In this document: positions 1-64,000 of the stretch, piece after piece
Layout: each line of letters begins with the position of its first letter
Position numbering within the stretch: position 1 is the stretch's first letter
Assembly: GCF_002246015.1 (NCBI RefSeq)
Contig: NZ_NOLJ01000007.1
Span: 248,487 to 312,486 of the forward strand
Length of the DNA stretch: 64,000 nucleotides
Origin: Nostoc sp. 'Peltigera membranacea cyanobiont' 210A
Lineage (GTDB): Bacteria; Cyanobacteriota; Cyanobacteriia; Cyanobacteriales; Nostocaceae
Direction of reading: 5' to 3'
Position numbers and translations under genes: made by a program
The notes under the pieces: generated by a model
The model's input: the letters and a program-made list of their open reading frames with translations, nothing else
What the model was told of the DNA's origin: nothing
Databases searched by the model: none

Positions 1-874
1 TGCTTACACCCAAGGCGGTAAACCAGATTCCGATTACAGGCCATGCTGCTAAGAAGAAGTGCAGTGAACGGCTGTTGTTGAAAGAAGCGTATTGGAAGAT
101 TAAACGACCGAAGTAGCCGTGAGCCGCAACGATGTTGTAGGTTTCTTCTTCTTGACCGAATTTGTAACCGTAGTTAAGAGACTCGGTTTCAGTTGTTTCA
201 CGAACCAAGGAAGATGTAACCAAAGAACCGTGCATTGCACTGAACAAACTTCCGCCGAATACACCTGCTACACCTAATTGGTGGAAGGGGTGCATCAAGA
301 TGTTGTGTTCTGCTTGGAACACGATCATGAAGTTGAATGTTCCGCTTATTCCCAAAGGCATACCATCAGAGAATGATCCTTGTCCGATGGGGTATACCAA
401 GAATACTGCACTTGCTGCTGCTACTGGAGCAGAATATGCGATCGCAATCCAAGGACGCATACCTAAGCGGTAGGATAATTCCCATTCACGACCCATGTAG
501 CAGAATATGCCAATCAGGAAGTGGAAAATTACCAATTGGTAAGGACCGCCGTTGTACAACCACTCATCAAGAGAAGCTGCTTCCCAAATTGGGTAGAAGT
601 GTAAACCGATAGCGTTGGAGGAAGGAACAACTGCACCAGAGATGATGTTGTTTCCGTAGATTAAGGAACCTGCAACAGGTTCGCGAATACCATCTATGTC
701 TACTGGAGGAGCGGCGATGAAGGCGATTACGAAGCAAGCGGTAGCGGCTAGCAAGGTTGGAATCATTACTACGCCGAACCAACCGATGTATATGCGGTTG
801 TTGGTGCTGGTGATCCATTCGCAGAATCGATCCCATACGTTGGCGCTTTCGCGACGTTGTAAGGTTGCTGTCAT
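1..874 (-). CDS. psbA: Photosystem II reaction-centre protein D1 (C-terminus outside window)
   Basis: D1 binds the P680 chlorophylls, pheophytin, QB and most of the Mn4CaO5 cluster in the thylakoid membrane. The reading frame opens at the ATG at 874 with [17 protein letters not shown] and runs off the window edge after about 291 of the usual 360 residues. Visible hallmarks are the [11 protein letters not shown] segment, [13 protein letters not shown] containing the Mn/Tyr-Z region Asp170, the [13 protein letters not shown] segment with Glu189, His190 and His198, the SAMHGSLV His215, and the YASFNNS segment with the herbicide-site Ser264. Residue 130 is Glu, the high-light type rather than the Gln form. 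No hallmark of a divergent or ChlF-type D1 was noticed. The C-terminal ligands (His332, Glu333, Asp342, Ala344) lie outside the window. No other gene is nearby on this strand, so it is probably transcribed alone. Confidence 0.98.
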
Positions 875-1069
875 TGTTTTATAAGTGCGGTTAGTTATTT
901 ATGAATCAGGCGGTAAAGTCTTTGCCTGTGAATCTACTTTACAATGCTTTACAATTTTTAATCAACTTTTATTACTTCAGTAAACCTGATGCTAGTTATC
1001 AGGTTTGCTTATTTAAAAGCAAACAACGAGGCAGGAATACGCCGAAGTTATCTTTATATGTGACATCAC

Positions 1070-1206
1070 ATACAGCAGTTTGCAGCTAAATGAGGTACAG
1101 AACCAAGGAAGGATTCACAAATCAAATTATTCTTCTCCCTCCTGCCTCCTGCCTCCTGCCTCAAAACCAGTGACTTTGTACCTCATGCAAAAGAAAACTG
1201 CTGTAT
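1070..1206. repeat. MITE-like palindromic element
   Basis: The ends are inverted copies: ATACAGCAGTTT at 1070-1081 pairs with AAACTGCTGTAT at 1195-1206, and ATGAGGTAC at 1090-1098 pairs with GTACCTCAT at 1178-1186. The interior carries a short tandem CTCCTGC repeat at about 1138-1162. The arrangement resembles small non-autonomous repeats of Nostoc intergenic regions. No transposase is associated. Confidence 0.65.
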
Positions 1207-1395
1207 CTGGTTATATCTCTCTTTAGAATCGGTGTCTGATTTTATATCTACGATTGCTGAATGGAAGTAACCCTCTATTCGCGTAGCCTTTCGTAGAAAA
1301 GGGAACAAGAAATTCTGATGTTGGAGGCTACAAGTATTATTTGCTTTCTTCTCTGGGAATAATAAGTTTGTATATTACCGCTATTCTAAAAAATT

Positions 1396-1426
1396 AACCC
1401 TCAGCTTACCACTGAGGGCTTTTTTT
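1396..1426 (+). terminator. Rho-independent terminator-like hairpin
   Basis: CCCTCAG (1398-1404) pairs with CTGAGGG (1412-1418) and is followed by a seven-base T tract. It also has an AT-rich 3' flank on the minus strand, so it may be bidirectional. No protein gene precedes it on the plus strand. Confidence 0.6.
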
Positions 1427-1514
1427 GTTTGGCAAAATGGCATATCTCTAAATTAGAGGGTTGCTATGGTATGTGAGTAGGATACATTCCATGCGAAAAG
1501 TACTGACTTGCATT

Positions 1515-1549
1515 ACCCCTGGTAGTTAGCTAGGGGTTTTATTTTTTAT
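1515..1549 (+). terminator. Second terminator-like hairpin
   Basis: ACCCCT (1515-1520) pairs with AGGGGT (1532-1537), followed by TTTATTTTTTATTT. It lies about 90 bases after the previous hairpin with no reading frame between them, which raises the possibility of a small RNA. Confidence 0.55.
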
Positions 1550-1736
1550 TTAAACTGAGAGCGATCGCTCTTAAATATTCTGCTGAGAAATTTATTTTTA
1601 ACGATTTTGAGATAAGTAATTTTAGCATTCCCTGCTTTTGGGAATTAATTAGCGATCGCGATTTTTATTTAACCAGGGAATTGACAATAAATATAAGCTT
1701 ATATCAAGTGGAAAAATCAAGTACAACGAATTAACG

Positions 1737-2108
1737 ATGACAGACGCTAAAAATGTAATCGATGGAAACCTAGAGGTTTGCTGTACTTCTCCCATGACTG
1801 GGTTTCACCGCGACGGTTTTTGTCGTACAGGTGGTCAGGATTTCGGGTCGCATGTGGTATGTGCCCAAGTGACATCAGAATTCCTGGAGTTCACCAAATC
1901 GCAGGGGAACGACCTCAGCACAGCTGTTCCTGATTTTAATTTTCCTGGATTGAAGCCTGGCGATCGCTGGTGTTTGTGTGCTTCTCGCTGGCAAGAAGCT
2001 CTAGAAGCTGGCGTTGCTCCACCCGTCATACTTTCAGCAACCCATGCTAGAGCTTTAGAAATGGTTTCTCTAGACGAACTGAAAAAACATGCCTTAACTT
2101 CGTCTTAA
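1737..2108 (+). CDS. DUF2237 family protein
   Basis: This 123-residue soluble protein matches the compact DUF2237 family over its whole length. Recognisable segments are CCTSPMTGFHRDGFCRTG, DFGSHVVCAQVTSEFL, KSQGNDLSTAVP and GLKPGDRWCLCASRWQEAL. The conserved Cys residues and the RWC-C motif suggest metal or redox chemistry, but the family has no established function. It starts at the ATG at 1737 in a repeat-rich gap and ends 90 bases before the convergent histidine kinase gene. It appears monocistronic. The family assignment is firm and the role is unknown. Confidence 0.85.
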   Translation: MTDAKNVIDGNLEVCCTSPMTGFHRDGFCRTGGQDFGSHVVCAQVTSEFLEFTKSQGNDLSTAVPDFNFPGLKPGDRWCLCASRWQEALEAGVAPPVILSATHARALEMVSLDELKKHALTSS

Positions 2109-2198
2109 TTGGGGATTGGGCATAAGAGGCAGAGGGGAAAAACTTAATGTAATTTCTTCCCTGCTCCCCTGCTCCCCTCCTCCGACTCCCAGGCCAAA

Positions 2199-4439
2199 TC
2201 AACTCACTGGAACTTCAATAGACAGTTCTAATACATTGACAACCGCAGAAATCAACTTATTGGGGTCTATCGGCTTAGATAAATGCTTCTGAAACCCTGC
2301 TCTTAGCGCTTCCAAGCGGTCTTCCTCTCGCGTGTATGCTGTTAAAGCGATCGCGGGGATGCGTCCACCTTTTTCTGGTTCTAGAGAGCGCAGTTTCCTA
2401 ATTAGTGTATAACCATCTTGCTCTGACATACCGATGTCGCTAATCAGGATATCTGGTTTTGCTTGTTCAAGTACTGCAAGTGCTTCATCAACCGATGCTA
2501 CCGCAATGACAAAAGCCCCATACTCCTCAAACATAAAACTGAGAAAGTTACGGGTATCTGCTTCATCATCTACAACTAAAACTCTTAATCCAGTAAGGGG
2601 GGTAGATGCTAAAGAGGAAGAAATTTTTCCTGTTGCTTCTCTATTTCCTCTATTGTCTTGTAAGAGTGGTAATCTTACAGTAAAGGTTGCTCCTTGCCCA
2701 GTGCCTAAACTTTGGGCAAAAATTGTCCCCTTGTGTAGTTCTACTAGATGACGGACGATCGCTAATCCTAGTCCTAATCCATTGTGCGATCGCGTTGTGG
2801 TGCTGTCTGCTTGCCGAAAACGCTCAAATACTTTGGGTAAAAATTCGGAACTGATACCAATGCCTGTATCGATAACTTGAATTTGGGCGTACTGAGATTT
2901 TGAATTTTGAGATTTTGCGGAAAGTTTCAGGTTCGGCTCCCGACCATCAGAATTTTCCAAGACGGATTTTAGATTATTGCTTTCTTCAGTGTTTGAAGAG
3001 TCTAAATTTTCACTATGAGATTCAAATCCAAAATCGTTCGATTGGGTTGTACTGAAGCTTGTGGAAGTAGAACTCACACCGTTCGCGTAGCGTTCCGCAG
3101 GAAAGTCTGAAATCGGCAATCCAAAATGCTTTGACAGCCTGACTTCCACCCTACCACCTTTAGGGGTAAACTTTATAGCATTAGTTAGTAGGTTCCAGAC
3201 AATTTGCTGTAAACGGGCTGGATCGCCATAGACTGACCCGATCGAAGTATCCAGCACAGTACTTAATTGAATATCTTTTGGCTCTGCTAGGGGACGCACT
3301 GCCTCTAAAGCTGCCTCCATCACTGAGATTAGATTCACTGCCGAGACGTTTAACCGCAACTGACCACGGATAATCCGAGATACGTCCAAGATGTCCTCAA
3401 TTAGTTGCATCTGAGATATGGCATTGCGTTCGATCGCCTCCAAAGCGCGGGAAGTGGCTTTTTCGTCAAGTTTCTTGGCGCGGAGAATTTTTGACCAGCC
3501 GAGCATTGAGGTTAGAGGCGTGCGGAGTTCGTGGGAGAGAACAGCTAGAAACTCATCTTTCATCCGATTCGCAGCTTCTGCTTCCTGTCTTGCCGTTTGT
3601 TCGCGAATCACTTGAGCGCGAACTTCTTCTGCTTGCTTCCGTTCGGTAATATCTTCGAGAGTGCCTACATAACCCAACAAGTCTCCTTGACTGGAAAGCA
3701 TCGGTGATGAGCGAACCTGAACCCAACGAATGTTACCGTGAGCAGCTTGAAAGCGAAATTCTTCTAAGTATTCCCGACCTTCACAGATGTAAGCAGACCA
3801 ACTAGCGATCGCTCGTTCTTTGTCTTCTGGATGAACAGATTCCAGCCATTTCTTTTCTAAACTCTCCGACGCTTTCAAGCCACAAATTGCCTGATAACGG
3901 GGATTAGTATATTTACAGTCGCCTTCAGTATCAGTTTCAAAAATGCCAACGGGTGAGCAGGTACTTAGCGATCGGAATCGTTCTTCACTTTGCCTGAGTT
4001 CGGTATTCACAGCTACCAACTGCGCTGTTTGTTGCTTGACGGCTTCTGTTTTCTTAAATAGTTCTACGAATACTGTGACTTTAGAAGTCAAGATATTAGG
4101 GTCTAGTGGTTTGAGCAGATAATCAACAGCACCCAAGGCATAACCTTTAAACAGCATTTGGTCGCTGGTGCTAAAGGCGGTAAGAAAGATAATTGGAGTA
4201 TGACGCGATCGCCCCCGATTGCGAATTAAGGTAGCAGTTTCAAAGCCATCCATCCCTGGCATTTGCACATCCAGCAAAATCACTGCAAAATCTTGATGCA
4301 GCAGACACCTCAAAGCTTCTTCCCCAGAAGTAGCTCTCACGAGATTCTCCCCTAGTTTTTCTAGGATTGCCTCTAGTGCCAGCAAATTTTCCAGCTTATC
4401 ATCTACTAGGAGGATGTTGACTTTGGGTTCCATCTGCAT
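2199..4439 (-). CDS. Hybrid histidine kinase REC-PAS-HisKA-HATPase-REC
   Basis: This is a signalling kinase without membrane segments, so cytoplasmic. With the start at 4439 (746 residues) the order is: receiver domain at about 7-125 (acidic DD at 13-14, phosphoacceptor Asp57), short coiled coil, PAS/PAC domain about 150-270, HisKA with SHELRTP and His303, HATPase with N-box WNLLTNAIKF (about 415-424) and G-boxes DTGIGIS and GLGLGLA, then a second receiver with Asp668. The frame could extend upstream to 4487, but that would overlap the upstream cheB-like gene by 44 bases. The ATG at 4439, just after that gene's stop, fits better. A poorly conserved stretch of about 80 residues (438-515) sits inside the ATPase domain and is built from repeat-like DNA. 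The stimulus and output partner are not visible. Confidence 0.9.
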   Translation of the reverse strand: MQMEPKVNILLVDDKLENLLALEAILEKLGENLVRATSGEEALRCLLHQDFAVILLDVQMPGMDGFETATLIRNRGRSRHTPIIFLTAFSTSDQMLFKGYALGAVDYLLKPLDPNILTSKVTVFVELFKKTEAVKQQTAQLVAVNTELRQSEERFRSLSTCSPVGIFETDTEGDCKYTNPRYQAICGLKASESLEKKWLESVHPEDKERAIASWSAYICEGREYLEEFRFQAAHGNIRWVQVRSSPMLSSQGDLLGYVGTLEDITERKQAEEVRAQVIREQTARQEAEAANRMKDEFLAVLSHELRTPLTSMLGWSKILRAKKLDEKATSRALEAIERNAISQMQLIEDILDVSRIIRGQLRLNVSAVNLISVMEAALEAVRPLAEPKDIQLSTVLDTSIGSVYGDPARLQQIVWNLLTNAIKFTPKGGRVEVRLSKHFGLPISDFPAERYANGVSSTSTSFSTTQSNDFGFESHSENLDSSNTEESNNLKSVLENSDGREPNLKLSAKSQNSKSQYAQIQVIDTGIGISSEFLPKVFERFRQADSTTTRSHNGLGLGLAIVRHLVELHKGTIFAQSLGTGQGATFTVRLPLLQDNRGNREATGKISSSLASTPLTGLRVLVVDDEADTRNFLSFMFEEYGAFVIAVASVDEALAVLEQAKPDILISDIGMSEQDGYTLIRKLRSLEPEKGGRIPAIALTAYTREEDRLEALRAGFQKHLSKPIDPNKLISAVVNVLELSIEVPVS
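2895..3128 (-). repeat. Repeat-derived insertion inside the kinase ATPase domain
   Basis: This stretch encodes a Ser/Asn/Glu-rich segment between the N-box and the first G-box, where typical HATPase domains have only a short loop. It contains a dispersed-repeat signature, GTTCGCGTAGCGTTCCGCAG at 3081-3100, and TTTTGA-type simple repeats near 2898-2920, both otherwise typical of intergenic DNA in this genome. The reading frame is kept open. Confidence 0.55.
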
Positions 4440-4443
4440 CGGT

Positions 4444-5031
4444 TTATTTCTGTGATGATTGACAAAGCTTGACCATCTGGGAAGCAATGTTTGAGAGTGT
4501 CAAAATCCAGTCTACTGCAACAGCAGAAATTGCGGCCTCTGGCATAATGTCGCTCTCCGCTGTGGCAGGTTCTTGTACAATAGTAATTCCTCCCCGCGCT
4601 TTTATTTTCTTAAAACCTTGCATACCATCTTGGTTTGCTCCTGTCAATATTACACCAATAACTTGCTCGGTGTAGACATCGGCTGCCGACTCAAATAGCA
4701 CATCAATAGATGGTCTGGCATAAGAAACAGGTTCATCAGTCGAAAGAGCAAAGTGACCTGGTTCAACCAGTAAGTGGTAATCTGCTGGGGCTAGGTAGAT
4801 ATGCCCCGGTAGTATTTCGTCCTTGTCTTCCACTTCTCGAATTTTCAACAAGGTGGATTCTTGTAATAAATCCTGGAGTGTGTTGTTAGACTCTTTGTGA
4901 CGATGTTGTACGATCGCGATCGGCACAGGGAAGTCTACCGGTAAATTCCCCAAGACAATTTTCAATGCTGATAATCCGCCTAAAGAAGTACCAATTACCA
5001 CAATTTTAAACGACACTTGTTTCGCCCTCAC
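4444..5031 (-). CDS. CheB-type protein-glutamate methylesterase domain protein
   Basis: This 195-residue protein is a stand-alone CheB catalytic domain without the usual N-terminal receiver. The triad is visible: Ser in GTSLGG (about residues 14-19), His in VQHRHKES, and Asp in LTGANQDGMQG. CheB enzymes remove methyl groups from, or deamidate, chemoreceptor glutamates. Stand-alone copies beside hybrid kinases are common in cyanobacteria and are thought to act in non-chemotactic signalling. The stop codon lies 4 bases before the preferred start of the downstream hybrid kinase, so the two are almost certainly co-transcribed. No CheR methyltransferase is present. The target is unknown. Confidence 0.88.
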   Translation of the reverse strand: MRAKQVSFKIVVIGTSLGGLSALKIVLGNLPVDFPVPIAIVQHRHKESNNTLQDLLQESTLLKIREVEDKDEILPGHIYLAPADYHLLVEPGHFALSTDEPVSYARPSIDVLFESAADVYTEQVIGVILTGANQDGMQGFKKIKARGGITIVQEPATAESDIMPEAAISAVAVDWILTLSNIASQMVKLCQSSQK

Positions 5032-5080
5032 ACCTGCGGAATGGGGGTTACGTGAATAGCAAAGGCTCTTTCATATTCAA

Positions 5081-5944
5081 TCAGTCAGTGTTTTCTTGCT
5101 TCTTTGCTCTTACCAGTAACCCATGTTTAGGTGCAAAAATCATTGCTATAACAAACAACAAGGTTTGTAACACCACTATACAACCCCCAGTTGCACCATC
5201 GATATGATAGCTGATGTAAGTCCCCATAACACTAGAAAATACACCCGATGCCATTGCAATTAGTATCATGTGGTCGAAACGGTCTGTTAATAAATAAGCT
5301 GTTGCTCCCGGAGTAACTAACATCGCTACAACCAGAATTATTCCCACAGTCTGGAGTCCGGCGACAGCAGTTAGCGAGAGTAATGATAGTAAAATATAGT
5401 GTAGTACACCTGTATTCAAGCCAATGGAACGTGCATGAGTGGGGTCAAAACAAAATAATAGTAAGTCTTTGCGTAAAACAGCTATTGTTACTAAAGTAAT
5501 TATGCTAATAATAACTGTTTGGATAATGTCTTCATTAGAAATACCCAAGACATTCCCAAATAAAATGTGCGTCAAGTCTACGCTGCTTGGAGTTTTAGAA
5601 ACTAGTACCAAACCCAAAGCGAAAAATCCTGTAAATACAAGTCCGATGACAGTATCTTCTTTAATTCTCGTCTTTGCTTTGATATAACCGATCGCAATAA
5701 CTGAACCCACTCCAAAGACAAAAGCGCCTACAGCAAAAGGGATATTTAAAACATAAGCAATTACAACTCCAGGCATTACCGCATGGGAAACAGCATCTCC
5801 CATCAATGCCCAACCTTTGAGGGTCATAAAACAAGATAAAACAGAACAGACCACCCCAACTAAGGCACTTACACAAATTGCCTTCACCATGAATTCATGC
5901 TGTAGGGGTGTGGTTAACCAGTCTAAGAATGCAAGAGTATTCAT
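5081..5944 (-). CDS. mntB: Manganese ABC transporter, membrane permease
   Basis: This ABC-3 family permease (287 residues) has about eight hydrophobic segments, conserved GDAVSHAVMPGVVIAY near residues 50-65, and the cytoplasmic loop LLLFCFDPTHARSIGL that contacts the ATPase. It is the last gene of a three-gene minus-strand operon (SBP, ATPase, permease), 24 bases after the ATPase gene. The metal is inferred from the binding-protein gene, whose ligands match the Mn-specific MntC of Synechocystis. Mn supply feeds the oxygen-evolving complex. ZnuB is the main alternative if specificity is judged from the permease alone. Confidence 0.9.
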   Translation of the reverse strand: MNTLAFLDWLTTPLQHEFMVKAICVSALVGVVCSVLSCFMTLKGWALMGDAVSHAVMPGVVIAYVLNIPFAVGAFVFGVGSVIAIGYIKAKTRIKEDTVIGLVFTGFFALGLVLVSKTPSSVDLTHILFGNVLGISNEDIIQTVIISIITLVTIAVLRKDLLLFCFDPTHARSIGLNTGVLHYILLSLLSLTAVAGLQTVGIILVVAMLVTPGATAYLLTDRFDHMILIAMASGVFSSVMGTYISYHIDGATGGCIVVLQTLLFVIAMIFAPKHGLLVRAKKQENTD

Positions 5945-5968
5945 ATTTTTAACAATATTAATTAGTGA

Positions 5969-6748
5969 TTAATCAGATTCATTTTGATTTCTGCGGATTA
6001 TCTGGCTTTTGCTGAGGGATAAATCTCCCAGAGAACCGCCAAAAGTGCGTGATAGATTTTCTTCTGTGAAGACTTCTGATGTATCACCATAAGCTAAAAT
6101 AGTACGATTAATGAGTACTACTTGGTCACAAAAAGTAGTGATAGATGCTAAATCATGGGTAGAAATTAAAATTGTATGACCTTCTTCTCGCAATTCCAGC
6201 AATAAATCAATCATCGCTTTTTCTGTTTTGATGTCTACCCCAGTGAAAGGTTCATCTAATAGTAAAACTGTTCCTTTTTGTGCTAAAGCACGGGCGAGAA
6301 AGGCACGTTTTTTCTGTCCGCCAGAGAGTTCTCCAATTTGGCGATCGCGCATCGACCACATTTGTACTCTCTCTAAACTTTCCCTCACCACTCTTTGATC
6401 GTTCGCCGACGGAATTCGCAGTATATTCATGTATCCGTAGCGTCCCATCATCACCACATCATGGACACTTACTGGAAAATTCCAGTCTACTTCTTCCGAC
6501 TGTGGTACATAAGCAACCAAGCTTTTTTTCTGTACAGCTTTTATGGGTAAACCATTAATCAAAACCCGTCCTGTAACTGGCTTCAAAAAACCCATAATCG
6601 CCTTAAACAGGGTTGATTTACCACTACCATTCATCCCCACTAAACCACTAATTGAACCTGCTTGAATTCGCAAAGAAGCACCATGTAAAGCAACTTTGCC
6701 GTGGTAAGCAACTGTCAGATTTTCGACATCAATACTAATAGATTTCAC
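5969..6748 (-). CDS. mntA: Manganese ABC transporter, ATP-binding subunit
   Basis: This 259-residue ABC ATPase shows Walker [10 protein letters not shown] (about residues 39-47), signature [15 protein letters not shown] (about 140-154), Walker B VLLLDEP and the switch His in STHDL. The start is a GTG at 6748 preceded by AGAGGTG at suitable spacing, which supports this non-ATG choice. It lies between the substrate-binding protein gene (150-bp gap containing a dispersed palindrome arm) and the permease gene, the conserved mntCAB order. Confidence 0.92.
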
Positions 6749-6898
6749 TAAAAATCACCTCTAAGATTAATCATTAGTTTGTAATGAGCGGCTCCAGCCT
6801 TTTTTGCGAATACTTAACGTTTTCTAGAGAACAAAACAGGACTAAAGTCCTTACTACAAGCTAATTTTAAATAATTAAATTTATTCTTGCATACTTGC

Positions 6899-7900
6899 TC
6901 ACTTTTCCTCTAATCCCTGAGTTAGAGTATTAATATTAAGTTCTAGCAACTTGAGATAAGTTGGTGCTGGCCCATTTGCTGGAGAGAGGGAATCAACATA
7001 AAACACTCCACCAAACCTTGCTCCCGATTCTCTAGCTACCTGACGTTGCGCTCCATCATTGACTGTACTTTCACAGAAAACTACAGGTATCTTATTTTTT
7101 TTAACTATATCAATGACTTTTTCTAGCTGTTTGGGAGTAGCTTGTTGTTCAGAGTTGACTGCCCAGAGATAAGCTTCTTTCAAGCCATAATCGCGGGTGA
7201 CGTATGAGAAAGCGCCTTCACAGCTTACCATGTAGCGCTTGTCTGCTGGAACTACTGACACGGCTTTTCGCAGTTTCTCGTCAACTTCCTTAATCTTTTG
7301 GCTGTATGCTTTGGCATTGGTGTTATAAGTCTCTGCATTCGCTGAGTCTAAATTAACCAATGCCTTGCGAATATTATCTACGTAAATCAAGGCATTTTGT
7401 GGTGACATCCAAGCATGGGGATTAGGTTTCCCTTTGTAGGCATCCTCCGTAATTTCTACAGGCTTAATTCCCTCACTTAGGGTAACGTGAGGTACATTAG
7501 GAACGCTGTTATATAATTTCTGTGCCCAACGCTCTAAATTTAGACCATTATTCAAAATTAAGTCTGCTTTTTGTGCCCTCACCAAATCGCTAGGAGTTGG
7601 TTCGTAACCATGAATTTCCGCCCCTGGTTTGGTCAAAGATTCAACAATCGCCTTGTCTCCCGCCACGTTTTGCGCCATATCTGCAATAACTGTAAAGGTG
7701 GTAAGAACCACTTTTTTACCTTTTTTATCTAGGTTGCTGGTGCTAGTTGTGCTTGAGTTTGGAGTTAACTGTGATTGAGAATTGGAGGTTGACGGGCTAC
7801 ACCCACTCAAACACAGTCCCAATAGCAGCACAGACGCTACAACCAATTTTTGTCCGTGCTGCGGTAGTTGCATCTGAAAGTTATTGATATTAAATTTCAT
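6899..7900 (-). CDS. mntC: Manganese-binding lipoprotein of the Mn ABC transporter
   Basis: This cluster A-I (ZnuA/MntC) solute-binding protein has 333 residues. The signal peptide ends in lipobox LSGC (Cys34). Predicted metal ligands are His97 (AEIHGYEP), His162 (NPHAWMSP), Glu228 (CEGAF) and Asp303 (YVDSLS). Each is exactly eight residues later than the four ligands reported for Synechocystis MntC, and Cys227/Cys276 match its regulatory disulfide with the same spacing. It lacks the His-rich loop of ZnuA, which supports Mn rather than Zn. It is first gene of the operon. The related Synechocystis operon is repressed by the ManS/ManR system under Mn sufficiency, but no such site was identified here. 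An internal Met10 is an alternative start with a more typical signal peptide. Confidence 0.95.
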   Translation of the reverse strand: MKFNINNFQMQLPQHGQKLVVASVLLLGLCLSGCSPSTSNSQSQLTPNSSTTSTSNLDKKGKKVVLTTFTVIADMAQNVAGDKAIVESLTKPGAEIHGYEPTPSDLVRAQKADLILNNGLNLERWAQKLYNSVPNVPHVTLSEGIKPVEITEDAYKGKPNPHAWMSPQNALIYVDNIRKALVNLDSANAETYNTNAKAYSQKIKEVDEKLRKAVSVVPADKRYMVSCEGAFSYVTRDYGLKEAYLWAVNSEQQATPKQLEKVIDIVKKNKIPVVFCESTVNDGAQRQVARESGARFGGVFYVDSLSPANGPAPTYLKLLELNINTLTQGLEEK

Positions 7901-8692
7901 TATAGTAATTTCATAATCTTCTCACTTTTGTCTCACTTTAGCAGAAGTAAGTTAAAAATGAAAGAATTATGAAAATAATATCAGAGAAAAAAGCCAACCT
8001 GTTGCAATAAACTATATTTCTGAGTTCTGACTTAACCTTGATTTCTTACTTTTCTTTTTTTAAGGGGCTTTTTGAGTAGTTCAAATATTTTTGTTATTTG
8101 CATCACAAACCAATATTTTATTATTGTGAAATACCTTACAGACAAATATTCAATTTCGAGTTTTTTATATTTAAAAAAGTGCAAAAATAAATACATTGTG
8201 AAAATAATTTTTTGTTTGTAGACTAACTTTTAAAAGTTTAATATTTATTGTTTTGACAATTCATAAAAATTTACTTAAGCTAAAGGATAGGTTAAGCAAA
8301 TCAACAAACGACAGCGATTTGATTTAGCTACATCAAGAATTGCTGTTGCAGACTATTGGCATAAGGAAATGAATCAAAACAAAAATTATTCCATGTAGGC
8401 AATTTAACCAAATTTGGCTACAAAAAGCTAAGACATGATTAAGCATATTGCACCGCGCAGATATTGAACAGAATTCGATCAATTATGGATGGATACTTGT
8501 GGTGATGTTAGTGAGTGTCCATCAATTATTGAAGTTTGACTAGCGATTTTAGATTTTTGATTAGGGTCTTCTAGTTTATATCTCGTCTGGGACGGAATAA
8601 ATCTAAAAGACGCTCGCTAAGACTGCGCGATCGCCAATCCAAAATCCAAAATTTATTGACCAAAGTGCGGTAGATATGTCCAGGAGAAGACG
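7901..8692. other. Divergent intergenic region between mntC and the oxidase operon
   Basis: About 790 bases of AT-rich DNA without a credible gene. It must hold the mntC promoter (minus) and the oxidase-operon promoter (plus). I looked for an NtcA-type GTA-N8-TAC site and saw none. Simple repeats such as CCAATCCAAAATCCAAAA lie near 8634-8651. Confidence 0.5.
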
Positions 8693-9193
8693 ATGATTGA
8701 GTATTTGACATCCTTGAACGACCACAATTTGCCCTATCCAGATACGATTCATCCCATCGTTGTCCACTTCGTAATTGCGATGGTGTTGTTTTCCTTCTTC
8801 TGCGATGTAATTGGCTATTTTACTGGTAAATCCGGTCTTTTTGAGGTGAGTTGGTGGAATATGTTAGTTGCCACGATCGCCATCTTCGTCGCGATCATTT
8901 TTGGTCAGTTTGAAGCGGGATTAGCACAGCCTTACAGCCTAGCTAAATCGGTGCTGAATTTGCATACGCTAATTGGCTGGTCGCTTTCGGGAATTATCAC
9001 AGCGATAACAGCTTGGCGCTATGTAATTCGTGCCCACAATCCGAAAAAAATACCGATTTATTATTTGGGAGCCGGACTAGTTTTAACCTTAATAGTTGGC
9101 TTACAAGTATATCTCGGAGATGAACTTGTTTGGGTGTATGGATTGCATACAGTGCCAGTTGTGGAAGCAGTAAAGGATGGTCTGTTGCGATGA
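8693..9193 (+). CDS. DUF2231 membrane protein, first of pair
   Basis: This 166-residue protein has about four transmembrane helices. The DUF2231 signature is HPIVVHFVIAMVLFSFFCDV near residues 21-40, with further helix His residues in NLHTLIGW and YGLHTVPVVEA. Conserved His in the helices suggest b-type haem or quinone binding, but this is inference. The start at 8693 has a strong AGGAG at 7-base spacing. The stop overlaps the next start (ATGA), so translation is coupled. It heads the ctaC-D-E operon and probably serves that oxidase as an assembly factor, electron donor or extra subunit. Confidence 0.88.
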   Translation: MIEYLTSLNDHNLPYPDTIHPIVVHFVIAMVLFSFFCDVIGYFTGKSGLFEVSWWNMLVATIAIFVAIIFGQFEAGLAQPYSLAKSVLNLHTLIGWSLSGIITAITAWRYVIRAHNPKKIPIYYLGAGLVLTLIVGLQVYLGDELVWVYGLHTVPVVEAVKDGLLR

Positions 9194-9807
9194 ACTCAGA
9201 ATTAATTGACCAATTAAGCGGCTCTCTAGGCGCAAACGGATTACCTTACACGATTCCCATTCATCCCAACTTAGTCCATCTGACAATAGGTTTGTTCATC
9301 ATTGGAATGACCTTTGATATTGTTGGTGTTCTGTTCCCCTTTGAAAAATGGGTCTTCAAATATTTAGCAATTACTGTGGAACGTGACAACTTATTTGATG
9401 TTGGCTGGTACAACATGCTAGCTGCCAGCATCATCACATTTTTCACAGTGGCAGCAGGCTTTTACGAAATGCTGTTGGCAACACCACCGGCTGATATGAA
9501 AAGTGCCTGGGGATTGCAGGCAATGGAAACTATGCTTTGGCATGGTGTAGGTGGGGTGTTCTTATTAGCGCTGATTGTTGTCTTGACCATCTGGAGAGCA
9601 TGGCAGCGCTTCGTTTGGGCCAAACAAGAATATAAACAGACAGATAGAGAAGTGCAATGGATCTATCTGTTGGCAGGCATAGCAGTCATGTTCATTCTGT
9701 ACGTCCACGGGACACTAGGGGCGCAAATGGCTGCCGAGTTTGGCGTACACAATACAGCAGATAATTTGCTGCGATCGCACCAAGACCTCAACACAACACT
9801 CAAATGA
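9190..9807 (+). CDS. DUF2231 membrane protein, second of pair
   Basis: This 205-residue paralogue of the preceding protein has about four transmembrane helices. The DUF2231 motif is IHPNLVHLTIGLFIIGM near residues 24-40. Further conserved His occur in MLWHGVGGV, ILYVHGTLG and EFGVHNTADN. The start at 9190 is chosen because the ATG overlaps the upstream TGA; an upstream in-frame ATG at 9130 would read through the first gene. It is followed by a 150-base spacer that carries a heptanucleotide repeat and then ctaC. Two adjacent DUF2231 genes before coxBAC are, as I recall, also found at the heterocyst-associated cox3 locus of Anabaena. Confidence 0.88.
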   Translation: MNSELIDQLSGSLGANGLPYTIPIHPNLVHLTIGLFIIGMTFDIVGVLFPFEKWVFKYLAITVERDNLFDVGWYNMLAASIITFFTVAAGFYEMLLATPPADMKSAWGLQAMETMLWHGVGGVFLLALIVVLTIWRAWQRFVWAKQEYKQTDREVQWIYLLAGIAVMFILYVHGTLGAQMAAEFGVHNTADNLLRSHQDLNTTLK

Positions 9808-9859
9808 GTCATTAGTCAATTGTCCTTTGTCCTTTGTCATTTATTTAAAGTTACTAACC

Positions 9860-9957
9860 AATGACCAATGACCAATGACCAATGACTAATGACCAATGAC
9901 CAATGACTAATGACCAATGACCAATGACCAATGACTAATGACTAATGACTAATGACC
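9860..9957 (+). repeat. Heptanucleotide tandem repeat (STRR)
   Basis: About 14 contiguous copies of a 7-base unit AATGACC/AATGACT run right up to the ctaC start, so that the last unit supplies an in-frame ATG at 9952. Heptamer STRRs are typical of heterocystous cyanobacteria. Every unit carries ATGA, an overlapping start and stop, in successive frames. The opposite-sense relative GTCATTGGTCATTTGTCATT lies after gatA near 17360-17379. Confidence 0.9.
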
Positions 9958-10872
9958 ATGAAAATCCAGAAGATTTTAAATATTTTGACGCTGCTTACAG
10001 GCGCGATCGCAGTGACTTCTATGAGTCTCTGGATCGGCAAGCAGGCTTACTCCTGGCTTCCTCCTCAAGCAGCAGCCGAATCCCTACTCATTGATGATTT
10101 GATTAGCTTCTTAGTAACCCTCGGTGCCTTCATCTTCTTGGGAGTAACAAGTACTCTGATGTATTCTGTCATCTTCCATCGGGCAGTCAAAGATGACTTC
10201 ACTGATGGCCCCCCGATAGAAGGTAACGTCGCCTTAGAAGTTGTCTGGACAGCAATCCCAATTCTCTTGGTGTTTTGGATTGCAAGCTACAGCTACCAAG
10301 TTTACGAACAAATGGGAATTCAAGGCCCATCGGAAATAGTTCATCTGCATAATCCGCTGGCAATGGAATCAGCTTATGCAGCACCAGCTAAAGCCTTAGC
10401 AGAACCCGTTGAGAAAATCGACGTACTAGCTAAACAGTGGGCGTGGGTTTTTCATTACCCAGAAAGAGATATTACCAGTACCGAATTGCATTTACCAAGC
10501 GATCGCCGGATACGTTTAGCGCTGAAATCACAGGATGTTTTGCACGGCTTTTATATACCTGCATTTCGCCTCAAGCAGGATATTATTCCTAACCACGCGA
10601 TCGACTTTGAATTTACTCCCATCCGCCCCGGCAAATACCGATTAACCGATTCTCAATACAGCGGTACATACTTTGCGACGATGCAAGCGAATGTAGTCGT
10701 CGAATCTCCTGAAGATTATCAGCAGTGGCTGGCACAAGCTGCAACTCAAAAGCCATCCCCAGCAAAGAATCAAGCGGCTTCTGAGTATGCTCAAACATCC
10801 AATCAATCAGTCCAAACAGGTTGGGTTACAGTTCCACCTGCTGCACCTCCTCTAGTCAATTCTCCTGGTTGA
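9958..10872 (+). CDS. ctaC: Alternative terminal oxidase subunit II lacking the CuA site (ARTO/Cox3 type)
   Basis: This heme-copper oxidase subunit II has 304 residues from the ATG at 9958; the ATG at 9952 is part of a repeat. It has hydrophobic segments near 5-26, 48-74 and 92-114, then a periplasmic/lumenal cupredoxin domain with KQWAWVFHYPE and VLHGFYIPAFRLKQD. In canonical subunit II the CuA ligands are His, Cys, Glu, Cys, His, Met. Here His196 and Met242 remain, but Asp231, Gln233, Ser235 and Phe239 replace Cys, Glu, Cys and His (segment LTDSQYSGTYFATM). It therefore cannot bind CuA as in cytochrome c oxidases. This is the hallmark of the cyanobacterial ARTO, thought to take electrons from quinol or another donor. 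It is encoded 13 bases before ctaD. Confidence 0.9.
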   Translation: MKIQKILNILTLLTGAIAVTSMSLWIGKQAYSWLPPQAAAESLLIDDLISFLVTLGAFIFLGVTSTLMYSVIFHRAVKDDFTDGPPIEGNVALEVVWTAIPILLVFWIASYSYQVYEQMGIQGPSEIVHLHNPLAMESAYAAPAKALAEPVEKIDVLAKQWAWVFHYPERDITSTELHLPSDRRIRLALKSQDVLHGFYIPAFRLKQDIIPNHAIDFEFTPIRPGKYRLTDSQYSGTYFATMQANVVVESPEDYQQWLAQAATQKPSPAKNQAASEYAQTSNQSVQTGWVTVPPAAPPLVNSPG

Positions 10873-10885
10873 AAGGAAAGTAACC

Positions 10886-12547
10886 ATGACTAATGTTCCT
10901 ATTGAAGGTATCCTTCTCCCTGATGAGAAGCCTAACCACGAATCTCCGAGTAGCTGGAAAGAATACTTCAGCTTTAGTACCGACCATAAAGTTATTGGTA
11001 TCCAGTATCTCGTTACCTCATTTTTCTTTTTTCTTGTCGGCGGTATATTTGCGATGGTGATGCGGGGAGAACTGATGACACCCGAATCAGATTTAGTCGA
11101 TCGCACCGTCTACAACGGGATGTTCACCATGCACGGCACCGTGATGCTGTTTTTGTGGACATTTCCCTCACTGGTTGGTTTTGCCAACTATTTAGTACCC
11201 CTGATGATTGGGGCGCGAGATATGGCATTTCCCCGCCTGAATGCCGTCGCCTTTTGGATGGTACCAGTAGTTGGGATTTTGATGATGGGTAGCTTCTTTG
11301 TCCCTGGAGGCCCAGCCCAAGCCGGTTGGTGGTCTTACCCGCCAGTCAGTCTCCAGAATCCCACAGGTAACTTAATTAATGGTCAAGTTCTCTGGCTGTT
11401 AGCAGTGGCAATATCCGGCGTATCCTCGATTATGGGGGCAGTGAACTTTGTCACCACAATTGTGAAGATGCGGGCCCCAGGAATGGGCTTTTTTCGGATG
11501 CCCTTGTTTGTCTGGGCAGTGTTTAGCGCCCAAATCATCCAACTATTTGGACTTCCTGCACTGACAGCTGGCGCGGTGATGCTGCTACTTGACCTCACAG
11601 CTGGCACTGCCTTTTTCGACCCCGCCAAAGGTGGGAATCCAGTAATGTTTCAGCATTACTTCTGGTTCTACTCCCACCCAGCCGTTTACGTGATTATTTT
11701 GCCCATCTTCGGCATTTTCTCAGAAATTTTCCCAGTTTATTCACGTAAACCCCTATTTGGTTACAAAGTAGTTGCCATTTCATCTATCTTGATTGCCGTA
11801 GTCAGCGGTATTGTTTGGGTACACCACATGTACGTCAGCGGTACTCCTGGCTGGATGCGGTTGATTTTCATGCTGACAACGATGTGTGTATCTGTCCCCA
11901 CAGGAATTAAAGTATTTGCTTGGGTAGCAACTATTTGGGGCGGTAAACTGCGGCTAAATACCGCCATGCTGTTTGCCTTGGGTGCATTAGTCATGTTTGT
12001 CTTCGCCGGAATCACAGGCATTATGCTCTCCTCCGTGCCCGTTGATGTCCACGTTAACAATACCTACTTTGTAGTCGGACACTTCCACTACGTCCTCTAC
12101 GGCACCGTGACAATGGGCTTATTTGCAGCCATCTATCACTGGTTCCCTAAAATGACCGGAAGGATGTACTCAGAAAGCTGGGGTAAAATCCACTTTTGGT
12201 TAGCCTTCATCGGCACAAACCTCAACTTTTTGCCCATGCACCCCTTGGGATTGCAAGGAATGTTACGCCGAGTTGCTTCCTACGCCCCAGAGTATCAATT
12301 CTGGAACATCATCGCCAGCCTCGGTGGATTTCTCTTAGGAATGTCCACCTTGCCCTTCATATTCAACATGGTGATTTCTTGGATGCAAGGCGAGAAAGCA
12401 CCCGCTAACCCTTGGCGAGCAATCGGACTAGAGTGGTTAGTTTCTTCACCCCCCCCAGTAGAAAACTTTGAAGAAACTCCCATCATCATCTCCGAACCCT
12501 ACGGCTACGGCAAATCAGAACCCTTAACAGCCAACCTCCCAGAATAA
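10886..12547 (+). CDS. ctaD: Heme-copper oxidase subunit I
   Basis: This is the catalytic subunit (553 residues, about 12 transmembrane helices) that reduces oxygen to water. Ligands are visible: low-spin haem His83 (TMHGTVMLF) and His401, CuB His264, His313 and His314 (WVHHMY), haem a3 His399 (GHFHYVLYG), and cross-linked Tyr268. The K-channel is present (SVPTGIKVF, Lys342). The D-channel Glu of GHPEVY is replaced: the motif is YSHPAVY (262-268), the A2-subtype signature in which a Tyr-Ser pair takes over the proton relay. AAGGAA precedes the ATG at 10886 at good spacing. It belongs with the CuA-less subunit II upstream and ctaE downstream. Confidence 0.96.
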   Translation: MTNVPIEGILLPDEKPNHESPSSWKEYFSFSTDHKVIGIQYLVTSFFFFLVGGIFAMVMRGELMTPESDLVDRTVYNGMFTMHGTVMLFLWTFPSLVGFANYLVPLMIGARDMAFPRLNAVAFWMVPVVGILMMGSFFVPGGPAQAGWWSYPPVSLQNPTGNLINGQVLWLLAVAISGVSSIMGAVNFVTTIVKMRAPGMGFFRMPLFVWAVFSAQIIQLFGLPALTAGAVMLLLDLTAGTAFFDPAKGGNPVMFQHYFWFYSHPAVYVIILPIFGIFSEIFPVYSRKPLFGYKVVAISSILIAVVSGIVWVHHMYVSGTPGWMRLIFMLTTMCVSVPTGIKVFAWVATIWGGKLRLNTAMLFALGALVMFVFAGITGIMLSSVPVDVHVNNTYFVVGHFHYVLYGTVTMGLFAAIYHWFPKMTGRMYSESWGKIHFWLAFIGTNLNFLPMHPLGLQGMLRRVASYAPEYQFWNIIASLGGFLLGMSTLPFIFNMVISWMQGEKAPANPWRAIGLEWLVSSPPPVENFEETPIIISEPYGYGKSEPLTANLPE

Positions 12548-12665
12548 ACGCAAACTATCGGGAAGACGCAAAAACCCTCCGCGTACCTCTGCGCTTCCCT
12601 TTGCGTACCTACCCTGCGGGAAGGCAAAGTGCCTATGCGTTTCAAACTCCCCCTCAAAAACCAAA

Positions 12666-13268
12666 ATGGACAGCTATATCAATTCCCACGAATTGCCCCA
12701 CACAGCCGCAGAACACAGCCACGATGAAGAAGGCAACAAAATGTTTGGCTTCATCGTCTTCCTCCTCTCAGAAAGCGTCATTTTCTTAAGTTTTTTCATC
12801 GGATATGCCATCTACAAAACAACAACACCTAACTGGCTACCAGCAGGTGTTTCTGGACTAGAAATAAAAGAACCAGCAATCAACACAGTAATTCTTGTTG
12901 CTAGTAGCTTTGTAATTTACTTAGCAGAACGCGCCCTTCAACGCCACGACTTAGTAAAATTTCGCCTGTTTCTCTTGGCAACAATGGCGATGGGAACTTA
13001 CTTTTTAGTTGGACAGGCGATTGAATGGAACGGCCTCGCCTTTGGTTTCACCTCTGGGGTATTTGGTGGAACCTTCTATCTGCTTACAGGCTTCCACGGT
13101 TTGCACGTTTTCACTGGTATCCTGTTGCAGTTAATAATTTTGGTACGTTCTTTCATCCCTGGAAACTACGATACAGGTCACTTCGGCGTCAATGCAACTT
13201 CATTGTTTTGGCACTTCGTCGATGTTATCTGGATTATTTTGTTTGTCCTTATCTATGTTTGGCAGTAA
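12666..13268 (+). CDS. ctaE: Heme-copper oxidase subunit III
   Basis: This 200-residue protein has about five transmembrane helices. Family landmarks are FIVFLLSESVIFLSFFIGY (about 28-46), QAIEWNGL, TGFHGLHVFTGILLQL (about 141-156) and the C-terminal SLFWHFVDVIWIILF. Subunit III stabilises the catalytic core. The 118-base gap after ctaD contains a Nostoc dispersed repeat (CTCTGCGCTTCCCTTTGCG), so the last gene is not tightly coupled. No strong ribosome-binding site precedes the ATG at 12666. It completes the ctaC-D-E set. Confidence 0.94.
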   Translation: MDSYINSHELPHTAAEHSHDEEGNKMFGFIVFLLSESVIFLSFFIGYAIYKTTTPNWLPAGVSGLEIKEPAINTVILVASSFVIYLAERALQRHDLVKFRLFLLATMAMGTYFLVGQAIEWNGLAFGFTSGVFGGTFYLLTGFHGLHVFTGILLQLIILVRSFIPGNYDTGHFGVNATSLFWHFVDVIWIILFVLIYVWQ

Positions 13269-13382
13269 AGATTGATGGGAAGAAAAACCCAGATAATTTC
13301 TCTGGGTTGGTGTATGTGGCATTGTTAATTACTTTTATGCCCCATACACCATTCACTGTAATAACTATATTTGGGTCTTAGT

Positions 13383-13982
13383 TCAACCTTTCAAATTCAC
13401 CTTCTCCTCAAACTTTGATCCATCTTGATGAGATAAAAATTTTTCACTACTGTGATAACTTCTTCGCCATTGTTCGAGCTTATCTATAGATATCGATTTA
13501 GATGTGACATTCACACCATTTCCTCGCCAAGCAACTTCTGCATCTGTTGTGAAAACCCCACACTCTAATTGATCTAGCCTCATACTCCAATATTCGCTAA
13601 ATCTACCTTTTAAAGTAATAACTTGCTCAAATACCTTGTTTCTATGCTTATTTCTTCTTTTTCGTTCTGTTGCTCCAGTTGCTTCTGTATCAATAAACTT
13701 AGTTTCAATTAAAAAGAGACTACCTTTAAAGGTTAGGAAGACAAAATCACACTTTCCTAAATCTGTATAATCTGAAATTGGAGACTTTTCAAATAACAGC
13801 AATTCAGCGCACGAGGGGAACAATTCTTTAATATTTAGAAACAAATAAGCTTGCAATAGAAGTTCCTTATCATAAGGAAACAAGATTACTCCTTCAAAAA
13901 ATTTTTGAATGTCATCGTGAGTTTGGGGTTGAATTTTTTTACAGTATGAAACAAATCTATGTAGCTCGTTGACGATCATCAA
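13383..13982 (-). CDS. Uncharacterised protein with PD-(D/E)XK nuclease-like core
   Basis: This 199-residue soluble protein belongs to no family I can name. A nuclease-like pattern is visible: Asp79 in GKCDFVFL, then a short strand and Glu93-x-Lys95 in FLIETKFID, with a helical N-terminus carrying Glu60. That D-(x)13-E-x-K spacing and hydrophobic strand context match the PD-(D/E)XK fold of restriction and repair enzymes. A basic segment (KRRRNKHRNK near 106-116) follows. The gene converges on ctaE and ends 114 bases from it. It has no methyltransferase partner, so a restriction role is not supported. The fold is inference from a short motif. Confidence 0.6.
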   Translation of the reverse strand: MMIVNELHRFVSYCKKIQPQTHDDIQKFFEGVILFPYDKELLLQAYLFLNIKELFPSCAELLLFEKSPISDYTDLGKCDFVFLTFKGSLFLIETKFIDTEATGATERKRRNKHRNKVFEQVITLKGRFSEYWSMRLDQLECGVFTTDAEVAWRGNGVNVTSKSISIDKLEQWRRSYHSSEKFLSHQDGSKFEEKVNLKG

Positions 13983-14181
13983 GTTTTAACTCCTTCCCCC
14001 AGTCGCAGCCTTAAGGGTATTAGCATCAAAAGATACCACTCTCTCAAGGAAATTATCATCCGCATAAGTAACTAAAAAAACGATTAAAATCCTAGATACT
14101 TAAGGCAATGTACTGTTGACAGTTCAATCAAACGAATTTTTAAGTTGCTTTTCAGTATTGGTGGATTTTTGACTCCTGGCC

Positions 14182-15534
14182 TCAGCTACCAGTCAGCGAT
14201 TTTATATGAGCAGGAAAACTGGCATTTTGCAAAGCTTGAACGGTAATTCTAGAATCTTGTACACAAAATTGCCAACCTAAGCGAACAAGTTTACGAGAAG
14301 TTTCAGTTTGGATAATTCCAATCACTGGCATTTTTGCCTTTTCTTTGTCTACTGAATGCTCTTGCAAAATTGTTTTCAAGCGATGTAAGTCTTCCATATT
14401 ACCTGCTTGTTGTGGATTTAATTCCACCATCACCATTTGTACTGTTTCCACTGGCTCTGCATCTTCAAGAATAAATTGAGTTTGCTCGTCACGTCGATCT
14501 ACTTTTCCCCAAATAATCAATCTAGTATCAACTTGGAGTATGGAACTAATGCGTTCGTAAGTTTTCGGAAAAACTACAGCTTCTGATTGTGTAGTTAGGT
14601 CTTCTATTTGCAAGATTGCCATCTGATCGCCTTTTTTCGTCACCACTTTTTTCACGTTATTTAACATCACAACTGCACAAAGCCTCGTTTCTTCTCTTTG
14701 ATCTGCCAGTTGCGAAAGGTTAATTGGTGTCAAAAGTGGTGCTATTTGTCGTAAGGATTTCAGGGGATGATCTGATACATAAAATCCTAGTAATTCTTTC
14801 TCCTTTTGCAACTTTTCCTGGGCGGTAAAATCCATTATAGGTTTAGATTTTGGAGCAGTTTCAAAGGCATTACTTGCTCTTTTATTCTGAGCCGAAGAGA
14901 AGCCGTCGCCCAATAAATCAAATAGATTCCCTTGACCACTAGCTCTATCTTTCGCACGCGATTGTGCCCAATCATACACTAATTCTGAGTCGTTAATTAA
15001 CTGTTGGCGGTTGGATTCAATTTTGTCAAAGGCTCCACAGTAAATTAACGACTCCAGAGTTCGGCGGTTAACAGCACGCAAATCCACGCGATCGCAAAAA
15101 TCAGCGAGTGATTTAAACTCTCCTGTCTCATTTCTCGCTTCCAAAATACAAGCGATCGCATTTTGTCCCACGTTACGCACTGCCGAAAATCCAAACAGAA
15201 TCTTGCCTGCCGTCGGCGTAAAATCAACACCAGAACGATTTATATCTGGCGGATCTATGGAAATCCCCATATTTGTACAGTTAGTAATATATCGCTGTAC
15301 CTTATCGGTATCACCACTGTTAGCCGTTAACAGTGCCGCCATATATTCCAATGGGTAATTAGCTTTTAAATATGCTGTTTGATAAGTTACATAACCATAG
15401 GCAGTGGAATGAGATTTATTGAAACAATTAGAAGCTATTAAGCCATTTTTGATCGCAAAATTGTGGTCACGTTCAACCCCAATGTCATAAACATTTTGTT
15501 TGCCTAAATATTTACGTGTGGCTATTTTTATCAT
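14182..15534 (-). CDS. dnaE: DNA polymerase III alpha subunit, C-terminal half with split-intein C-fragment
   Basis: This 450-residue gene begins with the 36-residue DnaE split-intein C-part (IntC) and continues with the C-extein. Residues 1-36 read MIKIATRKYLGKQNVYDIGV and end GLIASN, followed by the +1 Cys of CFN. The extein then covers the end of the polymerase fingers (FNKSHSTAYGYVTYQTAYLKANYPLEYMAAL with dispersed conserved residues), the helix-hairpin-helix region and an OB-fold (about 290-380, AVVMLNNVKKVVTKKGDQMA). The N-half gene lies elsewhere; trans-splicing joins both into full DnaE. The start at 15534 is the intein's own Met. No second dnaE fragment occurs upstream in this window. 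Confidence 0.97.
   Translation of the reverse strand: MIKIATRKYLGKQNVYDIGVERDHNFAIKNGLIASNCFNKSHSTAYGYVTYQTAYLKANYPLEYMAALLTANSGDTDKVQRYITNCTNMGISIDPPDINRSGVDFTPTAGKILFGFSAVRNVGQNAIACILEARNETGEFKSLADFCDRVDLRAVNRRTLESLIYCGAFDKIESNRQQLINDSELVYDWAQSRAKDRASGQGNLFDLLGDGFSSAQNKRASNAFETAPKSKPIMDFTAQEKLQKEKELLGFYVSDHPLKSLRQIAPLLTPINLSQLADQREETRLCAVVMLNNVKKVVTKKGDQMAILQIEDLTTQSEAVVFPKTYERISSILQVDTRLIIWGKVDRRDEQTQFILEDAEPVETVQMVMVELNPQQAGNMEDLHRLKTILQEHSVDKEKAKMPVIGIIQTETSRKLVRLGWQFCVQDSRITVQALQNASFPAHIKSLTGS
15427..15534 (-). other. Split intein C-fragment (DnaE IntC, Npu-like)
   Basis: These are the codons for residues 1-36 of the dnaE-C product. Block F carries Asp17 (VYDIG) and His24 (ERDHNF); block G ends in Ser35-Asn36 before extein Cys37. 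Compared with the N. punctiforme IntC as I remember it, only two positions differ (NFAIKNGL instead of NFALKNGF). The catalytic residues appear intact, so it should be active in protein trans-splicing. Confidence 0.95.
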
Positions 15535-15894
15535 CCTACCTTACCTCGAAAAATTTTGTGTAATTGATAAAATTATGAAATTTGTAGTATTAATAAGGTT
15601 GTAATACAAAATTATATCACTAGAAAACACTGCTATACTCTTACACAAAAGTAGTCAATATAGATGAAAACTTTGGCAAACTATTCAATAGATGGTTGAT
15701 AGCCATGTATTTGCTGTTTTTAAAAACGTATTAAACACATTTCAATACATATTAATCCGCATAATCCGCTTAGTCAGATGAATGGAGAATGGCAAGCAGA
15801 GGAGAATAAGCAATTGCCCAATACCCAATAACCAATACCCAATATCGACCAATATGTACTAGAATCAGTGATTTGAGTCACAAAGAGAGCAATC
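15535..15894. other. Intergenic region between dnaE-C and gatA
   Basis: The region is divergent and AT-rich, with no gene recognised. It must contain both promoters. A short tandem CCCAATA/ACCAATA repeat lies near 15817-15845. Confidence 0.5.
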
Positions 15895-17355
15895 ATGGCA
15901 TCCATCCGCGAGTTGCACCAACAGCTGGTTAAAAAAGAACGTTCTGCCGTTGAAATTACCCAAGAAGCTTTAGAGCGCATTCAAGCGTTAGAGCCGAAAT
16001 TGCACAGCTTTTTATGTGTGACGGCAGATCGGGCATTAGAGCAGGCGGGTGCTGTGGATGCCAAAATTGCAGCAGGAGAAGAAATTGGGCTGCTAGCGGG
16101 CATTCCTGTGGGTATCAAGGACAATATGTGTACCAAGGGAGTTCCTACCACCTGCGCCTCCCGGATTTTGGAAAATTTTGTGCCGCCTTATGAATCAACG
16201 GCGACGCAAAAACTGGCAGATGCTGGGGCGGTAATGGTAGGCAAAACCAACTTGGATGAGTTTGCAATGGGTAGTTCCACAGAAAACTCTGCCTATCAAG
16301 TCACGGCTAATCCTTGGGATTTGTCACGAGTTCCAGGTGGTTCTTCAGGGGGTTCGGCGGCGGCGGTGTCTGCCCAAGAATGTGTAGTTGCTCTCGGTTC
16401 TGATACTGGCGGTTCGATTCGCCAACCTGCATCTTTTTGTGGTGTGGTGGGGATGAAACCCACTTATGGTTTGGTTTCTCGTTATGGTTTGGTGGCTTAC
16501 GCTTCGTCTTTGGATCAAATTGGGCCATTTGGAAACACAGTAGAAGATGCGGCAATATTATTAAGTGCGATCGCAGGTTACGATCCCAAAGACTCTACTA
16601 GCCTAAAAGTTGCCATTCCCAACTATGCTGCTAGCTTAAAACCAAACTTCAAACCCAGAGGTCAGCTGAGAATTGGTATCATTAAAGAAACTTTTGGTGA
16701 AGGTTTAGACCCTGTAGTGGAACAAGCTGTTACCAAAGCAGTAGATCAACTACAAAGCTTGGGAGCGGAAATTCATATAATTTCTTGTCCCCGCTTTCGC
16801 TATGGCTTACCCACCTACTACATCATCGCCCCATCCGAAGCATCAGCAAACCTGGCTCGTTACGATGGCGTGAAATATGGGTATCGCGCTCCTGATGCCG
16901 ATAATCTGCTATCAATGTACACTCGTACCCGTGCTGCTGGTTTTGGTACAGAAGTAAAACGCCGGATTATGATTGGCACTTACGCCCTTTCGGCTGGCTA
17001 TTATGACGCTTACTACCTGAAAGCGCAAAAAGTCCGTACTTTGATTAAACAAGACTTTGAAAAGGCTTTTGGCGCGGTTGATGTGTTAGTTTGTCCCACA
17101 TCTCCCACTACAGCATTCAAAGCAGGGGAAAAAACTACTGACCCCTTGAGTATGTATTTAACTGACTTGATGACTATTCCTGTGAATCTTGCTGGTTTAC
17201 CCAGTTTAAGTTTGCCATGTGGTTTTGACGAACAGGGGCTACCGATAGGATTACAGCTAATTGGCAATGTTCTGCGAGAAGACCTACTGTTTCAGGTAGC
17301 TTATGCTTATGAGCAATCTACTACTTGGCATCTGCGTAAACCGCAAATATCTTGA
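15895..17355 (+). CDS. gatA: Asp-tRNA(Asn)/Glu-tRNA(Gln) amidotransferase subunit A
   Basis: GatA hydrolyses glutamine to supply ammonia for converting Glu-tRNA(Gln) to Gln-tRNA(Gln), essential in bacteria lacking GlnRS. At 486 residues it has normal length. The amidase signature [15 protein letters not shown] spans about 146-160. The Lys-Ser-Ser triad is Lys75 (GIKDN), Ser150 and Ser174 (DTGGSIRQP), with spacing identical to characterised GatA. The start at 15895 is the conserved [11 protein letters not shown]. The partner genes gatB and gatC are not here; cyanobacterial gat genes are usually dispersed. Confidence 0.97.
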
Positions 17356-17408
17356 AAATTGTCATTGGTCATTTGTCATTGGTTCTTAATTCTTCTCCTC
17401 TACTCATT

Positions 17409-17432
17409 AGAGACGCGATTAATCGCGTCTCT
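17409..17432. repeat. Perfect 24-bp palindrome (dispersed repeat)
   Basis: AGAGACGCGATT (17409-17420) is followed immediately by its exact reverse complement AATCGCGTCTCT (17421-17432). A close relative, GAGACGCGATTTATCGCGTC, occurs at 56261-56280. It lies between the convergent gatA and the HTH gene and could also act as a terminator hairpin. Confidence 0.75.
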
Positions 17433-17453
17433 CCACTCTTTCTGCTTTTTTGG

Positions 17454-17918
17454 TCATTTGTTAGTCTGATTACTGACTATTGACTGTTGATTATTATCTT
17501 CTGGAGTCAGCGATTCAGCTGTAAGCTGTGGATTAAGTATATGAAGAAGACCAGCAGATGCACCGACCAATAATAAAATATAGGTCAGAACAAGAGGTAT
17601 GTATGTATTTTGTTTGTTGTCTGAATTGTGGTGAGCATTTTTAGAATCTTGACAGACAACATTGCTTATAAGGCTGTACGATAAAGCATTTCCATCCAGC
17701 CCTAAAGCATCTCCATAACGACGGATGAATCCTTGCAGAAAAATCGGCTCAGGCAATTCTTCAAATCGATCTTCTTCTAACGCTTGCAAAATACCTACTC
17801 GAAGCATTGTCTGAGAGGCTATTTCTTCTATGCGGATAGATTTTTCTTGTCTTACTTGTCGCAAGCGTGTGGTTATTTCCTTTAGTTGCTCTACTTGAGC
17901 TTCATTTAAGAGCGTCAC
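17454..17918 (-). CDS. RodZ-like helix-turn-helix membrane protein
   Basis: This 154-residue protein has an N-terminal HTH_25/RodZ-type domain (about 10-85): LRQVRQEKSIRIEEIASQT, ILQALEEDRFEELPEPIFLQ and GFIRRYGDALGLD are typical. A linker and one transmembrane helix follow at about 106-127 (IPLVLTYILLLVGASAGLLH), then a short polar C-terminus. RodZ links the MreB cytoskeleton to the envelope. This protein is shorter than full RodZ and lacks the periplasmic beta domain, so a related regulatory role is equally possible. It is convergent with gatA. Confidence 0.8.
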   Translation of the reverse strand: MTLLNEAQVEQLKEITTRLRQVRQEKSIRIEEIASQTMLRVGILQALEEDRFEELPEPIFLQGFIRRYGDALGLDGNALSYSLISNVVCQDSKNAHHNSDNKQNTYIPLVLTYILLLVGASAGLLHILNPQLTAESLTPEDNNQQSIVSNQTNK

Positions 17919-18211
17919 AGTCTTCTCCTGTATGGGCTAATTCTACTATTCATTGAGAAGACTTCAATCCGCATACGTAATTTTACTGAATATTTGATTT
18001 TAGGATAAATTTTTTTGGGAATGGCTTAATCCTGGATTGTAAAATGCTAGCCAAGGTTAGCTAAGTATACTTTTTGTTATATATAATACTTTTCATACGA
18101 GAAAATGGGCGCAAAAATTAACAAGCCGCAACTTATAATACAAGTATTATCCCAACGCCTACTCTGGGCTGGGATAATTGCAGCGATCGCTAATGTTCTG
18201 CTCAATAACGA

Positions 18212-20606
18212 TTAGTCATCATTCTTGATTGTGCCAACTCCTTGGTTATTATTAAATGTGGCATTTGCTGCACCATAGATATTGACAAAAAATGTTTCAT
18301 TGGGTTCAACTTTATTATCACCTCTGACGCCAATACTAATAACTTTGCTGGTTTCGCCATAGTCAAAAATAATTGTCCCCAGCCCAAAATTGTAATCCGA
18401 GTCAGATTCTTTAGCAGTACCATCACTCGTACTGTAATTTACAATCACCCGTTGATAAAATTCATTCGAGAGAGTGACGACAAAATTGGCATTAGTTATC
18501 ATTCCTGTTGTGCCTTCTTTGACTAATACATCTGCAATGCTAATGGTGGGGGGAGCATCATCATTTGTGATAGTAGCCACTCCCAAGCTATCAGTAATCG
18601 TAGTGTTTGTAGCGCCGAAGAGATTAACAGAAAATGTCTCGTTGGTTTCAGCTTTATTATCACCGATGACACCAATGCCAAGAGTTTTGGTGGTTTCGCC
18701 AGGATTGAAAACGATTGTCCCGGAAGCAGAGTTGTAATCAGAGTCAGAAGTTTTCGCAGTGCCATCACTAGTGTTGTAATTTACAGTAACCTGCTGTAAA
18801 CTCGGTGCGGAGAGAGTGACGATAAAGTTAGCATTAGTTGTTGTGCCTGTGTTACCTTCAGCAATTGAGACATCCGAGATACTGACAGTTGTTGGGTTGT
18901 CATCATCAATGATGGTAGCAACTCCTAAACTATCTGCGATCGCGGCATTTGTCGCGCCTGAAAGATTGACAGAAAATGTCTCGTTGGCTTCACTTTGGTT
19001 ATCGCCTATGACGCCAATACTAAGAGTTTTGCTAGTTTCGCCAGGAGCAAAAATAATCGTTCCTGAATCAGAGTTGTAATCAGAGTCAGCAATTTGGGCA
19101 GTGCCATCACTCGTGTTGTAATTTACAGTAACCTGCTGATAACTAGGATTGGAGAGACTGATAGTAAAGTTAGCATTACTTGTTGTGCCTATGTTACCTT
19201 CAGCAATTGAGACATCCGAGATGCTGATAGTTGGTTGGTTATCATCGTTGATGATAGTACCAACTCCTAAACTGTCTGCGATCGCGGCATTTGTTGCACC
19301 CAAAAGATTGACGGAAAATGTCTCGTCAGTTTCAAATTTGTTATCGCCTAGAACACCAATGCTAAGAGTTTTACTAGTTTCGCCAGGATTGAAAGTAATC
19401 GTTCCTAAAGCAGAGTTGTAATCAGAGTCAGCAGCATTAGCAGTACTATCACTCGTGTTGTAATTTACAGTAACCTGCTGAGAACTGGGATTAGAAAGAC
19501 TGATAGTAAAGTTAGCGTTAGTTGTTGTACCTGTGTTGTCTTCAGTAACAGAGACATCTGAGATAGTAATAGTTGGTTGGTTATCATCGTTGATGATGGT
19601 AGCAACTCCTAAACTATCTGCGATCGCGGCATTTGTTGCAGCCGAAAGATTGACAGAGAATGTCTCGTCAGTTTCAGTTTGGTTATCGCCGATGACGCCA
19701 ATACTAATAACTTTGCTCGTTTCCCCAGGATTGAAAGTAATTGTCCCTAAAGCAGAGTTGTAATCAGAGTCAGCAACTTGAGCAGTACCATCACTCGTGT
19801 TGTAATTTACAGTAATCTGTTGAGAACTAGGATTAGAAAGACTGATAGTAAAGTTAGCATTAGTTGTAGTAGCTGTATTGCCTTCAGTAACAGAGACATC
19901 TGAGATACTGATAGTTGGTTGGTTGTCATCATCAATGATGGTACTAACTGCTAAATTATCTGCGATCGCGGCATTTGTCGCAGCCGAAAGATTAACAGAA
20001 AATGTCTCGTTGGTTTCAGCTTTGTTATCACCGATGACACCAATGCTAATAACTTTGCTCGTTTCCCCAGGATTGAAAGTAATCGTCCCAGAAGCAGAGT
20101 TGTAATCAGAGTCAGCAACTTGAGCAGTACCATCACTCGTGTTGTAATTTACAGTAACTTGCTGATAACTAGGATTGGAGAGAGTGACGATAAAGTTAGC
20201 ATTAGTTGTTGTGCCTGTATTGCCTTCAGAAACTGAGACATCCGAGATGCTGATAGTTGGTTGGTTATCATCGTTGATGATGGTAGCAACTGCTAAACTA
20301 TCTGCGATCGTGGCATTTGTCGCACCCAAAAGATTGACAGAAAATGTCTCGTCAGTTTCAAATTTGTTATCGCCTAGAACACCAATGCTAAGAGTTTTAC
20401 TGGTTTCGCCAGGATTAAAAGTAATCGTCCCTAAAGCAGAATTGTAATCAGAGTCAGTAGCGTTAGCAGTGCCATCACTCGTGTTGTAATTTACAGTAAC
20501 CTGCTGAGAACTGGGATTAGAAAGACTGATAGTAAAGTTAGCGTTAGTTGTTGTACCTGTGTTGCCTTCAGTAACTGAGACATCTGAGATGCTGATAGTT
20601 GGTTGG
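18212..20606 (-). repeat. Seven 342-bp tandem repeats encoding Calx-beta domains
   Basis: A landmark GAGACATC(C/T)GAGAT recurs at exactly 342-base spacing (18868, 19210, 19552, 19894, 20236, 20578, with a diverged copy at 18526). Neighbouring copies are very similar at DNA level, which points to recent unequal recombination. Copy number is likely to vary between strains and may be misassembled from short reads. Confidence 0.9.
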
Positions 20607-23605
20607 CTATCATCGTTAATGATGTTTACTGTAGCCGAACTGTTAGTAATTGTGGAATTTGGCGCTCCAGTTATGAGGCTGGGGTTACTCAGGATAACAG
20701 TAATGTCTTCATTGAGTTCAAATATGTTGTCACCCAAAACATTAGCTGTAATTGTCTTTGTGGTTTCCCCAACAGCGAAGCTTAAAGTCCCAGATGCAGC
20801 AGTTCCTCCACCCGTAACCTGAATATTGCTATAGTCACTGCCAAAAGTTGCCGCACCACCAAAAGCATAATCTACGGTGCTAGCCACGCCAATACCACCA
20901 CTGCGAGTAGCCGTGAAGGTAATAGCTTGAGTACCGCTATTACCTTCAGTTAAAGTTGAAGTGGGAGTGGAAATTGCATATTGAATCGCATCATTAGCAG
21001 CAATAGTTAGAGTAGTTTCAGTTATTGTCCCCAAATCAGCCCCTGTTAGCGTGCCGAAGTTGAGTACAACTGTTTCTGCATTCTCAGGTAAATCGTCTGG
21101 GTTAATAGTAAAAGTAATTAGCTGTGTTAAATTTGCACCTGTTGCCCCAGCAGTAAAGGAGATGGTAGTGGGGGAAAAAGTGTAATCGTTGCCACTAGTC
21201 GCCGTACTACTGTTTTTGACGACAATAGGAATTGTGACAGCCGTTTCAGGAGAGGCATTTAAGGTAACAGAAATAGTTACTGTAGTGGCGGTACTATCTT
21301 CTGTTGTATTGTACGTAGCAGCACCAAAGTTGACTTTTGGAAGCACATATTCAAATGCTCCAATGTCAATTCTGCCGCTTTCAATACGGTTAAAATCTGT
21401 GCCGCGTTGGTCGGTATTTAAGCTACCATTGTAAGCCGGATCGCCAGCATTCCTGGCAGGACTGTTAAAGTATAGAGCATGAGTTTGTGTAGAACCACCG
21501 TAATCTCCTAACGGTTTGAGTCCGGGGTTGGGGTTAATAATATCTGTACCCGTACCCAAAGTCCCCGATATTTTACCAGCAATTTTGCCAATCAGGTTGT
21601 AAGCATTACCATTGAAGTTGCTACCATAGACATCGGGTGCATTATTACTTAAATCAATATTGCCAGCAATGATGCTATTGCTGATGCTCCAAGTACCAGC
21701 AGATCTATAAATGCCGCCACCATTACCTGTGTTATTGTTATCGCTATCAGCGGTGTTGCCAAATATAGTGCTATTACTTACGGTGCCACCGCCAGAATAG
21801 ATACCGCCGCCGTTGACTTTTACGGTGTTACTGGAAACAGTGCTATTAGTAAGTGTGGTAATGGTGCTGTAGATGCCGCCGCCATTAGTGTTCGCTGTGT
21901 TGCCAGAAATAGTGCTATTACTAGCTGTGACACTACTAGTGCTGTAGATGCCGCCGCCATTAGTGTTCGCTGTGTTGCCAGAAATAGTGCTATTACTAGC
22001 TGTGACACTACTAGTGCTGTAGATGCCTCCTCCAAGGGTCGCTATGTTGCCAGAAAGATTACTATTGCTGACTGTGACACTACTAGTGCTGTAAATGCCG
22101 CCACCGTTGCTACTGCCTGCATTTCCCTCAGTTATCTTCAATCCATCAATTGATAGCGAGGCACTAGCATTAAAAATACGGGAAGTATTGTTACCACTAA
22201 TGGTGAGTTTATTCGCCCCAGTTCCTTGAATGATCACTCCTTCAGTGATATTCAATTCCCCAGAAGTGAGGGTAATAGTGTCGGGGGTAGCATCACCGAA
22301 TATCCCAGTCGGATCAAAGATAATTGTCTCAATCCCTGGATCGTTATTGGCATTGATAAGAGCTTGCCTTAACGAGCCAGTACCACTGTCATTGATGTTA
22401 GTTACTATGTAGGTGGTGTTCTCTACTTTGATAGATACATCGTCAATGGCTAAACCATGATCGTTGCTTCCATCATCTATATCTTCCCAACGCAATATAA
22501 TCTCTTCACCGTTAGCAATTGGGGTCGCTAGATTAAATATTACAGGCGTTATAACAACTCGATTGGCAATCAAATTCCCATTCAGGGCACCCACGGTTGC
22601 AGTTGCAATTGGCCCGGTGAAATCTAGCGAGGTGACAGGCGTCCATGTTCCTGTTGTTAAACTTGTGATAGTTGACCCAGTTTGATAACTGAATTTCAAC
22701 TGTTGCTGTGATGTATTACCACCATTACGCCATTGTTCACCTGTGTAACTTACTTGCAACTTAGTAATTGCTAAACCTGTGTTGTTTTGGAGGCGCAACC
22801 CATAATAAATAGTTCCTGTAGTACCAGAAGCTAGAGAACCAAGTGCCCGGTCTGGGTTATTAGCACTACCAAAACTGTACAATCCACCTGTGTTATTACT
22901 GCCAGTACCAGGGCTGTAAGTTGTTCTCGTAGAATACCAGCCCGAAATAGTTGAATCATTAACCCAAGCTGGTGTTCCAGAAATAGCTAATGAGTTAAAG
23001 TTTTGAGAGTATGTGCCAGTAAAAGTAGCTGGCAAAATCGATTGGTAAGCCTGTATTACTTCAGGTCGAAATGCCAGGGAAGCCTCAATTTTCCCTGTCT
23101 TCACTTCTAAATCCCAGTCGCCACCTAAAGCTGCACTTCCGGTTTTGTCAGTGGAAGCGGCAACATCTGCTCCAGTAATTTGGCTAATCTGCTGTACAAA
23201 TTTTGTGCCTTCACCGCTGGCTACATCACAGCCATAAAGTAGGATGTCAGCTTTATCAGTTAAAGCACTTGCCCACTTTTGTAACTGATTTTTGTAGCTA
23301 TCCAGATTGCTAAGGTTGAAGTTGATTGACCCTAGTTGCAAACTCCCCACACTTCCGTGGGAAACAATGTGAATTGATTGAACTGAATTGGATTGACGTT
23401 TTGCTAGAAAGTCGGTGATTTGTGCTAACCCGTCTCTATTGGCATCAAGAATAACAACTTCACTACCGAGTGTGATACCAGCCATTAAGCTTTGGTAATC
23501 TATAACTTTTGGATCTATAAAAACAATATTTGTGCTTGCATCTATTAATTTTATAGTAGACTTGTTTCTGGTTTTAGGATGATAATTTTCTGGCTGTTTT
23601 ATCAT
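18212..23605 (-). CDS. Giant DUF4347 / beta-helix / Calx-beta repeat protein
   Basis: This is a 1797-residue, probably extracellular adhesin-like protein. Order: DUF4347 domain about 27-190 (FIDPKVIDYQSLMAG, VSHGSVGSLQLG, DILLYGCDVASGE), a lectin-like or choice-of-anchor region about 195-395, a beta-helix region about 398-740 beginning NINDSGTGSLRQALINAN with GGGIYSTSSVT repeats, then nine Calx-beta units to the C-terminus. The last seven are regular 114-residue copies ending in INDD-type motifs and carrying Asp/Glu Ca-binding positions. There is no classical signal peptide; DUF4347 proteins in cyanobacteria typically have this large repeat-rich architecture. AAGGAA precedes the ATG at 23605. 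The function is inferred as Ca-dependent adhesion or surface structure. It stands alone. Confidence 0.88.
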   Translation of the reverse strand: MIKQPENYHPKTRNKSTIKLIDASTNIVFIDPKVIDYQSLMAGITLGSEVVILDANRDGLAQITDFLAKRQSNSVQSIHIVSHGSVGSLQLGSINFNLSNLDSYKNQLQKWASALTDKADILLYGCDVASGEGTKFVQQISQITGADVAASTDKTGSAALGGDWDLEVKTGKIEASLAFRPEVIQAYQSILPATFTGTYSQNFNSLAISGTPAWVNDSTISGWYSTRTTYSPGTGSNNTGGLYSFGSANNPDRALGSLASGTTGTIYYGLRLQNNTGLAITKLQVSYTGEQWRNGGNTSQQQLKFSYQTGSTITSLTTGTWTPVTSLDFTGPIATATVGALNGNLIANRVVITPVIFNLATPIANGEEIILRWEDIDDGSNDHGLAIDDVSIKVENTTYIVTNINDSGTGSLRQALINANNDPGIETIIFDPTGIFGDATPDTITLTSGELNITEGVIIQGTGANKLTISGNNTSRIFNASASLSIDGLKITEGNAGSSNGGGIYSTSSVTVSNSNLSGNIATLGGGIYSTSSVTASNSTISGNTANTNGGGIYSTSSVTASNSTISGNTANTNGGGIYSTITTLTNSTVSSNTVKVNGGGIYSGGGTVSNSTIFGNTADSDNNNTGNGGGIYRSAGTWSISNSIIAGNIDLSNNAPDVYGSNFNGNAYNLIGKIAGKISGTLGTGTDIINPNPGLKPLGDYGGSTQTHALYFNSPARNAGDPAYNGSLNTDQRGTDFNRIESGRIDIGAFEYVLPKVNFGAATYNTTEDSTATTVTISVTLNASPETAVTIPIVVKNSSTATSGNDYTFSPTTISFTAGATGANLTQLITFTINPDDLPENAETVVLNFGTLTGADLGTITETTLTIAANDAIQYAISTPTSTLTEGNSGTQAITFTATRSGGIGVASTVDYAFGGAATFGSDYSNIQVTGGGTAASGTLSFAVGETTKTITANVLGDNIFELNEDITVILSNPSLITGAPNSTITNSSATVNIINDDSQPTISISDVSVTEGNTGTTTNANFTISLSNPSSQQVTVNYNTSDGTANATDSDYNSALGTITFNPGETSKTLSIGVLGDNKFETDETFSVNLLGATNATIADSLAVATIINDDNQPTISISDVSVSEGNTGTTTNANFIVTLSNPSYQQVTVNYNTSDGTAQVADSDYNSASGTITFNPGETSKVISIGVIGDNKAETNETFSVNLSAATNAAIADNLAVSTIIDDDNQPTISISDVSVTEGNTATTTNANFTISLSNPSSQQITVNYNTSDGTAQVADSDYNSALGTITFNPGETSKVISIGVIGDNQTETDETFSVNLSAATNAAIADSLGVATIINDDNQPTITISDVSVTEDNTGTTTNANFTISLSNPSSQQVTVNYNTSDSTANAADSDYNSALGTITFNPGETSKTLSIGVLGDNKFETDETFSVNLLGATNAAIADSLGVGTIINDDNQPTISISDVSIAEGNIGTTSNANFTISLSNPSYQQVTVNYNTSDGTAQIADSDYNSDSGTIIFAPGETSKTLSIGVIGDNQSEANETFSVNLSGATNAAIADSLGVATIIDDDNPTTVSISDVSIAEGNTGTTTNANFIVTLSAPSLQQVTVNYNTSDGTAKTSDSDYNSASGTIVFNPGETTKTLGIGVIGDNKAETNETFSVNLFGATNTTITDSLGVATITNDDAPPTISIADVLVKEGTTGMITNANFVVTLSNEFYQRVIVNYSTSDGTAKESDSDYNFGLGTIIFDYGETSKVISIGVRGDNKVEPNETFFVNIYGAANATFNNNQGVGTIKNDD
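21864..22013 (-). repeat. Two identical 75-bp tandem repeats in the beta-helix region
   Basis: Units starting at 21864 and 21939 are identical by eye over 75 bases and each encodes one 25-residue coil (GGGIYSTSSVTASNSTISGN plus TANTN). A third, diverged unit follows at 22014. Confidence 0.85.
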
Positions 23606-24124
23606 AATTATTATTCCTTAAATACAATTTATGAGCTTTGTCTTAGTAATATTTATCGTGCAGAACAAAATAGAAAGTGAATGACTCTGCATTCGCTTTC
23701 ATTCCCAAATTAAATCGGTAATTAAACCTTTTATCTAATGAGACAAAACCGCGATATTTTTAGTTTTTATATAAGCAAGCACGCCTTGAGTAAAGTTAGC
23801 TGTTTTTTTTATCACAGCTTTTGTTTATAGCAATTTATACTAAGCCTAGTGACAATACAACTGCATTTTTACTTAAATAACGATGGAGAGATTGATTGAA
23901 ATTTGAGTATATCTAGCTTTATTAACAGTTCTGGTACTACCAATCCTTTTTGGATAGCTAAAACTGTGGTCTGGATGCGATCGCCTACTTCTAATTTGGT
24001 ACAAGATACTATAGGCAGGAACCTTGATGAAAAACTATATTTGGTAAGTAGACCTATAAATTTTGCTTGCTTACCTGCATCAAGCGGAGTACTTTAGATA
24101 CTCATGTAACATAAAATTCCGCTT
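23606..24124. other. Intergenic region upstream of the giant protein gene
   Basis: This AT-rich region between two divergent genes contains a probable regulator-gene remnant (23930-24000) and no intact gene. It must hold the promoters of both flanking genes. Confidence 0.5.
23930..24000 (-). pseudogene. Possible remnant of a LuxR/NarL response regulator
   Basis: Translation of the minus strand gives TKLEVGDRIQTTVLAIQKGL followed by VVPEL, which resembles the C-terminal end of NarL/FixJ-type response regulators (recognition helix end, KLEVGDRTQA, AIQKGLV). Neither the rest of the HTH nor a receiver domain can be found upstream. It is therefore a short relic at best, judged by motif resemblance only. 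Confidence 0.35.
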
Positions 24125-25252
24125 ATGCGCCTGACTTCACTGGATGTTTTTCGCGGCATTACCATTGCTGGAATGATTCTCGTTAATATGGCGGGTGTCG
24201 CAGATGATGTATATCCTCCCTTAGCCCACGCCGATTGGCACGGCTGCACACCAACGGACTTGGTATTTCCCTTCTTTCTCTTCATTGTCGGTGTAGCGAT
24301 GACTTTCTCGCTGTCAAAATACAGCGAAGGCAATAAACCAACCTCAGTTGTTTACTGGCGGATATTACGCCGCGCCGCCATTCTATTTGCTTTCGGTTTA
24401 CTACTAAATGGCTTTTGGAATCAAGGTATTTGGACTTTTGATTTGAGTAGTATCCGCATTATGGGAGTGTTGCAGCGCATCAGCCTTACCTATCTGCTGG
24501 CTTCTCTAGCTGTTCTCAACCTTCCGCGCAAAGGTCAATGGATATTAGCAGCAGTTCTACTCATTGGCTACTGGCTAACGATGATATATGTAGCAGTGCC
24601 AGAATATGGTGCGGGAGTTTTGACGCGAGAAGGTAATTTCGGCGCTTATGTTGACCGCCTGATTATTCCCAAAGCACATTTATACAAGGGTGATGGTTTC
24701 AACTTTATGGGAGATCCAGAAGGCCTTTTCAGTACTATTCCCGCGATAGTAAGCGTCCTCGCTGGCTACTTCACAGGTCAATGGATACGCAGTCAACCTG
24801 TACAGTCACGTACAAGTATCGGTTTAGGATTATTTGGAGTCGGTTGCTTAATTATCGGTTGGGCATGGGGGTGGACATTCCCAATTAACAAAAAGTTGTG
24901 GACAAGTTCTTATGTAGTATTTACAACAGGTTGGGCGTTACTATTACTAGCAGCTTGTTATGAACTTATCGAAGTACGGCTGATGCGTCGCTGGAGTAAA
25001 CCTTTTGAAATTATGGGCTTAAATGCGATCGCTCTTTTCGTTGCATCGGTTTTGTTAATTAAAATTTTAGTCAAAACTACTATTGGTACTGGCAAAGACG
25101 CTCCCAGTACCTACAATTGGATTTACCAGAATTTTTTCGCATCTTGGGCGGGAGTGCTGAATGGTTCCCTGTTATTTGCCTTAGTCACCGTGTTGTTGTG
25201 GTGGGCTGTTGGTTTTCTGATGTATCGGCAACGCTGGTTTCTGAAAGTATAA
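24125..25252 (+). CDS. HGSNAT/NagX-type membrane acyltransferase family protein
   Basis: This 375-residue protein has about ten transmembrane helices. The N-terminus RLTSLDVFRGITIAGMILVN and the segment DLVFPFFLFIVGVAMTFSLS are diagnostic of the DUF5009/DUF1624 group related to heparan-alpha-glucosaminide N-acetyltransferase and NagX. Such proteins transfer acetyl groups from cytoplasmic acetyl-CoA to sugars across the membrane; the bacterial substrates are mostly unknown. The conserved His in HADWHGCTPTD matches the family's catalytic loop. The ATG at 24125 sits 4 bases into the family-conserved start. No operon partner is present. Confidence 0.85.
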   Translation: MRLTSLDVFRGITIAGMILVNMAGVADDVYPPLAHADWHGCTPTDLVFPFFLFIVGVAMTFSLSKYSEGNKPTSVVYWRILRRAAILFAFGLLLNGFWNQGIWTFDLSSIRIMGVLQRISLTYLLASLAVLNLPRKGQWILAAVLLIGYWLTMIYVAVPEYGAGVLTREGNFGAYVDRLIIPKAHLYKGDGFNFMGDPEGLFSTIPAIVSVLAGYFTGQWIRSQPVQSRTSIGLGLFGVGCLIIGWAWGWTFPINKKLWTSSYVVFTTGWALLLLAACYELIEVRLMRRWSKPFEIMGLNAIALFVASVLLIKILVKTTIGTGKDAPSTYNWIYQNFFASWAGVLNGSLLFALVTVLLWWAVGFLMYRQRWFLKV

Positions 25253-25517
25253 AAAAGATTTTTGTTCTTATTTACGTTTTAGTGTTTGTAATGTTACAAC
25301 AGGTGTTAAGTGATAGATTTATAACACTTTAGGAACAAAGGCAATCGCAACTTTATCAATATTATTGGCGCGTTAATCTGCGCTTTCTTTAGCGAACTCA
25401 CTTAATTCCTGATATTGTTTCTAACGGCAGAAGCGTCTACAGACTTATCTGTGCGTTTAAAATTCTTATTTCTTCTAATTCACTAAATTAATCCATAGAA
25501 AAATTGTGAGGTAATCG

Positions 25518-26222
25518 ATGCGTCGCATAAATTTTTGGGTATTTTTGCCAATTACCTTAATATTTGGCTGCTCAGATCAACTGTTTCAATCTAACCCGTC
25601 TGTAGCCAACTCTAACCCAGCAGTAGTTGAACAAACTAGTCCAACTTTATTAGCAAAAGCGAGTTACCTTTCATCGTTAGAACAACAGGTAATTGTTGAA
25701 ACAAATAAGGTAAGAACAAATCCTAAAGCATACCTCCCAATTCTGGAAAACTATAGAAAGCGCTTTGAGGGGAACCGAGTCAAAATTTCTAATAATACTT
25801 ATCTGCGAACTCAAGAAGGAGTTAAAGCAGTTGATGAGGCGATCGCATTTCTCAAATCAGCACGTCCTATAGGAGCATTGAGTGCATCTAAAGGTATGTC
25901 TTTAGGAGCAAAAGACCACGTAAAAGACCAAGGCCCAAAAGGTGCTATAGGTCACGATGGTAGTGATGGTAGCAACCCATTTACTCGCATCAACCGCTAT
26001 GGTACATGGCAAACAACCGCAGGCGAAAATATCAGTTATGGGCCAAACAGCGCTCAAGATATCGTTATGCAGTTAATTATTGATGATGGTGTGCGCGATC
26101 GCGGCCATCGAAAAAACATTTTTAATGGTGCTTTTAAAGTCTCTGGTGTTGCTTATGGAACTCACAAATCATATAGAACAATCTGCGTGATTGACTACGC
26201 TGGGGGGTATAGGGAAAAATAA
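25518..26222 (+). CDS. CAP-domain (SCP-like) lipoprotein
   Basis: This 234-residue protein has a short signal peptide and lipobox-like IFGC (Cys18), so it is probably anchored in a membrane facing the periplasm. The CAP domain runs from about 55 to 230: [56 protein letters not shown] and [19 protein letters not shown]. His of GHDG, Glu of GENIS and His of GHRKNIF form the conserved CAP pocket. The function of bacterial CAP proteins is generally unresolved. It is convergent with the carotenoid oxygenase gene and shares a bidirectional hairpin with it. Confidence 0.88.
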
Positions 26223-26304
26223 TTTGCGATCGGCAATAGAGAGGATTCTACCTGGAGATTAGAAATCGCGGTTACACAAAGCAAGTTCACCTGCCAAAGA
26301 ATTT

Positions 26305-26326
26305 GAAACCCGCCTAAGCGGGTTTC
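26305..26326. terminator. Bidirectional terminator hairpin
   Basis: GAAACCCGC (26305-26313) pairs perfectly with GCGGGTTTC (26318-26326) around a CTAA loop. It is located between the convergent CAP and carotenoid oxygenase genes. The flank CGTCTGTGTAGACGCGATTT resembles the sequence after hairpins at 33731 and 59196. Confidence 0.65.
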
Positions 26327-26360
26327 GTCTGTGTAGACGCGATTTCTAACTACCCATTTG

Positions 26361-27743
26361 CTATTCTTTGGCAAACCAAGCACCATGAAACCCATAAGGC
26401 ACTCGTTGGGGAATTATCACCCGCGCTACAGGTTTAGCCATCACATCTTGAGCATTCAGCACTACTAATTCTGAAGTGTTTGAATTCTCATCGTGGACGA
26501 AAGTCATCAGCCAACCATCATCCTCAGCCGTTGCACCAGGACGCGGCGCAAACACAGTTTCACCGCTATAGCGTCCCTGTCCAAATTCATGTATTTGGGA
26601 TTTTCCATTGCTGAAGTCGTATTTGATGATACCGTCAAATAAAGGTACGGGACTGTTTGCCGCTTTGTTAGTGTAGCCATATCGGTTTTGTCGCCCCAAT
26701 CGGTTTTCGTTGACGCGGGGAAATTCCGAAGCGACATCATCCAGCATTTCTTCACGTACTGTCCCCGTGCTGAGGTTAAATCGCCAGCGATGCAAACGGG
26801 GAATATTTGCGTTTGGATCGGGTTGCGAATCATCAGAACTCAAAACAGTTGTAGAACTCATGCGACACGCAATCAGCACTACTTCGTCTCCCTCTTCGTA
26901 AGCGTTGAGGGTATGAAAGACGTAGCAAGCAGGACTTTCAAACCAGCGGATATTACTGTTGTCACCGTGACGTGGTACGATACCGAAACGACTAGAGCGA
27001 TCGCGCTCAAACATCATTATAGGTTCTCCCCGTTGCGATCTCTCTGGGTTAAAAGTCAGTGGCAAATCCATGAAAATTGTGTAGTTTTCAGTGATGGCAA
27101 AATCGTGCATCATCACGCCTATTGGCAGTTCAATTGGCACTGTCCGCAACAATTCGCCTTGTGCTGAGACCACACTATATTTCAGATACGGTGGCGCAAA
27201 CAGAGAATAGCCAAAGAAGATCATTTCCCCTGTAACGGGGTCTACCTTGGGATGCGCTGTGAAGGCAGAAACCAGCTTGCCATTGTAGGTGTACTCGCCA
27301 ATGCTTTCTAATTCAGGCAGTTTAATGGCATGAGGTTTACCTCCCTCGTTCAGCGCCAACATTTGACCAGCGTGCCACACTAAGGCAGTATTGGCAGTAT
27401 TTTTGTAAGCACCGTAAGGATTATCCATCTGTGGTGGTTCTAACAACCCACTCCAGATAGCTTTACCCGCTTCTCGTTCTTTTTTCCATCCGGCTGTCTG
27501 GACATAGCGGTTACGATAAGTGGCTATGCCGTTGCTAATTTGCACACCATGCAACATCCCATCCCCATCAAACCAATGATATTGAGCGATAGGCGTCCAT
27601 TGAGGGTTAGGGCCATTCCGCACAAACATCCCTGATAGGTCAAGCGGTAATTCACCGATGACTGGCAATTTGTCGGTGGTAATTTCTTCATGGACTGGAG
27701 CAAAATTGCCATCGAGATAGGGATTGACTGCTATTGTTACCAT
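26361..27743 (-). CDS. Carotenoid cleavage oxygenase
   Basis: This is an iron(II) dioxygenase that cleaves carotenoid or apocarotenoid polyenes, 460 residues from the ATG at 27743. The four Fe-binding His are His164 (FTAHPKVD), His213 (VMMHDFAIT), His277 (YVFHTLNAY) and His453 (YGFHGAWF), in the canonical propeller positions. The substrate motif region FVRNGPNPQW near the N-terminus is typical. The frame is open as far as 27878, overlapping the upstream RND gene, but MVTIAVNPYLDGNFAPVHEE is the natural family start. It is similar to the Nostoc carotenoid dioxygenases; exact substrate and cleavage site cannot be read from sequence. It lies 131 bases downstream of the RND pump genes on the same strand and may be cotranscribed. 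Confidence 0.93.
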   Translation of the reverse strand: MVTIAVNPYLDGNFAPVHEEITTDKLPVIGELPLDLSGMFVRNGPNPQWTPIAQYHWFDGDGMLHGVQISNGIATYRNRYVQTAGWKKEREAGKAIWSGLLEPPQMDNPYGAYKNTANTALVWHAGQMLALNEGGKPHAIKLPELESIGEYTYNGKLVSAFTAHPKVDPVTGEMIFFGYSLFAPPYLKYSVVSAQGELLRTVPIELPIGVMMHDFAITENYTIFMDLPLTFNPERSQRGEPIMMFERDRSSRFGIVPRHGDNSNIRWFESPACYVFHTLNAYEEGDEVVLIACRMSSTTVLSSDDSQPDPNANIPRLHRWRFNLSTGTVREEMLDDVASEFPRVNENRLGRQNRYGYTNKAANSPVPLFDGIIKYDFSNGKSQIHEFGQGRYSGETVFAPRPGATAEDDGWLMTFVHDENSNTSELVVLNAQDVMAKPVARVIIPQRVPYGFHGAWFAKE

Positions 27744-27874
27744 TGTCTTGATTTCAGCGTACATTCGTACTATACATTCTGGTTTGTTATCATGCCCACA
27801 TGGAAATTTTGAGGGCCTTGTAGAATTTTTGCAAGTCCCTAAATTCATTTGCTTCAATCGATAACGAAAGATAA

Positions 27875-30800
27875 TCAATCCTCAGCTTTTTTTGAATATA
27901 CAGCAGTGCTACCATTCAATGACACTGCTTCTACTGGTACTTCTTGATGCCGATTTGGTTTGATAAATTGCTCTGTTGTCGTTTTAATCACGATATACAA
28001 AATCGGGACGACAAACAAACTCAAGAAAGTAGCGATTAACATCCCACCAAAAACTGCTGTTCCCAAAGATTGCCGACTTCCTGCACCAGCACCTGTAGCA
28101 ACAGCTAACGGAAAAATCCCTAAAAGTGTAGAAAAGCCAGTCATCAAAATTGGACGTAACCGTTCTTGTGAAGCCTCAATTACTGCTTTAGTAATTGAAA
28201 GACCTTGCTCTCGTAATTGGTTAGCAAATTCCACAATCAAAATCGCGTTCTTACTAGCTAAACCGATCAACATTACTAGACCAATTTGACAGTAAACATC
28301 ATTAGCAAAGCCCCGCATTGATTGAGCTATGAGCGCTCCGAAGATAGCTAAGGGAACTGATAACAGAATGATAAAGGGGTCAACATAGTTCTCGTATTGA
28401 GCGGCTAGTACCAAAAACACAAAGATTAATCCTAATCCAAAGATCAGGGGTGCTAAACTACCAGAATCTATTTCTTCTAATGCAGTTCCTGACCATTCAT
28501 AACCATAACCTGCTGGTAAAACTTCTTTAGCAACTTGTTCCATTGCTTTAATTGCGTCTCCAGAACTAGAGCCAGGGGCGGCAGCACCATTAATTTCAAT
28601 TGAGCGGAACAGATTGTAGTGATTTATCGTTTGCGCTCCCACCGTCGAAGTAACTGTGACTAAGTTACTCAAAGGAATCATTTGATTTTTTTGAGAACGA
28701 ACGTATAGTTTGCCAATATCTTTTGGGTTGGACCGAAACTGTTGATCTGCTTGAATATATACTCGGTAATTGCGCTGCTGGAGATTGAAATCATTCACAT
28801 ATTGCGATCCCAAAGCAGTTTGTAATGTACTGAAGACATCATCTATGGAAACTTGCAATGCTTTGGCTTTATTGCGGTCTACTTCCACAAGTAATTGTGG
28901 TGTATCTGCGGCAAATGTACTAAATACAGCCTGTAATCCTGGTGTTTGATTGGCGCGACCTAGCAACTGACCCATTGACTGGACTAGATTTTGTAAGCCA
29001 CTGTTACCTCTGCGGTCTTGCAGTTGAAAGACAAAGCCACCAAAGTTGCCTAAACCCTGAATTGGTGGCGGATTCACAGGAAATACCCTGGCTTCTGGGA
29101 TTGCCAATAACTTCCCTTGCAAGCTGCCAATAATCGCCTGTACTGATTGATTGGGTTTTGAGCGCTCGTCCCAAGATTTTAAAGTTGTAAATATGATGCC
29201 ACTGTTAGCTGTGCTACCACTAAAACCAAATCCTCCGATCGCAAAAGTCCCCAGTACTTCTGGAATTTGGAGAATTTCTTTTTCTACCTCTGCAATCACA
29301 TCGCTGGTATATTGCAGCGAAACTCCTTGAGGCCCTTGGATAATTGTGATGAAGTAGCCTTCGTCTTCATCGGGTAGAAAGGCGGTTGGTACTGTGGTGT
29401 ACAGCCAAGCAGTCATACCCAAGGAGACGATAAACAACCCGATAATGACACTTTTGAAGCGGGTGAGAAAATTCAGCGATCGCTTATAATTATGCTGTGC
29501 CCAGTCGAGAAAGCGATTAATGTGGCCAAAAATCCAACCCAGCCAGCCTGAAGGTGTTTGTCCTTGACGCAGCAACACCCCACACAAAGAAGGTGTCAGA
29601 GTCAAAGCCAAAAAAGTCGAAATCGCAATGGAAAAGGCAATAGTAAGAGCAAATTGCTTATAAAGTGCGCCTGTAGTTCCTGGAAAAAATGCCACTGGTA
29701 TAAACACCGCCATCAATACCAGTGAAGTTGCAATCACCGCCCCAAACAGTTCCGCCATTGATTCGCTGGCGGCTCGGCGAGGACTTATACCTTTATCCTT
29801 AATAAAGCGGCTAATTTGCTCCACTATAACGATCGCATCGTCTACCACCATCCCAGATCCTAAAGTTAGACCAAACAAAGTCAAACTATTCAAGGAAAAG
29901 TTAAAAACTTTGACGAAGGCAAATGTCCCAATTAAGGAAAGTGGAATTGTCAACGCTGGAATTAAGGTAGTTCGCCAGTCCTGCAAGAACACAAAAATTA
30001 CAATTACAACCAGCACCACCGATTCAATCAAAGTCTTGACCACTTCTGCCAAGGACTCTTCTACAAAGGATGTCGTGTCAAAAGCTACCTCATATTTCAG
30101 CCCTGGGGGAAAACTCGGAGCTAATCGCTTTAATTCGGCTTTGACTCCCTTAGCCACATCCAAGGCATTACTGCCAGGAACTTGATAAATCCCTAAACCG
30201 ACAGCATCCTTACCACCAAATCGCAGAAATGAACTGTAGTTTTCTGCACCCAGTTCTGCTCTACCCACATCTTTGAGCTTAACTAATGTGCCATCACCTT
30301 CAGTTTTGAGGACAATTTCTTCAAATTCTGATGGTTCTGTTAATCGGCTGACAGCACGCACATCAAGTTGATACCTTTGTCCTTCAGGAGCCGGTTCTTG
30401 TCCAATTCTGCCTGCACCAACTTGCAAGTTTTGTTCGGATAGGGCATTCGCTACATCTTTAGTCGTGAGTCTCCGACTAGCAAGGCGACTCGGATCTAAC
30501 CACAAACGCATTGCGTAGCGGCGTTCACCAAAAATTTGAGCGTTGCTCACGCCTTTAACTCTTTTTAAAGCATCTGCTAAATAAAGGTCAGCATAGTTAC
30601 TTAAGAATATATTGTCGTACTCTTTATTTTCAGGGTATAAACCAATTGCTAAGAGAATGTTGCTAGACTCTTTTGATACCCGCACTCCCGTGCGTTGCAC
30701 ACTCTCTGGTAGTTGCGGCTGGGCAACAGAAACACGATTTTGCACATCCACAGCCGCAATATCTTTATCCCGTGAGGAATCAAAGGTGGCTGTAATGGTA

Positions 30801-31066
30801 CTCGTACCATCGTTACTACTGCTAGAAGTCAGATATCTGAGTCCCTCAACCCCGTTGATTTGCCTTTCTAAGATATTGGTAACGCCGCTTTCTACGACTT
30901 CTGCACTAGCTCCGCTATAGTTGGAAGTGACGGTGATTTGGGTGGGACTAATTTCTGGGAACCTAGCGATCGGCAATGTTGCAATACTGATTAATCCTAT
31001 TAGAAGGATGAGGATCGCACATACCGACGCAAAAATTGGCCGCTTAATAAAGAAGTCAACAAACAT
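27875..31066 (-). CDS. RND multidrug efflux transporter, HAE1 (AcrB-like) family
   Basis: This 1063-residue inner-membrane proton antiporter has two sets of six transmembrane helices with large periplasmic loops. The N-terminus MFVDFFIKRPIFASVCAILI is classic. The proton-relay Asp pair is in GSGMVVDDAIVIVEQ (helix 4). Repeats FGALIAQSMRGFANDVYCQIGL and GLASKNAILIVEFANQLRE mark the second half. It works with the upstream adaptor and an outer-membrane TolC protein, which is absent here. The preceding gene ends 121 bases upstream across a simple-repeat spacer. Substrates are likely hydrophobic drugs or toxic metabolites. Confidence 0.95.
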   Translation of the reverse strand: MFVDFFIKRPIFASVCAILILLIGLISIATLPIARFPEISPTQITVTSNYSGASAEVVESGVTNILERQINGVEGLRYLTSSSSNDGTSTITATFDSSRDKDIAAVDVQNRVSVAQPQLPESVQRTGVRVSKESSNILLAIGLYPENKEYDNIFLSNYADLYLADALKRVKGVSNAQIFGERRYAMRLWLDPSRLASRRLTTKDVANALSEQNLQVGAGRIGQEPAPEGQRYQLDVRAVSRLTEPSEFEEIVLKTEGDGTLVKLKDVGRAELGAENYSSFLRFGGKDAVGLGIYQVPGSNALDVAKGVKAELKRLAPSFPPGLKYEVAFDTTSFVEESLAEVVKTLIESVVLVVIVIFVFLQDWRTTLIPALTIPLSLIGTFAFVKVFNFSLNSLTLFGLTLGSGMVVDDAIVIVEQISRFIKDKGISPRRAASESMAELFGAVIATSLVLMAVFIPVAFFPGTTGALYKQFALTIAFSIAISTFLALTLTPSLCGVLLRQGQTPSGWLGWIFGHINRFLDWAQHNYKRSLNFLTRFKSVIIGLFIVSLGMTAWLYTTVPTAFLPDEDEGYFITIIQGPQGVSLQYTSDVIAEVEKEILQIPEVLGTFAIGGFGFSGSTANSGIIFTTLKSWDERSKPNQSVQAIIGSLQGKLLAIPEARVFPVNPPPIQGLGNFGGFVFQLQDRRGNSGLQNLVQSMGQLLGRANQTPGLQAVFSTFAADTPQLLVEVDRNKAKALQVSIDDVFSTLQTALGSQYVNDFNLQQRNYRVYIQADQQFRSNPKDIGKLYVRSQKNQMIPLSNLVTVTSTVGAQTINHYNLFRSIEINGAAAPGSSSGDAIKAMEQVAKEVLPAGYGYEWSGTALEEIDSGSLAPLIFGLGLIFVFLVLAAQYENYVDPFIILLSVPLAIFGALIAQSMRGFANDVYCQIGLVMLIGLASKNAILIVEFANQLREQGLSITKAVIEASQERLRPILMTGFSTLLGIFPLAVATGAGAGSRQSLGTAVFGGMLIATFLSLFVVPILYIVIKTTTEQFIKPNRHQEVPVEAVSLNGSTAVYSKKAED

Positions 31067-31187
31067 AGTTTAAAAATTGGGCTTTGGGTATTTGGTATTT
31101 GGCATGAGGCATGGGGCATTGGGCATTGGTTATTTCCCTCCTGCTCCTCTGCTTCTCTGCCCCCGTGCCCTCATCTTCGCTCTTCAG

Positions 31188-32774
31188 TTAAGGCTTCTGG
31201 CTACCAACTTCTTGTGTTTCAGGAGTAATGGGAGCGCCATTGGTTAAGTTAAGAATGCCGGAAACAACAATTTTGTCCCCCGTTTTTAGTCCTTCGATAA
31301 CTTGATAATTATTCCCCTCAATAACTCCTAATTTCACCGGTTTTTGTTGAGCTACTAAAGCTGGCGCTCCAGGTTTAGACTTTTCTTGCGGCGCTTGCGC
31401 CACAAATACAAAAGTCTCTCCACCCAAGCGAGATATTGCTGTAACTGGAATTAAGATTCCTGGACGTTCATTCCAGATCACTTTGGTTTGCACTGACTGA
31501 AGATTAAGCAGTCGATTTCTCGAATTGCCAAAGTTGGCTTTTACCAAAACTGTCTGCGAAGCGGAAGTAGCATTTGGGGAGATAAAACTGATTTTACCCG
31601 TTGCGATGGGTTTGTCTTGGACATCCAGCATTTGCACAGGTAAGCCCAAGCGCAACTTTCTGGCTTCAGTTACGGGAACGGAAATATTCAGTTCTAAAGA
31701 GTCGTTTCTGGTTAGTGTAGTCAGTTGATCTGCTTTTTCCACATAATCTCCCACTTTTGCTGGAATATCACCAACAATGCCAGTGAAAGGTGCAAGGACT
31801 TTTGTGTATTGCAGTTGGACTTGAGCGGCTTGGAGTTGTCCAGCTGCTTGAGTTACTTGCGATCGCGCTTGGGCAATTTCTTCTGGACGCGAACCATTTT
31901 CTAGTTGTCTTAAGTTTTGTTTCTGTTGTTCCAAAGCACCACCTAGCTCATTAACACTCGATCTTCTGCTTTGGCGGAGTTGATCTAAGCGTTTCTGGGC
32001 TACGACTAGGGCAGCTTCAGCACTTTGCTGTTCTTTGACATATCCTTCTAAGGTATCTTGGGAAACTGCTCCCTCTTTTCTCAATTGTGCATATCGCTTG
32101 GCGCGTGACTGTGCTAGTTCCACATCGGATTTAGCTGACTGAATTTGAGCCTCAGCCTGAGCAATTTCTTCTGGTTGCGATCCCGATTGCGCATCTCTAA
32201 AGCGAGCTTGGGCTTGGGTTAACTGCGCTCTAGCTTGGGCAACTTCTTCTTGTCGCGTACCTGCTTTGAGTTCAGCAAGACGTGCTTGGGCTTGTTGGAG
32301 TGCGCCTCTAGCTTGTAACAATTGAGCTTGGACATTATCACTTTGCAGACTAATAATGACTTGTCCTTGTTGAACGCGGTTGCCCTCTTGGATGAAAATC
32401 TCGGTAATTCGCCCTTCAACCTGTGGCTTGATGATTACTGAACGTGGAGCCTCTAAGGAGCCAATAAACTCCGAACTTTCTTGAACGGTTTCAGTTTTCA
32501 CTGTCGCTAGCTTGACCGGAACTGCTCTAGGTTGAGCAGCATTTGCTTCAGCACCACCTGGTGCATTGCTAGCATTACTAGTTTGCCACCAGCGCCAACC
32601 AAAACCAACACCTGAAATTAATAGGATAATTCCCAAGATTAGAGGCCAACGCCGTTTTTCAGGTGGCTTAGGCGATCGCTGTGGCAATTGTTGCGACTCT
32701 TGACTAGAATCAGTAACAGCAGGCTGTTCTATTTCAATGGGTAAGGGAGAGTCAGGGAACTCAGAATGGGACAT
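31188..32774 (-). CDS. RND efflux periplasmic adaptor (membrane fusion protein)
   Basis: This 528-residue adaptor has a cytoplasmic Pro-rich tail (about 1-42), one transmembrane anchor (about 43-62, WPLILGIILLISGVGFGW), a barrel-sandwich/lipoyl half (PQVEGRITEIFIQEGNRVQQ) and a long alpha-hairpin coiled coil (about 150-310). The other lipoyl half (YTKVLAPFTGIVGDIPAKVG) and beta-barrel with membrane-proximal domain follow. The hairpin contains internal heptad-like repeats RQEEVAQARAQLTQAQARF and SRPEEIAQARSQV, making it longer than in AcrA. It is first gene of the pump operon. A decayed TetR gene lies about 380 bases upstream in the same orientation. Confidence 0.92.
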   Translation of the reverse strand: MSHSEFPDSPLPIEIEQPAVTDSSQESQQLPQRSPKPPEKRRWPLILGIILLISGVGFGWRWWQTSNASNAPGGAEANAAQPRAVPVKLATVKTETVQESSEFIGSLEAPRSVIIKPQVEGRITEIFIQEGNRVQQGQVIISLQSDNVQAQLLQARGALQQAQARLAELKAGTRQEEVAQARAQLTQAQARFRDAQSGSQPEEIAQAEAQIQSAKSDVELAQSRAKRYAQLRKEGAVSQDTLEGYVKEQQSAEAALVVAQKRLDQLRQSRRSSVNELGGALEQQKQNLRQLENGSRPEEIAQARSQVTQAAGQLQAAQVQLQYTKVLAPFTGIVGDIPAKVGDYVEKADQLTTLTRNDSLELNISVPVTEARKLRLGLPVQMLDVQDKPIATGKISFISPNATSASQTVLVKANFGNSRNRLLNLQSVQTKVIWNERPGILIPVTAISRLGGETFVFVAQAPQEKSKPGAPALVAQQKPVKLGVIEGNNYQVIEGLKTGDKIVVSGILNLTNGAPITPETQEVGSQKP

Positions 32775-33096
32775 CTTCGTTTTCTCGTCTTGTGGATTTA
32801 GACTTGGGCAATCTACTCTTCGCTAAAAAAGCATTATCTGAATAGTTTTTTAGCCCTTTTTTCTCTATGTTGGTGACAAATATGTTTGGGTATTTGGGCG
32901 ATCGCTCACGATGTCTAGCACCTAAAATGAAGCAATTTTGTTCAGCACATTATGGTTGATTTGTACATTACTTAACTCCGTTCAATTTCTTAAAGTGTAA
33001 TTTATAGTTTTTTGTTAGTCAGTATAAACCCAGTGCCTTAGCTCAGAGAGAAAGCACGGTTCATGTTGTTGCAGCTAAAGCGCTTATGCCTGTAAA

Positions 33097-33149
33097 GCGT
33101 AGGCGTAGCCCGCCGTTCGCGTAGCGTCTCGTAGAGAAGGCATCGCTTC
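33097..33149. repeat. Nostoc dispersed repeat cluster
   Basis: Segments GCGTAGGCGTAGCCCG and GTTCGCGTAGCGTCTCGTAG belong to a short-repeat family also seen near 1279, 3081 (inside the histidine kinase gene), 33490, 46035, 48481, 50722 and 63028. The cluster abuts the end of the TetR relic and probably disrupted it. Confidence 0.65.
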
Positions 33150-33154
33150 GGTAA

Positions 33155-33289
33155 TTAGAGCAAGTTAGTAGTTGCTTTTCTGTTTTGGAAATGACGAAAT
33201 AAAGTTACCTCATTGACCGCAGCAACACCAGCAATTTCTCGTGTTGTCGCTGTGGTTAAACTTGCCGTTGCAAATACCTTAGTTGCTGA
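33155..33289 (-). pseudogene. Remnant of a TetR-family regulator (HTH region only)
   Basis: Between two in-frame stops the minus strand encodes SATKVFATASLTTATTREIA continuing GVAAVNEVTLFRHFQNRKATTNLL. This is the unmistakable N-terminal helix-turn-helix of TetR regulators (A-VFA, TTREIA, VNEVTLFRHF). No start codon, no upstream helix 1 in frame and no ligand-binding domain can be found; a dispersed-repeat cluster replaces the continuation. TetR repressors are commonly encoded next to RND pumps, so the pump operon downstream (same strand) may have lost its local repressor. Confidence 0.75.
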
Positions 33290-33696
33290 CTACATCAAGG
33301 ATGCATAAGTTTGTGCCGTACTTGACGCTAAGTTTTCTATGAGTGTCTGCAAGCGCTTGCTTGCATTATAACCACATAGCAGACGAGATTGGTATAAGTT
33401 ATAGATGAGTTTATCGCCCTTGAGTACTAGTGAATACTGATCTTAAGGAAGAAAAAAGTCTGGAGCGATGCTTTGTTTACGAGACGCTTGTCTGCGACAC
33501 GCTACGCGTAGCTTTACTTCTTTGCAGGAAGGAGTAAGCCTACGCTGATTAATTCATCTGTCTTAATCAAAGTTGCGAGTTTCATCAAGTTATCCTCACC
33601 AAGAACGACGTGCAATCAGCCAGTGTTCTCTAGATTCCTATTTTTGAGCAGTCTCAACTTCCTACAGTTAGTTCACCCGATCGGTTGATCTTTAAC

Positions 33697-33712
33697 TCAC
33701 CCGAATGGGTGA
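33697..33712. terminator. Hairpin downstream of the glycosyltransferase gene
   Basis: TCACCC (33697-33702) pairs with GGGTGA (33707-33712). A second small hairpin with CCC-AATC-GGGG lies near 33723-33734 and runs into GTTTTGTCTGTGTAGCC. Together they probably end the minus-strand gene that stops at 33776. There is no clear T tract on the minus strand. Confidence 0.35.
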
Positions 33713-33775
33713 TTTAATTTATCCCAATCGGGGTTTTGTCTGTGTAGCCAACGAGTGAGAAATCCTCAATCCCCT

Positions 33776-35065
33776 TCAACCATCTACAACTGATTTTTTA
33801 GAATCGAATTTTGGTAAAATCCCCACAGTTGATTTTCGGTTGGTAACAATATGAGAAAAAAGCCACTCATAGCGATCGAGCGCTTGCTCTAAGGAATAGT
33901 TTTCTTCGGCAAATTGTCTTCCTGTGTTACCTAGCTTCCTCCCTAGAGCCGGATTAGCATATAAATCATGCACCGCCGCGGCCATTGCCTGGGGCGATTC
34001 TGGTTCAACAACTATCCCACCACCGCTGAGTTCGATGGCTTTAGCAGCAGTACCAGTGGCGGGAACTGAACCCACAATTGGGCGACCACTCGCCAACAAA
34101 AGTGGTATTTTTGAAGGCATATTGAACGAAATCACATTGTGCTTTTGCACAATTAGCCCGACATCAGAAGCTGCTAGCATTTCAGGTAGTTTTTCTCGCG
34201 GCTGTAACGGTAGTAGCAAAACATTATCAGCTCCATTTGATAGACAATATTCCTGCAACCTTTGCAATGCTCTTGATTCCCCAACAATGACAAAGACAAT
34301 ATCTTTGATATGACGTAAACAAACGGCTGCTTCGATTACTGTCTCTAAACCTTGCGTTAGAGCAATGTTGCCTGAATAAAGCACTACGAATTTCCCATCT
34401 AATTGATGGTTAGATATCCAAGAGTTGCTCTGTTTCGGTAACGGGCGAATGAAATTTACATTTACCCAATTGGGAATACAAACGATTTTATTAACCGGTA
34501 CTCCCTTATTTACTAAATTCTCCCGAAACCCATCAGTGATCACACTAATAGTGTGTGCAGTCCGATATGCAAATTTCTCTAAAGCTGCAAGAGTTCGGAT
34601 CATCCACTTGTTTTTTAATAGCCCGATACGCACAGCAGCTTCTGGTAAAATATCTTGCACATTTAGAACTACTGGGCAGTTGTATAACCAGCCCAATGTT
34701 GTTGCTGGCAACGTACCTAGTAGCGGCGGGACTGTTAAAATAATCACATCTGGCCGCCCACCTTTAAAGGCTTGGGGTAAGCTCGTGAAAACAAAGCTCA
34801 ACTCCAGCAACAGCCGATCCACGAGGTTAGGTTTAGACTTAATTCGCACGTAACTTCGCGCAATTGTGACGCCGTTTTTTTGTTCCGTAAGATACCATTT
34901 ATTCTGATACCCATCGTAAATTTCGCGCTGAGGATAGTTGGGCATTCCCGTAATCACTCGCACTTGATGACCTCGCTTTACTAGTCCTTCTGCCAATTCA
35001 GTCATTAACGGAGCAATTCCAATTGGCTCTGGATGATAGTTGTAGGAATAAATCAGAATATGCAT
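33776..35065 (-). CDS. WcaI-type glycosyltransferase family 4
   Basis: This 429-residue GT-B glycosyltransferase starts MHILIYSYNYHPEPIGIAPL, characteristic of the colanic-acid WcaI group. The N-terminal acceptor domain includes PDVIILTVPPLLGTLP and VLNVQDILPEAAV. The C-terminal GT4 domain has VVLYSGNIALTQGLETVIEA, FVIVGES, and the donor-site segment PSKIPLLLASGRPIVGSVPA with the nearby ELSGGGIVVEPE. It transfers a sugar, probably during exopolysaccharide synthesis; donor and acceptor are not deducible. It is alone, flanked by large gaps. Confidence 0.9.
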   Translation of the reverse strand: MHILIYSYNYHPEPIGIAPLMTELAEGLVKRGHQVRVITGMPNYPQREIYDGYQNKWYLTEQKNGVTIARSYVRIKSKPNLVDRLLLELSFVFTSLPQAFKGGRPDVIILTVPPLLGTLPATTLGWLYNCPVVLNVQDILPEAAVRIGLLKNKWMIRTLAALEKFAYRTAHTISVITDGFRENLVNKGVPVNKIVCIPNWVNVNFIRPLPKQSNSWISNHQLDGKFVVLYSGNIALTQGLETVIEAAVCLRHIKDIVFVIVGESRALQRLQEYCLSNGADNVLLLPLQPREKLPEMLAASDVGLIVQKHNVISFNMPSKIPLLLASGRPIVGSVPATGTAAKAIELSGGGIVVEPESPQAMAAAVHDLYANPALGRKLGNTGRQFAEENYSLEQALDRYEWLFSHIVTNRKSTVGILPKFDSKKSVVDG

Positions 35066-35389
35066 GAACTATTTATGAATTTTGTGAAGATAGCATGAGA
35101 CGATCGGATGACTTAATGAATAGCCAGTGGGGGCTGCTATTTTTATTATTTACAGAATTTTTTTGCATGAAGTACAAAGCTAGCTTTTTGGAAGCAGTAG
35201 GCAGAGATAGAAACTGTTTATATCTGATTTGTATCCCTGCATTTTGTTACCTCATTTATTTACAAATGCTGTATTTTGACTGATTAAATTGTTTGATTAA
35301 AAAAAATGTGTTAAACATTGGTTAGAAATTTTCTTCATAGTTTTCACAAGATAATTTTTGTACTGCATAAAACACTTAAAAATTAAAAT

Positions 35390-35509
35390 ATGACTTTGTA
35401 TACACAGGTTAGGCTATTGAAATATAGACTTTATTTTCTAGTGATGATGACAATAGTTGGTCTGTTTATCTCCGAACTAATGCCTCAATTTATACTTGGA
35501 GAATTGTAA
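35390..35509 (+). CDS. Doubtful 39-residue single-membrane-span peptide
   Basis: The frame ATG 35390 to TAA 35509 encodes MTLYTQVRLLKYRLYFLVMM and continues TIVGLFISELMPQFILGEL. A basic start is followed by one hydrophobic helix of about 18 residues and an acidic end, the general form of small thylakoid subunits. It matches no small photosystem or cytochrome subunit I know, and no ribosome-binding site precedes it. It may be chance. Confidence 0.2.
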   Translation: MTLYTQVRLLKYRLYFLVMMTIVGLFISELMPQFILGEL

Positions 35510-35851
35510 CATTATATTCACTGTTATGCATATAACCCTCATTCCGCCTTTTCAACTGGCACATGAAGTATTTTGAACCAAGTTATCAGTATTGTATTCA
35601 TTAAGCAAAATCCAACTTTTTGAGTAGTTCAAAGGCACTGAGCAAAACAGTGTTGGGTGCTGAGTCATAAATGCTGGGGTAAAAGTAAAAATTAATTTCA
35701 CTCAGCCCTGAGCTTTGTAAAAGTGTTGATGACAAACTAATAGACATTTGGTGAAATTAAATATGCGTTATCCAGAATCCTTGTATAGACTTAGCAGTGC
35801 TACGTCTCTAAATTTTTTTTACTCATATTTCTAATGAGGTTATATGATAAC

Positions 35852-35877
35852 CCCACTAGTTAACTGAACTAGTAGGG
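35852..35877 (-). terminator. Hairpin downstream of the PEP-CTERM gene
   Basis: CCCACTAGTT pairs with AACTAGTAGGG around a short AACTG loop, with one mismatch. It lies about 55 bases after the stop of the minus-strand gene at 35931. The 3' flank is only moderately T-rich. Confidence 0.45.
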
Positions 35878-35930
35878 CTAGAATAGAGATTCAGTAAATT
35901 TGGCAAGCTCTGACTAGAAAGCCCTAATTT

Positions 35931-36509
35931 CTAGTAAGAGGCTTGCTTTTTCTTGAAAGTTGAAGCTACACCCAAACCAGCAAATGCTAGCAAACCCAAG
36001 AGAGAAGCAGGCTCTGGGACTTTGGACACTTGAATAGAGCCGGAATTTTGATCCAGTGTTGTTGACGTTCCCTGTTGATCGATATCCTGACGTAAAAACA
36101 AAGAGTCGCCAACCGTTCCCTGGAAGAAATATTCTCCAATTACACCCGTTCCTCCGGCGACATCAAAGGGGCCAAATAATGTCTGAGTGGAAGTATTAAA
36201 ATTGAAAGCGAAGAAGTTAGATTCTGATACTCCACCACTAACGGTGTTATAGGTTCCCAGAAGATTTTTAGATGGGTCTAAGAAAGAGACACTCAAGGAT
36301 TGTAAAAAATTGGTGGCTCCACTACCAAGTTCTGAAATGATTGTTGGTGCTGTAGTTTCGTCGTAGCTGAATGAACCTGTTGCTGAGTAACCAGCATCAC
36401 CTTGCCAGTTAAAGTTTAATTCAATAGCTTGGGCTGGGTTGTTAGCACTAGTAGCGATCGCAACACTGGTTGCTACGATCGCGGTGATTTTGGCGAAAAT
36501 ATTTTTCAT
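35931..36509 (-). CDS. PEP-CTERM sorted exported protein
   Basis: This 192-residue protein has a signal peptide (MKNIFAKITAIVATSVAIAT, cut near AQA) and the C-terminal sorting signal VPEPASLLGLLAFAGLGVAS followed by basic FKKKQ, recognised by exosortase/PEP-CTERM systems. The mature part is a beta-rich domain with Asn/Ser/Gly repeats and no catalytic motif. The start is set at 36509 because GGAG lies 8 bases upstream; an in-frame ATG at 36536 is less likely. It is likely cell-surface or matrix associated, with unknown binding. An isolated gene. Confidence 0.88.
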   Translation of the reverse strand: MKNIFAKITAIVATSVAIATSANNPAQAIELNFNWQGDAGYSATGSFSYDETTAPTIISELGSGATNFLQSLSVSFLDPSKNLLGTYNTVSGGVSESNFFAFNFNTSTQTLFGPFDVAGGTGVIGEYFFQGTVGDSLFLRQDIDQQGTSTTLDQNSGSIQVSKVPEPASLLGLLAFAGLGVASTFKKKQASY

Positions 36510-36761
36510 GGTCATAACTCCAAAATTGATTGTCATAATGCATATATCAATGCATCAATCAACACTAAGCTTACGATAGAAATATATATCCGTAAATACC
36601 GCACAAAATACGGTATGTAATGTAATGAATTTATGAAGAGAAGCACTTGTTTTATAAAGTTTTGCATAAAATGTCAAGTCTATGATTCAGCTAAAAATCA
36701 CGAGCGATCGCCTGAGAATAACTGATAAAGTTGAGCTACGCAAAGTTGAAAACAGTGTTAT

Positions 36762-38915
36762 ATGCCTGGGTTTCTATTAGAAGTTGGTACAGAAGAACTA
36801 CCTGCAAGTTTTCTCAGTGATGCTTTAGTGCAATGGCAGGAACGCATTCCCCAAAGCCTGGAAGCAAACAGTCTCAAGGGCGCAAGTGTCCAGGTGTACG
36901 GTACTCCCCGGCGGCTGGCGGTAGTGATTACAGGGCTACCATCGCAGCAACCAGATCGAGAAGAAGAAATTAAAGGGCCCCCCGCCCAAGCCGCCTTTAA
37001 AGATGGTCAGCCGACAGCCGCCGCCGCAGGTTTTGCCAAAAAGCAAGGTGTGGAACTGGATGCGCTGTCAGTTCGCCCCACTGACAAAGGGGAATTTGTC
37101 TTTGTGCAAAAAAGAATTCCCGGTCGTCCTGTGGCGGAAATTTTGACAGAACTTGTTCCCCAGTGGATTTGGGGGTTAGAAGGTAAGCGGTTAATGCGTT
37201 GGGGGAATGGGGATGCGAGGTTTTCCCGACCAATTCGTTGGCTGGTAGCTTTGTTAGATAAGACGGTGCTGCCTTTAGAATTAGTAAATGGTTCTAAAAC
37301 GGTTCAGAGCGATCGCATTTCTCAAGGTCATCGGGTTTTGCATCCTGAACCTGTGACAATTCCCCAAGCTACTGATTATGTTACCGCCCTCAAGTCTGCT
37401 TATGTCAACGTTGACCCAGAAGAACGGGCAAATCTGATCAAAGAGCAAGTAAATGCAGTCGCAGAGAATTTAGGCGGGTATACAGTAATTTACCCCGATT
37501 TATTAGCGGAAGTAACCAACCTTGTAGAATATCCCTCCGCAGTTGTTGGTAAATTTGAACCAGAATTTTTAGAATTACCAACTGAGGTAATTACTGAAGT
37601 GATGGTTACTCATCAACGTTATTTTCCTGTATTCAAACCAGGGAGTTTTGAGCAAGAATTATTACCAAATTTCATCACCATTTCTAACGGCGATCCCAAA
37701 AAATCAGATATTGTTGCTGTCGGCAATGAAAGGGTAATTCGTGCCAGATTAGCTGATGGTAGATTTTTCTATGAAGCTGATTTAACTAAGCCAATAGAAA
37801 GCTTTTTACCTCAGTTAGAAAAAGTAACTTTTCAAGAAGAATTGGGTTCGGTGCGTGCCAAGGTAGATAGAATAGTTCAAATTGCCGAGCAAATTAGCAG
37901 TCAATTAGAATTAGCGGAAAATCAAAGCCAAAGAATCCAACGTGCTGCTTTATTATGTAAAGCAGATTTGGTAACTCAAATGGTGTATGAATTCCCCGAA
38001 TTACAAGGCATTATGGGAGAAAAATATGCCTTAGCCAGCGGTGAAGATGCCGAAGTAGCAAAGGCAATTTATCAACATTATTTGCCAAAGGGAGCCGGTG
38101 ATATTTTACCTGAAACACTCACGGGTAAAATTGTCGGTTTAGCAGATAGATTAGATACTTTAGTGAGTATCTTTGGTTTAGGCTTAATTCCTTCCGGTTC
38201 ATCTGATCCCTTCGCCTTGCGCCGTGCAGCTAATGCTGTAGTTAAAATTGTTTGGTTTGATAATTTGCCGATAAATTTAGATGATTTATTGGCGCAAATA
38301 GCAACAGACTTTGCAGCAAAATATCATAAAGATGGGACATCATTAACCACAGCATTACAAGAGTTCTTCTTGCAACGCATCCGCACTTTACTACAAGAAG
38401 AAAAGCAGATTGATTACGACTTAGTAAATGCAGTTTTGGGAGAAAATGACCCAGAATACACAGAACGGACGTTAAAAGATTTATTGGATGTCCGCGATCG
38501 CGCCTTCTACTTACAACAAATCCGCAAGGATAGTACCTTAGATAACATCTACGAAACTGTTAACCGTTCCACACGATTAGCCGCCCAAGGTGATTTGGAT
38601 ACAAAACAACTAGAACCAACAACCGTAGTTCGTCAAGAATTATTTCAAAAGCCCTCTGAGATAGCTTTGTATAATGCGCTAATCGAATCAGTGCCGCTTG
38701 CCTCAGCAGCACAGCAGACACGAAATTATCAACTATTAGTAGCAGCACTCACAAAAATTGCTCCAGCAGTTAGTAACTTCTTTGATGGCCCAGATAGCGT
38801 TTTAGTTATGGACTCCGATCCAGAAGTCAAGCGTAATCGACTACATCTGCTGGGATTAGTTCGCAATCATGCCCGTGTTTTAGCTGACTTCGGTGCGATC
38901 GTCAAAAATCTGTAG
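36762..38915 (+). CDS. glyS: Glycyl-tRNA synthetase beta subunit
   Basis: This 717-residue beta chain of the alpha2-beta2 GlyRS charges tRNA(Gly) together with GlyQ, which is not in the window. Family landmarks: the N-terminus [30 protein letters not shown], the central [19 protein letters not shown]-like [48 protein letters not shown] (HD-like region) and a C-terminal anticodon-binding DALR-type domain with [12 protein letters not shown]. The length is normal. It starts at the ATG at 36762 and ends 84 bases before murD, so the two may be cotranscribed. Confidence 0.97.
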
Positions 38916-38999
38916 CGTAGGTCAACAAAAACTTGTGTAATTTTTGCCAAGAAAGGCTACTATAGGGAGTGCTTAACCAGGGACACTCTGCTGCAATCT

Positions 39000-40541
39000 A
39001 TGTCCAAAGCTACTGTTATTGGATTGGGAAAGTCCGGTGTTGCTGCGGCGAGATTGTTGAAACGGGAAGGTTGGGAGGTAGAGCTGAGCGATCGCAACAC
39101 CTCCAAAACCCTCCTAGAACAACAACAAGAACTCGCTGCCGAGCAAATAACCGTTAAACTAGGACAATCCCTAGAATTGAATGGTGCTAATTTACCCCAA
39201 TTAATAGTCGTTAGTCCTGGCGTGCCTTGGGATATTCCCGTATTAGTTGAGGCACGCCAACTAGGTATTGAAACCATTGGCGAAATGGAACTCGCTTGGC
39301 GAAATTTGCGATCGCTACCTTGGGTAGGAATTACCGGTACTAACGGCAAAACTACTACCACAGCTTTAATTGCTGCCATATTCCAAGCAGCAGAATTAAA
39401 TGCACCCGCCTGCGGTAATATTGGCTACGCCGCTTGTGAAGTTGCCCTATCTTACAGGGGGAGAGGAGCAGGGGAAGCAGGGGGGGCAGGGGAGGCAGGG
39501 GGAGCATTTGATAATTCCTCACTCCTAACTCCTAACTCCTCACTCCTAACTCCTCACTCCTCACTCGATTGGGTGATTGCGGAAGTTAGCAGCTATCAAA
39601 TAGAATCTTCGAGTTCTCTTGCTCCCCGGATCGGTGTTTGGACGACTTTCACACCGGATCACCTCAGTCGCCATCAGACTTTAGAGAACTATTACAACAT
39701 CAAAGCCAAGTTATTACGTCAGTCGGAGTTGCAAGTATTCAATGGCGATGATGCCTACTTGAGCCAGTTAGGTTTAAGTGCTTGGCCTGATGCCTATTGG
39801 ACAAGTGTCAGAGGAAAAGATTTTCTGATTAGCGAAAAAGGCTTTTATATCGAAGACGGCTGGGTTGTGGAAAAATTGACTGCAACCTCGACACCAGAAC
39901 CGATTGTGAAAGTATCTAGTTTGCGAATGGTGGGAGAACATAACCAGCAAAATCTGTTGATGGCAGTAGCAACAGCAAGATTAGCGGGAATTAATCGTGA
40001 TGCGATCGCGCGTGCAGTTCGGGAATTTCCTGGTGTTGCCCATCGTTTGGAGCATATCTGCACATGGGAAGGGATTGATTTTATTAACGACAGCAAAGCC
40101 ACCAACTATGATGCGGCTGAAGTAGGTTTAGCATCTGTTAACAGTCCAGCGATTTTAATTGCTGGTGGAGAAGCCAAAGCAGGTGATGATACTGCTTGGC
40201 TAGCACAAATTCAAACCAAAGCTGCTGCTGTGTTATTGATTGGTTCTGCTGCACCCGCATTTGCCAAACGTCTGCGAGAGGTGGGGTATGATAACTACCA
40301 TATTGTGGAAACTATGGAAAGGGCAGTTCCCAAGTCGGCAGAATTAGCCAAGCAGTATCAAGCGCCTGTAGTGTTGCTATCTCCAGCTTGTGCGAGTTTC
40401 GACCAGTACCCAAATTTTGAGGTGCGGGGCGATCGTTTCCGTCATCTATGTCTTGCTTGGGCAGGAGGTTGGAAACCCGCCAGAGTAGAACTTCCAGAAC
40501 TTGAAAACTCTAGTCAAGAGTCCATAGTTCAAAGTCGATAA
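39000..40541 (+). CDS. murD: UDP-N-acetylmuramoylalanine-D-glutamate ligase
   Basis: MurD adds D-glutamate to UDP-MurNAc-L-Ala in the cytoplasm during peptidoglycan synthesis. It has 513 residues, longer than the usual approximately 450. The N-terminal Rossmann domain begins [18 protein letters not shown]; the ATP site is [14 protein letters not shown] (110-123); the central domain has AEVSSYQIE (194-202), [10 protein letters not shown] and the EHNQQN-type motif. The C-terminal domain has [12 protein letters not shown] and [12 protein letters not shown]. The extra length is a low-complexity insertion at about residues 153-189 encoded by short tandem repeats. The frame is intact and the catalytic motifs are preserved, so it is probably functional. 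Confidence 0.96.
39456..39566 (+). repeat. Short tandem repeats inserted in frame in murD
   Basis: A G-rich tract of GGGGAAGCAGG-type units (about 39456-39507) is followed by seven-base CTCCTAA/CTCCTCA units (about 39518-39565). Both are intergenic STRR types in this genome. Here they encode [17 protein letters not shown] and [17 protein letters not shown] inside the MurD central domain. Confidence 0.85.
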
Positions 40542-40563
40542 GCATCGTTTCTTAACAAGTTCG

Positions 40564-40610
40564 TAGTAAGGACTTTAGTCCTTGTTTTCTAAGCACTAAA
40601 GTCCTTACTA
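40564..40610. repeat. Dispersed palindromic hairpin AGTAAGGACTTTAGT
   Basis: TAGTAAGGACTTTAGT (40564-40579) pairs perfectly with ACTAAAGTCCTTACTA (40595-40610). The same 16-base arm occurs alone at 6841-6856 between mntC and mntA. A Nostoc-type mobile palindrome; here it could also terminate murD. Confidence 0.8.
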
Positions 40611-40680
40611 TAAACTTTCAAAACTAACTTGAGAAAATACTATAAGGATTGTTTAGTGCTAATTTAGTAGTTTTCTATAA

Positions 40681-40905
40681 TTATATTTTGCTGTAGTTTG
40701 CAACTTCAACCTCATGAGCAATGCTTGTAGGTTTAGGAATAGGTAAACCATCTTCTAGCATTCCTTCTATATGAAATTCAATAGCTTCTGCAATCATCTG
40801 CTTAACTTCTTCTAAAGTTTCACCCACAGCTACACAACCTGGTAAATTAGGGACATAAGCAGAGTAATTACCTTCAGCCTTTTCAATCACCACTACATAC
40901 TGCAT
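40681..40905 (-). CDS. hicB: HicB-family antitoxin
   Basis: This 74-residue HicB begins MQYVVVIEKAEGNYSAYVPN and continues LPGCVAVGETLEEVKQMIAEAIEFHIEGM, the typical partial RNase-H fold of HicB. HicB neutralises the HicA mRNA interferase and often autoregulates the operon. The start at 40905 is chosen because AAGGAGA sits 7 bases upstream; the frame is open further but overlaps hicA. The upstream hicA is frameshifted, so HicB may now be an orphan. It is shorter than HicB variants carrying a separate DNA-binding domain. Confidence 0.9.
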   Translation of the reverse strand: MQYVVVIEKAEGNYSAYVPNLPGCVAVGETLEEVKQMIAEAIEFHIEGMLEDGLPIPKPTSIAHEVEVANYSKI

Positions 40906-40916
40906 TGCGGTTCTCC

Positions 40917-41100
40917 TTATAACTGTGCTTGCCTCCAAATACTACTGAGAGTACCAGGGGCTAAGTCGTCAGACAATTTACCTGGAACTGTAACCACACC
41001 GGGTTTATCAGGATGTTTGAACTGTCGATGACTACCTTTATGTTCTATCAAGATACCAACCATCAGCTTCCAGTCGCTTGATTACATCACGTACTTTCAT
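40917..41100 (-). pseudogene. hicA: HicA toxin gene with single-base frameshift
   Basis: From the ATG at 41100 the minus strand reads MKVRDVIKRLEADGWYLDRT and then hits TAA. With one base (A on the plus strand, 41040) skipped, it continues KGSHRQFKHPDKPGVVTVPG and KLSDDLAPGTLSSIWRQAQL to a stop at 40917. Together this is a complete HicA double-stranded-RNA-binding-fold toxin including the active His of GSHRQF. The junction RT/KGSH matches intact HicA proteins exactly, pointing to a one-base insertion. The toxin is thus probably inactive, unless this is a sequencing error. It ends 11 bases before hicB. Confidence 0.88.
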
Positions 41101-41225
41101 GCTACTACTTATCTGTACAGTTAAAATTTCTGTTACAGATAGAGTGCCTTATTAAGAAAGCAAAGTAAACGCAATTCTATCCGTCATTTTGTCGTGGTTT
41201 TCAGTATTCCTACCCTACATATCAA

Positions 41226-41834
41226 TCAACCAATGGGACGATTTCCGGGATTGACTGCATGAATATATTCACTACCCGATCGCGGTCTTCCTCGTTTATA
41301 ATAAGCTTCTTCTGGTTTACCCCATCCTAGCTGCAAAATCATTTCCAAAAAGCTAGAATTTTCCCACTTGCACAAACTTGCCCACTCTGTTCTTTGAACA
41401 ATTCTCTCTACATCAGAGGTGACAATTTGTTGGTGTTGTTTACTATTATTGAAACTCAAGTATAAATCCATTCCTATAGTGACTTCATACCAAAATTCTA
41501 CGATAGAATTTTTAGCGGCTTTTAATATCTCTAAGTCACCATTGAGGGCAATTAACTCAGTATCTATTTCGGGATAGTGCAAGTTTTTTCCTTTAACTGT
41601 CACTTCTCGCCAAATAATACCAGAAACTCGATTTTCTTTCTGATACTCGTGAATTGCAGTTTTAAAATCTTGATAGGCAGTAAACTGTTGCAACCCATCA
41701 GTTCTTATAAACTGGTCAATTACAGGATTGCCAGAGATTTTTATTTCTAACTTTAAGCGTTTTCCTTTCAGACAAGCTTGGCGCTCGGCTGCCAAAATTT
41801 GAATTAGCTCCTGGGTGGTGTAAACCTTTGACAT
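41226..41834 (-). CDS. Conserved hypothetical protein
   Basis: This 202-residue soluble protein has no signal peptide or membrane segment, and I recognise no family. It starts MSKVYTTQELIQILAAERQA with a helical N-terminus. It has a strand-rich middle (SGIIWREVTVKGKNLHYPEI) and a Trp-rich C-terminal part (EWASLCKWENSSFLEMILQL, GWGKPEEAYYKRGRPR). It appears to be a cyanobacterial orphan. Neighbours are the HicAB remnant and a PSI accumulation factor; no operon is evident. Confidence 0.7.
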   Translation of the reverse strand: MSKVYTTQELIQILAAERQACLKGKRLKLEIKISGNPVIDQFIRTDGLQQFTAYQDFKTAIHEYQKENRVSGIIWREVTVKGKNLHYPEIDTELIALNGDLEILKAAKNSIVEFWYEVTIGMDLYLSFNNSKQHQQIVTSDVERIVQRTEWASLCKWENSSFLEMILQLGWGKPEEAYYKRGRPRSGSEYIHAVNPGNRPIG

Positions 41835-42010
41835 CAGAATACACTCTAGTTAATTATTGGGCAATGGGCATTGATTACAGACTATAGACTATGGATTAAT
41901 TTCCTCAATTGTTAACACAGATATTTCAATATTATGCTTTGACCTTGGTGGCAATGTAGTAGCAGATATAACTAAAAATTAGGGCAGACCAAATTGGTCT
42001 ACCCCATAAG

Positions 42011-42598
42011 TTACTTAGCTAACTCACTACTAAACTCGTTAAAGGCTCGCCGCTTTAGCTGTGCTGTTTCAGTGCGTGGTAATAAATCAAAGATTTTGCG
42101 AAATTGATCATCTATCTCTTCAAAAGCTACTTGACCCTTTTTATTCAAAACTACCTCACCTGATTTATTTAACACCACGACTTGAGGAACACTCCCAGCA
42201 AAGTAATATCCTGGTTCTGTTGGATCGTAGGTCTCTTTAGGCGGGATAGTATCTACATTAATCGGCATAATCTCTGCTACTCGACCATAGAATTCCTGTA
42301 CCCGTGAAATGGAAATGGCATATCTTTTGGAATCGCTACTATCATCCAGATAAAAAGCCAAAAATACGGGTTTATGTTCCGCTAAAGTCTGTGCTAGTGA
42401 CTGTCTGGGAGGAACCAATGAACCATTGCCAGCATAAACGACAAAGATGTTGCCATCATATAAATCATTATTAAGACCAGCAGATGCAGGTTGCATACTT
42501 ATAATGAAAAGACTTACAAGCAACAACAGGCATTTGGACAACCACCTTCGCCAGCCAGTAATTTGTTTATGTAAAAAAAGAAACTTTGTGCTATTCAT
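42011..42598 (-). CDS. Thylakoid photosystem I accumulation factor (thioredoxin-like)
   Basis: This 195-residue protein has an N-terminal hydrophobic signal/anchor (about 18-40, LSKCLLLLVSLFIISMQPAS, then ASA). A thioredoxin-like domain follows: GNIFVVYAGNGSLVPPRQSL, VFLAFYLDDSSDSKRYAISI, INVDTIPP and GSVPQVVVLNKSGEVV. The usual CxxC is replaced by Ser-rich DDSSDSK, so no dithiol chemistry is expected. It matches the cyanobacterial family annotated as thylakoid membrane PSI accumulation factor (as I recall, Synechocystis Slr1796-like). ATG 42598 is preferred over an adjacent TTG. Functional assignment rests on overall resemblance. Confidence 0.8.
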   Translation of the reverse strand: MNSTKFLFLHKQITGWRRWLSKCLLLLVSLFIISMQPASAGLNNDLYDGNIFVVYAGNGSLVPPRQSLAQTLAEHKPVFLAFYLDDSSDSKRYAISISRVQEFYGRVAEIMPINVDTIPPKETYDPTEPGYYFAGSVPQVVVLNKSGEVVLNKKGQVAFEEIDDQFRKIFDLLPRTETAQLKRRAFNEFSSELAK

Positions 42599-42885
42599 CA
42601 AAAGGAACCTTGCAAGCTACTACTTGTTGTGAGTTTGTGCTGAATTTGGCCAACTGGGCTGGATATGTAATTACGCCCACGCACTATTTTTTAAGATAAC
42701 GCCTACTGAGATTATCTCTCGCAAGTGGCTGGTATCGCTACGCGCAAGTCAAAACAGAGGTAAAGTAGCGCAACAATCCAAAATCTCAAATTGCGAATAC
42801 TGGCTTTTTCAGCCAGGATTCGCTAAACTCACAAGATTAAATTTGCACTTTTAATTAGCAACCGCCAGAAGACTAGGGTACAGAT

Positions 42886-44223
42886 GTGGGAAACAAAATA
42901 CAATTCATAGATAGGCTGCGATTGGGTTTCGCAGTGTCAGTGGCAAAGAGTGTGACCTTTATAGTGCGATCGCTCCGTCTGGGTGCTGCTAGTGTATTAC
43001 CAGGCTCGATTGCTCGTCGTATTGAACCCAGACTCTTACAATTATTGAGTCAGCAAGTTAAAAATGGAGTGATTTTAATTGCTGGTACTAACGGCAAAAC
43101 GACTACAGCGCTGCTTTTATGCACGATATTAGAACGTAAGGGTTTTCGTGTCACTCATAATTCTACAGGTGCAAATCTGGAAAATGGCTTGATGACGGCG
43201 CTGTTAGAAAGCACCAACTTACTAGGTACGCTAAATACTGATTACGCCATCTTAGAAGTTGATGAAAATATTGTACCAAGAGTATTAGCGCCACTCCAGC
43301 CACGAATTATTCTCTGTTTAAACTTGTTTCGCGACCAACTCGATAGGTACGGGGAAGTAGATACAATCAGTAAGCGTTGGACAAAAGTTATTTCTACCCT
43401 ACCAGCAGAAACGGTAGTAATTCCCAATGCTGATGACCCAACTTTATCTAACCTCGGTCAGCAGTTACCCCAACGGGTGTTATTTTTTGGCTTGAATGAA
43501 CCAGAACATTATCTAGAAGCTATTCCTCACGCTGTTGATTCTATTTATTGTCCAAAATGCGGACATTCTTTAGATTACAAGGGTGTTTATTTGTCTCATT
43601 TGGGAGATTTTACTTGTCCTAAGTGTGGTTTTACAAAAAGTAAACCGACTCTCGAAAGTAGTGAATGGTCGCAAATTCTAGTTGGTTTGTACAACAAATA
43701 TAATACTTTGGCGGCGGCAACTGCGGCTATTGAGTTAGGAGTTGATGAAGCAACAATCAGAGATAGTATTAACAATTTTCAAGCTGCTTTTGGTCGGGCT
43801 GAAGATTTAGTAATTAACGGTAAACGAGTGCGAATATTGTTATCAAAAAATCCTGTGGGAACGAATGAAACCATTCGCGTAGTTACTCAAAGCACAGATA
43901 AAACCACACTGCTAGTCTTGAACGATCGCACACCCGATGGCACTGATGTATCCTGGATTTGGGACGTAGACACCGAGAAATTAGTCGAACGCGGCGGGAC
44001 TTTAGTAGTGAGTGGCGATCGCGTCTACGATATGGCACTACGTCTACGTTACAGCCAAAAGTCCCTTGAGAGCAACTTAAATCTAATTGTCGAAGAAGAT
44101 TTGCGACAAGCGATCGCTACTGCATTAGAGCATACACCAGAGAATGAAACTCTGCATATTCTACCCACCTATTCAGCCATGCTAGAAGTGCGAGAAGTTC
44201 TGACTGGTCGTAAAATTCTTTAA
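42886..44223 (+). CDS. murT: Lipid II isoglutaminyl synthase subunit MurT
   Basis: This Mur-ligase family protein (445 residues) with C-terminal DUF1727 forms a complex with GatD. The complex amidates the D-Glu alpha-carboxyl of lipid II. The ATP site is [16 protein letters not shown] (about 64-79); the central domain has NLFRDQLDRYGE. A Cys4 zinc ribbon (CPKCGHSLDY and CPKCGFTKS) is inserted as in other MurT. The C-terminus has LSKNPVGTNETIR and DRTPDGTDVSWIWDVD. The start is a GTG at 42886; an overlapping ATG at 42884 is out of frame. gatD follows after 90 bases. Confidence 0.95.
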   Translation: MGNKIQFIDRLRLGFAVSVAKSVTFIVRSLRLGAASVLPGSIARRIEPRLLQLLSQQVKNGVILIAGTNGKTTTALLLCTILERKGFRVTHNSTGANLENGLMTALLESTNLLGTLNTDYAILEVDENIVPRVLAPLQPRIILCLNLFRDQLDRYGEVDTISKRWTKVISTLPAETVVIPNADDPTLSNLGQQLPQRVLFFGLNEPEHYLEAIPHAVDSIYCPKCGHSLDYKGVYLSHLGDFTCPKCGFTKSKPTLESSEWSQILVGLYNKYNTLAAATAAIELGVDEATIRDSINNFQAAFGRAEDLVINGKRVRILLSKNPVGTNETIRVVTQSTDKTTLLVLNDRTPDGTDVSWIWDVDTEKLVERGGTLVVSGDRVYDMALRLRYSQKSLESNLNLIVEEDLRQAIATALEHTPENETLHILPTYSAMLEVREVLTGRKIL

Positions 44224-44313
44224 ATTGGGTAGTGGGAATTAAAGAAATTTTTCCCATTCCTCAGTTCCCAACACCTAATCCAATTACGAATTACGAATTA
44301 CGAATTACGAATT

Positions 44314-45135
44314 ATGAATATGAGTTCTCAAAATTTAGAATTAACAATTGGTTGGCTTTATCCGACGCTGATGAGTACTTATGGCGATCGCGGTAATGTA
44401 ATTACTATAGAACGTCGCGCTCAATGGCGGGGATACGATGTGAAAGTATTACCCCTAGATCAAAATTCCACAGCCGCAGATATTAAAACTGTAGATGTCA
44501 TAGTTGGTGGTGGCGCACAAGATCGTCAGCAAGAAATTGTCATGCGTGATTTGCAAGGTGCAAAAGCTGACGCAATGCGCGACAAAATCGAAAATGGAAC
44601 ACCGGGAGTATTTACTTGCGGTTCACCCCAATTACTGGGACATTATTATGAACCAGGCTTGGGACAACGAATTGATGGTTTGGGAATACTCGATTTAGTT
44701 TCTGTGCATCCTGGTGAAAATACTAAGCGCTGTATTGGGAACTTGGTAATTGAAGTGACAGCTTCACGTCTAGCGCGGGATTTAAAAGAGATGACGGGTA
44801 GTACACCGTATTTGGTAGGCTTTGAAAATCACGGCGGACGTACCAAACTAGGAAAAGTGGAAGCTTTAGGGCGAGTGGTATACGGCTTGGGGAATAATGG
44901 TGAAGATGGGACAGAAGGAGCATTTTATCAGAATGCGATCGCTACTTATTCCCACGGCCCTTTGTTACCAAAAAATCCCTTTGTCGCCGATTGGTTAATT
45001 CAAACAGCACTGCGGCTAAAGTATCAGCAGGAAATTACCTTAAAACCTTTTGACGATAGCCTTGCTGTACAAGCACGAGAAGCAATGTTTAAGCGCTTGA
45101 AAGTGAGTTTACCAGCTGCTGCGGCGAAAGTTTAA
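44314..45135 (+). CDS. gatD: Lipid II isoglutaminyl synthase glutamine amidotransferase subunit GatD
   Basis: This 273-residue CobB/CobQ-like class I glutamine amidotransferase supplies ammonia to MurT. The catalytic Cys102 is in VFTCGSPQLLGH and His214 in ATYSHGPLLPKNP; the fold begins TIGWLYPTLMSTYGDRGNV as in other GatD. The gene pair murT-gatD makes the D-isoglutamine modification of peptidoglycan plausible in this organism. The ATG at 44314 follows a tandem AATTACG repeat (about 44284-44313); the second in-frame ATG at 44320 is equally possible. Confidence 0.95.
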   Translation: MNMSSQNLELTIGWLYPTLMSTYGDRGNVITIERRAQWRGYDVKVLPLDQNSTAADIKTVDVIVGGGAQDRQQEIVMRDLQGAKADAMRDKIENGTPGVFTCGSPQLLGHYYEPGLGQRIDGLGILDLVSVHPGENTKRCIGNLVIEVTASRLARDLKEMTGSTPYLVGFENHGGRTKLGKVEALGRVVYGLGNNGEDGTEGAFYQNAIATYSHGPLLPKNPFVADWLIQTALRLKYQQEITLKPFDDSLAVQAREAMFKRLKVSLPAAAAKV

Positions 45136-45219
45136 CCTAAGTTCGCTGATTAAGCCTCTCTTCGTGTCGGGGAGAGGTTTGGAGAGGGGTCAAATTTGAC
45201 ATCAAGCAAAAGGCAAAGC

Positions 45220-45843
45220 ATGACTCAAGCCTTAACCAAACAAGTAACATTTGATGAATTTATCGCTTGGTATCCCGAATCTTCAGACAGGCATTATGAA
45301 CTACATGATGGGGTAATTGTTGAAATGCCTAAGCCAAGAGGGAAGCACTCAGAGATAGCTGGGTTTATAAATGGTTCTTTGTTTATTGAAATTGCCCGTT
45401 TGTCAATCCTTTGCTTTATCCCTAAAGAATGCGTCATCAAGTCACTTAATACTGATTCCGGTTATGAACCAGATGTCATTGTTCTTGATAGACAAGCTCT
45501 CAGCAATGAACCACGCTGGAAAAAAGAATCTATCATTACGCTGGGTAGTTCCGTCAAGTTGGTTGTAGAAGTTGTTTCAACCAACTGGAGTGATGATTAT
45601 GCTTTGAAACTAGAGGATTACGAGTCTTTGGGCATTCTTGAATATTGGATTGTAGACTATTTAGGTTTAGGTGGTAGGCGGTTTATTGGCAATCCTAAAC
45701 AACCAACTATCTCGATTTACCAATTAATTGAAGGTGAGTATCAAGTTAGGCAATTTCGGGGAAATGACCGCATTCAGTCGCCAGTATTCCCAGAGTTGAA
45801 TTTAACTGCTGAACAGATTTTTCGGGCTGGAGAAGTCCTGTAA
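45220..45843 (+). CDS. Uma2 family (DUF820) endonuclease-like protein
   Basis: This 207-residue protein is from the highly expanded cyanobacterial Uma2/DUF820 family with a PD-(D/E)XK fold. Landmarks are FDEFIAWYPESSDRHYELHD, GVIVEMPKPRGKHSEI, the catalytic-type Asp in GYEPDVIVLDR, VKLVVEVVSTNWSDDYALKL and LGILEYWIVDY. The final Lys of the classical motif is in the helix KLEDY rather than ExK, as usual for this family. The ATG at 45220 is preferred over a TTG at 45196. Biological roles are unresolved; many copies are associated with mobile regions. Confidence 0.88.
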   Translation: MTQALTKQVTFDEFIAWYPESSDRHYELHDGVIVEMPKPRGKHSEIAGFINGSLFIEIARLSILCFIPKECVIKSLNTDSGYEPDVIVLDRQALSNEPRWKKESIITLGSSVKLVVEVVSTNWSDDYALKLEDYESLGILEYWIVDYLGLGGRRFIGNPKQPTISIYQLIEGEYQVRQFRGNDRIQSPVFPELNLTAEQIFRAGEVL

Positions 45844-46202
45844 AAAAAGGCTAAAGAAGTAAAAGAGTCATCAAAGACTCATCCACGAGTATCGAAGACT
45901 CGTTTACAAGCCAATCTAAGCCATTGGTAATGATAAATTCTTTTTAGATTCAGTAAAAATTATTAGCTCTCATACCGCAATTTCTGAGGTGAGACGCTAC
46001 GACATCTCAAGCTTTTGAGGATAGCGATACCTACGGTGGGCTGCGCCTACGCAATTCGCCAACAGAGTCATTCCATTCGCCAAGGCTACAAACGGACTGT
46101 ATTACATGGAATTGAGAACTGCTATTTAATCAACCGCGATCGCACCACCCCAACATATTACTGTTCTTCACCTTTCTCCTGAAGGAGCGCTAAAACCAAA
46201 TT
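45844..46202. other. Intergenic region with dispersed repeats
   Basis: No gene is seen. GACTCATCCACGAGTATCG-type short repeats lie near 45875-45900. A dispersed repeat, CCTACGGTGGGCTGCGCCTA, lies at about 46030-46049. Confidence 0.5.
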
Positions 46203-46721
46203 TTATTGTTGTTGAAGTGCAAACTTCATTTCTGTAAACTCTAATTCTCCTCCGTTCGTCATTAATACTAAATTAACGCCTAAAACACTTTTTCCTGTAG
46301 TTGTATAGTTAGTTGGAGGTATTTGATTAGTCAAATCAAAATTCATAGCACTTCCATAGATCATTTGATATGGAGTTGGTTTATCGCCAAGTAAAAATGA
46401 TGTGATAGCTACTCGTGCTGGTGCTTTCTTGACTACACCTTTTAAAGCTAAAGGCACGAGCCTAAATTGCTTTTGAGTATTAGAGGTATCAATTCTAACG
46501 ATACATCTAGCCCTTGGCGATTGTGCGTTTACAGTTATAGGAGAGCCAAGTGTAAACTGATTTATTTGCGGATCGAAACTTATATTACATCTCTTATTAA
46601 CCAAAAACTTTGGCTGGTTGTCTATTGCAGCAGCAGTACTAGATGAATTGCCATCATAACAATACAAAAAAAACAAGCAGATTAATATGAAAAAATTACG
46701 TGCATCACTTAATCTCAACAT
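46203..46721 (-). CDS. Hypothetical exported protein
   Basis: This 172-residue protein has a hydrophobic N-terminus (MLRLSDARNFFILICLFFLY) suggesting export. The start at 46721 is preferred over the in-frame ATG at 46769 because GAGAGGAAG lies just upstream of it. The mature part is beta-rich with two Cys (KRCNISF and RARCIVRID). Its pattern RCIVRI/GVNLVLMTNGGELEF parallels the neighbouring DUF4360 protein (KCILRV/GINMIAQ), suggesting distant paralogy. No function is known. It lies 160 bases downstream of that neighbour in the same orientation. Confidence 0.6.
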   Translation of the reverse strand: MLRLSDARNFFILICLFFLYCYDGNSSSTAAAIDNQPKFLVNKRCNISFDPQINQFTLGSPITVNAQSPRARCIVRIDTSNTQKQFRLVPLALKGVVKKAPARVAITSFLLGDKPTPYQMIYGSAMNFDLTNQIPPTNYTTTGKSVLGVNLVLMTNGGELEFTEMKFALQQQ

Positions 46722-46881
46722 AACTTCCTCTCCATCAACAGAAATTTGTAATCTTAAAGAAGAATACATTCGGTAGATTCAATGAGTGGGGGATTTAGAC
46801 CCATCACTCATTGAAGACCACCAAATTTGGAATTTGGTTCGGTGTATCACCATCTATCCGCAGAATTGCTAAAAGCAACTA

Positions 46882-47475
46882 CTAGCAACGCTTTAGGTCA
46901 AAATAAAGTCTCACATCCCCAGCATTGATATCGGCTGTATCAACGAAAATAGAACTTGCTCGTGAGGATTGTGCAATCATATTAATACCTAATAGTCCTT
47001 GCCCACCACCACTACATAAACCTGTAGCAGCTAGAACAGTAATCTCATCTTGCTCCGCAAATGCCTTACTAGATGTAAACTTGGTAGTTTTAGGGGGAGC
47101 TACGGCTTGACCAAGAGCACCACCACTAAAGCTATAAGTTCTGCTTAAGCTGGTACCTTTACTCCCTCTATCAATATCAGTAGTTCCTTGGTACAGTACT
47201 TGTACATCTTGGACTATAAAACCACTTGGAATAAAAGTTTGAACACGTAAAATACACTTTTGACGCTGACCATTGAATGCACTAAAGTTATCCAAGACGA
47301 TCGATAAGCTTCTACCATCATCTCCAGGAAGCTGATCGGCAACACTACATCCACCAGAACCGAGTGCATCTCCAAAAGTAATACTAGGCTCTCCAGCCAA
47401 AACCTTGGTCGTAAGCACATTCATTCCAAGAATTGTAGATAGAGACAGTAATACACCAAATTGTTTAAAGTTCAT
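46882..47475 (-). CDS. DUF4360-like secreted protein
   Basis: This 197-residue protein has a signal peptide (FGVLLSLSTILGMNVLTTKVLA, cut near LAG). The mature part ITFGDALGSGGCSVADQLPG, LSIVLDNFSAFNGQRQKCIL and QVLYQGTTDI follows the DUF4360 pattern: Gly-Ser-Gly-Cys start, FD.FSA block, K-C-x-L and a C-terminal Cys (DLKRC). The four Cys probably form disulfides. No enzymatic motif is evident. It is followed by a likely paralogue on the same strand. Confidence 0.7.
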   Translation of the reverse strand: MNFKQFGVLLSLSTILGMNVLTTKVLAGEPSITFGDALGSGGCSVADQLPGDDGRSLSIVLDNFSAFNGQRQKCILRVQTFIPSGFIVQDVQVLYQGTTDIDRGSKGTSLSRTYSFSGGALGQAVAPPKTTKFTSSKAFAEQDEITVLAATGLCSGGGQGLLGINMIAQSSRASSIFVDTADINAGDVRLYFDLKRC

Positions 47476-47879
47476 ATTGATTGTACCTATGTTGTTAAAG
47501 TTGTTTTTTCATGAAAAATGCAGTCAAAATGCATCTCCCTCAACTATTTAACTAGTGCAGGATAAATTGCTAGAAGGTTTACTTTATTTAGAAACTAAAT
47601 CGTTTTTAACTGTGGCAGGAATTAACTTAGTGTAGGTATAGCAACACCTTCGTAGAACTCACCTGTAATAGCCTAAAGTCTTGAGATTAAAAAATGGCAA
47701 TTTCTCTGTAAAATCCATGAGATAACTCTCCTGTAGATGCAAAAGTAGAATTAAGCCTCAATACCTTTGCTAAAAAAAGAGGTAGTCTAGCTTTTGCCGA
47801 AAGACCCCAACGCCAGAAGGCTGTAAACCCTCAAGGTAATTAATTGCAATAGTTGAGTGTCTCTATCTTGAAGTTACAA

Positions 47880-48190
47880 AAAGAATCTGAGGAACTTGTG
47901 AGGAAATATAGTACTTATTAAAACTTAAACTTTGTCAGTACTAAGGCTAGATTTTGCTGGAATATCAATAAAATCAATCTTAAAACTATAGAGATATTTA
48001 TGTCATTTGTTCTTATATTAGACATCTGATAAAAAAGAATGTGAGGAACTTGTGAGGAAATATGGTACTTATTAAAACTTAAATTTTTTCTAAGATTCAG
48101 GCTTGCGTTTGCTAGTATATGAATAAAACTAACATTAAAGCTACAGAGATATTTCTGTCGTTTCTTCTTGTATTCAACATCTGGTGAAAA
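47880..48190. repeat. Tandem duplication, unit 154 bp
   Basis: AAGAAT-TGAGGAACTTGTGAGG followed by ACTTATTAAAACTTAAA begins at 47881 and again at 48035. The downstream parts also align (CTATAGAGATATTTATGTC and CTACAGAGATATTTCTGTC). A third partial AAGAATGTAGAG follows at 48190. No conserved reading frame explains it. Confidence 0.8.
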
Positions 48191-48566
48191 AGAATGTAGA
48201 GACATTACATTACAACGTCTCTACAAGGGTTGCAGGTAACGCATAACTAATTTCTGGATATGTCTATTACTTTTATAGAGTCGCAGAATTTGATAATTCA
48301 GATAAGCAAGCCTAAGCTCGACTTTATCCGATTACGCCGCATAAACGGGCATCAAGTATTTTTTGGCTCCTGTGATGCCGAAAAAGCAAAAGCAACAGCA
48401 GTGATTCGGTAGCGATACCTTTATTGTCCAAGCTTGACAACAATTGTTGCATTCATGGGGTAGTGAGTGAGGTGCGTTAGTATTCGCGTAGCATCTGTCT
48501 GCGAATGCGTCTACATGAATTGCCCCTACCTAAAAATCTATTTCAACTCAATAATTCCAAAATTTT

Positions 48567-48590
48567 AGGGGTGGTTATGAAACCACCCCT
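48567..48590. terminator. Terminator hairpin after ndhD
   Basis: AGGGGTGGTT (48567-48576) pairs perfectly with AACCACCCCT (48581-48590) around ATGA. It lies 54 bases past the stop of minus-strand ndhD and has an AAAATTTT flank on that strand. Confidence 0.7.
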
Positions 48591-48643
48591 TTATTCTCCT
48601 AATATTTAGAATTTACTTGCAGACCCCTTAATGGGAAGTTAAT

Positions 48644-50257
48644 TTACTCAGAAATGTTAATCGAACTTTCAACTTGAGAAGTAGCCAATGTTGGTGCAGA
48701 GAAAATACGCGAGTACAGACTTGATGGTTGTTGATGAGCAACAACTGGTAAAACTTGACGAGCATGAGCGGCTAATTCTACTGCTTTCACATCATACGTC
48801 TGCGTTGCCAACTTGGGATAAAACCCGATTCCGATGATTGGCAGTAGCAAACAAGCAGTAATAAATATTTCGCGGGGTTTAACATCAGATATTACAGCAT
48901 CCAAGTGCAACTCTTTATTTTGCTCACCGTAGAACACTTGACGCAGCATCGACAGTAAATAAATCGGTGTCAAAATCACGCCAACTGCTGACAACAGCAC
49001 GACTACAACTTTGAAACTGGAACTGTAAACATCACTGCTGGCGATACCCAGAAACACCATCAACTCACCCACAAAACCACTCATTCCGGGTAAGGCGAGA
49101 GAAGCCATTGAACCAATGGTAAACAGAGCAAAGGTTTTGGGCATTACCTTGGCCATACCGCCCATTTTATCCATCATCAAGGTGTGGGTGCGATCGTAAG
49201 TCACGCCAGACAGGAAGAACAAGCTAGCAGCAATCAAGCCGTGGGAAACCATCTGTAATACTGCACCGCTGATACCAAGCTCTGTGTAAGAGGCAATCCC
49301 AATCAGCACAAACCCCATGTGGGCAATTGAAGAGTAAGCCAAACGGCGTTTGAGATTGGTTTGAGCAAAGGCACAGCAAGCACCGTAAACAATATTAACC
49401 ACACCCAAAACTGCTAATACTGGAGCAAAAGTCACATGTGCATTGGGCAACATTTCCACATTGAAGCGGATGAGAGCATAACCACCCATTTTTAACAACA
49501 CACCAGCCAAAATCATCGAACCTGGTGCTGATGCTTCACCGTGAGCATCAGGTAGCCAAGTGTGTAAAGGGAAAATTGGTAACTTCACACCGAAGGCTAT
49601 TAAGAAACCTGCATAAACTAGCAATTCTAAGGTTTTGGGATATTCTTTCATTCCTAGAGTCGCCATGTCGAAAGTGATGGTATCTCCAGAGAATGCCATT
49701 GCAAAACCAGCAATCAAGATAAATATTGATGCAGCAGCGGTGTAAAGAATGAATTTGGTAGCGGCATAACGGCGGTTTTGTCCTCCCCAAATGGAAATCA
49801 GCAGGTAAACCGGCACTAACTCGATTTCCCACATTAGGAAGAACAACAGCAAATCTTGGGCAACAAATACGCCAAGTTGGGCGCTGTACATCGCTAACAT
49901 CAAACCATAAAATAATCGCGGCTTGGTGGTAACTTTCCAAGCCGCGAATATTGCGAGGGTATTTATTAAGCCTGTCAGAAGTAGTAAGGGCATCGATAAA
50001 CCATCAACCCCCACAGCCCAATGCAAACCTAACTGCGGTATCCAAGGATAGTTTTCTACGAGTTGGAGTGTTGAACTCTGGAAGTCGTAGTTATACCAAA
50101 AGGCATAAATCATCAGTGCAAAGTCGGCAAAAGCAACTCCCAGACCATACCAGCGGACAGTTCTACCTTCCTTGTCTGGGATTAGGGGGATGGCTAAGGT
50201 AGCCACCAAGGGTAAGAGGATTATGGCTGTTAGCCAGGGAAATTCAATAGCATTCAT
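48644..50257 (-). CDS. ndhD: NAD(P)H-quinone oxidoreductase (NDH-1) subunit 4
   Basis: This 537-residue antiporter-like subunit of cyanobacterial NDH-1 has about 14 transmembrane helices in the thylakoid membrane, used in respiration and cyclic electron flow. Key residues are Glu in [20 protein letters not shown], Lys in [21 protein letters not shown] and Lys in [15 protein letters not shown]. The sequence resembles the NdhD1/D2 (respiratory NDH-1L) group more than the CO2-uptake D3/D4 group, but this is judged by eye. The start is ATG 50257 ([15 protein letters not shown]); a TTG at 50269 is unlikely. No ndhF partner is adjacent. Confidence 0.95.
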
Positions 50258-50828
50258 CACTTCTGACAATCAATTTGGCTTATCGCTTTTAATTTAATTG
50301 TATTAAGGAATCAATACTTTTGTAAACATTCTTTAACTCTAGAAAATTAAATTTTTGATATAGATAAGAACATATACTCATTGAATGTCAAATTATCAGG
50401 ATAAATAAGAATAAATACTTATCTGTTTTTGACGACTCCATTCTAAATGTAAACTTTTGCAACGTCAACTAAAGCCACCGTTACAATACAGTTATATTTC
50501 CTGCTTCAGCCCCATTTTCAGGGCTATCTAGTCTATGCTTCTAAGTTGAGTCATAGATTTAACTCCCAACCCCTTCCCTACTAACGTTGTGCAGGGTGGA
50601 GAAAAATGGATAACTAACAACTATGATCTTGTCTAATCAATTGCAGCAAGTCTCAGACTACTATAGGCGCATCTGGGGATGAAGACATGAATTATGGTTG
50701 GTATAAAAAATTAGTGAGATGGCGTAGGCGTAGCCCGTCGTAGACATCGTACAGCCATTAATATCCGAAGTCTACGATCGTCTACATTTACGAACTTTGA
50801 CGTAAACTTTCTTGATCTCGAAGATTTA
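50258..50828. other. ndhD upstream region
   Basis: AT-rich, with no gene. A dispersed repeat GGCGTAGGCGTAGCCCGTCG lies near 50719-50738. The ndhD promoter should lie in the first 200 bases. Confidence 0.45.
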
Positions 50829-51061
50829 TCATACTAATTCAGTGTCTTCCACTGCCAAAAACTCATGTAATTCTTCTATAGTGAGTGAAGTATGGTAAAT
50901 ATTAGATTCGATTTTATAGACTGAACAAAAGAGGCGATCGCTTCGTTAAGTTGCTTGATTGCTGCTTCTTGATTTAACCCTTATCCTACCAGCCCATTTT
51001 CTAAACATAAAGCAACCCAATAACCAGCACTCTTTTGTAAAACTGTTGTGTAGAAGTCCAT
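50829..51061 (-). pseudogene. Decayed HicB-like antitoxin gene
   Basis: From the ATG at 51061 the minus strand reads MDFYTTVLQKSAGYWVALCL and ENGLVG, then TAA, then GLNQEAAIKQLNEAIASFVQ in the same frame. After a frameshift near 50900-50910 it reads KIESNIYHTSLTIEELHEFL ending AVEDTELV at 50829. The composite matches a HicB-like family (YWVALCLENG-VGQG---EAI--LKEAI). One nonsense codon and one frameshift make it non-functional. It lies about 50 bases downstream of the YgiT/DUF4258 pair. Confidence 0.72.
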
Positions 51062-51114
51062 AAATGCTTTTTAATAATAGAATACCTGAAGCAACAGTTA
51101 ATTTTGGCAATTAT

Positions 51115-51345
51115 TCATGATCCAAAACTAGCCACTTCTACAGGACGTTCCACAGCTAAGTTTTTCCGGTTAGTTTTAATTTGTTGAATTCTGTGAAGGG
51201 TTTCAGCAGTTAAATAACTTTCGCCGCAATGAGTACAGGTTATTACTGGAATGTTTTCTATTACTAGCAGGTCTTTACCCTTGCCGTAAGTTCTAGTAAT
51301 TTGGCGGACTTTTACACCTTCGCTTCCACAAATATCACACAGCAT
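51115..51345 (-). CDS. YgiT-type zinc-finger antitoxin (MqsA N-domain-like)
   Basis: This 76-residue protein has two CxxC pairs, CDICG (residues 3-7) and CTHCGESYLT (about 37-46), forming the YgiT/MqsA zinc domain. The segments TYGKGKDLLVIENIPVITC and TAETLHRIQQIKTNRKN are typical. Such small proteins pair with DUF4258 or MqsR-like toxins. It follows the DUF4258 gene by 17 bases on the same strand, the common toxin-first order. It lacks the MqsA HTH domain. Confidence 0.88.
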   Translation of the reverse strand: MLCDICGSEGVKVRQITRTYGKGKDLLVIENIPVITCTHCGESYLTAETLHRIQQIKTNRKNLAVERPVEVASFGS

Positions 51346-51362
51346 TTGGCGCTTTCCTGTTA

Positions 51363-51644
51363 TTAGGGTATGTATACTGTAATGATAACAAGTTTTCCAG
51401 TTGGACTTAGCTTGGCAATTATTTCGACTTCCCCTGCATCAAGAGTTAAACCTCTAATGCGATATTTAGATTCTGCTGTCACTTTATCTTTTTGACGTTC
51501 CAGTATTTCGCCTGTAAAGATGCCTTCTTCAATGTCATAGATTGTTAGATTGTCATCGCTCATTTCTTCTTCAGCGTGTAGCGTCATTAAATACTGACGA
51601 GAATAAACTTTATCCCGCATTCGTTGCAAAATTTCATCAAACAA
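51363..51644 (-). CDS. DUF4258 putative toxin
   Basis: This 93-residue DUF4258 protein has a helical N-terminus with QYLMTLHAEEEMSDDNLTIY, DIEEGIFTGEILERQ, then strands SKYRIRGLTLDAGEVEII and KLVIITVYIP. The conserved His-Ala-x-x-E-M and Arg residues resemble RelE/BrnT-like ribonuclease folds, so toxin activity is likely but unproven. First gene of a two-gene operon with the YgiT antitoxin. Confidence 0.85.
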   Translation of the reverse strand: MFDEILQRMRDKVYSRQYLMTLHAEEEMSDDNLTIYDIEEGIFTGEILERQKDKVTAESKYRIRGLTLDAGEVEIIAKLSPTGKLVIITVYIP

Positions 51645-51872
51645 GGTGGTAATCTCAGACGAAGTTAGACTTTAACAGTTTACAGCGATCGCACTTTGAG
51701 GTTAATCAAAAAGACAATTACACCTTTGTTTTACTCCCATATAGTAAGTTTAAAAACCTAGTATCTATACTTATCAGTAGAATTATATTATATTATGTTA
51801 AGCCTAAGCTAGAATTAATACTTGGTTGTTTGTAAATTTTATCTCTGTTTAAAACTTTAGAAGAAGGTATAA

Positions 51873-52172
51873 ATGATGGACACGATTCCAATTTTAGTGA
51901 GCCTACCCGACAAAGACGAAGAAGTAAAAGGCATTTTTTCTCTTGATGCAGAAGTAGTTTTACGCGATATTCCCACAGAATTACTTCGAGATAACTTAAA
52001 CAAGTTATGCCAAGGAGTAGGTACTTTGCTTAATGATATTAAGAAGGTTGGTGGCTTTCGGCTCAAAGAAGTCACAGTTCAAGTTGAGGTGAGTGCTGAA
52101 GGCGGTGTAGAGCTAATTGGTACAGCTAAGGTAGGTGGCAAAGGGGCAATTACTCTAACTTTTGCGGAGTAG
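51873..52172 (+). CDS. Small Pepco-like (peptidase co-occurring) protein
   Basis: This 99-residue acidic protein has no membrane segment. Its features are the N-terminal strand DTIPILVSLP, a helix around LLRDNLNKLCQGVGTLLNDI, and a C-terminal Gly-rich beta segment GGFRLKEVTVQVEVSAEGGV then GKGAITLTF. This architecture resembles the Pepco domain that co-occurs with caspase or trypsin genes in predicted bacterial conflict systems. The TAG stop lies 3 bases before the caspase gene ATG, whose ribosome site (GGAG) is inside this frame, so the two are translationally coupled. It could be a protease substrate, inhibitor or sensor. AAGG precedes the ATG. Family naming is from memory of the domain pattern. 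Confidence 0.7.
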   Translation: MMDTIPILVSLPDKDEEVKGIFSLDAEVVLRDIPTELLRDNLNKLCQGVGTLLNDIKKVGGFRLKEVTVQVEVSAEGGVELIGTAKVGGKGAITLTFAE

Positions 52173-52175
52173 TAA

Positions 52176-55100
52176 ATGAAAAAACGTCGAGCGCTACTGA
52201 TTGGAGTTCCTGAATACGAAAGTGATGCTATTACCAACCTACCTATTGTCTGTCGAGATATAGAAAACCTCCACGCCTCTTTAGAAAAATCTGGCTTTAC
52301 TATCCACTCGCTAGGTACAGATGGCATTTCACAAACTGGACGTAGTAAATTATTACAAGCCTTACGGCGGGAATGCAAGGAGGCGCAAGGAGTAGAGACA
52401 CTGCTCCTTTATTTCTCAGGACATGGAATGCATTGCAAAGGTAAGGATTACCTCATCCCATCCGATGCAGTGTTAGATGACGCTGAGTATGTTGAAGAAT
52501 ATCTGGTAACTACAGATATAGGTGACATCATCGATCAGTCAGGTGCAGAGACTATTATCTTTTTCATTGATGCTTGCCGTGAGGGTGTTAAGTTAGGCTT
52601 CAAAAATACTTATCTTGTTGGTTGGAGCAAAGGTGATCGGCGACAAGCTTCACGGCGTAGTTTTGTAATGGTGTTTGCCTGTGGGCCTGGTCAGGTAAGT
52701 CAGTATGTAGGAGGTGAAGATGGGTTTAGTCTTTTCTCTAAAGCTCTGGCTGAGGTACTAGATCCACAACACTTCGCCTGTACTTTAAAAGAAGTTCTCG
52801 ACGAAACACAAGCAAGACTAAACATCTTAATAGTAGAACAAGGTAAGCAGCCACAGAAAATCTACTACGCTCATGAAAGTGCTGTTGAAGATAATACCTT
52901 ATCACAGATAATTTGTGAGAGCGTTACTGCGGCAACAGGTAAAGGTAAAGCTAGTAATCCCTGGTCTGAAGCTGCATTACAGTCACCACTTTGGAAAAAT
53001 AAAGGCACTGAGGCAAATTTAATTGTTGCACAACTCCAGCAGCAAGTAGCTAAGATATTAGCTGCTTGTTGGCAAGAGTGGGAAGCAGCAATTAATAGTT
53101 TTCCCCAAGATCAGTGGCGAGATGAGGCACTGCCAATCAGAGTGCTAGAGGCGCTAGATTTGTTAGTGTTTCGCTCCGATCCCCCCATTGAACTGACAGA
53201 TGCTGAAACAGCGTTAGTAGTAACTGCACCATTTGTGCGTGAGGCAGTACTGGCTAGTGGGTTTACACAAGCAGCTAAGGTAAATCCACTGTCATTAGAG
53301 GGAACTAAACCGGAAACTGTTATTCGGAGTGCCATAGATAAAGTACATCAGAGTAATCCTCGTCTCGTGCGTAAAGCCCAACGTCTCCAAGATCAGGATC
53401 GTACAGAGGATAGAGATGCGGTAATGGCATGGCTACTACACCGATGCTTGCTGAAAACACTTGAGCTTTGGATGCCAGAATCAGAAGGTGGCTCTCTTTC
53501 TAGTAACTTGCTTAAATCTTTGGAAAGTGTGAGTCAGTGTAGCTCACGTCTAAGCAAGGAGACATTGAAACCAAAGCGTTTGTTGGAACTTGCCCGTTGC
53601 TTGTTTGCAGACGTTGAGCGCATAGATCGTGATGACCGTCCTGAAGCTCTACAGTCGAGACTAACAGTGGGTGGATATTCTGAAGAGCAGCAAATCCGAG
53701 AAAAAATGGTGGGTTATCTACTGAAGTTGGCAGGATTGCTAGCTATTGATATCCGCACTCTCTCTGATGTTTTGATAGACCATATCGGTTTGTCTGACCC
53801 CCTGACACCTAACGATGTAAGCTCTACAATAGCACAGGCTCGCTGGAATCCTTCTGGAAGGGGGCGTACACTGCGTGTTACTTGTCATCATCCAGCAGTG
53901 GATTTAGTTATACGAGAACACATTGAGCAGGCTAATTTGGTTCTCGCTCACATTTTTCGGCAAGTAGAAGAGAAAAAGGATATTTATATACCTATTGCTC
54001 AAGTTAGTTGTTCTTTAATTGATGAGTTAATAGACACATGCTTACAAGAAACAAATACACACAATTGTTTAGATTTACTTAACGAGCTTAATAAGATTGC
54101 TGGTATATGGCTGGAATTTGAGCGAATAAGTTTATTGACAAAATATGGATTAAGGCAAACAGTTTTTACTAAAGAAATTATTCAACTCATCCAACATAAT
54201 GATAAAGGAATTTTACTTTTACCTGGGGATAGCTTATTGTTAGCTCCGCAAGAACCGTTTTTTTATAAAATACTACTAGCGTCAAAGAAAATGAATAAAA
54301 CAATAGAGGAGCTTCTTAGACGCATAAAGCAGTTTTCTCCAAAATTAGGATTTAAGATACCAAATATTGACTCAGAATGCATCAAGTCTTTAACTCTTAC
54401 AGAAAATGATTTCCGCCTACTGTTCCAAGACCCGGATGAAAATGAGTCTTGGTTGGATGAAAGTGATCTTTGGTTAAAAGAACAGGTATCAGCAATGCAT
54501 TTAGTCTTGGGGGCTGCAAAATTGAATCAATCAGTAGCAACTACTTATCAGCAATTAGAAAAATTTGTCTGTTTAGGTTTGCAATTACCACAATTAGACC
54601 TGCCAGGCTTAGAGGATTTAATTCCAATAAAAGATGATGTATGGCTGCTGTCCCAAAAACTGAACGGAAGAAGCCCTTGGTTAAAGACGCAGGTATCAGC
54701 AATGCATTTAGTCTTGGGGGCTGCAAAATTGAATAAATCAGTAGCAGTTACTTATCAGCAATTAGAAAAATTTGTCTGTTTAGGTTTGCAATTACCACAA
54801 TTAGACCCGCCAGCCTTAGAGGATTTAATTCCAACAGAAGATGATTTACTTCTACTATCCCAAGACCTCGATGGAGAAAGCCCTTGGTTAGAAGCACAAG
54901 TATCAGCAATGCATCTAGTCCTGGGGGCAGCAGAATTTAATCAATCAGTAGCAGCTACTTATCAGCAATTAGAAAAATTTGTCTGTTTAGGTTTGCAATT
55001 ACCACAATTAGACCTGCCAGCCTTAGAGAATTTAATTCCAACAGAAGATGATTTACTTCTGCTATCCCAAGACCTGAATAGAAGAAGCCTTTGGTTAGAA

Positions 55101-56075
55101 GCGCAGGTATCAGCAATGCATCTAGTCTTGGGGGCAGAGCAATTGAATCAATCAGTAGCAGTTACTTATCAGCAATTAGAAAAATTTGTTTGTTTAGGTT
55201 TGCAATTACCACAACTAGACCTGCCAGCCTTAGAGAATTTAATTCCAACAGAAGATGATTTACTTCTGCTATCCCAAGACTTGGATGGAAGAAGACCTTG
55301 GTTAGAAGCGCAGGTATCAGCAATGCATTTAGTCTTGGGGGCTGCAAAATTGAATAAATCAGTAGCAGCTACTTATCAGCGATTAGAAAAATTTGTCTGT
55401 TTAGGTTTGCAATTACCACAATTAGACCTGCCAGCCTTAGAGAATTTAATTCCAACAGAAGATGATTTACTTCTGCTATCCCAAAACTTAGATGGAGAAA
55501 GCCCTTGGTTAGAAGCACAAGTATCAGCGATGCATCTAGTCTTGGGGGCAGCAGAATTGAATCAATCAGTAGAAAAAATTTATATTCGTTTCCAAGCATT
55601 TACTTCTCTGCTAAATTTAAAACTTCCACTAGTAAACTTAAAATTACTAAAAAAGTGGAATGTCAAAATTAGAGATATACTAATTTTATCTCAAAATTTA
55701 AATGGAATAAAACCTTGGGTTGAAGATAGTTTTTCTCTGATTCATGTAATTCAATTTTCAGCTCGACTGAATGAACCTATACTAGAAACACTCAGGCATT
55801 TACTAAAATTCTCTGCTTTAGGATTTAGCGTACCTGAAATTGATGTAGAGACATTAGGTAATTTCACACCAACTTTAAATGATTTAGTAGCCGTTTCACA
55901 GGATTTGGATGGACTAGCACCTTGGATAGAGGGTATTATTCCTGCTGATCATATTGTTCATGCTGCAAAAAAATTAGATGAGCCAGTAGAAGGAACGCTA
56001 GAACGGTTACGTCATTTTACGCCTATACTCAGTTTAATCCTACCAACTGGAGAACCAAATTCCTGGCAAATTTGA
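52176..56075 (+). CDS. Caspase-family protease with 69-residue C-terminal repeat array
   Basis: This is a 1299-residue protein. The N-terminal caspase/metacaspase (peptidase C14) domain spans about 1-235: RRALLIGVPEYESDAITNLP, then LLLYFSGHGMHCKGKDYLIP with catalytic His83 and TIIFFIDACREG with catalytic Cys134. Residues about 240-690 form a mostly helical linker of unknown type (RKAQRLQDQDRTEDRDAVMA and RVTCHHPAVDLVIREHIEQA segments). From about 690 to the end are repeats of 69 residues centred on VSAMHLVLGAAKLNQSV and LEKFVCLGLQLPQL, ending LLLLSQDLDG.SPWLEA. Five (771-1115) are nearly identical and flanking ones are diverged. They faintly recall winged-helix-like repeats of conflict proteins. 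No signal peptide or membrane helix is seen. The likely role is sensing followed by proteolysis, as in abortive defence. Confidence 0.85.
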   Translation: MKKRRALLIGVPEYESDAITNLPIVCRDIENLHASLEKSGFTIHSLGTDGISQTGRSKLLQALRRECKEAQGVETLLLYFSGHGMHCKGKDYLIPSDAVLDDAEYVEEYLVTTDIGDIIDQSGAETIIFFIDACREGVKLGFKNTYLVGWSKGDRRQASRRSFVMVFACGPGQVSQYVGGEDGFSLFSKALAEVLDPQHFACTLKEVLDETQARLNILIVEQGKQPQKIYYAHESAVEDNTLSQIICESVTAATGKGKASNPWSEAALQSPLWKNKGTEANLIVAQLQQQVAKILAACWQEWEAAINSFPQDQWRDEALPIRVLEALDLLVFRSDPPIELTDAETALVVTAPFVREAVLASGFTQAAKVNPLSLEGTKPETVIRSAIDKVHQSNPRLVRKAQRLQDQDRTEDRDAVMAWLLHRCLLKTLELWMPESEGGSLSSNLLKSLESVSQCSSRLSKETLKPKRLLELARCLFADVERIDRDDRPEALQSRLTVGGYSEEQQIREKMVGYLLKLAGLLAIDIRTLSDVLIDHIGLSDPLTPNDVSSTIAQARWNPSGRGRTLRVTCHHPAVDLVIREHIEQANLVLAHIFRQVEEKKDIYIPIAQVSCSLIDELIDTCLQETNTHNCLDLLNELNKIAGIWLEFERISLLTKYGLRQTVFTKEIIQLIQHNDKGILLLPGDSLLLAPQEPFFYKILLASKKMNKTIEELLRRIKQFSPKLGFKIPNIDSECIKSLTLTENDFRLLFQDPDENESWLDESDLWLKEQVSAMHLVLGAAKLNQSVATTYQQLEKFVCLGLQLPQLDLPGLEDLIPIKDDVWLLSQKLNGRSPWLKTQVSAMHLVLGAAKLNKSVAVTYQQLEKFVCLGLQLPQLDPPALEDLIPTEDDLLLLSQDLDGESPWLEAQVSAMHLVLGAAEFNQSVAATYQQLEKFVCLGLQLPQLDLPALENLIPTEDDLLLLSQDLNRRSLWLEAQVSAMHLVLGAEQLNQSVAVTYQQLEKFVCLGLQLPQLDLPALENLIPTEDDLLLLSQDLDGRRPWLEAQVSAMHLVLGAAKLNKSVAATYQRLEKFVCLGLQLPQLDLPALENLIPTEDDLLLLSQNLDGESPWLEAQVSAMHLVLGAAELNQSVEKIYIRFQAFTSLLNLKLPLVNLKLLKKWNVKIRDILILSQNLNGIKPWVEDSFSLIHVIQFSARLNEPILETLRHLLKFSALGFSVPEIDVETLGNFTPTLNDLVAVSQDLDGLAPWIEGIIPADHIVHAAKKLDEPVEGTLERLRHFTPILSLILPTGEPNSWQI
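54486..55570 (+). repeat. 207-bp tandem repeats in the caspase gene
   Basis: The motif GTATCAGC(A/G)ATGCAT occurs at 54486, 54693, 54900, 55107, 55314 and 55521, exactly 207 bases apart. Five complete units are nearly identical; the sixth diverges about 50 bases in (after GAATCAATCAGTAG). The period is a multiple of three, so copy-number change keeps the frame. Confidence 0.95.
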
Positions 56076-56260
56076 TATTGAGAATTATTATCCAATGACA
56101 GTTTAAAAATTTCTTTAGTCTCAAACTTAACTTTGTCTCAAGTTTAGACAGGGGTAGATATATAAAAATCCTTGCCCAAGAGGTATTTGAAAATGAAAGG
56201 ATACATCCTTTTCATGGCAATAACGCAATACAGTTCAGATAAGCCCAAAACCCTCATGTA

Positions 56261-56280
56261 GAGACGCGATTTATCGCGTC
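56261..56280. repeat. Dispersed palindrome GAGACGCGAT-TTATCGCGTC
   Basis: Near-perfect palindrome related to the 24-bp element at 17409-17432. It lies between the convergent caspase and acnB genes. Confidence 0.6.
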
Positions 56281-56298
56281 CTCAAAATATTTAATGTC

Positions 56299-56323
56299 AA
56301 GGTGAGCTAAAAAAGCCCACCTT
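56299..56323 (-). terminator. Hairpin downstream of acnB
   Basis: AAGGTGAGC (56299-56307) pairs with GCCCACCTT (56315-56323) with one mismatch. It lies 9 bases past the acnB stop on the minus strand. The T-rich stretch is in the loop rather than after the stem. Confidence 0.45.
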
Positions 56324-56331
56324 AATTTAGA

Positions 56332-58962
56332 TTAGACCAACAAAGCTTGTTCTTCTTTAGAAATCACTCGCCCTTCATCCTCAAAACCGGCGATTTGATC
56401 AAAGTTCAAATACCGATACAAATCATCGGCAAAAGGCTCAATTCTACTCGCCACAATATCCAGATATTCCTGCACTGTCGGAAGTCGTCCCAGCAGCGCA
56501 CAAACTGCGGCTAATTCTGCTGAACCAAGATACACTCGCGCATCTTTACCCATGCGATTATTGAAGTTACGGGTAGACGTAGAAAACACTGTTGTGCCAT
56601 CAGCAACTCGCGCCTGATTACCCATACACAAACTGCATCCTGGCATTTCTGTACGCGCACCCGCAGCCCCAAAAATGCTGTATACACCTTCTTCTTTTAA
56701 TTGGTGTTCATCCATGCGCGTTGGTGGTGCTATCCACAGGCGAGTTTTTACTTCACCTGCGCCTTCCAAAACTTTCGCTGTTGCCCGATAATGACCAATA
56801 TTCGTCATACAAGAACCGAGGAATACTTCTTGTACTGGATCGTTAGCAACTTCCGATAATAATTTAACATTATCGGGGTCATTGGGAGCAGCAACAATTG
56901 GCTCTTTGATTTCGTTCAAATCAATTTCAATTATTTCAGCATACTCCGCATCGGCATCGCCTTCTAATAACACGGGATTTGCTAACCATTCTTCCATCTT
57001 TGCCACACGGCGCAACATGGTACGCGGATCATGATAGCCTCGTGCTATCATATTTTTCAGCAACGCTACGTTAGAACGCAGATATTCCGAAATTGTCTCT
57101 ACACTCAGCTTAATTGTGCATCCGGCACAAGAACGTTCCGCACTAGCATCGGTGAGTTCAAAGGCTTGTTCAACTTTTAAATCTGGCAAACCTTCTATTT
57201 CCAGAATTCGCCCGGAGAAAACGTTTTTCTTATTTTGCTTCTCTGCTGTCAGCAAACCTTTTTGAATTGCCACGTAGGGAATGGCATTCACGACATCCCG
57301 TAGGGTGATACCTGGTTGCAATTCACCTTTGAATCTTACCAAAACTGACTCTGGCATATCTAAAGGCATGACACCCAAGGCGGCTGCAAAGGCTACCAAG
57401 CCAGAACCGGCGGGGAAGGAAATACCCAAGGGGAAGCGGGTGTGAGAGTCGCCGCCAGTTCCTACGGTATCGGGTAGCAGCATCCGGTTTAACCAAGAGT
57501 GGATAATACCATCACCGGGACGGAGGGCGACACCGCCACGAGAAGCAAAGAAGTCGGGGAGTTCGTGATGGGTTTGGATGTCTACTGGTTTGGGATAAGC
57601 TGCTGTGTGGCAGAAACTTTGTATCACTAAGTCTGCACTGAAACCAAGACAAGCGAGTTCTGTCAATTCGTCGCGGGTCATGGGGCCTGTGGTATCTTGA
57701 GAACCAACGGTAGTAATGATGGGTTCGCAAGATGTGCCGGGACGCACACCAGGTAATCCGCAAGCTTTACCTACCATTTTCTGTGCCAAGCTGTAGCCTT
57801 TGCCTGTATCAAAGGCTTGCTGGGGACGGGTAAAGACTGTGCTGTGTTCTAAACCAAGTGCAAGACGGGTTTTGTCGGTGAGGGTACGTCCGATAAGTAG
57901 GGGGATGCGTCCACCTGCGCGAACTTCATCGAGGATGGTGTCAGGTTTGAGGGCAAAGGTGGAAATGACTTCGCCTGCTTCGTTTGTGATTTCGCCTTTG
58001 TAGGGATGGATGGTAATTACCATACCGGTTTCTAGTTTGGTGACATCGCACTGAATAGGCAAAGCACCGGCATCTTCTGCTGTGTTAAAGAAGATTGGCG
58101 CGATCGCACCACCTAAAACATAACCCCCAGCGCGTTTGTTTGGCACAAAAGGTATATTATTTCCTGTATGCCACAATACGGAGTTGATGGCAGATTTACG
58201 CGAGGAACCTGTACCAACTACATCCCCCACGTAAGCTACAGGATGCCCTTTTTTCTTCAACTCGGCAATGGTTGCCAAGCTTCCCGGTTGCCGTGACTCT
58301 AACATCACTAAGGCGTGTAAGGGAATATCTGGGCGAGTTGTGGCGCTTTGGGCGGGGGATAAGTCGTCGGTGTTGGTTTCGCCAGGAACTTTAAAAACGG
58401 TGACAGTAATCGCTTCTGGAACTGTAGGGCGGAGGGTAAACCATTCAGCTTCCGCCCAAGAGTCAATCACCCGCTTGGCGAAAGGATTGGTTTTAGACAA
58501 CTCTAAAACATCGTGGTAAGCGTCGTACACTAAGAGTATTTTGCTTAAGGCGTTGGCGGCGTAGGCGGAAATGGGTTCCTTTCCTTGTCCACCCATTACC
58601 AGAGGTGTTTCGGATGAGTCGGAGAGGGATACAGTGGGCAATTGTAGCAAATCGATTAAAGATTGCACATTGTAACCACCGATCATTGTGCCCAGCAATT
58701 GCACCGCTTCGATGGGCGCAATCAACGGACTGGTGATTTCTTCCTTGGCAATGGCGGTAAGAAATCCAGCTTTGACATAAGCTGCTGGATCGACACCAGG
58801 AGAAACGCGATCGCTCAATAAATGTAATAATATCTCCTCTTGACCCTTGGGCGGATTTTTCAGTAATTCACATAATTCTGATGTTTGCTTCGCATCCAAT
58901 GGTAAAGGGGGAATACCGAGTGCTGCTCTTTCAGCAACGTGTTTACGATATTGTTCTAGCAT
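56332..58962 (-). CDS. acnB: Bifunctional aconitate hydratase 2 / 2-methylisocitrate dehydratase
   Basis: This 876-residue AcnB interconverts citrate and isocitrate. The N-terminus [20 protein letters not shown] matches E. coli AcnB, followed by the HEAT-like domain, a swivel domain ([30 protein letters not shown]) and the catalytic domains ([56 protein letters not shown]). The 4Fe-4S cysteines are visible in [11 protein letters not shown] and [12 protein letters not shown]. The start at 58962 is chosen because GGAG lies upstream; an ATG at 58977 is in frame but adds five non-homologous residues. It is monocistronic. Confidence 0.96.
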
Positions 58963-59274
58963 TTTTATGTTCTCCATTGGGATGTTCTATCTTTAATTAT
59001 GAAATATTTTTAGTCAATACTTGGCTATAAGAGTTTAGCTTACTTTTATTACTGAAAGCCTTAGTGGTAATCGGTTGTTTGCAGGTTTTTTATACTGAAA
59101 TTTTGAAAAGTATGAGGCGAATAGAATTCGCTACTACATAAACAAAGTCCACCTCCGTGGACTAAGAGTAAATCAAGAATTTTTAACCCACGTAGGTGGG
59201 TTTTGTATTTCGACTTCGCTCAACACAAGTCTGTATAGCCGCGACTTCTAGTCGCAAGGTGTAGCAATAATGAA
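58963..59274. other. acnB upstream region with double hairpin
   Basis: No gene is present. Two perfect 7-bp hairpins, AGTCCAC/GTGGACT at 59146-59163 and AACCCAC/GTGGGTT at 59185-59202, are followed by TTTGTATTTCGACTTCGCTC and a SGTCGCGACTTCTAGTCGC-like tail. They resemble elements near 26305 and 33731. The hairpins belong to a dispersed repeat; the second also resembles a plus-strand terminator. Confidence 0.55.
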
Positions 59275-59590
59275 TTAGATTGATTGTTGGTTTAACCAAG
59301 TTTCTAAATCAGCAACATTAGAAAAGTCTAGCAATGCCTCTCCTAAATTCTCTAATTGTTCGATCGATAAACCTTTAATTTGCCCGATTAATGATGCATC
59401 AATTTCACCAATACGGCGATTTAGTAGACGCAGTATTAAGTCTTCTTTTCCTTCTTGCCTTCCTTCTTGCCTTCCTTCTTGCCTGCCCTCTTGCCTTCCT
59501 TCTTGCCTTCCCTCTTCTTTGGCTTGTTCTCTGTCTCTTTGATAAAGTGGCTCTAGTCGCATAATTAGCTCATTATCAATCGAAATGAAT
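59275..59590 (-). pseudogene. Duplicated C-terminal fragment of a DUF4351-type protein
   Basis: The frame gives NELIMRLEPLYQRDREQAKE followed by repeated EGRQ units, then KEDLILRLLNRRIGEIDASL and SIEQLENLGEALLDFS. This is the C-terminal DUF4351 portion of Rpn/DUF4351 family nuclease-like proteins. An ATG at 59562 could start a 95-residue product, but the N-terminal nuclease part is missing. It is a tandem copy (offset 316 bases) of the C-terminus of the adjacent interrupted gene. It differs by a few residues (FSNVAD versus FSSVAD) and in EGRQ copy number. Confidence 0.75.
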
Positions 59591-59946
59591 TTAGCTTGAT
59601 TGTTGGTTTAACCAAGTTTCTAAATCAGCAACACTAGAAAAATCTAGCAATGCCTCTCCTAAATTCTCTAATTGTTCAATCGATAAACCTTTAATTTGCC
59701 CGATTAATGATGCATCAATTTCACCAATACGACGATTTAGTAGACGCAGTATTAAGTCTTCTTTTCCTTCTTGCCTTCCTTCTTGCCTGCCCTCTTGTCT
59801 TCCTTCTTGCCTGCCCTCTTGCCTTCCCTCTTCTTTGGCTTGTTCTCTGTCTCTTTGATAAAGTGGTTCTAGTCGCATAATTAACTCCCTATCATCTGCT
59901 TCTAATTCTTGATTTACTCTCAAGTTTTCGCGCAAGTTGTAAACTA

Positions 59947-61133
59947 TAGGAATCCTATTTGATTTTTGAAAAAGACTACGAGATAATACGGATGAGTTGA
60001 CAAGTGTAAGAGCAGACAATGATAAACCAGCATCTACAATCGGCAATACTACCTGGAGGAGTGGCAACTGCGATGCCTGCGGCGGGCGTAGCCATCGCTG
60101 AGTTACAAGATTTCATAGCAGCTTGTCGTGATGCCCGTGAAGCAAGAAAAGCTTTGGCAGTTAAATTGATTTACCAAGATTACTTGTACGAAGAAATCCA
60201 AGCTATTCTAGATGTGTCTTTAGGCTCGATAACAGGCTGGAAACAAGCCTATGAGCAGGATGGAATTAATGGACTGTGCTTGAACTACACTCGTGAGAAA
60301 AAGCTACCTGAGTGCTGAACAGCGAGAAGAAGTGTTGAGTTGGCTGCAAACCAAGAACTGCTGGGAACTGGGTGAACTGGAGTACAAATTAGCTTTTGAG
60401 TACGACGTAGTTTATGATTCAAAACAAAGTTACTACGACTTATTTGATGCCGCTGACATCAGTTGGAAGAAAACCACAAAGCTGAATCCCAAAGCCGACG
60501 AGAATGCTGTTGCAGCAAAAAAAAAGAGATTGAGACATTGCTGGCACATCACAAGCGTGGAAATCGAAACAGGAAAGTTGAGAGTACTGCTAATTGATGA
60601 ATGCCATTTAATGTGGGGAGAAATAAGATGGTTACGTATGGGGAAAAAGTGACCAAGAAATATCAGTCCCAGTTGTTAATGAACGAGATAAGCAGACATA
60701 CTATGGGGCAATTGACTATCTGCAAGGAAAATTAGTTCTCAAAGCTTATGATGCGGGAAATTCAAAAAATACTATTGATTACCTACAATATCTGCTAGCT
60801 GACTCTCCCGATCAGCAATTACTAATTTTTTGGGATGGCGCTAGTTACCACCGTTCTAAAGAAGTTCGAGGTTTTTTGGACGAGGTAAATCTTGGGTTGT
60901 CATCTGAACAATGGAAAATACATTGCGAACGCTAAAGCTCCCAATTGCCCAGTACAAAATCCTATTGAGGATATTTGGTTGCAGGCTAAAACATGGGTTC
61001 GACGTTTTTGTGCTTTGGTTCCTTCATTCTCTCATTTAAAGTGGATGTTTGAGTGGTTTATCCGACACACTACCTTTGATTTCGCTACTCTCCAGATGTA
61101 CGGAGTTTTTTCAAAAATCAAATAGGAGTCCTA
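59947..61133 (+). mobile_element. IS630-family insertion sequence, inactive
   Basis: The 1187-bp element is bounded by inverted repeats TAGGAATCCTATTTGATTTT (left) and, on the other strand, TAGGACTCCTATTTGATTTT (right), both continuing TGAAAAA. TA dinucleotides at 59945-59946 and 61134-61135 flank it, the target duplication of IS630/Tc1 elements. The transposase is frameshifted. It is inserted in a DUF4351-type gene. Confidence 0.88.
60019..61125 (+). pseudogene. IS630-family transposase with frameshifts
   Basis: The first frame (60019-60318) carries the DNA-binding HTH part (AVKLIYQDYLYEEIQAILDV, SITGWKQAYEQDGINGL). The second (60293-60652) begins the catalytic part and ends the first DDE block LLIDECHLMWGE. 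After a shift near 60630, GYVWGKSDQEISVPVVNERD leads to LLIFWDGASYHRS with the second Asp. After another shift near 60930, QNPIEDIWLQAKTWVRRFC has the third acidic residue. The first overlap might be a programmed frameshift, but the later two look like decay. A nine-A run at about 60519-60527 is a further slippage hazard. Confidence 0.82.
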
Positions 61134-61384
61134 TATAATTGCAGGCTGTTGGGCAAATCTTCCTAGCAAACCCAGTATTTGGATATTAGAGCTTTGCTGT
61201 TTAGCAGGAGTGAATAAAACATCTATTTCTTTAATCTCTCCTGAGACTTTTTCTGATGCCTTGACTTCTCCGTAATCTTTTAGTAGTTCTTCTAGATAGT
61301 CTTTGGCAAATTTATCATGTATAAACCTGGTCATTCAATTTTAAGATTTCGGAAGTTCTGGATTAATACAAAGTTTACTATATA

Positions 61385-62883
61385 CAGTAAACCAAAAAGT
61401 TTTTCCAAAAGGGCGATCGCTACTCACACCACAGGCATCACCAATAAATAGATAAGTAGAGCAAGTATTATTAAATACAGACAATATAATAAATAGTTAT
61501 CATATTTTGCAGTATTTCAAAATATGAAATGATCAAACTAGTGTGTCGTATATTTGGCTGAGAAAATTGACTATTTCATCTCTAGGAAAAACCAAAAGGA
61601 GAGAGTCTACGGAAGAACCGACGTTAACAGACTCAGAAACCCTTGATCAAGTTATTGAGTGTTTGGTAGAAAATTTCTCCATTGAAACTCAAGGTGTATG
61701 CGACCAAAAAACTTTATTTGAGATTCTAATAAAGGCAGCTAGTAGTGGAGATAGTATTGAGAACACAGCTAAACTATTAAAGAATGTTCCCACAGCCAAT
61801 GATATTAGATACCATCTCAACAAGATTAATAATTTTGAGGAACTAGAGACACAAATTAATCTTGCATTAAAAAGCCGAATTCCTTTAGGATTAAAAAAAG
61901 GTTGTTTAAAAATAGCGATTGATTTAAATTTAATTTGCTATTATGGTAAGCCAACATCAGGGGAATCAGCATACATATATCAAAGTCAAGCCAAAGCTGG
62001 TACTCATTCATTTTACGCTTATGCAACTTTATATGTGATTACTAATAATAAGCGTGTAACCCTTGCAATTAGAGGTGTTCGCCAATTAGATACTAGTGTT
62101 GCTCTGATTACATATTTATTAGCAGAACTCGACTCTCTTAAAATAAATGTGAAGAAACTCTATTTAGATAGAGGCTTTTTTAATACTCCTGTAATCCGAT
62201 GGTTGCAGGCATTAGATATTCCTTTTCTTATGCCTGCTATCAAGACGGGAAAGAAAGGAGGAATAAAGCAATTTTTAAAGGGCAGGAAAAGTTATAAAAC
62301 TACTTATACAATAACCAGGGATAAAGATGATTCAGTTACATTTGATGTATGGATTATTTGTAAATATCGAAAGGGAAAGCATAATCAGCGTGGAGTTAAA
62401 TACTTTGTTTATGTTGCTCACAAGGTAAAAACAAATCTAGATTACATCTATCAAGATTATCGAAAAAGATTTGGGATTGAAACTAGTTATAGGCTGAAAA
62501 ATATTTGTCGAATTAAAACTAATAATAAAAATCCAGTCTTGAGATTACTATTTGTTGGTATATCCAATATCTTGTTAATATTTGGGTTAATCTACTTCGG
62601 CTCAAAATCAGCCTAAAAAGGAAAGGTAGTCGATTAATTTATCGCACACTTTTTGTATTAAAACAAATGTTAGCATTTTTATCTCAAGCTATTGAGCGGA
62701 AATATCAAGTCGTTGAAAGCATCTATATTCCATCAGGTTAATATTGACCATTTTCGGCTAGCTAATCATAAGTAATCATAATCTATACTATGTCTGCTAG
62801 TCAGAATATTCTGTATTTGTAAGTATCATAAGCTACATACTTTCTATGGATCGCTCTTCTCTTAAAAACTTTTTGGTTTACTG
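61385..62883 (+). mobile_element. ISH3-like insertion sequence with 20-bp perfect inverted repeats
   Basis: CAGTAAACCAAAAAGTTTTT at 61385-61404 is repeated in exact inverted form at 62864-62883, with TATA/ATATA just outside. Inside is a frameshifted transposase. Secondary inverted similarity (GGCTGAGAAAATTGACTATT near 61555 against the region 62745-62765) lies just around the gene, so a smaller IS nested inside a MITE-like shell is an alternative reading. Confidence 0.7.
61543..62741 (+). pseudogene. ISH3/IS4-type DDE transposase, frameshifted near the C-terminus
   Basis: The main frame (from GTG 61543) encodes 357 residues: an N-terminal domain (ETLDQVIECLVENFSIETQG), the first catalytic Asp in KIAIDLNLICYYG, the second in KKLYLDRGFFNTPVIRWLQA and the Glu in YRKRFGIETSYRLKNI. 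It ends prematurely at 62616. In another frame from about 62592 the protein continues WVNLLRLKISLKRKGSRLIY and LFVLKQMLAFLSQAIERKYQ to a stop at 62741. One missing base around 62585-62595 explains this. Probably inactive. Confidence 0.82.
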
Positions 62884-63085
62884 ATATAGCATTCCTGAAT
62901 CATTCGTGATGAAATAGAACCCCGACTTCTTTAGGAAGTCGGGGTTCTGGTGGACACCTTGAATTTTTACAGATATCATTCTAAAAAAGTTAAAAGCAGA
63001 TTCTATAAGCCTTTTGACACTTCGACTTCTCTGCGAGACGCTGCGCGAACGCTCAGTGTTAACTTTTGACTTCCGCTTTGCGGTA
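62743..63085. other. Gap after the ISH3-like element
   Basis: There is no gene. It contains the right inverted repeat of the element, the strong hairpin at 62916-62948, and a dispersed repeat CTGCGAGACGCTGCGCGAAC at 63031-63050. Confidence 0.5.
62916..62948. repeat. Perfect 14-bp stem hairpin (dispersed repeat)
   Basis: AGAACCCCGACTTC (62916-62929) pairs perfectly with GAAGTCGGGGTTCT (62935-62948) around a five-base loop. No gene ends immediately upstream on the plus strand except the transposase relic, so a mobile palindrome is more likely than a terminator. Confidence 0.7.
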
Positions 63086-63481
63086 CTAGGCGGTTATTGC
63101 ATTTTCATGTGATGTTTTATCTGTGTTAGATTTCAAGCGTGTCAACCTGCTTTTACGGATACGTTCGCTGTCTCTAACGCCGCCTGCAAGTTCATATTCG
63201 TTGCTGTTTTTGCCGTACTTGAAACCAACCCCAGTCAGCATTTTGTCTGAAACCTGACTTAAGGTTTTTTCCATCTCATCCAGCTTTTTTCTAGAAGAGT
63301 CAATCATAGCTAGAGCAGCGTTATACTCATCAAGCATATTGTGAAAATTGTCTATTAATTGAGTCAAGTTTTGCAAGTTGTAAGTATCATCAAAATTGAT
63401 ATTTGGATCGATAGCTTTCAAGCCGGCAACTCTAAATTCAGCTTTTTCTAGAATTCGGGAACTACGTTTTTTTCGAGGCAT
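63086..63481 (-). CDS. Conserved hypothetical coiled-coil protein
   Basis: This 131-residue protein has no family name known to me. The basic N-terminus MPRKKRSSRILEKAEFRVAG is followed by a helical, probably coiled-coil stretch about 35-80 (NLTQLIDNFHNMLDEYNAAL, IDSSRKKLDEMEKTLSQVSD), then GVGFKYGKNSNEYELAGGVR and a basic end ERIRKSRLTRLKS. The composition suggests a nucleic-acid or cytoskeletal binder, but this is only impression. It stands alone between an IS relic and a MITE-like element. Confidence 0.7.
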   Translation of the reverse strand: MPRKKRSSRILEKAEFRVAGLKAIDPNINFDDTYNLQNLTQLIDNFHNMLDEYNAALAMIDSSRKKLDEMEKTLSQVSDKMLTGVGFKYGKNSNEYELAGGVRDSERIRKSRLTRLKSNTDKTSHENAITA

Positions 63482-64000
63482 AAATTTACGCTTTTAATAG
63501 CTTTACAGGGCTATTTTCTCTCAATCAACCTGGATTATGGTTCAGCAAAAAACGCATTTTTTTAGTAAAAGTTTTTATTGATGCCCGTGATTTCTCGGAA
63601 TTTAATCATCAAAGGTTGATTTTTGGCAAAATAATATTATGTTTAAGCAATAGACAATAACGCACAGCAATGATCATAGGTGTCAACTTAACGTCAAAGC
63701 CCTAGAATCACCTGGTATTAAGTCCACTTGCTTACAATCACTATCCGCGTCACTCCACCCCAGTTTTGTCTAAAGGCAAAACTTCCCCTCCCGTTGCTAA
63801 GGCTACCGTGTACACACAAGTCAAATTACCCCCCTCAATCCCCCCGATGCATTGGGGGGAAGCCGGAAATCTAGTTCCCTCCCCAATACATACGGGGAGG
63901 GTTAGGGTGGGGTAAAATGCTTGTGCAATAAGGGTTTAAGCTTAAGTTGACACAAATGAGCATTGCTGTGCCCCTATAAATGGTCTGTATTCTATGTCAA
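63482..64000. other. Right-end non-coding region
   Basis: No gene is seen; mostly occupied by the MITE-like element. The first 180 bases are AT-rich and would hold the promoter of the minus-strand coiled-coil gene. Confidence 0.5.
63663..63970. repeat. MITE-like element with 40-bp imperfect terminal inverted repeats
   Basis: The left end CACAGCAATGATCATAGGTG continues TCAACTTAACGTCAAAGCCC. It is matched by the inverse of the right end 63931-63970 (CACAGCAATGCTCATTTGTG, TCAACTTAAGCTTAAACCC). The interior has GC-rich hairpins, e.g. CCCTCCCC/GGGGAGGG near 63886-63911 and CCCCCC/GGGGGG near 63841-63863. It has no coding capacity and no clear target duplication. Confidence 0.72.

What the first reader, a model, noticed from the sequence alone, without database searches (positions are those of the whole stretch)
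51873..56075. Pepco-like protein coupled to a caspase with a C-terminal repeat array: candidate protease-based defence module
Seen: a 99-residue protein with a Gly-rich beta C-terminus ends 3 bases before a 1299-residue protein with a caspase His83/Cys134 dyad, a large helical middle and at least eight 69-residue repeats. The neighbourhood is rich in toxin-antitoxin and IS remnants. Known: caspase-like proteases co-occur with small Pepco/Trypco proteins in predicted bacterial conflict systems. Inference: the repeats sense or bind a target, the small protein gates the protease, and activation could kill or arrest the cell.
Basis: partly seen in the sequence, partly recalled or inferred. Interest (0 to 1): 0.85.

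Follow-up and report, generated by a model that had tools for sequence, protein, structure and literature searches.

The report
Caspase immune receptor missing its ATPase
A cyanobacterium carries a two-gene locus, a small Pepco protein beside a caspase fused to a tandem-repeat array, that looks like a bacterial immune receptor, and unlike every relative found it lacks the Hsp90-type ATPase between protease and repeats, probably because its back half was swapped for another version.

Summary

New here: 25 of 25 other loci of the family carry an Hsp90/GHKL-type ATPase behind iHD-CE; the window copy alone lacks it. Its DNA matches the G006 orthologue at 90% up to base 53976, just ahead of the ATPase, then not again until acnB: the 3' half was exchanged and the ATPase lost in frame. 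The acnB site is a variable hotspot that holds GmrSD, TIR/NACHT/HEAT and other probable defence genes in sister genomes.

Best reading: an NLR-like predicted conflict locus in an ATPase-less allele; whether it still works is open, and Pepco 'gating' is untested. The domains are in Pfam already: a new variant of a known kind.

The parts
51873..52172 (+). Pepco protein, 99 aa
   Evidence: Pfam PF24393 68.9 bits, cut-off 27; next ORF upstream of the caspase or iHD-CE gene in 9 of 9 cyanobacterial loci with upstream DNA
52176..56075 (+). caspase-iHD-CE-repeat protein, 1299 aa, no Hsp90-type ATPase
   Evidence: ORF; Pfam; own profiles
52182..52850 (+). caspase domain (residues 3-225), dyad His83/Cys134
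52962..53978 (+). iHD-CE domain (residues 263-601), mostly helical; profile match ends at position 328 of 349, against 346 in G006
   Evidence: PF24401 231.3 bits; G006; helices in the model
53976..53977 (.). junction where DNA homology to relatives ends, just ahead of the position of the Hsp90-type ATPase
   Evidence: blastn identity to G006 (89.9% over 50823-53976) and to G010 (91.1% over 53809-53976) stops at the same base; protein similarity to G253 resumes behind its ATPase at G253 residue 1023
53977..54371 (+). linker (about residues 601-732), remnant of the segment behind the ATPase; overlaps the first, divergent repeat unit
   Evidence: 25% identity over 178 columns to G253 1023-1200; pLDDT under 50 for residues 598-733
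54270..56060 (+). nine repeat units (residues 699-1295)
   Evidence: PF24410 8 stretches; nine units over 20 bits with own profile
54470..55572 (+). 207-bp tandem array, five near-identical 69-aa units
   Evidence: Tandem Repeats Finder, 5.3 copies, 90% matches; pooled pN/pS 0.50 between the five units
51115..51644 (-). toxin-antitoxin-like pair upstream (MqsA-like zinc protein, below cut-off, and DUF4258)
   Evidence: lies inside the 90%-identical block shared with G006
56332..58977 (-). acnB-type aconitase, flank of the variable site
   Evidence: 700 bp of it found in 53 of 53 genus genomes; name from reading the sequence, not from a family search

Best explanation
The locus is a predicted bacterial conflict (probably anti-phage) receptor of a rare family whose complete form is Pepco + [caspase - iHD-CE - Hsp90-type ATPase - repeat array], laid out like an NLR: effector, then NTP switch, then repeat sensor. 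In the complete form the repeats would hold the protein off until they meet a ligand, the ATPase would drive the change of state or assembly, and the clustered caspase would cut targets; Pepco, translated just ahead of it, would be an adaptor, brake or first substrate. The window carries a chimeric allele: by recombination ending at base 53976 its 3' half was replaced and the ATPase was lost in frame, leaving the array joined to protease and helical domain by a flexible linker. My best guess is that it still senses and signals, by proximity of caspases on the array rather than through an ATP switch. Shown: domains, gene pairing, absence of the ATPase, junction, variable site. Inferred: the exchange event itself, receptor logic, Pepco's role, defence, and that this allele still works.
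For: Domains. ATPase module in 25 of 25 other loci: 10 cyanobacterial, 2 Azospirillum, 13 actinobacterial; absent from the window alone. Two of the 25 are partial (G010; L153, whose iHD-CE part is only 28 residues and below the Pfam cut-off); 20 of the 25 were not used to build the module profile. The module is Hsp90-like: TRAP1/HtpG chains from E 2e-6, and near-invariant ELYQNALDACR, DNG.GM and NS.FGVG motifs. Junction. N-terminal part under purifying selection between the window and G006: dN/dS about 0.09 caspase, 0.14 Pepco, 0.19 residues 231-600. No excess of amino-acid change on the window branch: 15 against 11, p 0.56. Variable site: 3 of 53 genus genomes have iHD-CE, all three beside acnB; 30 of 53 flanks examined fall in 15 groups; Pfam on ORFs from 8 of them found GmrSD_N twice, NERD with UvrD, SLFN AlbA_2 and a HEAT array, and the G064 stretch gave NACHT/HEAT and TIR genes. 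An Azospirillum homologue overlaps an AAA gene followed by McrC. Precedent: in VcSduA a GHKL-domain point variant abolished phage defence (PMC12137116, passages); highly alike repeats mark fungal NLRs (PMC4986451, passages).
Against: No activity data exist. The family is rare (over cut-off in 3 of 386 sampled genomes of the phylum and 5 of 388 of the order). PADLOC gives only weak hits, best a generic caspase at 34.8 bits. Of four cyanobacterial homologues whose neighbours I scanned in part, two (L098, L100) sit among metabolic genes and two gave nothing clearly defensive. Other flanks of the acnB site hold HAMP, protein-kinase and RTX-type genes. Pepco was not detected by my profile in 13 of 13 actinobacterial loci nor at one of two Azospirillum loci. 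The five near-identical units show pN/pS 0.50, not diversifying selection. The match to iHD-CE stops at profile position 328 of 349 (346 in G006), so the end of that domain may be clipped. The ATPase-less form is a single genome, so a decaying allele or an assembly fault is not excluded.
Confidence: 0.62

Rival explanations
1. Decaying allele: the recombination that removed the ATPase broke the receptor; the ORF is open only because the event is recent.
For: 1 of 26 loci lacks the module; the stretch behind the junction has pLDDT under 50; the iHD-CE match is clipped at its end; a relative (G322) has lost its caspase and split the gene while keeping Pepco, so decay happens in this family.
Against: 1299 codons without a stop; the loss keeps the frame; no excess of amino-acid change on the window branch (15 against 11, p 0.56), though numbers are small; five units amplified under mild constraint (pN/pS 0.50), which may predate the exchange.
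Confidence: 0.25
2. A stress or programmed-cell-death orthocaspase of the cyanobacterium, not an antiviral system.
For: Cyanobacterial orthocaspases are discussed as cell-death or stress proteases (PMC7475262, start of abstract and passages); two homologues lie among metabolic genes.
Against: Patchy presence (3 of 53 genus genomes), a site shared with restriction and TIR/NACHT genes, differing 3' halves and an McrBC-linked homologue fit a conflict role better than housekeeping.
Confidence: 0.2
3. Assembly artefact: two alleles or neighbouring loci were joined at 53976 and the ATPase is really present.
For: One genome only; near-identical 207-bp units are hard to assemble.
Against: The window lies inside a 572,702-base contig; the join keeps the frame and lands on the homologous segment behind the ATPase; searching the whole genome with the G006 module gave one hit, an HSP90 (HtpG-type) protein.
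Confidence: 0.08

Closest known systems
Pfam domain set PF24393 Pepco / PF24401 iHD-CE / PF24391 HD-CE / PF24410 wHTH-HSP90_Na-assoc with Peptidase_C14
   Same: All five families match over their cut-offs in the window; the name of PF24410 suggests that its association with Hsp90-type ATPases was known to its authors
   Different: The window protein lacks the Hsp90-type ATPase; none of eight literature searches listed a paper on the whole architecture (listings, and passages of some papers, seen)
EACC1-caspase two-gene systems (Kaur et al. 2020, PMC7159879, passages read)
   Same: Small constant 5' gene beside a gene with an N-terminal caspase and a variable C-terminal part
   Different: The small gene is Pepco, not EACC1; the NCBIfam EACC1-type caspase model scores 70.5 against a cut-off of 140
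NLR/STAND receptors (bNACHT, fungal NLRs)
   Same: Effector - switch - repeat layout in the family; highly alike repeats as in fungal NLRs (PMC4986451, passages)
   Different: No NACHT or NB-ARC among the Pfam hits; the switch position holds an Hsp90-type ATPase in relatives and nothing in the window
Canu caspase-nuclease systems (PMC12799240, passages read)
   Same: Antiphage caspase paired with partner genes; MALT1-like caspase
   Different: No nuclease gene recognised next door; the gene downstream is an acnB-type aconitase
VcSduA, GHKL-ATPase Shedu (PMC12137116, passages read)
   Same: GHKL ATPase proposed to control an effector in one chain
   Different: Nuclease rather than caspase; ATPase at the N-terminus; no repeat array mentioned in the passages read

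Membership tests
Pepco (PF24393) | profile match over the curated cut-off | tested here: met
   68.9 bits against 27; Trypco1 scores 14 against 24.6
Pepco (PF24393) | next to a peptidase gene | tested here: met
   caspase gene 3 bases downstream; 24 of 28 evaluable Pepco loci of the genus have a caspase match in the next ORF (30 of 45 matches looked at, 2 of the 30 cut off)
Pepco (PF24393) | structural match | tested here: inconclusive
   model mean pLDDT 64.8, pTM 0.49; no PDB match at E <= 0.001
caspase / orthocaspase (Peptidase_C14) | profile match and His-Cys dyad | tested here: met
   78.3 bits against 21.4; His83, Cys134
caspase / orthocaspase (Peptidase_C14) | caspase fold | tested here: met
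caspase / orthocaspase (Peptidase_C14) | protease activity | not testable with these tools
   needs purified protein
Pepco + caspase-iHD-CE-Hsp90-repeat family (defined here) | iHD-CE domain | tested here: met
   231.3 bits against 27
Pepco + caspase-iHD-CE-Hsp90-repeat family (defined here) | Hsp90-type ATPase behind iHD-CE | tested here: not met
   present in 25 of 25 other loci, absent in the window
Pepco + caspase-iHD-CE-Hsp90-repeat family (defined here) | C-terminal PF24410-type units | tested here: met
   8 stretches, nine units
EACC1-caspase system | EACC1-type caspase and an EACC1 gene | tested here: not met
   NF047832 70.5 against cut-off 140; small gene has no NCBIfam hit and is Pepco
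NLR / STAND receptor | NACHT or NB-ARC NTPase | tested here: not met
   no such Pfam hit in the 1299-aa protein at E <= 1
VMAP/iSTAND ternary systems | MoxR and vWA genes beside it | tested here: not met
   no MoxR or vWA family in the 12 nearby proteins scanned (2, 10); not every gene of the window was scanned
anti-phage defence system | protects against phage | not testable with these tools
   needs a phage challenge

The most novel reading that the evidence does not exclude
The family is an NLR-like immune receptor class in which an Hsp90-type ATPase stands where NACHT or NB-ARC stands in NLRs, its 3' sensor halves are exchanged between strains at a chromosomal immune hotspot, and the window shows that the ATP switch itself can be discarded, giving a caspase receptor that fires by repeat-driven clustering alone or borrows the cell's own HtpG as its switch.
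Probability: 0.27. Interest if true: 0.87.

Novelty: new variant of a known kind. Interest (0 to 1): 0.6.

Why it matters
It sets out, with relatives in cyanobacteria, actinobacteria and an alphaproteobacterial plasmid, a receptor layout joining an apoptosis-type protease, a chaperone-type ATPase and, in the cyanobacteria, a tandem array. The window allele against its G006 orthologue (89% identical over residues 1-601) is a natural experiment on whether the ATP switch is needed. If the pair is active, it makes a question that NLR biology usually asks with mutants directly testable: can repeats set off a caspase without an NTPase?

Tried and rejected
Trypco1 as the identity of the small protein: 14 bits, below cut-off. 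EACC1 system: rejected. Canu-like paired nuclease: none recognised next door. Repeats under diversifying selection: not supported, pN/pS 0.50. ATPase supplied in trans by a dedicated partner: the G006 module finds one other place in the genome, an HSP90/HtpG-type protein. Relaxed constraint on the window branch: no signal, 15 against 11, p 0.56. Donor of the exchanged 3' half: not found; among 217 genomes of the family only G006, G010 and G253 match besides the window's own, at 35-48% identity over that half. Phage carriage of the family: only htpG-annotated hits in 2 phage records and caspase-only hits in 3 viral contigs. Plasmids: 141 records match the window protein, none over 80% of it, best 45% (Azospirillum); 20 were listed, most covering only the caspase part. 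Structured RNA at 50000-57000: none at Rfam gathering scores. First genome-contig scan with the single protein confirmed no relative. Source paper of the Pepco/iHD-CE Pfam entries: not found. The VIA list covers model residues 1-561, so nothing is said about the fold of the repeats against the PDB.

Rows dropped before counts: L154-L158 (below the family cut-off, no match to my profiles); G299 (below cut-off, 3 stops inside, not examined); L114-L116 (caspase only). G010 and L153 are partial and are counted for the ATPase, not for Pepco. The Streptomyces plasmid hit L160 has the ATPase module without caspase or iHD-CE and is not counted. In one search the row for L159 used a coordinate that is no start codon and is left out of the gap count.

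Full report
Check of the observation. In 20 first-order Markov shuffles of the window the longest stop-free frame was 181 codons. Pfam names the small protein Pepco (68.9 bits, cut-off 27) and the large one Peptidase_C14 (residues 3-225), iHD-CE (263-601) and PF24410 in eight stretches. His83 and Cys134 lie in GHG and DAC motifs kept in all 17 rows that include the region, of 19 aligned. The 207-bp array at 54470-55572 has 5.3 copies with 90% matches. A profile of mine finds nine units over 20 bits from residue 699 to 1295; the five near-identical ones are 83-91% identical to their neighbours, the best pair 92%.

Relatives. The window lies in a genus of 53 held genomes. iHD-CE occurs in 3 of 53 genus genomes, is over the cut-off in 3 of 386 sampled genomes of the phylum and in 5 of 388 of the order; G000, G253 and G322 are in both of the last two. 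A second genome-contig scan, with an alignment, gave 18 loci: 5 cyanobacterial and 13 actinobacterial. A plasmid of Azospirillum brasilense carries two more. With profiles built here from caspase, iHD-CE, Hsp90 module, repeat and Pepco, all 25 distinct other loci carry the Hsp90 module and the window does not. The module profile was seeded from G006, G253, G010, G322 and one Azospirillum copy, so the other 20 loci are the independent test. L153 is a partial locus with 28 residues of iHD-CE, below the Pfam cut-off.

What the missing piece is. The module in G006 matches TRAP1 and HtpG chains (from E 2e-6; alignments begin about 40 residues into it, near G006 residue 640); Pfam HATPase_c is only a sub-threshold hit (14.7 bits against 26.4). 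Motifs resembling the Hsp90 N-terminal ATPase (ELYQNALDACR, DNG.GM, NS.FGVG; resemblance recalled) are nearly invariant in the alignment of 19 rows, the window being the exception.

The junction. DNA identity of the window to G006 runs at 89.9% from 50823 to 53976 and stops; it restarts at 56362 inside acnB at 95%. Identity to G010 stops at the same base, and between there and acnB G010 has one 58-bp match, in a repeat unit. In the protein this is residue 600/601, ahead of the ATPase; the iHD-CE match ends at profile position 328, against 346 in G006. Behind it the window resembles the segment that follows the ATPase in G253, a genome of another genus (25-27% from G253 residue 1023; 42% over 671 columns of the C-terminal part). 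The simplest account is that the 3' half was exchanged and the ATPase went with the exchange, in frame. No donor was found among 217 family genomes.

Selection. Between the window and G006 dN/dS is about 0.14 for Pepco, 0.09 for the caspase and 0.19 for residues 231-600. Changes assigned to the window branch do not exceed those of the G006 branch significantly (15 against 11, p 0.56), with small numbers. Among the five near-identical units pooled pN/pS is 0.50: not diversifying selection. G253 has its own near-identical run (two adjacent pairs at 85 and 91%) while the arrays of the two are 47-48% identical; five other cyanobacterial homologues have 5-6 units and G010 seven, with mean identities of 36-42%. 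So recent amplification probably happened more than once.

The Pepco pair. Pepco is the next ORF upstream in 9 of 9 cyanobacterial loci with upstream DNA (window, G006, G253, G322, L096, L098, L099, L100, L152), with a 3-base gap in 6 of the 7 measured (177 bases in G253). It lies beside one of two Azospirillum copies (71.3 bits) and was not detected by my profile in 13 of 13 actinobacterial loci. G322 has lost almost all of its caspase domain but keeps Pepco. Elsewhere in the genus 24 of 28 evaluable Pepco loci are followed by a caspase match (30 of 45 matches were looked at, 2 of them cut off).

The site. A 700-bp piece of acnB is present in 53 of 53 genus genomes. Thirty adjoining flanks were examined; grouping by shared DNA gives 15 groups (one flank is only 200 bp). 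Pfam on ORFs from eight of these flanks, plus two ORFs of the longer G064 stretch, found GmrSD_N twice, NERD with UvrD helicase, SLFN AlbA_2, a HEAT array with a PF24410 unit, and in G064 a chain with NACHT, HEAT repeats, a PF24410 unit and a TIR match slightly below cut-off (27.4 against 28), beside a separate TIR gene; HAMP, protein-kinase and RTX-type genes were found too. The flank group of L123 (GmrSD_N) has seven members by DNA similarity; only L123 was scanned. G006 and G064 share a gene on the far side that I read as UspA-like; it is not in the window. In Azospirillum the caspase gene overlaps an AAA gene followed by McrC. On the other hand L098 and L100 sit among metabolic genes, and the scanned neighbours of L096 and L099 gave no clear defence gene.

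How it may work. The family reads as effector, switch, sensor. VcSduA shows that a GHKL domain in a defence protein can be essential (E27A abolishes protection; PMC12137116, passages). Kaur et al. describe constant caspase modules with variable C-terminal parts and compare such systems to the apoptosome (PMC7159879, passages). Fungal NLRs have highly alike repeats with changing number (PMC4986451, passages). In the window the switch is gone; activity, if any, would rest on clustering by the array, on HtpG (present), or on an unknown partner. A decayed allele is the main rival.

Novelty. The domains are catalogued. None of eight literature searches listed a paper on Pepco with caspase-iHD-CE-Hsp90-repeat proteins; I saw listings, and passages of some papers, and the library lacks most subscription journals. 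A survey of 473 cyanobacterial orthocaspases lists HATPase_c in 4 and HisKA in 4 (PMC8283722, passages); whether any is of this family I could not tell. I rate it a new variant of a known kind.

Noticed in passing
L148 (G064) 2870-7086, minus strand: At the same acnB site a sister genome carries a chain with NACHT and HEAT parts, a TIR match just below cut-off and one PF24410 unit at its end, plus a separate TIR gene: the window's repeat unit also occurs singly in a NACHT protein.
   Followed up: partly
L092 6941-15241: Azospirillum brasilense plasmid: a complete caspase-iHD-CE-Hsp90 gene overlaps an AAA (McrB-like) gene followed by McrC; a second family member with its own Pepco lies about 13 kb away (L159).
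   Followed up: partly
L071/L097 (G322): The family copy has lost almost the whole caspase domain and is split by a frame change, yet Pepco upstream is intact.
   Followed up: partly
L037, L047, L063, L064: Four genus Pepco loci without a detected caspase in the next ORF; what they pair with is unknown.
   Followed up: no
L160 5647-7200: Streptomyces collinus plasmid: the same Hsp90-type module in a shorter protein without caspase or iHD-CE match, with a trypco2 gene about 3 kb away.
   Followed up: no
window 18212-23605: 1797-aa protein with DUF4347 and nine Calx-beta stretches, with a 342-bp tandem repeat array.
   Followed up: no
window 59269-59894: Tandem duplication of 316 bp, two copies 94% alike, overlapping a DUF4351 gene.
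   Followed up: no
window 9857-9958, 31076-31129, 39512-39566: Short arrays of 7-bp units.
   Followed up: no
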